This document shows, one piece after another, positions 1-32,555 of a stretch of 32,555 nucleotides of DNA (position 1 is its first letter; every line of letters starts with the position of its first letter). This DNA comes from a virus. The stretch spans positions 1 to 32,555 of IMG/VR virus record IMGVR_UViG_3300025087_000231. One strand, 5' to 3'. The notes below the pieces were generated by a model. That model was given only the letters and a program-made list of their open reading frames with translations. It was not told the origin of the DNA and did not search any database. The position numbers and the translations under genes were made by a program.

Positions 1-72
1 TCACAAACCCTCCGTTACATGAATCCAAATAATTGGCACAACAAAGATTAAGATAAACAATATCCAATCCAT
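1..72 (-). CDS. possible 23-residue single-span membrane peptide
   Basis: A complete small reading frame starts one base after the metallophosphoesterase stop codon and ends with TGA at the left edge of the window. It encodes 23 residues that are almost all hydrophobic (MDWILFILIFVVPIIWIHV, then TEGL), enough for one membrane span. No clear Shine-Dalgarno sequence precedes it, so translation would depend on coupling to the upstream gene. Its position after a lysis-like cassette makes a small lysis accessory peptide conceivable, but such a short hydrophobic frame could be chance. Confidence 0.3.
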   Translation of the reverse strand: MDWILFILIFVVPIIWIHVTEGL

Positions 73-73
73 T

Positions 74-952
74 TTATTGTGATAGAACTATGCCATCTCC
101 GAGGTGGTTAGGATGCAGGTCTATTTGGTGCAGATTTCTTCCATTTCCAGTTGTATGTCTTATAATATCTATTTCAGTCCATCCAAGCGAAACATCGGGC
201 ATATTTTTCCTGCCAACATAACTATCCTCATCTATTGGCCTTCCCTCCATAAAACCTGAGTTCTGGATGATATAACGAGTTGATTTTACGGGAATAGGCG
301 CTTCGGCAGAATCAATGAGGTCATTATGTGGGATAGGAAGGCTACCTCCACGGCAAGCATGGGCTGTAATGTACATGGCGCAGTTTGGCCAGTAGGGAAC
401 TATATTTGCAGCTAACTGATTCATGGGGGCTGTTTGATTGCGTCCATTTGCTGACCCATGAGTAGAGTATATTTTTAAGTTATTTGAGTGATTTTTAGAA
501 GTTGGTTTTCCGTGATTTAATTTCAAAATCCACATTGCTTCAAAACCCATATAAGCGCATTTCAGTATTTCACATAGCCTTGTTGTCATGTTGCCACCGC
601 TTATAAACTCCCAATCGTGATGTCCCAAATGAAGGCCCAATATCCTGCCTTTCATGAATGATAGCATTTCCGATATTTTAATGACTTTATCCATCACCAT
701 ATCATCCTGTTGTTGGCGCAGCGATTGGTTGCGGTTTAACACCGATTGGAGCGCATCCCTATCAGTCATTCTGGCAAAATCAGAATAGTCGCCAAGTCCT
801 AATGCAAAAGAGTTAGGATTGTGCAGGAACCTCTTTTTCATGTTTTGCCATAGGTCATCTCTAAATCCGTTTGCTCCCATCTGTAAATCGCCAAAAAGGA
901 ATATGGTTGCCCTGCTTTTGAATAGGTTTTCTCTTATGGCTAAATATCGCAT
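74..952 (-). CDS. calcineurin-like metallophosphoesterase (late copy)
   Basis: This 292-residue protein has the ordered metal-binding motifs of the calcineurin-like phosphoesterase superfamily: GDLQMG (21-26), LGDYSD (53-58), GHHD (110-113), STHG (163-166) and TAH (196-198). The family hydrolyses phosphomono- or phosphodiesters with two metal ions; the substrate here is unknown. The start is supported by an AGAGGAGA ribosome site. It is the last sizeable gene of the leftward late block, just after the lysis-like genes, and its start overlaps the preceding 44-residue gene by 13 bases. The rightward early gene at 29642-30526 is a clear paralogue with the same motif order and nearly the same length. 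A role in nucleic-acid or nucleotide processing late in infection is inference. Confidence 0.8.
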   Translation of the reverse strand: MRYLAIRENLFKSRATIFLFGDLQMGANGFRDDLWQNMKKRFLHNPNSFALGLGDYSDFARMTDRDALQSVLNRNQSLRQQQDDMVMDKVIKISEMLSFMKGRILGLHLGHHDWEFISGGNMTTRLCEILKCAYMGFEAMWILKLNHGKPTSKNHSNNLKIYSTHGSANGRNQTAPMNQLAANIVPYWPNCAMYITAHACRGGSLPIPHNDLIDSAEAPIPVKSTRYIIQNSGFMEGRPIDEDSYVGRKNMPDVSLGWTEIDIIRHTTGNGRNLHQIDLHPNHLGDGIVLSQ

Positions 953-1074
953 TTGCGTTTTCTCCTCTTTTGGAATCGTTCTATTAAATAAAACATGACC
1001 TCTGTGGCGGTGATTGACAATGCTGCTGCAAAACCAACAAGGCTTAACCAGTAAACCCAGGTGATACTATTCAT
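940..1074 (-). CDS. 44-residue membrane protein with basic tail
   Basis: This small gene starts at an ATGA overlap with the stop of the holin-like gene upstream and ends inside the start of the metallophosphoesterase gene. The 44-residue product has one hydrophobic segment (about residues 7-31) followed by a strongly basic tail containing FQKRRKRK. One span plus a charged cytoplasmic tail, placed directly after an endolysin and a two-span membrane protein, fits a second holin, antiholin or spanin-like lysis component. No family was recognised by sequence, so the role rests on context alone. Confidence 0.6.
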   Translation of the reverse strand: MNSITWVYWLSLVGFAAALSITATEVMFYLIERFQKRRKRKCDI

Positions 1075-1271
1075 TTCAACGGCCTCCAGGGTTTATTTTT
1101 ATAGAAAGCAAATACAAGGGCCTCCGCAAGAACTATGGAAAAGGGGAAGCATAACAGGAGAGTGGTTAAATAAATAATGAAGTCGTCTGTTTTGAAATAC
1201 CCCAATGCTATGCCAAATACTGAAATGCCTTCAATTATGATTAGTATGGCAATCCATAATTCCATTTTCAT
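1071..1271 (-). CDS. holin-like two-span membrane protein
   Basis: The 66-residue product has two hydrophobic segments (about residues 4-26 and 33-57) separated by a short polar turn (YFKTDD), and ends in a basic tail (YKNKPWRPLK). Size and topology fit a small holin, which would open the inner membrane for the endolysin. The start was set at the ATG overlapping the stop of the M23 peptidase gene (ATGA), with GGAG five bases upstream; a longer frame begins 7 codons earlier inside the peptidase gene. The neighbours are the M23 peptidase upstream and another small membrane protein downstream. No sequence family was recognised. Confidence 0.65.
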   Translation of the reverse strand: MKMELWIAILIIIEGISVFGIALGYFKTDDFIIYLTTLLLCFPFSIVLAEALVFAFYKNKPWRPLK

Positions 1272-1729
1272 ACAAACTCCATATTGTGCCATTCCATAGT
1301 TTTTGCATCTCTCATTCCAACATGAAGATGAGGGCCAGTACTGCTGCCTGTATTACCAGATTCACCTATAATTTTTTGAAAATCAGACTCTAAAACATCA
1401 CCTGCTTTGCATAGCAGTTTAGACAAATGAGCATAGAAGATATGATAAACAACGCCATCAATCTCCGCTACCTGCCATATCCTTAGCCCAAATCCAGCTT
1501 TTTGGTCATGCTCCGCCTGCCAGCCAGCAGCGAAAATGCGGCCACCGCATACAGAATAAACGGGTGTCCCAACAGGAACGGCGAAATCAATGCCATTATG
1601 CGTCTTTTCTTGATTCTTATAGACAGATAGTTTTCTGGTTACGCCAAAAGGCGAGCTTATGGGAAAAGAAGAATTAACTGGCCGAGCTAGTTTGTTCGTC
1701 TGTTTTCCTTCTGCCCATGTTAGGGCCAA
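1268..1729 (-). CDS. M23-family peptidoglycan endopeptidase (endolysin candidate)
   Basis: This 153-residue protein is essentially one Peptidase_M23 (LytM-like) domain. It carries the HxxxD zinc motif (H44, D48 in THNGID), a conserved histidine in YAHLS (H101) and the HLH motif (134-136) after the usual GNTGSSTGP loop. M23 enzymes cut peptide cross-links in peptidoglycan. No signal peptide is visible, so release would need a holin, and holin-like genes follow directly. The start is unusual: a TGA lies a few codons upstream and no ATG is in frame, so TTG at 1729 (or a nearby CTG) must be used. The start overlaps the 78-residue gene upstream by 56 bases. Endolysin is the best call; a virion-associated lysin is possible. 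Confidence 0.87.
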   Translation of the reverse strand: MALTWAEGKQTNKLARPVNSSFPISSPFGVTRKLSVYKNQEKTHNGIDFAVPVGTPVYSVCGGRIFAAGWQAEHDQKAGFGLRIWQVAEIDGVVYHIFYAHLSKLLCKAGDVLESDFQKIIGESGNTGSSTGPHLHVGMRDAKTMEWHNMEFV

Positions 1730-1910
1730 GCGTAATAACAGACAGCCTTTTCATATCCCACGGTACAGCTTTAATAGCATCTAACAATAAACCCTTTATA
1801 ATGTCTGGATTGGTAGGTGGAGGGTCGTCAGATTCATGCAGCAACCTAACCCTGGCAACCCTTTTCTCAGTATTTCCTATCTTTTCTGCTTCTATCTGAA
1901 TATACCACAT
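1674..1910 (-). CDS. 78-residue hypothetical protein in the lysis-like cassette
   Basis: A charged, soluble 78-residue protein between the XhlA-like gene and the M23 peptidase gene. It starts MWYIQIEAEK and has a proline cluster (DDPPPTNPD) near the middle; no membrane segment or family was recognised. An in-frame TAG lies two codons upstream of the ATG, so the start is essentially fixed, although the ribosome site is weak (AATAGG too close to the ATG). Its 3' end overlaps the peptidase start by 56 bases, suggesting that the peptidase is translated by coupling to it. The function is unknown. Confidence 0.6.
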   Translation of the reverse strand: MWYIQIEAEKIGNTEKRVARVRLLHESDDPPPTNPDIIKGLLLDAIKAVPWDMKRLSVITLGPNMGRRKTDEQTSSAS

Positions 1911-1918
1911 AACCTATT

Positions 1919-1940
1919 AACTCTTGTCCTAGCGCATCCT
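1919..1940 (-). repeat. 22-bp near-repeat, copy 1 (intergenic)
   Basis: On the coding strand this reads AGGATGCGC-T-AGGACAAGAGTT. It matches 21 of 22 bases of 12379-12400, which lies in the signal-peptide coding region of the 948-residue tail gene. Here it sits in the 49-base gap between the XhlA-like gene and the 78-residue gene. The function is unknown. Confidence 0.55.
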
Positions 1941-1959
1941 GGAACCATTTACGGCTATT

Positions 1960-2229
1960 CTAGTGGCTTATCTTGTATAAAGCCGTTATTAATGCGCCTG
2001 TGGCAGCTAAACCGCCAGCAATGCCAGCCATCCAGTCCCTCTTTTTAAGCCATTCAATAGCTTCGCTATGCGAAGATACCTTACTGATAACATCTGTTTT
2101 CATGTTGTCTATTGAGTTCCTGAGTCCTCCTATGGCGTCATTTACGTCTTTAAGCCATATCCCCTGCGCCTCTACCTTGCCGCTTAACTCTCCAAGTTCA
2201 TGCAGTATCTTGCTGTTTTTTTCGCTCAT
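1960..2229 (-). CDS. XhlA-like holin/haemolysin-type membrane protein
   Basis: The 89-residue product begins at the ATG that overlaps the stop of the upstream secreted fibre gene (CAATGAGC). It has a long heptad-like, coiled-coil-prone region (about residues 5-65) followed by one C-terminal hydrophobic span (MAGIAGGLAATGALITALY). This plan, coiled coil then a single C-terminal span, is that of haemolysin XhlA and related phage lysis proteins. It is the first gene of a cassette that also holds an M23 peptidase and two small membrane proteins. A longer frame starting 8 codons upstream was rejected because it lies inside the preceding gene. Confidence 0.65.
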   Translation of the reverse strand: MSEKNSKILHELGELSGKVEAQGIWLKDVNDAIGGLRNSIDNMKTDVISKVSSHSEAIEWLKKRDWMAGIAGGLAATGALITALYKISH

Positions 2230-2930
2230 TGCATCCTCGCACAAATAACCCATGCTGTGATATTAGCAGCACTTTCGGTTTCACAAAACCATGAATTATC
2301 AGCATTGGGAAAATTATTGACAAAAGCATTACCAGCCCCTCCACCAGCGCATCCTCCCCCCAATACTACTTTACCGGCTGAACAAGTTTGATTTACGCTT
2401 AAACAAGAACCACATCCGCCGCTATTTAACATTTCCCTGCCAATATATATATTTTTTGCAACTACCCAATCGCCATCTCCTTGTCCAGTAAATAAAATTG
2501 TTGTTCCTGTGGATATGTTTAATTCCCCTGTATCATTAAACATATAAAGACTATTCCCCGATATGCCTGCCGTTATAATCAAATCTCCATTCTGTTTAAG
2601 TGTAAGATTATTGGTAACAGTAAAGGAACTGGCGAGTATTGGACTGGTATCAAGATAATCTTTCGTAACCGCATCTTGCGCATTAGTTGGATTGGCAACA
2701 TTTATCATCTTATTCAAATTCATGTCCAACTCGCCTTCTTGGGCTGTATCAGTAGTATTTATTGGCACACCGGTAAGAGACAGTTTTGAATCTGATAAAG
2801 AGCGAAGATTTTGATTTATACCCCCCATGTCCTGATCCTGTTTCATTCCCCTTAAATAGTATGGCGGATCAGAAGCTAAAGAAGCAATAGAGATGGATGA
2901 TAAAACAGCAAATAAATATAAAAATCTCAT
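2226..2930 (-). CDS. secreted tail-fibre-like protein with cysteine-rich C-terminus
   Basis: The 234-residue product begins with a textbook Sec signal peptide: MRF, a hydrophobic core, then a likely cut after ASLA (about residue 19). The middle has the phage-fibre signature VANPTNAQDAVTKDYLD (78-94), usually found where a fibre shaft joins a tip. The last 70 residues are Gly/Cys-rich (GGCGSC, CSAGKVVLGGGCAGG, WFC, ITAWVICA). This matches a C-terminal pattern seen in phage and surface tip proteins, and the even number of cysteines suggests disulphides. The start overlaps the end of the 1754-residue gene (ATGA). It is probably a receptor-binding or adhesion tip; a signal peptide on such a protein is atypical for tailed phages. 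Confidence 0.72.
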   Translation of the reverse strand: MRFLYLFAVLSSISIASLASDPPYYLRGMKQDQDMGGINQNLRSLSDSKLSLTGVPINTTDTAQEGELDMNLNKMINVANPTNAQDAVTKDYLDTSPILASSFTVTNNLTLKQNGDLIITAGISGNSLYMFNDTGELNISTGTTILFTGQGDGDWVVAKNIYIGREMLNSGGCGSCLSVNQTCSAGKVVLGGGCAGGGAGNAFVNNFPNADNSWFCETESAANITAWVICARMQ

Positions 2931-5900
2931 TTGAACCCCTGAGCCTCCATTTGTTTCTGCAATAACTGATATCTAGTCTTTATGGCTTCATAATTTCCAG
3001 TTTCTTCCATTTTGCGTATTAAAGACAATGTAGGCTTTAAGAGTCTATTGTGCATATTGTTCAAAAACAAAAGCCTTGTTTTTTCATTAGCGCTTAATTC
3101 TCCCGTATTATTTCTCTGCGTTAGACCTTCTTTTTCTCTAAAAAACTCCTCTAATTGACGATACGGTTTCTCTGGATTTCTTAAAGTTATATCGCCTATG
3201 ATTGGATAATCAGACGGCTCGTTAATTCCCCAAAATTTGAATTGATTTGGCAATCCTCCAGTGTAATTCCAAATCATATAATCCAGTTGGATTGGAGATA
3301 ACTTTATCCCAACGCTATTAAATCCCTTTGACATAGCCGTTGCCATCTGTGATGTATGATTTCTTTTTCTGTCTGTAACTGGAAGATGTTTCATGCCTTC
3401 TGATTCTATCGGCCTGCCTAAGAAGTCTTTATTTCTCATCACGTCAATAACTGGATGAAAAATAGTCGGTACAATGGAAGGAATTTGACTTTCAATTATT
3501 TTTATCAACCCATCGTAATATTTTGGGTCATTGTTATAATCTGAATCCGCAATAGCGACTGGAAGCGCCTGGAAAATCAATCCTATTTCGTGAGGTATTG
3601 GCAATCTATAAACATTATTTCCTATATCAAAAAATATATTGTTATATTTATAGGATGGCTGAAGATTTTTATACCATTGTTTTTGTCTATTTTGATACCA
3701 ATAATAAAGAGCAAATGGCGTTAAATAAGCCAATCCCTTGATTGATGTTCCTGTTGGGTTATCCCTGAAAAGTCTTGCTGTTCTGGATATGCCTTGCATA
3801 GCGGCATTATGAAAAGCTGTTAAATGGTTCAATTTTTTTGAGTAAGTTCCAGACCTTCTAAAATCAACCGTTACATCTTCAGCGTCAAGAAAAGATTGCA
3901 CCCAAGCATCTTCATCTGTCCAATCAGGTCTAGTCTTTTTATATTTTGCAATATTTGCTTCCAATTCTGCGATTCTTGGCCCCATCTCTGTAATTTGCAG
4001 AATTTGTCTTAACGCATCTATGGGATGTTTTATGACTTTTAATGTTTTATCTTTGAATGTCTTATCTTTAACAAGCAAATTATCATAAACATTCATAAGA
4101 ACAGCCCTATCGTATCCCATTTGTGTTCCCAAATCTCCTCCCATAGCTTTGAATTTCCAGGGCAATTCGCCTTCCTTGGCAGTTATTTCCCTATAAATAC
4201 CCTGTATTGGGTCAAATATTGTAGCCCCATTTCTTTTAGAGCCAACCGTATAATCAAGAGCGTCTCTAAATGGATTTTTAATCAGACCGAATGAAGCCTT
4301 AAATGTAGTTGCCCCAAGTCTTTGTATTCTTGCGAAAACACCAGCTATATTTTCTATCGGGCCTAAACGAATAGGGTCAATGGATAAGAGGGCTTTATAT
4401 AAATCTGGATGAATCTCAAAAAATTTCCTTTCCCCTTTTCTCCAAATAGATATGATATTGTCTTTACCCTTATAGTATGGAGAAGCAGAAAATATGGTCA
4501 TTACTTTGTCTAAATCTGCTCCCTCTATATCAATTCCAGCTTCTACAAGCTGTTTTTTCATTGTTTCTAAAGTGAATTTCCTTGCTTCTATTGGAGGCGG
4601 GAGTTTTGCTATATAACCACCCATTCCAGGTTTATCGGCAAAATCAGCTAATAAACCGCCTATTCTTATTTTTTGCGCTCTTAGTATAATCTCCCTGGCG
4701 CTTTCTATCAAAGATTCTATAGGATTAACAATCGGCCTTCCGCTTCCCTTAAAAACTTTTATAGGCTTCCCCTGTCTTAAAATACTACCCGTTCCCCTGG
4801 AAAGATTTGTCTCATCAATAAATATTCTCTTAAATGGCAGCCAAACGGGATTAAGCTGTCTGATTAAATTCTTTTCTGCTTCGCCCAATCCACCAGCTCT
4901 TACAAGCCAATCTAAAAGATTATCTCCCCATTGCGTTATTTCATTAACAGCTTTTTGCCATGGGGGATTATTGTATTTTTTGAAAATGTAATGAGCGTCT
5001 GCAAGGTCAAATCCAGATTCCAGGCTTCTTGGTTCCAGGACATTTACTATTCTATTAGATACACCATAAGCTATGAATTTTTTAATATCTTTAGGGTCAA
5101 TGGGGTCAAGTATATTTTTAAGAGAAGGACCCAATATATTTCCCCATTCATCAACACTGGCTTTTTCAGCAAATGTTCTAGCAATGGCTCCTGCGGTTTT
5201 TTGGAAGTATCTAGCCATCTTATACGGTGAAAGAGTAGGAGGCAAATCCGTTAAGGTTTTTTCTTTCAAAACGGCCTCCAATTTTCTTATTTGCCACAAT
5301 TCATCAAACCATTTTTCAATTACCCAATCTTTAGCGTTCTCATAGGTGTCTTTAATGTTAAATTTTCTATCAAACTCGCCCTTAAAATCTATATGATTTA
5401 ATATCCTCTGTTCTGCTCCCTGAGATAACCAAAGTGAATATAACTGTTTGAATTTGTTGATATTGTCTCTTAGGTGAGGATTCTTGTCCAAAAACAAATT
5501 GAAGTACCTGTCAAATGTAGGCGCTTTTTCAACAGCCTTTTCTGTTGTAATTTTGTATCTAAAATACTCTGCGAATCCCTCTGATATCCTTTTTTTTGTT
5601 TGGTCATAATCAAGATTTTCAAGTTCTTCAATAACTTTTGTTCTTAATTCTTTCGGCACATCTTTAAGCACCCACATCTCAGTAGATTTAGCAATCTTCT
5701 TATCTACTGAATGTCCTATTTCATGAGCCAGCACTTCCAATTCCCCCCATCGTTTCAGCCTAATAAGATTAGTTTTCTTTTCAAAATGGCCTTCCTCAAA
5801 CCGCATCCTAGCGGTTGCTTTTCCTCTAATTGGGATATCAAACGCCTTTTCAACAAAATCTAGTATCTGCAACTTGTTAATTGAATTTTTAGAAACTTCA

Positions 5901-8191
5901 AAATCTGGCGAAGGTTCCATTGGCAAATCAACACTCCAATTTTTAGAAGCAAGCTGTCCTGGTTCTTCTATTGAGCCAGGAGCTTTTAAGGCTTGAAATT
6001 TCTCTGGTGAAGAAGTCTTTGCTCTTGGTTTTTTTGGTTTAGGAATCTCTTTTGTTGGCGGGATGGATAGGTCCTTCCCAAATATATGCAATGGCCCATG
6101 AGGGTCAATGCCTATAAAGACTTTATCCCCTCTTACATTTCCAATAGAATCTTCAAAGAAATTGCTATTTAGCATGAGAGAAGTTTCGGATGGGGTTTCA
6201 GTTTTTAACGGCATCAATAGCGTTCCTTCTGTAAGCGGTTCGTATTTTACAGAAGCATAAGAGGATGGTATTTTAATGCTTTTTGGTGTTTCTTTTCCAG
6301 CCGTCATATTGATTGAATCTTTCTCTATGTCTATCTTTACAGTAAATTGTTTATCCTGTTTCGCAAATGGCCTTAATTGTTTTAAGGCATCTTTAACTTG
6401 TTTTGAATCAAGAACTAGCTGGCGTTCTGGATTTGGAAATACTTGCTGATAATTTGGAAATGAACCTTCCATAAGTTTTACCATTACTAAACCATCTTTA
6501 CCTTCAAACGTAAGCGAATTTATTGGTATGTCGGCTTTATCTGAAATTGTTGTTTTTACATTAAAATCAATCGCATCTATGCCTTTTAATGCAGATATTA
6601 ACTTTTCAGGAGAACTTATTAAATATTTTCCATCCCTAAAGTCTGGTAAATTTATTTTGCTTATAGATAACATTTTGCCATCTGTAGACACTATTTTGCC
6701 TATTCCTTTTTCTACATCAAGAAGAATCCCATTAAGCACATGGCGTGCCTCATCGTAACTTTTTGCCGACATAGCCCTTTCAAGTTCTTTAATAAATTCA
6801 TTTCTGTTTATTTTCCCAATTCCTATTTCGTTGATTGGGATTACGGGAAATTCATCAATATCAACCGAAACTGGAACAATATCTTTTCCAACAACCCTAT
6901 ACATTCCATCTTTCAAGGATGTATTTTTAACAAAACCGACATCTAAATCTGTTGAATATAGTTTTCCTTTTTCCACTTTTACATTTTGCAGAATGGGTAT
7001 AGTCATCTTTTTTGTAATAGATTTCACAACATTGGATGGCTCATCTATTTTATACGTTATTTCTTTAGGTTTTTTTCCTTCTGGGATTTTAGCTGTCTTT
7101 GGTTTTATTTCTTTGACTTCAGGCAATGGAACAGGTGGTTTTGGAGGTTCAATCTTAACTTCTTTTATTATTTCTTTTGGGGTAATCTCGGAAGGCATTA
7201 CAGCTTTAGGGGCTGGTGGGGGCTGCATAGATGGGGTTTCAAGTATTGATTCTGCGCCTTTTTGCATTTCTTGAGGCAGCATACGTTTAAGGAGATGCTC
7301 TTTATATAAATCTTCAGAGTTTCTAAGCGCTGTCGCTAAATCTAGTTTGCCTTCGTAAAGAGATTTTTTTATGTCTACTGGAACAATTCCAGTTTCCTGC
7401 GGTAAACCTATTCCTTTTTTAACTCTATAAAGAACGCCGTTTAATTCACCCCACATCCTATTTTTGAATTGTTTAGGTATTATTATTTCTTTAGCCAGCC
7501 AAGGAAAACGTTTTATCAATGCAGTAAATCCTAATTGAGCAAATGGAAGTGTTACGCCAAATTCCAATGCCTCGGTAAATGTCGTTGGCAATACCATTTG
7601 GAGCGTCTCTGGTAGAGTTTCTGCAAGCGTTCTAAGGGCTATTCTTGATACGCCAATCGGTTTGAAATTAGGGTCCCGTTCCAGTCCGAATACGGCTTCT
7701 CCTTCTTCCTCCACAGGAGCTATTTCCCTTATTTTAGCTTTGATATTTTTTTGCATTTCCAAAATGTCATTATCCATTTCCTCAATAAATTGCGCCGTAA
7801 CTATTGCTGGTTTTTCAAGGGGTTCCATCAGCTTGAATGGAGTTTTAACAGCTTCCTCAATGCCCACTTTTGCAGCTGAGGGGAGCGCTTCGCCTACTTC
7901 CGTTATCTTTTCTTTGCCTACTTCCGAAATCTTCGTTACGGCTTCGCTTACTCTTTCCATTATGGTAGGCTGAACGGGAATAACGCCGAAATCCAACCTA
8001 GTTCCTTTTCCATAAATGTAAGCATCATCAATCTTTATTTTATATTCTTCGGGTATTCTGGATGTAATCTCATCCCTAATGGCGTTTTTATCCACATCAG
8101 GAGAAAGTTGCCCGAAATGGATAGCCATTTTTTTCTTGTTTTTCTTTGCTTCTTTTATTGCCCCTATGTATGTTTCTGTGTCAATTTTCAT
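2927..8191 (-). CDS. giant polyvalent ejection-type protein: DnaN-like clamp + HEIGH metallopeptidase + LPD38
   Basis: This 1754-residue protein follows two small ejection-type genes. Residues 1-330 are mixed charged and amphipathic; a Pro-rich linker follows (about 325-380). Residues about 385-702 resemble the sliding clamp DnaN: IPILQNV (~397), TDLDVGF, DEFPVIP, DEARHVLNGILLDVE, STDGKMLSI, and SFPNYQQVFP (~576), the clamp linker before the third domain. A zinc metallopeptidase follows: HEIGH (823-827) with a downstream SEGFAEYF (870-877) supplying the likely third ligand. Residues about 1290-1500 resemble large polyvalent protein domain LPD38 (NPFRDALDYTV, TEMGPRIAELEA, VDFRRSGTYSKKLN, RTARLFRDNP). 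No cysteine occurs in the whole protein. Start (ATGA with 8188) and stop (ATGA with 2930) are both coupled. It is probably packaged and injected; the enzyme roles are inference. Confidence 0.85.
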   Translation of the reverse strand: MKIDTETYIGAIKEAKKNKKKMAIHFGQLSPDVDKNAIRDEITSRIPEEYKIKIDDAYIYGKGTRLDFGVIPVQPTIMERVSEAVTKISEVGKEKITEVGEALPSAAKVGIEEAVKTPFKLMEPLEKPAIVTAQFIEEMDNDILEMQKNIKAKIREIAPVEEEGEAVFGLERDPNFKPIGVSRIALRTLAETLPETLQMVLPTTFTEALEFGVTLPFAQLGFTALIKRFPWLAKEIIIPKQFKNRMWGELNGVLYRVKKGIGLPQETGIVPVDIKKSLYEGKLDLATALRNSEDLYKEHLLKRMLPQEMQKGAESILETPSMQPPPAPKAVMPSEITPKEIIKEVKIEPPKPPVPLPEVKEIKPKTAKIPEGKKPKEITYKIDEPSNVVKSITKKMTIPILQNVKVEKGKLYSTDLDVGFVKNTSLKDGMYRVVGKDIVPVSVDIDEFPVIPINEIGIGKINRNEFIKELERAMSAKSYDEARHVLNGILLDVEKGIGKIVSTDGKMLSISKINLPDFRDGKYLISSPEKLISALKGIDAIDFNVKTTISDKADIPINSLTFEGKDGLVMVKLMEGSFPNYQQVFPNPERQLVLDSKQVKDALKQLRPFAKQDKQFTVKIDIEKDSINMTAGKETPKSIKIPSSYASVKYEPLTEGTLLMPLKTETPSETSLMLNSNFFEDSIGNVRGDKVFIGIDPHGPLHIFGKDLSIPPTKEIPKPKKPRAKTSSPEKFQALKAPGSIEEPGQLASKNWSVDLPMEPSPDFEVSKNSINKLQILDFVEKAFDIPIRGKATARMRFEEGHFEKKTNLIRLKRWGELEVLAHEIGHSVDKKIAKSTEMWVLKDVPKELRTKVIEELENLDYDQTKKRISEGFAEYFRYKITTEKAVEKAPTFDRYFNLFLDKNPHLRDNINKFKQLYSLWLSQGAEQRILNHIDFKGEFDRKFNIKDTYENAKDWVIEKWFDELWQIRKLEAVLKEKTLTDLPPTLSPYKMARYFQKTAGAIARTFAEKASVDEWGNILGPSLKNILDPIDPKDIKKFIAYGVSNRIVNVLEPRSLESGFDLADAHYIFKKYNNPPWQKAVNEITQWGDNLLDWLVRAGGLGEAEKNLIRQLNPVWLPFKRIFIDETNLSRGTGSILRQGKPIKVFKGSGRPIVNPIESLIESAREIILRAQKIRIGGLLADFADKPGMGGYIAKLPPPIEARKFTLETMKKQLVEAGIDIEGADLDKVMTIFSASPYYKGKDNIISIWRKGERKFFEIHPDLYKALLSIDPIRLGPIENIAGVFARIQRLGATTFKASFGLIKNPFRDALDYTVGSKRNGATIFDPIQGIYREITAKEGELPWKFKAMGGDLGTQMGYDRAVLMNVYDNLLVKDKTFKDKTLKVIKHPIDALRQILQITEMGPRIAELEANIAKYKKTRPDWTDEDAWVQSFLDAEDVTVDFRRSGTYSKKLNHLTAFHNAAMQGISRTARLFRDNPTGTSIKGLAYLTPFALYYWYQNRQKQWYKNLQPSYKYNNIFFDIGNNVYRLPIPHEIGLIFQALPVAIADSDYNNDPKYYDGLIKIIESQIPSIVPTIFHPVIDVMRNKDFLGRPIESEGMKHLPVTDRKRNHTSQMATAMSKGFNSVGIKLSPIQLDYMIWNYTGGLPNQFKFWGINEPSDYPIIGDITLRNPEKPYRQLEEFFREKEGLTQRNNTGELSANEKTRLLFLNNMHNRLLKPTLSLIRKMEETGNYEAIKTRYQLLQKQMEAQGFK

Positions 8192-8865
8192 TCGTATATT
8201 TCAAGTCCAGGCAAAGAAGGAGAACCCGTTGGAGTTTGCAGCTTTTGAGGTAATTTTGGCGTAATGATTTCTCCTTTGATAACCGTGTCTATATCATTCA
8301 AAAGTGGCATTTTCTGTTCTAGCGTTAAATTTATCTCTTTTGAAATTTCATCACGATATTTCAACAGGGCTGGCAAATCCTTGTTTTGTTTCGCAAATCC
8401 AATTCTTTCTATCCATAGTTGATGTCTTTGTCCTCCCAATTTAATTCTTGCAGCTCCATCAATAAAAGAATCCGCAAGCCTTTTGTCAATCTCAACTTGC
8501 TCTTGGGGCCAGGGTTTGCCTGTAACTATTTCATAAGACTGGCGTATGGTTTCATCTGCTGGAACGATGTTTTGAGCCTTTATTTTTTCAAACTCAAATG
8601 CCTGCGCTTTTTCAGTTTCCTTTACCTTAAAAGCTCTTTCCTTTTCTTTTTCCGCTTCTTCTCTGATAGCATCCAGCATGGTCTTTTCCATACCCATTTT
8701 CTCTACTCTCTTTTTTTCCAATCCAGCCACTCCCGCTTGCGTAACAGTTCCCAAGAAATCAAGAGGGCCAATATCCCTTCCAATCCTGGCAATGTCTCTT
8801 TCTCTTTGAGAGCGTAGCACTTCTTGCATTAAACCTTGTGGTAATTGCGGTATAAATTCAGGCAT
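8188..8865 (-). CDS. internal virion/ejection-module protein, coiled-coil rich
   Basis: The 225-residue product starts MPEFIPQLPQ, set by an AAGGAG ribosome site eight bases upstream; a longer open frame upstream only overlaps the previous gene and was discarded. Residues about 20-110 are highly charged and helical (KEKERAFKVKETEKAQAFEFEK); the C-terminus is Pro/Gly-rich. It contains no cysteine. It lies between a short Gln/Ala-rich protein and the giant polyvalent protein, the position of ejection proteins in P22- and T7-like phages. No specific family was recognised. Its stop overlaps the start of the giant gene by ATGA, so the two are probably made together. Confidence 0.7.
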   Translation of the reverse strand: MPEFIPQLPQGLMQEVLRSQRERDIARIGRDIGPLDFLGTVTQAGVAGLEKKRVEKMGMEKTMLDAIREEAEKEKERAFKVKETEKAQAFEFEKIKAQNIVPADETIRQSYEIVTGKPWPQEQVEIDKRLADSFIDGAARIKLGGQRHQLWIERIGFAKQNKDLPALLKYRDEISKEINLTLEQKMPLLNDIDTVIKGEIITPKLPQKLQTPTGSPSLPGLEIYE

Positions 8866-8879
8866 AAAATATCTCCTTT

Positions 8880-9590
8880 TTAGACTGTTGCTTCTCCACC
8901 GCCAATAGGAATTGTGGTTGGGGAGGGAGGGGGCAAATTGCCACCCCCGCCAGATGTAAACAAACCAGATATACCTGCTCCCAGGGCTCCTCCTATGGGA
9001 CCACCCAAAACAGTTCCAACAATGGGAGCTGCTATTTGGGCTAATGATTGCCATAAACTCTGTTTCTTACCTGCCCTGGCAGCTTCCTTCTGCGCTTGGA
9101 TGGCCATTTGAAACATCCTCATCTGGTCATCCCTGCTTAATTTCTGCCCTATGGCTTGGGCCATGTTCATGAACATCTGCTGTTCTTGGGCTGTATCTTG
9201 TTGTAATGTCTGCATAATGGCGTTTGCCATTGTTTGCGCCTGTTGCAAGGCAACCTGTCCAGTCAATTCCGCTTCTGCTCTGGCTCCTGTTGCCCGTTCT
9301 GCTTGCATTGCGGAAGCCTCAATGTCCGAAGCCGTCAAACCCCTTCTCATTGCTTCGCTTTGCGCCTCTGCCACCCTACCTGCCGTAGCTTCTCGTATTC
9401 CCGCCAAAGCGGGAGCAATGGCTTGGCCTGTAACATCAAATTGCTGCTGGATATATGGGAGCGCCAAATTTGTAAGACTTCTTGGCGGTTGCTGCAATAG
9501 CTTAAAGATAGCGTTCTCATCAATAGTAGATGGTAAATTGGGCACGTTAAAGTTGAATTGTGGCAATCCTGGAATTTGTCCATTTGGCAT
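8880..9590 (-). CDS. ejection-type internal virion protein (Ala/Gln-rich, glycine-rich hydrophobic C-terminus)
   Basis: A 236-residue protein with a Pro-rich N-terminus, a long helical Ala/Gln/Met-rich centre (about 50-170) and a C-terminal hydrophobic glycine-zipper segment (IAAPIVGTVLGGPIGGALGA, about 187-206) ending in a Gly/Pro-rich tail. This resembles small ejection proteins of short-tailed phages (P22 gp7/gp20 type, T7 gp14 type) that insert into the host envelope during DNA entry; the match is architectural, not a sequence-level identification. It has no cysteine. GGGAGG lies upstream of the ATG. It is the first gene of the ejection module, just after the 948-residue tail protein. Confidence 0.7.
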   Translation of the reverse strand: MPNGQIPGLPQFNFNVPNLPSTIDENAIFKLLQQPPRSLTNLALPYIQQQFDVTGQAIAPALAGIREATAGRVAEAQSEAMRRGLTASDIEASAMQAERATGARAEAELTGQVALQQAQTMANAIMQTLQQDTAQEQQMFMNMAQAIGQKLSRDDQMRMFQMAIQAQKEAARAGKKQSLWQSLAQIAAPIVGTVLGGPIGGALGAGISGLFTSGGGGNLPPPSPTTIPIGGGEATV

Positions 9591-9594
9591 AAAT

Positions 9595-12441
9595 TTAATC
9601 CTCCCTTAGTCTTTCGTAGTACAATTTAGCTTTATAAAACGTAACTGGCCCATCAATTCCTGTATAAGTGAATCTTAAGGATATCCATTTTCCATCATGT
9701 CTTTGATTTGCTGGAAACGGAACCTTAGCAGACAGGATTCCAGGCTCATCTGCTTCCCCCAAATTTACAGAACCAAGCGAATAAGAAGTTGTAGAACCAT
9801 CCAGGTAGTAATCAACGGATATATTTATATCATCTGATATATCATTTTCTGATTTGAACTCAAGATACAACCAATTAAACACTTTTCTTTGTTCTGAATT
9901 TCCCAAGTCGTCATCTATAGTTCTTAATCTGAAATCGTATGCAGAACCGCTATCAGAATGTCCTGTGTCTTGAAGCCTTATAAATCCAGTATTCTGTGAA
10001 TCGCCAGTATATAGTTTTCTGTTGTATAAAGTTGCTGACCTGGCATTTATGCCCTCATATACAGTAGGCACATCTTTTTCATTGAAAACAACAACGTGGT
10101 CATTGGCAGCCGTTGCACCAGTTTGCGTGGAATAAAACATCCAATATCTATTCCTGTAAACTGCGCTAGCCACCCTATTTTTGGCCCCTGAATCATTCCA
10201 TCTAATTGTAATGTCATTAAGCGAAACGGGAGCCGTTGACGAAGCAGGGCCAATGAAAACTCTTACTCCAACAAATGTGCTTGTAACAATGGAAATATTT
10301 GAATTATTCTCCTGTAGTGTCCATACATTCGTGCTTCTTGTAACAGAACCGCAATTTGTGGCAGCGCCAGTAGACATATAGAACGTAATAGACCCGCCAT
10401 CTACGATATAATTAGCTGTGAATGTGTCCCAAGAAGCGATAGGCGAGGTATTGAAACAATCGGTTATATAATAACCCGTAGTAGTAGCATTTAGCGTTAC
10501 GCTCTGTATGTTTCCTATCGGGGACGTTGAACTTCCAACATCCCCAAAAGCAGCTTCATATTGCTGATAACGCCTATTCAGGCTTGCAAAAACAGCGTTA
10601 TTTGTTTGACTTGTATAAGCAGACCATGCTCCGCCTGTTGAAGTGGCAGAACGCACCCTAAAGGTAATTGGATAGGCTGCGGCCGAGGCCATTGCTACTT
10701 GAAATGGGCCTGCTACTGGTGTGGCAAAGGACATATCAAAGATTTGGGATACGGCCGTTCCCGAAGTAATAATGTTGGATTCGTCAACATCAAATGCAGC
10801 CGCAATGACTGGGCCTGCTGACCCGTCAAGAAAAGAATATGTAAATGAATTTCCTCTAACAAAAATCTTAGAAGTATTTGTTATTATTGTTGCTCCATTT
10901 TCAATAGAGAGAAGTCTAACTTTTATTCTTACGGGGAATGTAGATAAATCAATCGCTGGTATGGATTCACAGCTTTGTCCATCAGAAATTGTATTAATTT
11001 TACTATATAAAATATTATTAGATTCATTTAATATATCCAACTGAACCTGGTTATCGCCACCTGTTGCAGTCCATCTATTTGTATCATTAAAACATCCGCC
11101 TCCACCGAAAGAAGAATCCCATTCGCAAATATCCCAATTTGTACAATCACCAAGACCTGATTCTGCGCCTGCATTTATAAATGCATGATGATTAAAACCT
11201 TGAGAATATGTTAAATTTCCAGCTGTTGCGGTAGAATTTATCAATGTTCCAGAATAAAAATCAGAATCGGATGTATCCACCCTTGTAGATGTTCCAGCTT
11301 GCACATTACCTTGGTTTATTGTTGCGCTCATGGGACTAAGATTATCAATGGTTAATTGCCCATTTTCCCAATCAGATTGAGTTGTTTGAACCAATGCCCT
11401 TCTATTTCCAACGGTAAGCAATAACTCGTCTATAGTAGGACGTATTGAATCTGATATTCTATTTACCATCGTTCCAGATAGTTTCTCAACTCCACGTTTA
11501 GACATCCAAAAAAGCGCATTATCTTTTTCTCTAACGCTCTTATAATCAATAACTCCCACTTCATTATTAAGATTTCTAAGCACAAAATCCCTTCTGTCAT
11601 TGCCATAAAGAGCCCAAAGTGAATCCTCCTTTGCAATAAAAAATGAATCCTGATATTGCCCCATAAGGGCTGTTATTTGTTTTCCATCATTTAGACCACC
11701 TACGGCTATGCTAAAAGGAGTAGTGGATTTTCCTGGTATTTGTATGGCCCAATCTGTGCCGTCAAGTTCGCCAGAACCGCGAATCCGTGATAAATCGCCA
11801 GATATATCAGCAACAAGTATTCTATTCCTAAAAGCTCCTATTAGATTGCCCCTGGGAGCCGTAGCAACCCAATTAAATGTGCTGCCATCCCAATTAAACA
11901 TATCCTGGCTTCCATTGGTACACCATATCTTGCCCAATGATTGAACACAATCCATCTCTGCCGTAGCTGAGAATTGGCCCGTAAGCCCTGAAATGGCTGT
12001 GCAATCACCAGAACCAGCCGTTTGATACATGGTTTGGCTGGAAAGAATAACAATATAATTGGACCCATCTGTGGCCCTAAATGGCCAAAGGCCTCTTACT
12101 GACTGAGCGTCTAAACATGGGCTTGTGTTATATTTTGCGCTCCCCGTTCTCCTTGTAACTGCCAAATCTTCATCTAGCAATATATTTATGGCTTCTTGCA
12201 GGCAGTTCTTGGGTATCCTGTTAGCAGAATAGCGGGTAACTAACCCGCAATCAAAGCTGTTATATTCCTGTATTTCCGTTTTGTTGGCAATGTTAATACT
12301 GGTGGGTAATTGTTGGGTTCTCTGTTCTGTTTCCTGGCCTATTACTAATGAAATGGGCAATACTGCAAAAACAAGCAAAACTCTTGTCCTGGCGCATCCT
12401 AGGCCTATTAAAAGCTGTTTTAACATATCTTTCCATTTCAT
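9595..12441 (-). CDS. large tail/stabilisation protein with N-terminal signal sequence
   Basis: This 948-residue protein resembles the large beta-propeller-like virion proteins of short-tailed phages. Residues about 60-105 follow their usual opening pattern (a Gly near the start, then NRIPKNCLQEAINILLDEDLA and a Arg-Thr-Gly segment), followed by repeated WD-like beta strands. The N-terminus is a long basic n-region with a hydrophobic core (VLLVFAVLPISLVIG) and a possible cut before QETEQ, so it looks exported or membrane-inserted. About a dozen cysteines follow. The start is an ATGA overlap with the neck gene. The n-region includes a 22-bp sequence repeated at 1919-1940. It probably forms the tail hub or nozzle. 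Confidence 0.7.
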   Translation of the reverse strand: MKWKDMLKQLLIGLGCARTRVLLVFAVLPISLVIGQETEQRTQQLPTSINIANKTEIQEYNSFDCGLVTRYSANRIPKNCLQEAINILLDEDLAVTRRTGSAKYNTSPCLDAQSVRGLWPFRATDGSNYIVILSSQTMYQTAGSGDCTAISGLTGQFSATAEMDCVQSLGKIWCTNGSQDMFNWDGSTFNWVATAPRGNLIGAFRNRILVADISGDLSRIRGSGELDGTDWAIQIPGKSTTPFSIAVGGLNDGKQITALMGQYQDSFFIAKEDSLWALYGNDRRDFVLRNLNNEVGVIDYKSVREKDNALFWMSKRGVEKLSGTMVNRISDSIRPTIDELLLTVGNRRALVQTTQSDWENGQLTIDNLSPMSATINQGNVQAGTSTRVDTSDSDFYSGTLINSTATAGNLTYSQGFNHHAFINAGAESGLGDCTNWDICEWDSSFGGGGCFNDTNRWTATGGDNQVQLDILNESNNILYSKINTISDGQSCESIPAIDLSTFPVRIKVRLLSIENGATIITNTSKIFVRGNSFTYSFLDGSAGPVIAAAFDVDESNIITSGTAVSQIFDMSFATPVAGPFQVAMASAAAYPITFRVRSATSTGGAWSAYTSQTNNAVFASLNRRYQQYEAAFGDVGSSTSPIGNIQSVTLNATTTGYYITDCFNTSPIASWDTFTANYIVDGGSITFYMSTGAATNCGSVTRSTNVWTLQENNSNISIVTSTFVGVRVFIGPASSTAPVSLNDITIRWNDSGAKNRVASAVYRNRYWMFYSTQTGATAANDHVVVFNEKDVPTVYEGINARSATLYNRKLYTGDSQNTGFIRLQDTGHSDSGSAYDFRLRTIDDDLGNSEQRKVFNWLYLEFKSENDISDDINISVDYYLDGSTTSYSLGSVNLGEADEPGILSAKVPFPANQRHDGKWISLRFTYTGIDGPVTFYKAKLYYERLRED
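12379..12400 (-). repeat. 22-bp near-repeat, copy 2 (in signal-peptide coding region)
   Basis: Matches 1919-1940 in 21 of 22 bases. Here it encodes GCARTRV, a polar, basic insertion that splits the hydrophobic start of the 948-residue tail protein. Either copy may be a duplication of the other. Confidence 0.55.
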
Positions 12442-13175
12442 TCACGTCTACCAATCAAACCTGGCCTGTAATTGGGACGATATAATCCCTTTTCCTTCAT
12501 AAGCGATAGCATCATCTGGTATTGAGCGACATAGAACTGGGCCATATCACCCCTGCCGTCAAGTAATGCTGCCCTGGAAGCCGCATAATAAGATAAAGCA
12601 TCAATATAAGGCTCAAAATCCTTTATGTTCTCAAATATGGCGCTGCCAGTAGCGGTCATTGAAGATAATTGGGAAAAATAATCAACCTTGATTGTGTCCG
12701 TATCTGTAACTGTGGAATTGGGAAAAGGAGTAAAACCAATCTGTGTTCGGGAAGAAAAATTAACGAAATAGTAAATGGGCAATCCAGCGATAGTTTCCCA
12801 TGTCTGTGATTTTGAATCCATAGCCGCTGGCGTAACTTCAGCTATTTCAAGGAACCCACGAAGCACCCTATCTGTAGAAATAAAATCGCTTGGCATGGCA
12901 TAATAAGTAACCCCTGCAATCAGGGCAAATGTGGTGGATTTCTTAACTACCCATGTTTGGGCGACAAATTCACGCTGTCCCTGGTTTACCCATTCAAGAT
13001 ATTGTGCATCTGTATATCTTTGCCTTGTTGTACCCGTATCTCTTGATAATATCCTGGCCTGCGTTATTACCTCTGAGGCTGTTCGTGAGAATGATAAATT
13101 AGGAAAGAATAGGAATAGACAAAGAAAGGATAGTTTTAATAATGATTTAACGGTAGTATTACTATAAATACACAT
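12438..13175 (-). CDS. head-tail adaptor/neck protein with signal peptide
   Basis: This 245-residue protein has the pattern of the small helical adaptor (gp4/gp6-like) proteins that sit under the portal of short-tailed phages: RYTDAQYLEWVNQGQREF early on, then a beta segment (FALIAGVTYYAMPSDFI), a mid part listing WETIAGLPIYYFV, and a helical C-terminus (IDALSYYAASRAALLDGRGD). Before it lies an unexpected N-terminal hydrophobic stretch with a Sec-like cleavage site (FLCLFLFFPNLSFS, cut before RTASEV, about residue 31). The mature part has no cysteine. There is little ribosome-site signal, only a weak AAGCAG near the upstream stop. A signal peptide on a neck protein is highly unusual. Confidence 0.68.
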   Translation of the reverse strand: MCIYSNTTVKSLLKLSFLCLFLFFPNLSFSRTASEVITQARILSRDTGTTRQRYTDAQYLEWVNQGQREFVAQTWVVKKSTTFALIAGVTYYAMPSDFISTDRVLRGFLEIAEVTPAAMDSKSQTWETIAGLPIYYFVNFSSRTQIGFTPFPNSTVTDTDTIKVDYFSQLSSMTATGSAIFENIKDFEPYIDALSYYAASRAALLDGRGDMAQFYVAQYQMMLSLMKEKGLYRPNYRPGLIGRRE

Positions 13176-13181
13176 TTAATG

Positions 13182-13505
13182 TTACTGCTTCACATCTGTT
13201 TCTGTAACTTTTTTAGCTTCATCCGTAACAAGAGTTAGGTAGGGCAATAACTTAACAATACGCTTTGCTAAAGCTGTCCCGCCAGAAGCAGCAAGCGCTG
13301 GCCTAAGAGAACTCACCACCTCTGGCGGTAATGCACCCAAAGCTCCTAGAATCTCCACAAGAGCCCACAATACGCCTAGTATTTCTGTAGTGCCACCATC
13401 AATCTTTTTTAAGCCTTTACCTAAGAACAGAAGAAGATTCTTGACCACTGGTATCTTTGACAATAAGGTAATTAAGATTGTCGCTAACTTGCTATATTCA
13501 GCCAT
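13182..13505 (-). CDS. 107-residue amphipathic/hydrophobic hypothetical protein
   Basis: A protein with several hydrophobic stretches (LATILITLLSKIPVVKNLLL; ILGVLWALVEILGALGAL) and a basic C-terminal half, preceded by a good GGAGGG ribosome site. The hydrophobic pattern looks amphipathic rather than clearly transmembrane; a membrane-associated or helical structural protein is possible. It lies between a 109-residue beta-rich protein and the neck protein, so a virion role is likely. No family was recognised. Confidence 0.65.
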   Translation of the reverse strand: MAEYSKLATILITLLSKIPVVKNLLLFLGKGLKKIDGGTTEILGVLWALVEILGALGALPPEVVSSLRPALAASGGTALAKRIVKLLPYLTLVTDEAKKVTETDVKQ

Positions 13506-13516
13506 GATTTTCCCTC

Positions 13517-13846
13517 CTATATGTATCTTTCATAAGTAACAGTAAGTTTTGCCATATCTCCTGTTACACTGATAAATTTTGCTCTTGAAATATTATTTTC
13601 GCCTTCTAATACAAATTCTTCTCCAGCTAAAATTAAATGCCCAAAATTTGACGTTGGGATAAATCCATCATATCTTAACCGCACATCTGCTCCTTCAATA
13701 GATACAACAACTCTTTTTGCGGGCCTATGCCCATTTGGGGAATAAATTTCTTTATTAAAACCAACTGATTCAGTTCCAACATTGATATTTTCATATCCAA
13801 AAGACTCCATTTCCATAAAATTAGCTCTTGATTCAATAAATGCCAT
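13517..13846 (-). CDS. 109-residue beta-rich structural-type protein
   Basis: The product is mostly predicted strand, with a core RYDGFIPTSNFGHLILAGEEF followed by a Glu/Asn-rich loop and KLTVTYERYI at the end. This core resembles small conserved phage structural or accessory proteins that bind a ligand-free beta fold (RxDG...GHLL...GxxxxL), recalled from many phage genomes; the exact role is not known. It starts one base after the preceding stop codon (TGA-T-ATG) with no clear ribosome site, so it is probably translated by coupling. Confidence 0.65.
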   Translation of the reverse strand: MAFIESRANFMEMESFGYENINVGTESVGFNKEIYSPNGHRPAKRVVVSIEGADVRLRYDGFIPTSNFGHLILAGEEFVLEGENNISRAKFISVTGDMAKLTVTYERYI

Positions 13847-13847
13847 A

Positions 13848-14045
13848 TCATTTTAATATTATTTCAATAATTTTTAACAACTTTATTTGCATATCACTGA
13901 TGATTTTTACTGACGCCTCTTTTCCTATGTTGCCAATGTAGTCAATAAAAGAATTATTCATACTTGGTAAATTACTGATTTCCTTTTCCACAAGAAAACG
14001 GAAATTTTGTTTGTATTTCTTTGTTGGATTCCAAAAAGCGAACAT
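13848..14045 (-). CDS. 65-residue hypothetical protein
   Basis: The product starts MFAFWNPTKK and is basic and Lys/Ile-rich, ending KLLKIIEIILK, an amphipathic helix. The start is the ATG with AGGAAG six bases upstream, two bases after the stop of the 54-residue gene. A longer frame from a GTG at 14093 was rejected because it overlaps that gene and lacks a ribosome site. It lies in the run of small genes between the fibre-like genes and the neck genes. The function is unknown. Confidence 0.55.
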   Translation of the reverse strand: MFAFWNPTKKYKQNFRFLVEKEISNLPSMNNSFIDYIGNIGKEASVKIISDMQIKLLKIIEIILK

Positions 14046-14047
14046 TT

Positions 14048-14212
14048 TTAACTTCCTTGAATAATAAATCTTCCTGAACCTGGAAACCTGCACTCCTGTA
14101 TTGGCCCTTCCAAATAGTCCAAATTGACATAAGCCATATCAAGCCAATTAGAGTGTATCTCTATGGAGCCATATTGAACCTTGTTTATATTTTCTGCATT
14201 GGGACTAATCAT
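14048..14212 (-). CDS. 54-residue hypothetical protein after the KLAD-repeat fibre
   Basis: This short gene begins at an ATGA overlap with the stop of the 217-residue repeat fibre and runs 54 codons (MISPNAENINKVQYGSIEIH... ending RFIIQGS). The composition is ordinary soluble protein with one cysteine. Tight coupling to the fibre gene on one side and a ribosome-site-bearing gene two bases past its stop on the other support it as real. No family was recognised; an accessory to the fibre is possible by context. Confidence 0.55.
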   Translation of the reverse strand: MISPNAENINKVQYGSIEIHSNWLDMAYVNLDYLEGPIQECRFPGSGRFIIQGS

Positions 14213-14862
14213 CCAGCCACCTGATGTATTTCGGTCAATTTAATCGTTGTAACATCTGATGCTCCGTCATTCAGCGCTTTTACAGTAACGCTGTGTATGC
14301 CCTCAGCAAGGTCTGATATTGTGAATGTGCCTACTTTATGTTCTAATGATGTTGAGATGGATGATAATTCCAGTCTCTCCGTAGTTTCTCCATTCATAAA
14401 TACTCTTACCCTTGCCGCGCTTGCTGCATTGCTGGTTTTCATTTCAAGCCCAATCACCATTTTTTCAAGGTTATAAATGCCTTCGGCCTTAATAAACCTA
14501 GCTGTCTTTAATGTTTGTGGTGTTGGGCCAACGGATGTTAATTGCACATCGTCAGCCACAACAAGCACCGTTTTTAATCCAGATGAAGCCTTTGAAGGAA
14601 TGACAGAACCATCTGCAAGTTTCGTGCTAGTGATTGCTCCCGCAGCGATTTTTCCACTTGGCAACTCTCCCGTAACCTTTGCGGTGCTTAAATCAATGGC
14701 CCCATCAGCCAGCTTCGTTGAAGGCAGGGAACCCGTAACTTTTACAGTTCCTAAATCAACTGCATTATCAGCCAGTTTTACTGCGCTAACCGCAGCATCG
14801 GCTAACTTTGCGGAAGTAATAGAACCATCGGTAACCTCAAATGCTCTCATGTTTAATGGCAT
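14209..14862 (-). CDS. tail fibre-like protein with KLAD repeats (copy 2)
   Basis: A 217-residue protein with an N-terminal block of near-decapeptide repeats built on KLADxAV and DLxTxKVTG (residues about 10-90), a pattern of trimeric fibre shafts. The C-terminal half (about 95-217) is beta-rich and aligns by motif with the neighbouring 245-residue protein: VVADDVQLTSVGPT against IMADDTPISSTVPA, DLAEGIHSVTVKA against DLADGIHTLKVSV, and LTEIHQVAG against LTEIYQTA at the end. AAGGAGG lies before the ATG. The two are probably paralogous fibres or receptor-binding proteins from a duplication. There is no signal peptide, unlike the fibre genes at 16330-18431. Confidence 0.78.
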   Translation of the reverse strand: MPLNMRAFEVTDGSITSAKLADAAVSAVKLADNAVDLGTVKVTGSLPSTKLADGAIDLSTAKVTGELPSGKIAAGAITSTKLADGSVIPSKASSGLKTVLVVADDVQLTSVGPTPQTLKTARFIKAEGIYNLEKMVIGLEMKTSNAASAARVRVFMNGETTERLELSSISTSLEHKVGTFTISDLAEGIHSVTVKALNDGASDVTTIKLTEIHQVAG

Positions 14863-14871
14863 AAATCCTCC

Positions 14872-15609
14872 TTATGCAGTCTGATAAATTTCTGTTAATC
14901 CAACTGTTCCAAAAACTTGTGTGCCTCCGCATTTAACGCTTACTTTTAGCGTATGAATACCATCTGCCAAATCAATAATAGAAAACTCACCTTCTGATGT
15001 GCTTGCTTCTCCTGAAGCCCTTGGCGTTGCTTCGGCGTTCAGAAATATACCCCACTCTACATTTCCTCCACCAACACCACCTGTAGAAAATTCAAGCCCA
15101 AATTTTATCTTCACAACTGGATGCGTCGCTGTTTTTTTGGAAAAACGGGATTCTTTTAATACCTCCCATTGGTCCACAACAGCAGGCACAGTTGAAGATA
15201 TGGGCGTATCATCAGCCATGATTAAAAATAACCTCAACCCATCATGCGCTTTTGCAACTGGAAGTATCCCACCCACTTTTGCTGTGCTTAAATCAACTGC
15301 AGCATCAGCCAGTTTAGCTGAAACAACTGCATTATCAGCCAATTTAGCTGAATCAACAGCAGCATCTGCTAACTTCGTTGAGCTAACAGCAGCATCTGCT
15401 AACTTCGTTGAGCTAACAGCAGCATCTGCTAACTTGACCGAACTAACGGCTGAATCTGCTAACTTGGTTGAGCCAACCGCACTATCTGCTAGTTTGGCTG
15501 AAGCTACTGCTGAGTCAGCCAGTTTTGCGGTTGTAACAGCATTGTCTGCCAGTTTTGCCGCCGTGATTGAACCATCAGGAACTGCAAATCTACGGAAGTT
15601 TATAGCCAT
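14872..15609 (-). CDS. tail fibre-like protein with KLAD repeats (copy 1)
   Basis: The 245-residue product has at least ten consecutive decapeptide repeats, KLADxAVxSx, over residues about 15-115, then a beta-rich C-terminal domain paralogous to that of the next gene. Such repeats form coiled or helical fibre shafts ending in a receptor-binding head. The start was set at MAINFRRF; a TTG five codons upstream was rejected. A GGGGG run lies 8-12 bases before the ATG. It overlaps the 3' end of the 55-residue gene upstream by 20 bases. Adjacent identical 30-base repeat units make it prone to copy-number change. Confidence 0.78.
   Translation of the reverse strand: MAINFRRFAVPDGSITAAKLADNAVTTAKLADSAVASAKLADSAVGSTKLADSAVSSVKLADAAVSSTKLADAAVSSTKLADAAVDSAKLADNAVVSAKLADAAVDLSTAKVGGILPVAKAHDGLRLFLIMADDTPISSTVPAVVDQWEVLKESRFSKKTATHPVVKIKFGLEFSTGGVGGGNVEWGIFLNAEATPRASGEASTSEGEFSIIDLADGIHTLKVSVKCGGTQVFGTVGLTEIYQTA
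15281..15600 (-). repeat. 30-bp tandem repeat array encoding KLADxAVxSx
   Basis: About ten tandem 30-base units, each encoding one decapeptide. The units at 15361-15390 and 15391-15420 are identical base for base; those on either side have diverged. The identical pair points to recent unit duplication or gene conversion. This is a coding repeat, not a CRISPR array, since it has no spacers. Confidence 0.85.
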
Positions 15610-15757
15610 TTTTCTTACCCCCAAACCTGAATCTTAATCTCAACCACACCACATTTTCCCTTGCCTTCTCTTTGAAACACCACCAGATTAGATTGATTGC
15701 ATCCTGGAAAACGTCCGATATTCTATTTGTTCCGAATGTCGGATAACGGTAAGCCAT
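15590..15757 (-). CDS. 55-residue hypothetical protein before the repeat fibres
   Basis: The product starts MAYRYPTFGTNRISDVFQDA, with GGAGG seven bases upstream of the ATG, and has a short hydrophobic patch (INLIWWCF) followed by a strongly basic tail (KEKARENVVWLRLRFRFGGKK). The TTG start 7 codons upstream was rejected. Its stop overlaps the start of the 245-residue fibre by 20 bases, so the two are probably translated together. No family was recognised. Confidence 0.55.
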   Translation of the reverse strand: MAYRYPTFGTNRISDVFQDAINLIWWCFKEKARENVVWLRLRFRFGGKKNGYKLP

Positions 15758-15831
15758 TACAATACCTCCAAAATGCAAAACAGAACATCCGTAAAAGATA
15801 CACTAATGTGCCGAAAAATGACATTGACTGA

Positions 15832-16077
15832 TTACAAAGATAATGCATGTTTGGGTTTTATCTTCCAATCTGACTTCTCGTCTGAATCCTTGACGCATAT
15901 TGCCTCTTTAAGCGTTTTATTCGCATCTAGAATATCTACCATGTAAAGTTTTTTCAATATCCCTGGATTATATTTACTTGTAAAAGCCTTGCAAATATAA
16001 TTCTCATTTGTATAAATTGAAACGCTTGGATTTGGATTAAGTGTGTAAAAATATACCAGGATATAATAAATCATCAT
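15832..16077 (-). CDS. 81-residue membrane-anchored hypothetical protein
   Basis: The product starts MMIYYILVYFYTLNPNPSVS: one short N-terminal hydrophobic segment (residues 2-13) followed by a soluble, lysine-rich part with two cysteines. The start was set at the ATG overlapping the preceding stop (GGAATGATG); a TTG nine codons upstream lies inside the previous gene. It is the last gene of the signal-peptide cluster before a 74-base gap in which nothing coding was seen. The function is unknown; the N-terminus could be an uncleaved anchor. Confidence 0.55.
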   Translation of the reverse strand: MMIYYILVYFYTLNPNPSVSIYTNENYICKAFTSKYNPGILKKLYMVDILDANKTLKEAICVKDSDEKSDWKIKPKHALSL

Positions 16078-16328
16078 TCCCAATCCAAGTAGTCGCCAGT
16101 CCAATCATCAACCAGTTCTCCCCAGTCAGCCTTGCTTACCTTCGTTCTCCATTCGCACTCAGTAACTATCCACCCGCCAGCAGGGGTTTGATATGTCTGA
16201 CATACCTCCTCCTGCTCAAATTGCTGGCTTGCTTCCACTGAGACATATTTATCATTGTTTATAGTTTCATGTTGAAGGGAACTATAAACTATCATTGTGA
16301 AGATAAAGACTCCTAGTAATGGATTCAT
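16074..16328 (-). CDS. small secreted protein with two cysteines
   Basis: An 84-residue protein with a hydrophobic N-terminus (MNPLLGVFIFTMIVYSSLQ), which is either a weak signal peptide or a membrane anchor, followed by an acidic soluble part holding two cysteines (EEVCQTY and VTECEWR) that could form one disulphide. It starts one base after the stop of the 343-residue fibre-like gene, with an ATG-A-type link at its own 3' end. It sits in the run of exported tail-like genes. No family was recognised. Confidence 0.6.
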   Translation of the reverse strand: MNPLLGVFIFTMIVYSSLQHETINNDKYVSVEASQQFEQEEVCQTYQTPAGGWIVTECEWRTKVSKADWGELVDDWTGDYLDWE

Positions 16329-16329
16329 G

Positions 16330-17361
16330 TTATGGCCCCTGTGTTGCGCTTATTGATATGCAGGCCCATTGTCCAGCGCCCGTACCCGTTGAAACCGAAA
16401 TTGGACAAGTTGCGCTGTTTTCTACGCATAATGAGCCTCTTTGCGTAGGTGTTTGGAGGTTACAATCTGTCTGCGACAATGCCACAAATGGCCTACCGCC
16501 TGCTGTGTCAAATTGGGCTATTGTTGTGCCTCCAATACGCATAGCCATTGTTGCACTCGCGGGTGTATTTAAGCAGACTCCAATGCCAGAGCAAGAGTCA
16601 ATATCAAACTTTGACGTTCCAGCATTGTCGGTTACGCTAAACATCGTTCCACCGCCATTACCTGCCAAACCCGATACCCTAGCGCCAGCCGTATGTAGCG
16701 CCAATGGCGCATTTATCCTTGAACCTAGATAAACTGCTCCCATAGTAGATACAGCTAATCCAATGTTTGACGCTGTACCCGCCGTAGGTGCAGATGATAA
16801 AGCAATACTGCCATTTCCAGTAATGGTAGAACCAGCTACCAGTTGCAAGTTACCCGTTGAGGAAAATGTTGACTGCGTAGCTCCTGAACCAAAAGCCGCT
16901 GAACCCTGGACATCCAGCTTTCCTCCTGGTGAACAGGTGTCAATACCCAAATTTCCACCAGCTAATATCTTCATTCGGCAATTTGCAATACCCACTTCTT
17001 CAATCTCAAAATCATCAGCAGGTATTTCAATCACCCATTGCTTAGGTGTAGAATTTTCAAATACCATCCTGGGATTAGAGGCCTTGAAATAAAGAGAGTT
17101 TTGGCTTGCGTTGAAACCATCCGTAAGCCTGAATGTCTCTCCTCCTGTAGTGAAGGACACACTGCTTACGTTCATGTCACCAAGCACCGTAACGCTGCTT
17201 TTTAGTGTGGTTTGGTTATTAACCGTAAGGCTGGAAACATCAAGGCTGCCGTTAAATGTGGTATCACCTGATTGTATTGTGCCTGCGCCACTATATTTAA
17301 TAGTTTCACAATACACCGCAAAAGGAAGAAATAATAGAAGCAGAGAAATTGTTTTTTTCAT
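16330..17361 (-). CDS. secreted fibre-like protein with signal peptide and eight cysteines
   Basis: A 343-residue protein with a strong Sec signal peptide (MKKTISLLLLFLPFAVYC, cut about residue 18). The mature part is Ser/Thr/Gly/Asn-rich with beta-helix-like patterns (SSLTVNNQTTLKSSVTVLGD; GKLDVQGSAAFGSGATQ), typical of trimeric fibres and surface adhesins. Eight cysteines lie in the mature region, several in short repeats (DTCSPGG, DSCSGIGVC, ATCPI, WACISIS), which is unusual for phage fibres but sensible for a protein folding in an oxidising compartment. It is the middle of three consecutive signal-peptide genes. A phage tail fibre is favoured over a host-type adhesin by its position between capsid and neck genes. 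Confidence 0.7.
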   Translation of the reverse strand: MKKTISLLLLFLPFAVYCETIKYSGAGTIQSGDTTFNGSLDVSSLTVNNQTTLKSSVTVLGDMNVSSVSFTTGGETFRLTDGFNASQNSLYFKASNPRMVFENSTPKQWVIEIPADDFEIEEVGIANCRMKILAGGNLGIDTCSPGGKLDVQGSAAFGSGATQSTFSSTGNLQLVAGSTITGNGSIALSSAPTAGTASNIGLAVSTMGAVYLGSRINAPLALHTAGARVSGLAGNGGGTMFSVTDNAGTSKFDIDSCSGIGVCLNTPASATMAMRIGGTTIAQFDTAGGRPFVALSQTDCNLQTPTQRGSLCVENSATCPISVSTGTGAGQWACISISATQGP

Positions 17362-17383
17362 TTCAATTATCCTATAGAAAGAA

Positions 17384-17761
17384 CTAATAAAATTGCGTGT
17401 ATATGACTAAAGTATTGCTTGTGTCTGCAACGCAATATGGGTCCACAACATCTGGTATTGCCCAATATAACGATTTCCTGGGTTCTACCCTTCTTCCTCT
17501 GTAATTAGACGTTGTTATAGAAGATACGGCTGTATCAAAAGAACAGAATAACATCTTGGTAGTATCATCATTCCAAATTTCAACAGCCTTTCTTCTTTTT
17601 AGTTCCCTACCGCCAGAATCTAAATTAAGTGAAGTTGAACTGGAAACAAGTACTGGGATCACGGTTCCAGTGCCCCTGATGGTTTCAAAAACATCCATCT
17701 CGGCAAATAGGGGAACAGAACAAATAAAAAACAATCCTATTGGTAAAAGGATACGTTTCAT
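17384..17761 (-). CDS. small secreted virion-associated protein candidate
   Basis: The 125-residue product has a classic signal peptide (MKRILLPIGLFFICSVPLFA, cut before EMDVF, residue 20). The mature part is beta-rich with two cysteines (LFCSFD, PYCVAD) and the segment RKSLYWAIPDVV. It lies between two exported fibre-like genes with short gaps of 13 and 22 bases. It may be a fibre accessory or a small adhesion protein. No family was recognised, and its signal peptide is the clearest in the cluster. Confidence 0.62.
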   Translation of the reverse strand: MKRILLPIGLFFICSVPLFAEMDVFETIRGTGTVIPVLVSSSTSLNLDSGGRELKRRKAVEIWNDDTTKMLFCSFDTAVSSITTSNYRGRRVEPRKSLYWAIPDVVDPYCVADTSNTLVIYTQFY

Positions 17762-17774
17762 TAGTTAAATCCCC

Positions 17775-18431
17775 CTATTTGGTGTTATAATTCACTTCCC
17801 ACCAAGAACCATTCAAGAACATAAGCTCTAAATAATCATTGGAAGCAATCGTTCTTGAAGAATTGTTAAGCTCAACCAGGCTTCCAGAAAGAGTATCATT
17901 GTCAATCAACGAAATATATCCAGTGGAAGAAGTAGACGTTAGCAAAAGATATGTTCCGTTTGCGTAATTCGTACCCCCAGTTACAGCAGTATTGGTAGCG
18001 ATATTGGGTGTACTCGTCATGCTTCCCATCGTTCCAGCAGAAGCCTGAAGAACCATAAATGACGATGTTGGAATGATACTGGTGCTGGCATAGATTCCAG
18101 TTTGCGAAGTAAACCGTTTAACGGTCATGGTATTAAACGTAACAGTGCTTACTGTAGTTGCTGCTGCATTTAATGTCAATGCTCCATTAAGCGTTGTCGC
18201 TCCATCAACAGCAAGGGTTCCATGCGCCGTAACGCTTGAAATCTTGAAGTTTGAATCTCCAATGCTCTGCCTTCCGTTAAATCCAGGAAGCAAATCGCCC
18301 CTGTTTGTTATCTTCCAAACATCCGTTGATACTGTAGTGTCATACCCGCCTGTCCAATAAACATCTATCCCGCCATAAGCAAATAACGGAATATATAGCA
18401 TGGATAGGCACAAAGTCAATTTCTTAAACAT
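17775..18431 (-). CDS. secreted fibre-like protein with signal peptide
   Basis: This 218-residue protein starts with a clear signal peptide (MFKKLTLCLSMLYIPLFAYG, cut near residue 20). The mature protein is Thr/Ser/Asn-rich with the repetitive beta pattern of fibre shafts (TLAVDGATTLNGALTLNAAA, then TVTFNTMTVK), and its C-terminus (YLELMFLNGSWWEVNYN) resembles fibre tip or trimerisation ends. GGAGG lies before the ATG. It is the first exported gene after the capsid genes in transcription order. Confidence 0.7.
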   Translation of the reverse strand: MFKKLTLCLSMLYIPLFAYGGIDVYWTGGYDTTVSTDVWKITNRGDLLPGFNGRQSIGDSNFKISSVTAHGTLAVDGATTLNGALTLNAAATTVSTVTFNTMTVKRFTSQTGIYASTSIIPTSSFMVLQASAGTMGSMTSTPNIATNTAVTGGTNYANGTYLLLTSTSSTGYISLIDNDTLSGSLVELNNSSRTIASNDYLELMFLNGSWWEVNYNTK

Positions 18432-18452
18432 TTTAATACCTCCAAATAACTT

Positions 18453-18938
18453 TTAATCTTCCCTCAATCTATCTAAAGACGGAGCATCCTGATCGTCTGG
18501 ACGAAGTTGTTTTTGTATCTCTTTCCATTCCATAATATCACGTTCAACCTTGGACCTCTCGCTGCCTTTCCTGACGGCCTTCCTGAACTCAGGCGTATCT
18601 CGCCTCATAATATCAAGCTCTTTCCACGTTTCAAGATAGGGCTTGAATTTAGATTCTAGTTCCTTTGCTCTTGATTCAAGCATGGGAATCTTTGTTCTTG
18701 ATGCTTTTTCAGGAGAGTTATCATGCAGCACCTTTTCAATATGCTTTATACCGTTCTCTATTTTATCTTTATCAATAGTGAACTCAGGAAGCGACGTTGG
18801 CGTATAATCCATTGAACCAGGTTCAGAAGCGATATTCATCATTGCTTTCCTCGTAGCTATCTCTTGTTGTAATTGCTCAATCTCAGAATGGTCAAGAGTC
18901 CTTTCTTGTTTTCTAGGTCGTCCAGGTTTGCCGTTCAT
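18453..18938 (-). CDS. 161-residue charged protein after the capsid gene
   Basis: A Lys/Glu/Arg-rich, mostly helical protein starting MNGKPGRPRKQERT; the GRPRK near the start is an AT-hook-like DNA-binding motif. A coiled-coil-like region follows (residues about 15-35 and 95-125). GGAGG lies upstream of the ATG. It follows the major capsid gene by 25 bases and precedes the exported fibre genes. It may be a head-associated or DNA-binding structural protein. No family was recognised. Confidence 0.6.
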   Translation of the reverse strand: MNGKPGRPRKQERTLDHSEIEQLQQEIATRKAMMNIASEPGSMDYTPTSLPEFTIDKDKIENGIKHIEKVLHDNSPEKASRTKIPMLESRAKELESKFKPYLETWKELDIMRRDTPEFRKAVRKGSERSKVERDIMEWKEIQKQLRPDDQDAPSLDRLRED

Positions 18939-18963
18939 CTAGGATTCCTCCGTGTTTTGTTAG

Positions 18964-19863
18964 TTATGGATTAGCGCCAAAAGCCCAACGCCATTCCACT
19001 GTGCTTGTTTCAAAAGAACAATAACCAGCGTATTTTGATACCAAAGTATCAAATTCACCAGACATAAAGAATTGCATTGGTTCCCATTCCCTGAATACAA
19101 GTTTTTCTTTCATCATACTCTCATTGATAATAAACCATGCTGTTGCTGAGGTAAGATAGTTGTCCCATATAATCGCATTGTATCTTCCCTCATGATAGTT
19201 TCTATTGTTTACTGCCGTATCAACCTTACCCATGCTTTTAATGACCTCATAAACCTTATCTTCAAGGTCCATAGGAGCAAGGATAATAGTGGGAATGTTC
19301 ACCATCGGATTGTCTCTGTTGGTTTTTAGCTTCTTCATTGCAATTCTGTTTGTCTCAAGGTTAGCGGCAGAAAAAGCCAATGTGGATGTATTGGATTGAT
19401 TGGCTCCACCATATCTTGATGTATGGGCAGAGTTGCAAAGACTCAGGGTGTCTCCAACAGTAAAAGAACTGTTAAAGGCGTTATTGAAAGCAAATGCGCC
19501 CCTTGTTTCACGAAGATGGCGAAATGCCTGGGCAAGCAGTTTTGTTTTCTCTTTAATAACACCATACAGGTCATTCCTGAGCAATTTCCTGGTAACTTTG
19601 ATACCAAGAGCATATTCAGTTTCAGTTACAGATTTCCTGTAACCTTCCTGAACGGTATCATAAGCAATGCCAGTATCACTAAGAGCAGGAACAACGCCAA
19701 TATCACCTGTTTCCAAATCATATTCAGTGCCTTGTTCTGCACGTTTCATTCTATACAACAGTGGCAACATGGAAGGAATATCCCTGTATTGATTAACAAA
19801 AACCAGTGATAAATCCTTCTGTACCAACCTCGGCCAAGCGGCCTGCGTAATTAAACCAGCCAT
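18964..19863 (-). CDS. major capsid protein (HK97-type fold)
   Basis: A 299-residue protein with the layout of phage major head proteins (gpT/HK97-like): an N-terminal segment rich in Tyr/Pro residues (QYRDIPSMLPLLYRMK), a central acidic stretch (AYDTVQEGYRKSVTETEYALGI), the IKVTRKLLRNDLYGVI segment of the P domain, the FNNAFNSSFTVGDTLSLCNSAHTS loop region, and a C-terminal beta part (MMKEKLVFREW). AGGAGA precedes the ATG. It lies between the head accessory gene and the 161-residue gene, in the correct order after portal and scaffold. It self-assembles into the capsid shell. The expression-related GGTCTAAG element sits 29 bases upstream. Confidence 0.85.
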   Translation of the reverse strand: MAGLITQAAWPRLVQKDLSLVFVNQYRDIPSMLPLLYRMKRAEQGTEYDLETGDIGVVPALSDTGIAYDTVQEGYRKSVTETEYALGIKVTRKLLRNDLYGVIKEKTKLLAQAFRHLRETRGAFAFNNAFNSSFTVGDTLSLCNSAHTSRYGGANQSNTSTLAFSAANLETNRIAMKKLKTNRDNPMVNIPTIILAPMDLEDKVYEVIKSMGKVDTAVNNRNYHEGRYNAIIWDNYLTSATAWFIINESMMKEKLVFREWEPMQFFMSGEFDTLVSKYAGYCSFETSTVEWRWAFGANP

Positions 19864-19891
19864 TTTGTTTTTCTCCTTTTAGAAAATTAGC

Positions 19892-19899
19892 GGTCTAAG
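19892..19899 (-). repeat. GGTCTAAG element upstream of the capsid gene
   Basis: One copy of GGTCTAAG (CTTAGACC on the coding strand), 29 bases upstream of the major capsid start. Two further exact copies lie upstream of the preceding head gene, at 20751-20758 and 20798-20805. Confidence 0.5.
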
Positions 19900-19940
19900 A
19901 TAAATAATCCAATACCAATCAATGAAGCAAATGTATCTGT

Positions 19941-20711
19941 TTAGTCAATCGGATGAAATCCAGCGTTCGTAATTTGAAGAACCGCATAAATTTCAAACTG
20001 AGCTAAACTATTAAGACCAGATAACCCGCCATGCATATCGGGGTCAAGCATCTGGTCGTATCCATTCCTGACAATATGCCGTTCAAGAATAAAACACCGT
20101 CCAGTGCCAGCAGCAGCATCGCTGCCAATCTTTGTCTCATCGGTTGCGGTGGAAATATCCCACTTAACAACCTGATGATACAAAGGAAGAATCTTAACAA
20201 CGGTGCTTGTTGAATCTGGAACTGTTGGGAACGCTGTCGGAACGGTGCAGCTTCCAGCAGCAGAGGTGTCAATAAACTCAAGCTGACCAATTCCAGCGCC
20301 AGAAGCAATATAAATAAAACCAGTATCTATATTATCTTCCAAGCTTCCAATGGTAAGGGTTACGCTAGAATAAGAAGTAACAGCAAGCGTATCAACCAAA
20401 TCATAAGCTACCCTGCACAAAACACCAGTGTCAATAAGCTGGACTTTATGCGAAGGAATCGGAGGAGCGCCAGTATTAAACCAGTCAACAGCGCCAGTAA
20501 CCAGGGCATCCCCGCTTTCGCTAAAATCATGCAGTTCAACTAAAACACCTACAGCATCAGCATTAGATGCATCTGTAGCAATGATTAAAGTGCCATCGTT
20601 CGTTTCCGCAGTAACACCAGGCATTAAAAGAGCGCCTGGGAAAACATCCGCAGAAGCGCCGTAAACTGGCGCTAATGTGGATTGCGTTTGAGCGCTATGA
20701 ATTACTCTCAT
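19941..20711 (-). CDS. head accessory/decoration-type protein
   Basis: The 256-residue product is Ser/Thr/Ala/Val-rich and beta-rich (TLIIATDASNADAVGVLVEL; SYSSVTLTIGSLEDNIDTGF), with few charges, directly upstream of the major capsid gene. GGAG precedes the ATG. Proteins of this size and composition between scaffold and capsid genes are often head decoration, stabilisation or vertex proteins; this is inferred from position. It has two cysteines. Its 5' leader carries two copies of the GGTCTAAG element found before the capsid gene, hinting that the two head genes share an expression signal. Confidence 0.65.
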   Translation of the reverse strand: MRVIHSAQTQSTLAPVYGASADVFPGALLMPGVTAETNDGTLIIATDASNADAVGVLVELHDFSESGDALVTGAVDWFNTGAPPIPSHKVQLIDTGVLCRVAYDLVDTLAVTSYSSVTLTIGSLEDNIDTGFIYIASGAGIGQLEFIDTSAAGSCTVPTAFPTVPDSTSTVVKILPLYHQVVKWDISTATDETKIGSDAAAGTGRCFILERHIVRNGYDQMLDPDMHGGLSGLNSLAQFEIYAVLQITNAGFHPID

Positions 20712-20750
20712 TTTTATCTCCTATAAGATATATTTTGCTGTATCTAGGCT

Positions 20751-20805
20751 GGTCTAAGAAGATGTATGATTGCTGAGTCTACGAAGTAGTCTAGGAAGGT
20801 CTAAG
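20751..20805 (-). repeat. GGTCTAAG/GTCTA repeat cluster in a head-gene leader
   Basis: In the 101-base gap before the head accessory gene, GGTCTAAG occurs at 20751-20758 and 20798-20805. The core GTCTA occurs also at 20777-20781 and 20789-20793. A third GGTCTAAG lies before the major capsid gene. It could be an mRNA processing or protein-binding element, or a promoter-linked operator. No coding frame was seen in the gap. Confidence 0.5.
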
Positions 20806-20812
20806 CTGAAAA

Positions 20813-21244
20813 TCAAAATCCAACTGAAAATCTTGGTTCTTGCCCTAAAGTCTTTGTTATTGATTTCGTCGTACCATTTTTACTAAAACACAATGGACAC
20901 CCGCCAGCTTTTCTAAAATCCTGGTCCAGGTTATAATCCGTTACCGTATCACCCCAATTAGATGTTGCTGTAACCGTTCCGCCAGCTACGGCCCCGCCAG
21001 CGCCATTGCCATCCAAAGAACCGCCAGAATGGTCAACTTTGTTCAAATCAAAAATAAACCCGCATTGTTTACAGGATACTTTACGTTTCAGGCTTCCATT
21101 GCCCTGAGCGTACCCAGTATTGATATTGTTTTCTCTTATCTTACCATTGCCTCGGTTTTCAGCAGGCCAAAGGGATATGAAAATGCCAGCTTCGCCTTTG
21201 TCCCTTAAATAATCTCTGTAATATGCTCCATCAATCCAAAACAT
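20813..21244 (-). CDS. zinc-ribbon protein in the head block
   Basis: The 143-residue product has two CxxC pairs, CKQCGF (58-63) and CPLCFS (about 116-121), which would bind one zinc ion. A Gly-rich linker (GGSLDGNGAGGAVAGGTV) separates them. It starts at a TAATG overlap with the scaffold candidate gene, so it is translated by coupling. The composition is mixed and basic at the C-terminus. A similar CxxC layout occurs in the 87-residue gene at 24807-25070. A structural role at the head, or DNA binding during packaging, is inferred from position; no exact family was recognised. Confidence 0.65.
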   Translation of the reverse strand: MFWIDGAYYRDYLRDKGEAGIFISLWPAENRGNGKIRENNINTGYAQGNGSLKRKVSCKQCGFIFDLNKVDHSGGSLDGNGAGGAVAGGTVTATSNWGDTVTDYNLDQDFRKAGGCPLCFSKNGTTKSITKTLGQEPRFSVGF

Positions 21245-22047
21245 TAACGATTAAACCTCGGTTTTGCTTCTTCCCATTCTTTATCGCCTCTTATTTTAAC
21301 TCCCTTACCATCGCCTGATTCATATTGTTTCAATACTTTTTCATCTTCCTGGTTCTTAATTATTGATTGCATCGTCCTTTTAGCATAATCTTCCATTCCG
21401 TCAAAATTATATTCTGTTTCTTCCGTGGTCTGTTCCACATTGCCAGGATTCTCAAACCTTGGACTGTTAAAAGAATTGTTTTTGTTCATAATCTTCTCTC
21501 CAACTTTGCCTTTAATATAAACAGAAGCCTTTTCTAATGCCTTCGTCAACTTTTCAGGGTCATTCCTGGTTTCATCAGGGTAATCTGCGAGAAATTCATT
21601 AACGTCTTTCTCGTATCTTTCCATCACAGGATTTTTCTTGTAAAAATCCCTATATACCCTGTCTGATTTCTTCTCAAAATCCATCTTTTTAATCTGTTCT
21701 TCTAATTTCTTCTTTTCTTCCTGGGTTGTTCTTAGACTTTCCTCAATGGGTTTAACGGCTTCTGATATTTGCCCTTGCGCAATCTGAGCGTTTGCCATAA
21801 TCTGCTGCCTGGTTAATCCTGTAGCTTCTTCCCACGTTTTCCATTGTTCTTCTGTTACGGTATTCTGCGTTTTAGAGGTTTGTGGGACATTGAAATTCTT
21901 AAGGATATCCCGTTCTGCTTCGGCTTTAATCTTTGCCTCATTAACTTCCCTGGATTGAACCTTAAGCTGTTCAAGTTCTGATTTTAACTGTTCCAGTAAT
22001 TCTTTATTTTCTTGTTCTTCCTGGGTTGGTTCTTTTTCATCGCTCAT
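21244..22047 (-). CDS. scaffold protein candidate (acidic coiled coil)
   Basis: The 267-residue product is strongly acidic with very high Glu/Lys content and a long coiled-coil-prone N-terminus (residues about 1-50: EEQENKELLEQLKSELEQLK), then a helical, charged middle (KKKLEEQIKKMDFEKKS) and an Asn-rich linker (NKNNSFNS). Size, composition and position between portal and capsid genes are those of phage scaffolding proteins, which direct shell assembly and are lost at maturation. Both ends overlap neighbours by TAATG. No protease domain is visible in it or nearby, so processing, if any, is unclear. Confidence 0.7.
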   Translation of the reverse strand: MSDEKEPTQEEQENKELLEQLKSELEQLKVQSREVNEAKIKAEAERDILKNFNVPQTSKTQNTVTEEQWKTWEEATGLTRQQIMANAQIAQGQISEAVKPIEESLRTTQEEKKKLEEQIKKMDFEKKSDRVYRDFYKKNPVMERYEKDVNEFLADYPDETRNDPEKLTKALEKASVYIKGKVGEKIMNKNNSFNSPRFENPGNVEQTTEETEYNFDGMEDYAKRTMQSIIKNQEDEKVLKQYESGDGKGVKIRGDKEWEEAKPRFNR

Positions 22048-22436
22048 TAGAATACTCCTTGTTCTTTTGCTTTCTCAGTTTCGGTTATCTTTTCTTCAAG
22101 CTGTTTAATGCTCTCTCGGCACGTTGCAAGAACATCGTCTGACTTATCAACATACGAAATAAGACCCTCACAGAGCTTCACAACACCAGACATCTGAGCA
22201 AGATTGACATACGAAGCAGCAATATCACTTTGAGATGTTTTTCTTAAATCAAGCTCTTGAAGTATGCCTTTTTTATTCAAATCAATATATTCATTCAAAA
22301 TGCCCTTAAATGATTTCCAGTGGGATGTTTCCTTAAATTCTCCAAATTCAGATATTTTTCTTGCAAATTCCCTTGTTTTTGAAAGAGCGTCTACATAAGA
22401 GTCTAACAGACTTTGAGTTGGTTTTTCAATAGACAT
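22047..22436 (-). CDS. 129-residue helical hypothetical protein after the portal
   Basis: A mostly helical protein starting MSIEKPTQSLLDSYVDALSK, with a C-terminal charged helix (ESIKQLEEKITETEKAKEQG) and two cysteines. It starts in the portal gene's 3' end region (TAATATG context) and its own stop overlaps the scaffold start by TAATG, so it belongs to the head-assembly operon. It may be a small head-morphogenesis or portal-associated protein. No family was recognised. Confidence 0.62.
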   Translation of the reverse strand: MSIEKPTQSLLDSYVDALSKTREFARKISEFGEFKETSHWKSFKGILNEYIDLNKKGILQELDLRKTSQSDIAASYVNLAQMSGVVKLCEGLISYVDKSDDVLATCRESIKQLEEKITETEKAKEQGVF

Positions 22437-22437
22437 A

Positions 22438-24393
22438 TTATCTCATCTCCGTTGATTGAGTTAGAGTGGGGGGTGCTGATGCTCCCATAGGAACAGAAAC
22501 GCCCCCAGGGATTGCCACAGGAAGTCCAGGAGTTGTCTCAGCAGGTGGTTGTTGAGTCTCTACAGTCAATTTATTGGTATCATCCTCACCTGATGCTAAA
22601 ACCATCCTGTTCCACAATTCAGTGGCTATATTGTTTTGTGGACCTCCCATCTTAAGATACATGGCATATAGCGTCATAAGTCCCTGTATTCTTTGCATCG
22701 CAAATTCTGGCGACATTGTAACAGACCGCTTCCTTTCGGTCCAAATAATACCATTTATTGATAGTTTGCGCACATCTTCCTCATCGTTTGAATACTGAAT
22801 TGTAAGGGCTTGCACAAGCCTGGCTAGGTCTGGAAATGACTTTGAGAACTCTGACATATAATCATCTATTCTTAAATTTGCCTGGTTTATTAGAGCAATG
22901 GTTTTACCCATCGGCGAACGAGGGTCTGACGGCGATTCCTTGCCAGATAAAGCCTGCGTAGGACCAATGGCAAGCTCAAGATAACGAACGGCAAGGTTTT
23001 CCTCATCTGCGGAGTTTCCAGGTTGGTCAAAATTTTGAAGAATCATCTGCCTGGCTATATTGTCAAATGGCGGTTTCCCCCAAATAACCATGCCTGGACG
23101 TATAACATTCTCAGACCTAGAAGGGTCAATATGCTCTTTCATGGTTTCATTCATGAATACCACAGGAGCAGCAACCAGGGAACGGATATTGTTCCTATGG
23201 CGGTGAATAGTATCAATCAGGTTAAACAGGTCCTCCCCATCAGCAGCCATTGAAGCGCCTATAAACCTGTTATCTCTTTTAACAAACCTGAAAGAGACAA
23301 CAAAATCAATGTTTCTCATGATGGGATAACTTTCAACGCTTAAAACGATAAAGTTATTCACGTCAAACACAACAAGATATTTTTCTGGTATGCCATCATC
23401 ATCTAAATCCGCTTTATAAACAACATCGGCTAATTCGTATGGCGTCTTTTCTGTCTGCGTAACAGATAGACCATCAATAAAATTCCTGGATGCTGACCAT
23501 TCGTCTGTTTTCATGCCATGCTGCCTGGCTATACATTCGTACGCTTTCCTTTCGTAATAGAGGCCTTCCTTAGAACCTAGCAAGATATCTTCTTGTGATT
23601 TTGAATAACTGCGTCCATATAACTTCATGTCTGATATCGTGTGAACCCATGTGGGCCAAAAGATAAATTCAGCTAGAGGAATAACTTGAAATTTCAAACC
23701 GTTATTCTTTAAGAAATCGTATTTATACTCAACCCTGTATTCAAATTCTTCGTTGACTATAAATTTATCAAGCAATGCGTCATATTCCTCTTGAGACAAC
23801 CCCGCATCTTCTGGCAATGAGTAATCTTTGATAAAATCATTGGCTGTCTTATATGCTCTGTAATCGCTCGCCTTCTCTATCTCTCTTTCCCAATACGCTG
23901 AGATTAAAAAGACTCCATCCCTGAAACATGGCATAGTGCCGTCTTTTACCATGTCTAAACCATCTGATTCCAGGCTAAACTTCCTGTTAAGAACTTCCTG
24001 CGCGTCATCAATGGCTTTCTTATCTGCCTTGCCGCTAGCGATGAAAATATCAGGACTTGCGTATAATGACTTATTGAAAGTGGACCTGAAAGCACGGGCC
24101 ATGCCTGTAGCATACCTGGTAGTTATATTAGACGCTCCCTCATAGGGAAAGTTAGTCTTTGGCACAACACCTTCAAGGATTTCATTTAAACTGACCAGTC
24201 TGCGCCGAAGGGCTGCTGTCTCTGTCTTATACTGCGTGTACTTGCTTTTTATATCCCTTTCAATCGCTTGCAGTTTGTTATCAGACAGTTTAAGTTTCTT
24301 ATTGCGTCTTACTTCGGGGATGCTGTAGATTTCTTTATCAATCTTTGATTTTACATCTTGGGGGGGTTTTAGTAGACCATATTCAACTTGCAA
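22438..24393 (-). CDS. portal protein
   Basis: A 651-residue protein with features of P22/T4-like phage portals: a basic N-terminus, the FPYEGASNITTRYATGMAR segment (about residues 82-100), typical of the portal clip region (PWEGASN... in relatives), and a long beta/helical body with a domain near residues 330-380 (ADVVYKADLDDDGIPEKYL). The C-terminus is Pro/Gly/Thr-rich. The start is TTG, supported by GGAG seven bases upstream. It lies just after the DUF6496-type gene and before the scaffold genes, the standard portal position. It forms the ring through which DNA is packaged. Confidence 0.85.
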   Translation of the reverse strand: MQVEYGLLKPPQDVKSKIDKEIYSIPEVRRNKKLKLSDNKLQAIERDIKSKYTQYKTETAALRRRLVSLNEILEGVVPKTNFPYEGASNITTRYATGMARAFRSTFNKSLYASPDIFIASGKADKKAIDDAQEVLNRKFSLESDGLDMVKDGTMPCFRDGVFLISAYWEREIEKASDYRAYKTANDFIKDYSLPEDAGLSQEEYDALLDKFIVNEEFEYRVEYKYDFLKNNGLKFQVIPLAEFIFWPTWVHTISDMKLYGRSYSKSQEDILLGSKEGLYYERKAYECIARQHGMKTDEWSASRNFIDGLSVTQTEKTPYELADVVYKADLDDDGIPEKYLVVFDVNNFIVLSVESYPIMRNIDFVVSFRFVKRDNRFIGASMAADGEDLFNLIDTIHRHRNNIRSLVAAPVVFMNETMKEHIDPSRSENVIRPGMVIWGKPPFDNIARQMILQNFDQPGNSADEENLAVRYLELAIGPTQALSGKESPSDPRSPMGKTIALINQANLRIDDYMSEFSKSFPDLARLVQALTIQYSNDEEDVRKLSINGIIWTERKRSVTMSPEFAMQRIQGLMTLYAMYLKMGGPQNNIATELWNRMVLASGEDDTNKLTVETQQPPAETTPGLPVAIPGGVSVPMGASAPPTLTQSTEMR

Positions 24394-24406
24394 ATTTTAT
24401 CTCCAA

Positions 24407-24772
24407 CTAACTCTTTGGTTTTGGTATGCGAGCGCCAGCTTTGCGAGCCTCTGATAAACCAATGGCAATGGCTTGTTTTCTTTTGGATACCTTCTTCTTG
24501 CTCCTGCCCGAATAAAGAGTTCCACGCTTAAACTCACCCATTACGGTTTTAATCTTGCTGCGGGGACCTAACTTTGCCCTCTTGGAGGCTCCTGCTCCTG
24601 GAACATCTGAATGGCTCATTGCCCTCTGAATGACGCCAGATTCACCAACCTGGATAGTATTGCCACCCTTAGCAGAACTCATCATCTTTGTCCTAGTGGA
24701 GCCCATATCCATATCTTCCATCTTAGACTTTTTTATCATCGCTTTCACTTTATTAGTTGTCATATTTCTCAT
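24407..24772 (-). CDS. DUF6496-type small basic protein
   Basis: The 121-residue product is very basic and ends with the signature of the DUF6496 family (recalled as KVMxEFKxGxLxSGRSxKKVTxRKQAIAIALSEA): here TVMGEFKRGTLYSGRSKKKV and SKRKQAIAIGLSEARKAG. The family is common in phages, often beside head or packaging genes, but has no known function. AAGGAGAG precedes the ATG. It sits directly before the portal gene. A role in DNA binding or head assembly is inferred from charge and position. Confidence 0.75.
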   Translation of the reverse strand: MRNMTTNKVKAMIKKSKMEDMDMGSTRTKMMSSAKGGNTIQVGESGVIQRAMSHSDVPGAGASKRAKLGPRSKIKTVMGEFKRGTLYSGRSKKKVSKRKQAIAIGLSEARKAGARIPKPKS

Positions 24773-24786
24773 TTTCTCTCCTTGAA

Positions 24787-24818
24787 AATCTTAGAATCTT
24801 AGAATCTTAGAATCTTAG
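24787..24818 (+). repeat. AATCTTAG tandem repeat, four exact copies
   Basis: Four perfect head-to-tail copies of AATCTTAG (CTAAGATT on the coding strand). The array covers the last codons and stop of the zinc-ribbon gene and the gap before the DUF6496-type gene. Because the unit is 8 bases, gain or loss of a copy would move the downstream ribosome site relative to the stop and alter the last residues. Confidence 0.85.
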
Positions 24819-25070
24819 TTTATCCCTAATCTTTCTAATTGACCTCTCACGAGATGAGGCAACCTCATCTTCTCTCATGGGTCTTAACTCTCCCATGCGC
24901 TTCTTATCGCATCTAGGGCAATGCCTGGAACGCTCCTGGTAAAGCGTATGACACTCAGAACACTGATAAACCCGCAATCGTGGGTAATTCTTGAAATCTG
25001 AAACACCCATCTCAGATTCAAATCTCTCTGTTCTAAGGTCTAGTTCCCTGCGTCTCTGTAAGCTAGGCAT
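24807..25070 (-). CDS. 87-residue zinc-ribbon protein
   Basis: This product has two CxxC motifs, CSECHT and CPRCDKK, spaced about as in a zinc ribbon, flanked by highly basic segments (MPSLQRRRELDLRTERF at the start and RSIRKIRDKLRF at the end). It would bind one zinc ion and nucleic acid. It lies between the terminase/GroES part and the portal gene. It is one of two zinc-ribbon genes in the late block (the other is at 20813-21244). No clear ribosome site was found. Function is inferred only. Confidence 0.65.
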   Translation of the reverse strand: MPSLQRRRELDLRTERFESEMGVSDFKNYPRLRVYQCSECHTLYQERSRHCPRCDKKRMGELRPMREDEVASSRERSIRKIRDKLRF

Positions 25071-25123
25071 AAAATGTTGCTACAACCAATGAAAAGGGTC
25101 ATTAGTTGGGTATGGAGTGAACT

Positions 25124-25330
25124 CTACTCAGCTACGCCCTTAGTCTGAGGCAGCGACTTAACATCTTCGTTAGGATTTGGTGTATTCTTAAACTTCGCTT
25201 CTGCCTTGCCTTCCTTACTGCCTGTTTGCGCCCAATCACTGTTATCGTGAGGAACATTTCCTTTTGCCACTTTTTTCTCCTTCTCCTGACCATAATCAGG
25301 ATTCACATTAGAATAAAAACGATTAGCCAT
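25124..25330 (-). CDS. 68-residue hydrophilic hypothetical protein
   Basis: The product is short, Lys/Asn/Asp-rich and probably disordered (NRFYSNVNPDYGQEKEKKVA, later KNTPNPNEDVKSLPQTKG). GGGAGG lies before the ATG, which supports a real gene. It sits between the 91-residue gene and the zinc-ribbon gene. No family or motif was recognised. Confidence 0.6.
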   Translation of the reverse strand: MANRFYSNVNPDYGQEKEKKVAKGNVPHDNSDWAQTGSKEGKAEAKFKNTPNPNEDVKSLPQTKGVAE

Positions 25331-25331
25331 G

Positions 25332-25607
25332 TTACCTCCCTATCATCTTTTTAATTTGATTATAAGACTTGTGTATCCCATTCATCAAACCAGGAACTAT
25401 TACGCTCTTATTTTCAGATTTCTTGTACCATAAATACAGATGGGTTTTCATACTGTCAAGAATTAGAGTCATTTCAAACGGATTATGCTTCTTTAACGGT
25501 ATGCCTATCCAGGCAATGCCATTTGGCTCATCCAGATACAACTGCGCTTGAGTTGGTACTGGCAGTTTCGGCTGTTCCTGTGCTGGCGCACTCCCCATCT
25601 CCACCAT
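25332..25607 (-). CDS. 91-residue hypothetical protein overlapping the GroES-like gene
   Basis: A Pro-rich N-terminus (PAQEQPKLPVPTQAQ) leads into a compact mixed alpha/beta part (IAWIGIPLKKHNPFEMTLIL, then a basic C-terminus). GGAGG six bases before the ATG supports the start. It overlaps the GroES-like gene by 80 bases in another frame, a long overlap for this region, so the two 3' and 5' coding parts constrain each other. No family was recognised. Confidence 0.6.
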   Translation of the reverse strand: MVEMGSAPAQEQPKLPVPTQAQLYLDEPNGIAWIGIPLKKHNPFEMTLILDSMKTHLYLWYKKSENKSVIVPGLMNGIHKSYNQIKKMIGR

Positions 25608-25911
25608 TGTCGTCCTCCGTCATTATAATATCTTCGTCCTTCATAATCCTGCAAAAACCCCATCCCTCAACATTAAACGCCTCTGTCATTGCTCCATATT
25701 TGTCAAACCATACCTTTTGGCCTATATGGAAATCATCCACGTCTTGCCCTATAAGGACGACAACGCCAGAACGGGCAGAATCACGATTGTTTTCACTGCT
25801 CTTGGATGTTTCAATAACCTCAATGCCAGCTTTTGTTTTGACAGCATCCTCAATTTTGACTAACACCCACCCGCTTAACAGCCTTAGTTTTTCTATGCTG
25901 ATTGATTGCAT
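25528..25911 (-). CDS. GroES-like co-chaperonin (Cpn10)
   Basis: The 127-residue product fits the Cpn10/GroES fold over residues about 6-100: KLRLLSGWVLVKIEDAV (as KLRPLHDRVIVKR in GroES), a 15-residue mobile-loop-like stretch (TSKSSENNRDSARS), the GVVVLIGQDV strand, KVWFDKYGAMTEAF (as VIFNDGYGVK) and IMKDEDIIMTE (as IMSESDILA). A Ser/Thr-rich tail follows. The start was set at the ATG eight bases after GGAGG; an ATG 5 codons earlier is part of that site. Phage co-chaperonins such as T4 gp31 work with host GroEL to fold the capsid protein; that role is inferred. Confidence 0.75.
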   Translation of the reverse strand: MQSISIEKLRLLSGWVLVKIEDAVKTKAGIEVIETSKSSENNRDSARSGVVVLIGQDVDDFHIGQKVWFDKYGAMTEAFNVEGWGFCRIMKDEDIIMTEDDNGGDGECASTGTAETASTNSSAVVSG

Positions 25912-25967
25912 GTCTATGACCTCCATTATTCTAACATACGTTTTCTCTGTATTTCAACCATCTTCCT

Positions 25968-27563
25968 TCATTCTTCCCTCACTCCATAAGAAGGGGAAGA
26001 TGAAATGGTTATGCCATGAGAACTCTTGAACGAATCACGAAATCTAGGTGTTACGGGGATATCGCCAATCTCCTTTGAAATGTGCCAACAAATTGCAGCT
26101 GCCATAATCCTGTCTGAATAGCATCCAGATTGAGCAACCATCTTATTGGACGCATTATACACATAAGTCCTTATTTCTGACAAGAGGGCCGCTGAACGGA
26201 TTGAAAACCCGAAATCACGGATAGCCTCGCCAGCAAAAGAGCCTATAATCAAATTCTTTGTGTTTGCCGTTGTCTGGAACCCGTATAACTGGTCATCGCT
26301 TCGGTTTTGGCTCACCTTACGCTGATATAGGTTGTTATATCCCAAATCCCGCAGGCGATTAACCGTTACCAACCCCATGTTATTGACTTCTGGTGCAAGC
26401 AGGGCATGGTTGTAGTAAGAACCGAGGCGAGCTAGAACATCTGCAAACCTATCAGGCTCTATGTGGCCATGCCACTCCGCTACCTGGGCCTTGGTTGATA
26501 AGTCTATCACAATGGCAGCGCTGTAGGCCCCCCCATCCACACCCTCAGCCACATCAGCCCCTATGCAATAAACGTGGCCATTAACGGGCATATCCCAAAT
26601 CGCTAGATTGCCCTTGCTATCAGGAGAAACATTGCTAAATCCTCCATGTTCCTCTAGGTAGCCAATCAGTTTAGGTTCTGAGCAATACTGCTCATGTTTG
26701 ATTATCGCTTGCCAGTCAAAAACCATCCTGCCAGAACTTAAAAAAGCCTCCTCTGGATAGGCAGGGTATTCCTGGGAGAACAACTGAGGGTTGCTCATCT
26801 CAGTGATTTTGGACCTACGCCACGCTATCTGACCGTGGCTGAGTCCGAACGTAGATATCAACCTATGCTCCTCCTCACCTAAGACGTCTAATCTAGCATC
26901 CTTTACGCAATACTCAGGATTGGCCCACCAGGGAACGAATAAAGGCGTATAACGGGATTGTTTAGCTAGCGACCGCACCCATAATTCATGCAAATGATTG
27001 GTACCGTTGGCTGTTGACTCAATGTCGCCATAAGCATCCTCCGTAATGGCCTCCTCAATACCAGTGCCAACGCTAACATCCTCATAATGGGCGTACTCTG
27101 ATAGGTGGTAGTCCGTGATATCATCCCCTCGCCCGAACCGCTTTGACCCCGCAGCTCCTATCCATAACCTGCTGCCAGTGTCCTTAAACTCTATCCAGTC
27201 CTTGCGGTCCTCTACCGCCAATGGGATGATGGACGATTTTATGATGGGGATAGCCCTATCTAATAGGAGACGCTGCGCTGCGTCCTTGGTGTGGCTGACA
27301 ATAACCGCCCGCCTTCCTGGCAGGAATGCGCATCTCCAGATTGCTCTGGCGATTATGAGAGTGGAGAACCCTAGCTTGCGGGCTTTAAGGATGATTTTGA
27401 ATCGGGAATTGATGGACGCATACTGCCTCTGAGCAGGATTGAGCTTGAACGGGACATAGCGTCCCCGTTTATTAAAAATGCTGAGGCATAACTCTATGTA
27501 ATAGTACGGGTTTTTTTGCGCTTTGGAGAATATCTCAGATGCCTTGGCATCTATGTTATCCAT
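25968..27563 (-). CDS. terminase large subunit (packaging ATPase/nuclease)
   Basis: A 531-residue protein with the terminase motifs in order: an Arg-rich Walker A variant KARKLGFST (60-68), Walker B DYHLSEYAHYE (152-162), the coupling motif ESTANG (183-188) and an RNase H-like nuclease triad D338 (ADVAEG), E393 (PEVNN) and D485 (YSDRIMA). It cuts and pumps DNA into the head through the portal. GAGAGG precedes the ATG. The gene order small subunit, 61-residue gene, SpoVG-like, large subunit, GroES-like is unusual in inserting a SpoVG homologue. By eye this stretch is clearly more GC-rich than the tail genes. Confidence 0.9.
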   Translation of the reverse strand: MDNIDAKASEIFSKAQKNPYYYIELCLSIFNKRGRYVPFKLNPAQRQYASINSRFKIILKARKLGFSTLIIARAIWRCAFLPGRRAVIVSHTKDAAQRLLLDRAIPIIKSSIIPLAVEDRKDWIEFKDTGSRLWIGAAGSKRFGRGDDITDYHLSEYAHYEDVSVGTGIEEAITEDAYGDIESTANGTNHLHELWVRSLAKQSRYTPLFVPWWANPEYCVKDARLDVLGEEEHRLISTFGLSHGQIAWRRSKITEMSNPQLFSQEYPAYPEEAFLSSGRMVFDWQAIIKHEQYCSEPKLIGYLEEHGGFSNVSPDSKGNLAIWDMPVNGHVYCIGADVAEGVDGGAYSAAIVIDLSTKAQVAEWHGHIEPDRFADVLARLGSYYNHALLAPEVNNMGLVTVNRLRDLGYNNLYQRKVSQNRSDDQLYGFQTTANTKNLIIGSFAGEAIRDFGFSIRSAALLSEIRTYVYNASNKMVAQSGCYSDRIMAAAICWHISKEIGDIPVTPRFRDSFKSSHGITISSSPSYGVREE

Positions 27564-27587
27564 TTTTGAACCTCTCGGTTGCTGCTA

Positions 27588-27920
27588 CTATAGAATGGCG
27601 TCGCTAACAGTCTCAGGAGGATGGTCCCCACCTGCCAGTACGCTACGGGTAGCGGAGGGCTCCTCTATGGTCAACTCGTCAATGCGCCGCAGTAGGACGG
27701 CCTCCAGGTAGGAGCGAAACGCCACCGTTACGGGGTGTACCATATCCGCATACTCTCCGCTACGCCCTTGGCGGGATGGCATCAGCACCATCCTGCGGGA
27801 ATCAGGACGCCTGATAATGCGGATATTGCGTATAATCAGTTGGTCATCCAGCACCAGGGTGGCGTAGGCCAGTACCCTGGGGTCCTTGCTCATACTGATG
27901 GTTACCCTCGTTACACGCAT
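27588..27920 (-). CDS. SpoVG-like protein
   Basis: The 110-residue product matches the SpoVG family over its first 85 residues: VTRVTISMSKDPRVLAYATL and VLDDQLIIRNIRII, then MVLMPSRQG and GEYADMVHPVTVAFRSYLEA (SpoVG: MPSKRTPDGEFRDIAHPI). SpoVG proteins bind DNA or RNA and regulate genes or translation; phage versions are occasionally seen. GGGGGAGG precedes the ATG. It lies between the two terminase genes, so a regulatory role in late expression, or a link to packaging, is a reasonable guess. The last 25 residues are extra. Confidence 0.8.
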   Translation of the reverse strand: MRVTRVTISMSKDPRVLAYATLVLDDQLIIRNIRIIRRPDSRRMVLMPSRQGRSGEYADMVHPVTVAFRSYLEAVLLRRIDELTIEEPSATRSVLAGGDHPPETVSDAIL

Positions 27921-27924
27921 CCTC

Positions 27925-28110
27925 TCACCTCCCCCTCATATCCCATAACCATACAACATTGTCTTGGCGCCGAGACAATTGACCTCCAAAAATCGCTCCA
28001 GGATTGCGTAGGACACGATATCTAGTACCTACCCATGCCTGGATATCCATCAAAATGGTTAAATTGTTGATTTTATTGATTATTCGCTGTGCAACTGCCA
28101 GGGTTCTCAC
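27925..28110 (-). CDS. 61-residue hypothetical protein between the terminase genes
   Basis: This basic protein starts at a GTGA overlap with the terminase small-subunit stop and ends shortly before the SpoVG-like gene's ribosome site. It contains VGTRYRVLRNPGAIFGGQLS and ends VVWLWDMRGR. The tight spacing on both sides supports it as a real small gene. The function is unknown. Confidence 0.5.
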   Translation of the reverse strand: MRTLAVAQRIINKINNLTILMDIQAWVGTRYRVLRNPGAIFGGQLSRRQDNVVWLWDMRGR

Positions 28111-28556
28111 TCTCCCACATCACCAGACCCGTCTAACCCCCTGCGCTGAGCGGCCTGCACTAGCTGTATCATCACGTTTTGCGTGCTGGCATGCTCTCCC
28201 TCTCCGTCCCTGGATAGGGCTCCCCATATTCGGAGGGCCATATTAATGTATCCCTCCCTCGTACGCCAATCGGGATTGCCCTTGTCATCGTTTGCCTCCG
28301 CGCCATCCCTGACCTTGTTCGCCCAAAAATCCCGTCCAGCTCCTATCTTTTTGAACTCTCGCTCAAACAACTGGCGTACAGTTGTATTCCGCATCAGTCT
28401 GGACCCCTGCTCCGACGCACGCCCAGGAGCATAACCAGCGTCTATTGCCGACTGGCGTATGGTGTTACCCTCAATGACACTCGTAGCAAACTTTTTGTAT
28501 TTCGCCCTCAGCTGCGGAGTGGGTTCTCTATCACTCATACCGTAATTGTACACCAT
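28107..28556 (-). CDS. terminase small subunit
   Basis: A 149-residue protein with the N-terminal helix-turn-helix arrangement of terminase small subunits: KFATSVIEGNTIRQSAIDAG, then the YAPGRASEQGSRLMRNTTV segment (NxxxVxxG-like) seen in many TerS proteins, followed by a helical region for oligomerisation. It would recognise the packaging site and help load the large subunit. The first ATG is weakly placed relative to AGAGG; an ATG six codons in (MSDREP) is possible. It is the first late gene, directly beside the divergent control region. Confidence 0.75.
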   Translation of the reverse strand: MVYNYGMSDREPTPQLRAKYKKFATSVIEGNTIRQSAIDAGYAPGRASEQGSRLMRNTTVRQLFEREFKKIGAGRDFWANKVRDGAEANDDKGNPDWRTREGYINMALRIWGALSRDGEGEHASTQNVMIQLVQAAQRRGLDGSGDVGE

Positions 28557-28592
28557 ATCCTCTAAGTGTTTCCAATAATTCTTGCTTTTTTA

Positions 28593-28687
28593 CGGTTTTA
28601 TTGTCATACAATCGTTACATATCCGTCATATACCGCCCGAAAAACAATAAACCGTAGTGGCGGTTGCGCTGTCATACAATCGTTACA
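28593..28687. promoter_or_regulatory. divergent control region with 27-bp direct repeats
   Basis: Two direct repeats, 28593-28619 and 28661-28687, share CGGTT, four variable bases, then an identical 18-base stretch beginning TGTCATACAATCG. Their period is 68 bases. An imperfect inverted pair built on TACGGTTT...ATTG lies around them (28591-28603 and 28645-28656). The early promoter follows to the right; to the left no clear sigma70 promoter for the late block was found, so these repeats may be binding sites for an activator or repressor of late genes. The TGTCATAC core recurs in the palindrome at 29588-29611. Confidence 0.65.
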
Positions 28688-28707
28688 CGGATTTTACACG
28701 TCTGCTA

Positions 28708-28736
28708 TTGATTTTTTGGCGGCCATCCTATATAAT
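28708..28736 (+). promoter_or_regulatory. early promoter P1 (TTGATT-17-TATAAT)
   Basis: A strong sigma70-type promoter: -35 TTGATT (28708-28713), 17-base spacer, -10 TATAAT (28731-28736), with transcription expected from about 28743. It drives the rightward early genes starting with the ParB-like gene, whose leader opens with a stem-loop. Confidence 0.8.
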
Positions 28737-28744
28737 ATATGTAT

Positions 28745-28790
28745 GGGAGCGCAAAATCCAAAATCCAAAAATCAACTGTATCACGCTCCC
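28745..28790 (+). promoter_or_regulatory. 5'-terminal leader stem-loop of early transcript 1
   Basis: GGGAGCG (28745-28751) and CGCTCCC (28784-28790) form a 7-bp stem around a 32-base loop, beginning within a few bases of the P1 start. The first gene's AAAAGGAG site follows at once. The stem could protect the 5' end or modulate translation. TGCGCTCCCA, the reverse complement of the 5' arm context, occurs in the leader at 31548-31557. Confidence 0.55.
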
Positions 28791-28809
28791 TCAAAAGGAG
28801 AATAGAAAA

Positions 28810-29136
28810 ATGAAAACATCAGCAGTACTGCCCTGGGCACATAGAGCGCCCCACAGGGTCACGGATAGCGTAAAACTAGCCAGCATGATAACAGTATTAT
28901 CGTCTGGGGGCGATCTCCCCCCTGTCCTATGGGACGGCAATCAGGCGTACGAGGGATCGCACCGTTTGGCGGCGTGGGAAGCATTGGGTATGTATCCCAC
29001 TTATATATTGGTTGGCAATGCAGATTTAGCTGACGCTGCAAAAATACTGGGGGGGGAGGCCGAAAATATAGACTGGATGGACGAGCACAATTTATCGGTG
29101 CTGTGGGACGTAATATGCGGAGATTCGGAAAAATGA
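28810..29136 (+). CDS. ParB-like small protein
   Basis: The 108-residue product contains the ParB/Srx-like core WDGNQAYEGSHRLAAWEALG (residues 51-70), where the GSHRLAA motif follows a conserved DGNHRL-type pattern; ParB-like domains of this kind include nucleotide-binding CTPases and nucleases. The start was set by AAAAGGAG before the ATG; a longer frame upstream is only the leader. It is the first gene of the rightward early operon from P1. A DNA-binding, partition-like or nuclease role cannot be separated from the sequence. Confidence 0.65.
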   Translation: MKTSAVLPWAHRAPHRVTDSVKLASMITVLSSGGDLPPVLWDGNQAYEGSHRLAAWEALGMYPTYILVGNADLADAAKILGGEAENIDWMDEHNLSVLWDVICGDSEK

Positions 29137-29151
29137 AAAAGGAGAAACAAA

Positions 29152-29292
29152 ATGAACACTAAAATCGTGAAATATGGAAATAAAGAATATAGGGTACGAT
29201 TGAAATTTGGCAATGTATGGCGTTGCGACTCAAAAACGTATAAAACTCTATCAAGATTACTGGCCGATTGGACACCACCAAAAGGAGCGTAA
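29152..29292 (+). CDS. 46-residue early protein
   Basis: A short basic protein (MNTKIVKYGNKEYRVRLKFG... ending DWTPPKGA) with AAAAAGGAG before its ATG and one base between its stop and the next start. The ribosome site and tight spacing support a real gene missed by length cut-offs. No family was recognised; phage early small proteins often act on host targets. Confidence 0.6.
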   Translation: MNTKIVKYGNKEYRVRLKFGNVWRCDSKTYKTLSRLLADWTPPKGA

Positions 29293-29293
29293 A

Positions 29294-29539
29294 ATGGACA
29301 TGATACAGATTAGTTACCTTATCGCCACGGAACTGGCGCGTAGCAGGGCTGGCCTGCGCTGGCAACCCCTGCGAGCAGGCATCATCACCCAGGGCGCGCC
29401 ACCAGGCAGGTGTGAATTGGTATTGGGTATCCTGTGCCGACTAGGGCACGTCCGCAGGGTCTATGACGTGATTTGGGCCGAGAATAGCCTTTATGACGCC
29501 CTAGCAAACTGGGAAAAGAAGAATATACCGCAGTTTTGA
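29294..29539 (+). CDS. 81-residue early protein
   Basis: The product, starting MDMIQISYLIATELARSRAG, is basic and Arg-rich with Trp/Leu-rich segments (RLGHVRRVYDVIWAENSLYD). GGAG six bases before the ATG fixes the start; the longer frame upstream is out of frame with the previous gene. It is the last of three early genes from P1 before a hairpin at 29553-29587. The function is unknown. Confidence 0.6.
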   Translation: MDMIQISYLIATELARSRAGLRWQPLRAGIITQGAPPGRCELVLGILCRLGHVRRVYDVIWAENSLYDALANWEKKNIPQF

Positions 29540-29552
29540 GTTAATCATCATA

Positions 29553-29587
29553 AAATACCCTTAGTTACTTGCTAACCAGGGGTATTT
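29553..29587 (+). terminator. weak intrinsic-terminator-like hairpin
   Basis: AAATACCC (29553-29560) pairs with GGGTATTT (29580-29587), with TTAG/CTAA as possible inner pairs. The U-tract after it is poor. It lies right after the 81-residue gene, so it may end or attenuate the P1 transcript; rated weak because of the missing U-run. Confidence 0.4.
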
Positions 29588-29611
29588 ACTTGTCATACCG
29601 GTGTGACAAGT
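29588..29611 (+). promoter_or_regulatory. 24-bp near-perfect palindrome (operator candidate)
   Basis: ACTTGTCA and TGACAAGT, 8-base arms, flank a centre T-ACCGGT-G that is itself palindromic except for one base pair. This symmetry, 30 bases before the metallophosphoesterase start, suits a dimeric repressor or activator. No T-run follows, so it is not a terminator. Its half-site TGTCATAC matches the repeats at 28593-28687. Confidence 0.6.
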
Positions 29612-29641
29612 GAAAATCCAACAAATAGAAAGGGGTAAAAA

Positions 29642-30526
29642 ATGGAAGCATTGCGCATTGACATATGTCTAAAGGGAACAGAGGAATTTAGAATTTACAG
29701 TACAGGGGATTTCCAGGATGGCGACTTTGCTTCCAATACTGAGGCTATCAAAAAGTGCCTTGACCGATGCCGTAACGATCCCAATGGCTACCTGATGATA
29801 ATGGGTGATATCCAAAACTTTATGAGGCCCAAAGTAAGGGGCAGGATAGAGTCTATCTTGGCTGATGACCCCAATTCAAGGGATGAGTTTGATCAAAACA
29901 TCTTAAAAACCGTGGATGACTGTATTAAAAAATTCAACCTAGATGATCCAAATCTTAAAAAGATTGGCTTTTTAGAGGGACACCATTACGCAAATTCCAG
30001 GCTTGGGTTGTTTACTACAACTCAATATATGTGCAGTAAAGTAAAAGCTCAATATCTAGGGTTTTTTTGTTGGGTGCAAATCATCGTAGAACAGAAATTT
30101 CCCGGTGGCAACCGAAGCGGTTATGTCTTAAATGTCGGTGCGACTCATGGATGCGGCGGGGGAAAGTCGTCAATGACAACAGCTATCCGCAAGATGGAGG
30201 AAACTATCAAAAACTGGGATGTTAATATCTTGCTTAGAGGACACTCCAACGATCTGGAGGGTGGATTTACAAACCCTATCATGAGAGCAACAACGCGAAC
30301 CAATAGCCCCTTACATATCTATCCAAGCCCACGGTTGATTGTGAACTGCGGAGGTTATACCCAGGGATATCAGATCGGTAAGACTCATTATTCTGAGTTG
30401 GGACAGATGTCTCCACAGCAGATAGGGTATGTTATAGTCCATGTTAAAATAGAGAAACATCCTCACTCTAAAGAAGGAAGGAAGTCAGCTTACCTTACAT
30501 ATTGGCCAGAACCAATACCATTGTAA
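29642..30526 (+). CDS. calcineurin-like metallophosphoesterase (early copy)
   Basis: This 294-residue protein has the same motif order as the late copy at 74-952: GDFQDG (22-27), GDIQNF (55-60), GHHY (113-116), ATHG (167-170) and RGHSND (199-204). The third motif ends in Tyr where the late copy has Asp, so metal binding may differ. AAGGGG precedes the ATG, and the operator-like palindrome lies just upstream. It probably acts early in infection on nucleic acid or nucleotides; the substrate is not known. Shared positions such as NPNSFALGLGDYSDF and DPNGYLMIMGDIQNF show it arose by duplication within this phage line. Confidence 0.78.
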   Translation: MEALRIDICLKGTEEFRIYSTGDFQDGDFASNTEAIKKCLDRCRNDPNGYLMIMGDIQNFMRPKVRGRIESILADDPNSRDEFDQNILKTVDDCIKKFNLDDPNLKKIGFLEGHHYANSRLGLFTTTQYMCSKVKAQYLGFFCWVQIIVEQKFPGGNRSGYVLNVGATHGCGGGKSSMTTAIRKMEETIKNWDVNILLRGHSNDLEGGFTNPIMRATTRTNSPLHIYPSPRLIVNCGGYTQGYQIGKTHYSELGQMSPQQIGYVIVHVKIEKHPHSKEGRKSAYLTYWPEPIPL

Positions 30527-30532
30527 ATTACA

Positions 30533-31042
30533 TTAAGAAATAGCGCTTATAAATTTATCAATAAAATGGTTTTTTATTAAATATCTTGAGGTTTTATTCT
30601 TAATCCTAATTACTCTTTTTACCATGCCAGTATTTATTATCTCATTATCACGTCTTTTATCTTTGTCTACCCTTTCATCGTGCCATTTTCCATCTAATTC
30701 TAATACTATTTTAGTAGCAGGAAACCAAAAATCTACAATGGCATACCAGGAATCCAATTTGATTATTCTTTGAAATTGGAAATTTATATTTTTCTCTTTA
30801 AGAACTCTTAATAAATCCCTTTCCGCCCAGGCGGGGTTTAATCGCATTTTTCTTTGAAATTCACGCACCCTTGTCGGGAATTTATTTTTTTTCTTTTTTA
30901 TTTTTCGGGAATTTTTCTTGCGGGTAAAAAAATGTGTCTTTCTTTTTTCGAGTTCTAAATCTCTAAGATACCGAATTCTTGCATTATATTCACCATCAAT
31001 AATATTTGTTGATCTATAATTGCGATTAAAGACATTAAGCAT
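30533..31042 (-). CDS. DUF559/VSR-like endonuclease
   Basis: The 169-residue product matches DUF559/VSR-type PD-(D/E)XK nucleases in its second half: NPAWAERDLLRVLKEKNI, FQFQRIIKLDSWYAIVDFWF and TKIVLELDGKWHDERVDKD, then RRDNEIINTG and VKRVIRIKN. The N-terminal 60 residues are extremely Lys/Arg-rich. The start ATG at 31042 is preceded by a GGGGGA run inside a hairpin; a TTG 15 codons upstream is possible. It is the only leftward gene in the early region, converges with the metallophosphoesterase gene (6-base gap), is AT-rich, and may be a homing-type insertion or an anti-defence enzyme. Confidence 0.7.
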   Translation of the reverse strand: MLNVFNRNYRSTNIIDGEYNARIRYLRDLELEKRKTHFFTRKKNSRKIKKKKNKFPTRVREFQRKMRLNPAWAERDLLRVLKEKNINFQFQRIIKLDSWYAIVDFWFPATKIVLELDGKWHDERVDKDKRRDNEIINTGMVKRVIRIKNKTSRYLIKNHFIDKFISAIS

Positions 31043-31053
31043 AAGACTACTTT

Positions 31054-31309
31054 TCCCCCTGGCATATCTTACAGGGGGAGGGCGCAAGGTCCATTATCCT
31101 CTAAATTGAAGGTAGAGCCTGTAGCCCCTGGCTATCTACAGGACGTGCCTAACTCTCCGACACGAAGAGAAAAAATATGCCATTTGAGGGAGGGACAAGA
31201 GTAGTCAACTTGTTGGTGCATACCCCATCTACCTTTTAGAGTTGCTATCGTTTCGCCATTTCTATTGCCCCACGAAACCTTCACTGGCATTATCAATGCA
31301 AGGGCAGTG
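31054..31309 (-). ncRNA. candidate structured leader/non-coding RNA upstream of the DUF559 gene
   Basis: From promoter P3 leftwards, about 250 bases carry a series of hairpins and no convincing gene. In transcript order: CACTG/GCATT stem (31282-31309), GTTTCG/CGAAAC (31250-31278), ACAAG/CTTGT (31195-31213), CCTGTAG/CTACAGG (31118-31142) and TCCCCCTG/CAGGGGGA (31054-31079), the last near the endonuclease's likely ribosome site. Stem density is higher than in neighbouring sequence. It could be a regulatory leader or a phage small RNA; no known RNA family was recognised. A 52-codon frame inside it lacks a ribosome site and was not called. Confidence 0.5.
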
Positions 31310-31312
31310 TTA

Positions 31313-31341
31313 ATTATGTAAATATATTTCCGCAATGTCAA
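31313..31341 (-). promoter_or_regulatory. leftward promoter P3 (TTGACA-17-CATAAT)
   Basis: On the minus strand: -35 TTGACA (31341-31336), 17-base spacer, -10 CATAAT (31318-31313), a near-consensus sigma70 promoter. Transcription would begin about 31308 and run through the hairpin-rich leader into the DUF559 gene. Confidence 0.75.
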
Positions 31342-31352
31342 GGTGTATTTTA

Positions 31353-31428
31353 ACCGACGACAAGACGACAAATTGACGGAAAAACCCTAGATATCATACC
31401 CCCCCATCGTCGGTAAAAACGATGTTTT
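31353..31428 (+). other. inverted repeats upstream of P2
   Basis: ACCGACGA (31353-31360) pairs with TCGTCGGT (31407-31414), while CATCGT (31405-31410) pairs with ACGATG (31419-31424), followed by TTTT. The two pairings exclude each other, as in attenuators, but the region lies upstream of P2 and the terminator form is weak. It may insulate P2 from upstream rightward transcripts, or hold an operator. Nothing else was seen in this stretch. Confidence 0.4.
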
Positions 31429-31455
31429 GAGAGGGAAAAATAAATTTATAAAACA

Positions 31456-31484
31456 TTGACTTTTTTTCAATAGTCATATATACT
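31456..31484 (+). promoter_or_regulatory. early promoter P2 (TTGACT-17-TATACT)
   Basis: A strong sigma70-type promoter: -35 TTGACT (31456-31461), 17-base spacer, -10 TATACT (31479-31484). Transcription is expected from about 31491. It drives the zinc-finger-like and SSB-like genes through a structured 125-base leader. Confidence 0.8.
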
Positions 31485-31490
31485 TTATTC

Positions 31491-31578
31491 ATGAGCATGG
31501 GACAACAAAACAATTTCCCCCTGATAACACCCCTGGCGGATTCCATCTGCGCTCCCACGCTCATAATCCCCAGGGGTG
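31491..31578 (+). promoter_or_regulatory. structured leader with interlocking stems (pseudoknot/switch candidate)
   Basis: Stem A pairs ATGAGCATGGG (31491-31501) with CCCACGCTCAT (31554-31564), 10 of 11 pairs. Stem B pairs CACCCCTGG (31528-31536) with CCAGGGGTG (31570-31578), 9 of 9. The order is A5', B5', A3', B3', so the two stems form an H-type pseudoknot or exclude each other. Stem B is followed by AATTTTTT, as in an intrinsic terminator, so a read-through/termination switch is possible. The 5' arm of A starts at the predicted transcript start. The ligand or partner is unknown. Confidence 0.6.
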
Positions 31579-31615
31579 AATTTTTTGCAAATAAAATAAG
31601 AGGAGAAAAAATAAA

Positions 31616-31966
31616 ATGGATAACCCAAGCGAGATAGCATATCACGATTGTCCCTTGTGTAATGACCATATATTCGACAAAGAACACACTGAAAAAATAC
31701 AAATGGGACAGCAAAATGTGTTTCATACGGCTCACTCTAGGTGTGTTGATTCTCTTTTCTCAAACGAAAAACATAAAGAAAAACATGAGGCACTTGAAAA
31801 AGCGCATTGGAATTTAATAAATGAAATGAGGTCCTTCAGAGAGATTTTGTTTGAATCCAGGGCCGCTGGATTGCTCAAGACTGGAGAGTATGAGCAGGTT
31901 ACCGTTGCCCTGGACAATTTGGAGGACGTTATAAACGAAATGGGAATGGGAGGAAAAACAAAATGA
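31616..31966 (+). CDS. zinc-finger-like early protein
   Basis: The 116-residue product has an N-terminal CPLC motif and a later HxxHxRC (FHTAHSRC), a likely single zinc site in its first 45 residues, then a helical, charged remainder (FSNEKHKEKHEALEKAHW, then a Leu-rich amphipathic helix). AGAGGAG lies before the ATG. It is the first gene behind P2 and its structured leader, and it overlaps the next gene by ATGA. No family was recognised; regulation or protein binding is a guess. Confidence 0.62.
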   Translation: MDNPSEIAYHDCPLCNDHIFDKEHTEKIQMGQQNVFHTAHSRCVDSLFSNEKHKEKHEALEKAHWNLINEMRSFREILFESRAAGLLKTGEYEQVTVALDNLEDVINEMGMGGKTK

Positions 31967-32382
31967 GCGACTTCACAGACAGAGCTGAGAAACTGGGATA
32001 TAAACAAGAGCAGCAAACAGCCTACGAAAAACTAGAGTGGTTGGACCTGACAAACAAAACGGGGAATTGGGTCTTTCTTGAGGTCCTGGGAGATAAAGAA
32101 ATTGAGTTTACACCGAAAAGCGGAAGGTTGCAGGGAAAATTGGTAAAAAAGATTGTGTTTGAAGCTATTGTAAAAAGCAACAATATGGGTATAGAAGAAG
32201 GGACGAAAATGCAAATAGGCCCTCCTGGATTGCTGCTCTATCAATTAAATCATCGTAAAGGGTTATTTGGGTATCCTTTCAGCATTGGCGTAGAATACTC
32301 TGGAAAAGATGCAGAAGGCAGACACCAGACAAATGTCGTTGATAAAAACAGCTCTATCAATAATGAGGAGGTCCCATTTTGA
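31963..32382 (+). CDS. SSB-like protein with acidic PF tail
   Basis: The 139-residue product is beta-rich (NWVFLEVLGDKEIEFTPKSG, then LVKKIVFEAIVKSN, then LLLYQLNHRKG), compatible with an OB fold, and ends in NNEEVPF. An acidic tail ending in Pro-Phe is the signature of single-stranded DNA-binding protein tips (for example DDDIPF), which recruit replication and repair partners. It starts at an ATGA overlap with GGGAGG upstream. The core does not closely match any SSB recalled, so it is best treated as a probable ssDNA-binding protein. Confidence 0.55.
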   Translation: MSDFTDRAEKLGYKQEQQTAYEKLEWLDLTNKTGNWVFLEVLGDKEIEFTPKSGRLQGKLVKKIVFEAIVKSNNMGIEEGTKMQIGPPGLLLYQLNHRKGLFGYPFSIGVEYSGKDAEGRHQTNVVDKNSSINNEEVPF

Positions 32383-32555
32383 TAATAACGAAAGACTGGC
32401 TTAACAAGCATAACGCCTGCAAGGACGAAGTAATCCGCTTCTGCGAGGTTTACCCCTGCGGGGAAGCCGCACTCAATGACGTTATCCAGCGCCTCGAGCG
32501 GGCTGATTGGCTGCTGTGGCTCCTGGGGCACACTGGCACTCCCCATAGGGAGATG
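32379..32555 (+). CDS. partial early gene at the right edge
   Basis: An open frame begins with TTG overlapping the stop of the SSB-like gene, with GAGGAGG seven bases upstream, a strong ribosome site. It runs 59 codons to the window edge without a stop (MIITKDWLNKHNACKDEVIR... ending HTGTPHREM). The Trp/Leu/Asp-Cys pattern (WLxxxxACxxE, FCEVYPCG, ADWLLWLL) resembles a helical domain often attached to phage repeat proteins, but no function can be given from this fragment. Confidence 0.7.
   Translation, partial: MIITKDWLNKHNACKDEVIRFCEVYPCGEAALNDVIQRLERADWLLWLLGHTGTPHREM

Follow-up and report, generated by a model that had tools for sequence, protein, structure and literature searches.

We found an early leader at 31491-31615 of an uncultured phage (IMGVR_UViG_3300025087_000231; the 32,555-nt stretch analyzed is hereafter the window), in which two stems, A and B, interleave at the predicted 5' end of the transcript. 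Our leading, though tentative, reading is that it serves as a promoter-proximal attenuator of the early operon, built on a 5'-terminal stem. If B terminates transcription and A modulates it, the logic of the attenuator would be that of a pseudoknot rather than of a shared-arm switch, in a phage for which no close relatives were found.

Two interleaved stems at a predicted transcription start

The leader lies downstream of a predicted sigma70-type promoter on the plus strand (31456-31484), which comprises TTGACT (31456-31461), a 17-nt spacer and TATACT (31479-31484), and which matches 10 of the 12 positions of the sigma70 consensus. By this match the predicted +1 falls at about 31491, the base with which stem A begins and where transcription probably starts. 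Promoter matches overall are barely commoner than in shuffles; only two plus-strand 10/12 matches occur in 20001-32555, each immediately upstream of one of the two plus-strand operons, and TTGA[CT]TTTTT is found at these two promoter sites only within the window. Upstream of the early promoter, at 31348-31419, a 13-nt inverted repeat (TTTTAACCGACGA / TCGTCGGTAAAAA) accompanies GACGAC-type repeats, a possible operator or origin-like sequence.

By pairing and stacking computation, the 5' arm of stem A (31491-31502) begins at the predicted +1 and pairs with 31553-31564 on the same plus strand in 11 pairs and one A-C mismatch (A31497/C31558). Stem B has its 5' arm at 31528-31542 and its 3' arm at 31565-31578, also on the plus strand, and consists of 14 bp with a 1-nt bulge: a 9-bp core (31528-31536/31570-31578) is followed, past the bulged C31537, by the pairing of GGATT (31538-31542) with AATCC (31565-31569). 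Because B extends through GGATT/AATCC, the 3' arms of the two stems abut (31564/31565, with zero bases between them), and the stems interleave with no base in common. Their stacking energies are -21.1 kcal/mol for A and -27.4 kcal/mol for B. Stem B is followed by a terminator-like tail of an AA spacer and a T6 tract (AATTTTTT, 31579-31586, plus strand). A preliminary description, made from the sequence alone, had placed A, B, the T-run and a third pairing correctly; its stem A is to be amended by the mismatch and an extra loop-side pair (31502/31553), and its stem B, right in the core, is longer than had been noted. On the minus strand U-G stands in place of the A-C mismatch and A is better paired, a mild caution against the view that selection has acted on A in the plus-strand RNA. 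Stretching from the end of B to the first early gene are about 37 nt of A/U-rich, largely unpaired RNA (31579-31615), which carry the Shine-Dalgarno AGGAG of that gene (31601-31605, plus strand).

Strength against chance and folding of the leader

Taking as strength the stacking of the weaker partner, with a threshold of at least 21.1 kcal/mol, dinucleotide shuffling of the 100-nt locus, repeated 5000 times, never produced an interleaved pair as strong as A and B, nor did any of 5000 locus shuffles give an A-like stem when B was held fixed. The pair also ranks best among 2598 overlapping 100-nt segments of both strands. Since one of 12 whole-window shuffles, each of one strand, equals this strength (reaching 21.2), the window-wide significance of strength alone is marginal. 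Hairpin B is GC-rich and stable (-26.6 to -27.7 kcal/mol, z -6.0), and among the hairpins that precede the 184 T-runs of length 5 or more on the two strands of the window (118 plus-strand and 66 minus-strand) it ranks first at -26.6, with the next at -17.5. To this extent the earlier proposal is supported, in that B is terminator-shaped.

The third pairing, C, joins CCCCTG (31518-31523, plus strand) to 31571-31576 at -8.4 kcal/mol and had been put forward as a competitor of B; despite sharing an arm with B, it has a probability of 0.00 in every computed ensemble and shows no measurable competition there. When growing transcripts were folded at equilibrium, with a program that cannot represent pseudoknots, A was present from 3' ends at 31561-31564 up to 31573, at 97-98% by 31567-31573, and B prevails from 31576 onward. 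Non-crossing refolding of A into B faces a barrier of 18.5 kcal/mol and is too slow for transcription; such a barrier would require B to nucleate over the A loop, as a pseudoknot. Having no base in common, the two stems can coexist as an H-type pseudoknot, whose loops, at about 25 and 10 nt, are long enough to span the stems, judging the geometry by hand. Adding an assumed pseudoknot cost of 10-14 kcal/mol to the stacks (-48.6) yields a rough sum no higher than that of the best nested fold (-31.9), with an uncertainty exceeding the difference from B alone. An H-type pseudoknot of A and B is thus allowed and may form, and the earlier view of a pseudoknot-capable, interleaved pair at the 5' terminus is supported. 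The accompanying idea of a riboswitch finds nothing pointing to a ligand, and the Rfam search of the leader returned no family at the gathering score, with only a weak hit to NsiR1 (14.1 bits, E 6.4, cut-off 39).

Terminal stems at other promoters

The window has 18 distinct promoter matches that reach 10/12 or better, and for each we computed the best 5'-terminal stem, counting those whose 5' arm begins no more than a few bases from the predicted +1. The top three stems lie at 31491 (+), 28743 (+) and 31306 (-), with background fractions of 0.0014, 0.0071 and 0.029, and these are the three intergenic matches ahead of genes; the other fifteen matches lie in or against coding sequence and have stems that look like background. 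Three matches picked blindly would rank this way with a probability of 1 in 816, a figure to be read with the test having been devised after the stems were seen by eye and the intergenic assignment being our own. The stems at 28743 and 31306 are weaker than A, and the latter, absent from the lowest-energy fold, is the weaker case. By eye, neither of these two leaders has a recognizable equivalent of B. A stem at the 5' terminus thus appears to be a design common to the phage transcripts, with B peculiar to the 31491 leader, and the occurrence of such stems at all intergenic promoters suggests a general handling of mRNA 5' ends by the phage.

The second early promoter and leader (28708-28790, plus strand, from the promoter match and the stem computation; +1 at about 28743) has a simple 7-bp stem formed by GGGAGCG (28745-28751) and CGCTCCC (28784-28790). 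An alignment of the two early leaders is not significant overall. The window contains exactly three copies of the motif ATGGGA-N3-CAAAA, all on the plus strand. Each early leader has one at its start (28743 and 31497), and the third (31703) lies within early gene 1, where it encodes MG-x-QN from the ATG. The second early leader has an AUG at its predicted +1 (28743) that opens a 20-codon frame, MGAQNPKSKNQLYHAPSKGE, ending just before the gene at 28810.

A direct repeat, TGTCATACAATCGTTACA (28602-28619 and 28670-28687), is operator-like and sits between the late and early operons, and a related palindrome, ACTTGTCA...TGACAAGT, is found at about 29588-29611. Just upstream of the gene at 29642, the overlapping inverted repeats AAATACCC...GGGTATTT and GGGTATTTACTTGTCA...TGACAAGTGAAAATCC (29553-29619) have a common arm and possibly form an either/or structure.

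Genes of the early region and their relatives

The first early gene (31616-31966, plus strand) encodes 116 aa with a CxxC and further H/C residues that are zinc-finger-like by eye; it has no family match, and its structure model is of mixed confidence with a helical C-terminal half. The second (31963-32382, plus strand) encodes 139 aa ending in NNEEVPF, which resembles an SSB tail by eye. The preliminary label 'SSB-like' stands on this acidic EEVPF tail as its sole basis; family and structure searches gave no confirmation, the gene having no family match and its structure model (pLDDT 33) no usable fold. Between the two plus-strand operons is a minus-strand gene (30533-31087) for a DUF559/methyl-directed restriction-enzyme-like endonuclease, with a 5' leader of at least 220 nt from a strong 11/12 promoter match; a structured RNA in that leader was considered and dropped (z 0.29). 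Metallophosphoesterase-like proteins that are alike by eye are encoded at opposite ends of the window (74-952, minus strand, and 29642-30526, plus strand).

No relative was found among viral contigs for early gene 1, early gene 2, the metallophosphoesterase-like gene or the DUF559 gene, among genome contigs for early gene 2, or among phage records for early genes 1 and 2, the DUF559 gene and the leader DNA. Likewise, an exact pattern for stem A found nothing, and no homologous leader was found in the viral contigs, genome contigs or phage records. The terminase has relatives at about 30% identity and the capsid at 20-26%, placing the phage apparently far from all relatives found. The terminase also led to another viral contig, all 12902 bases of which are the same as 16763-29664 of the window; ending at 29664, it does not include the leader. 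The arms of A were also considered as a DNA operator, a reading that was dropped, with no further copies beyond chance.

Attenuation and its alternatives

The shape of stem B is terminator-like, and it has a T-run downstream in the plus direction only. The U6 tract stands behind the AA spacer, and a 3-bp GCG/CGC pairing closes the 22-nt loop of B only in part; neither the spacer nor the loop is ideal in an intrinsic terminator, and a simple terminator scan with loops of 3-8 did not list B. The exact 9-bp B stem with its T-run, the latter being part of the search pattern, recurs in terminator-like form in ten unrelated bacterial genomes, and the matches to the pattern are unrelated terminators and one phage repeat. 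Regarding the earlier proposal of a terminator that A blocks, the blocking is possible, and A is no classical either/or antiterminator because the two stems share no bases; nor did we find at the leader a stable, mutually exclusive antiterminator sharing the arm of B, the arm-sharing pairing C having the probability of 0.00 given above.

In the reading that we judge most likely, B is a promoter-proximal terminator, active at least in part, and A both influences how much it is used and closes off the 5' end of the mRNA. Transcription would begin at about 31491, letting stem A seal the extreme 5' end of the mRNA, and stem B with its U-tract would be made about 14 nt after A is complete. Since the 5' arm of B sits in the loop of A, B could form either by crossing A in an H-type pseudoknot or only once A has opened. 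How the two stems balance could then set the share of polymerases that stop at about 31586 against those that continue into the early genes, and the surviving mRNA would retain a folded, protected 5' end. Both the modulation of B by A and the protection of the mRNA are proposed parts of this scheme; its switch logic is unproven, as A and B are not mutually exclusive. An improbable, more specific form of the attenuator would have the terminator hairpin form only across the 5'-terminal stem. Termination would then depend on whether the first bases of the transcript, some 90 nt earlier, are sealed or open, and this device would be used alongside 5'-terminal stems on the early transcripts.

The most serious alternative, which we regard as rather unlikely, is that a 5'-terminal pseudoknot acts at the level of the mRNA and not on termination, either shielding the 5' end from decay or offering a site for autorepression of translation by an early protein such as the SSB-like product of gene 2, as with T4 gp32. 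The recurrence of 5'-terminal stems at three promoters and the rough energy sum, comparable to or below the nested optimum of -31.9, fit this explanation, as does the succession of an interleaved 5' fold and about 37 nt of A/U-rich ribosome-site RNA, which resembles the T4 gene 32 operator (PMC535899). It leaves the U-tract of B unexplained, however, and the SSB identity of gene 2 is putative, the gene is the second and not the first, and the stems are far longer than the ~28-nt pseudoknot of T4. The two stems could also be unrelated, A being a simple 5' stem or a product of chance and B an ordinary terminator for read-through from the upstream plus-strand operon (28743-30526). The plus strand from 30526 to the leader has no strong terminator-like hairpin, and the single whole-window shuffle of equal strength also speaks for such a coincidence; nevertheless, B lies downstream of the early promoter and would stop the transcripts of that promoter too, A begins exactly at the predicted +1, and the locus shuffles with B fixed never regenerated A. 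We rate this account improbable as well.

We give far less weight to two further schemes. The folded leader could be a put-like, cis-acting antitermination RNA that binds its own polymerase so that later terminators are ignored; like HK022 putL, it would present two stems within about 90 nt at the start of an early transcript from a phage early promoter, and the 5' end at the second early promoter is structured too. Yet put stems lie side by side instead of interleaving, the leader is without an Rfam match, B has a U-tract and the second leader offers only a simple 7-bp stem; we consider this proposal very doubtful. Equally doubtful is a ribosome-controlled attenuation, in which a leaderless leader peptide of 48 codons (31491-31637) would be translated from the AUG at the predicted +1, and its translation would open A and B. 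Its open frame, MSMGQQNNFPLITP..., does pass through both stems, and the second early leader has the comparable +1 AUG and short frame described above, but stem A buries the AUG, frames of 48 codons are not unusual in C-rich DNA, and neither codon usage nor homology lends it support.

Comparison with known systems

As a tentative attenuator, the leader shares with trp/pyr-type, phage and plasmid attenuators the succession of a promoter, a short leader, a GC-rich hairpin with a U-tract and then the genes. It differs from the trp/pyr-type in having no stable alternative stem that shares the terminator arm; instead, the upstream stem interleaves with the terminator-like one. The ompA and papA leaders likewise have a stem at the extreme 5' end, as predicted here for three transcripts, but the known ones are nested hairpins. 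Such 5'-terminal stems reportedly stabilize mRNAs in E. coli, as is attributed to Emory et al. 1992 and to Bouvet and Belasco 1992 (both cited in PMC3997798), and stem A, going by the predicted +1 only, starts within a few nt of it, as in stabilizing 5' stem-loops.

In the T4 gene 32 mRNA, a 5'-terminal pseudoknot and a less structured, A/U-rich ribosome-site region are bound by the phage SSB in autoregulation (PMC535899). The likeness lies in the 5'-terminal interleaved fold, the A/U-rich ribosome-site region and an adjoining endonuclease gene in both phages, whereas the stems of the present leader are far larger, take the form of a U-tract terminator and precede a putative SSB-like gene that is second. 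HK022 putL is a two-stem-loop RNA of about 70 nt, located just downstream of an early promoter, which suppresses pausing and termination (PMC9378689). The putL/putR RNAs, likened here by layout alone, also have a pair of stems in the first part of early transcripts, at the start or close to it, but the put stems are adjacent to each other, whereas here they interleave and B carries a U-tract.
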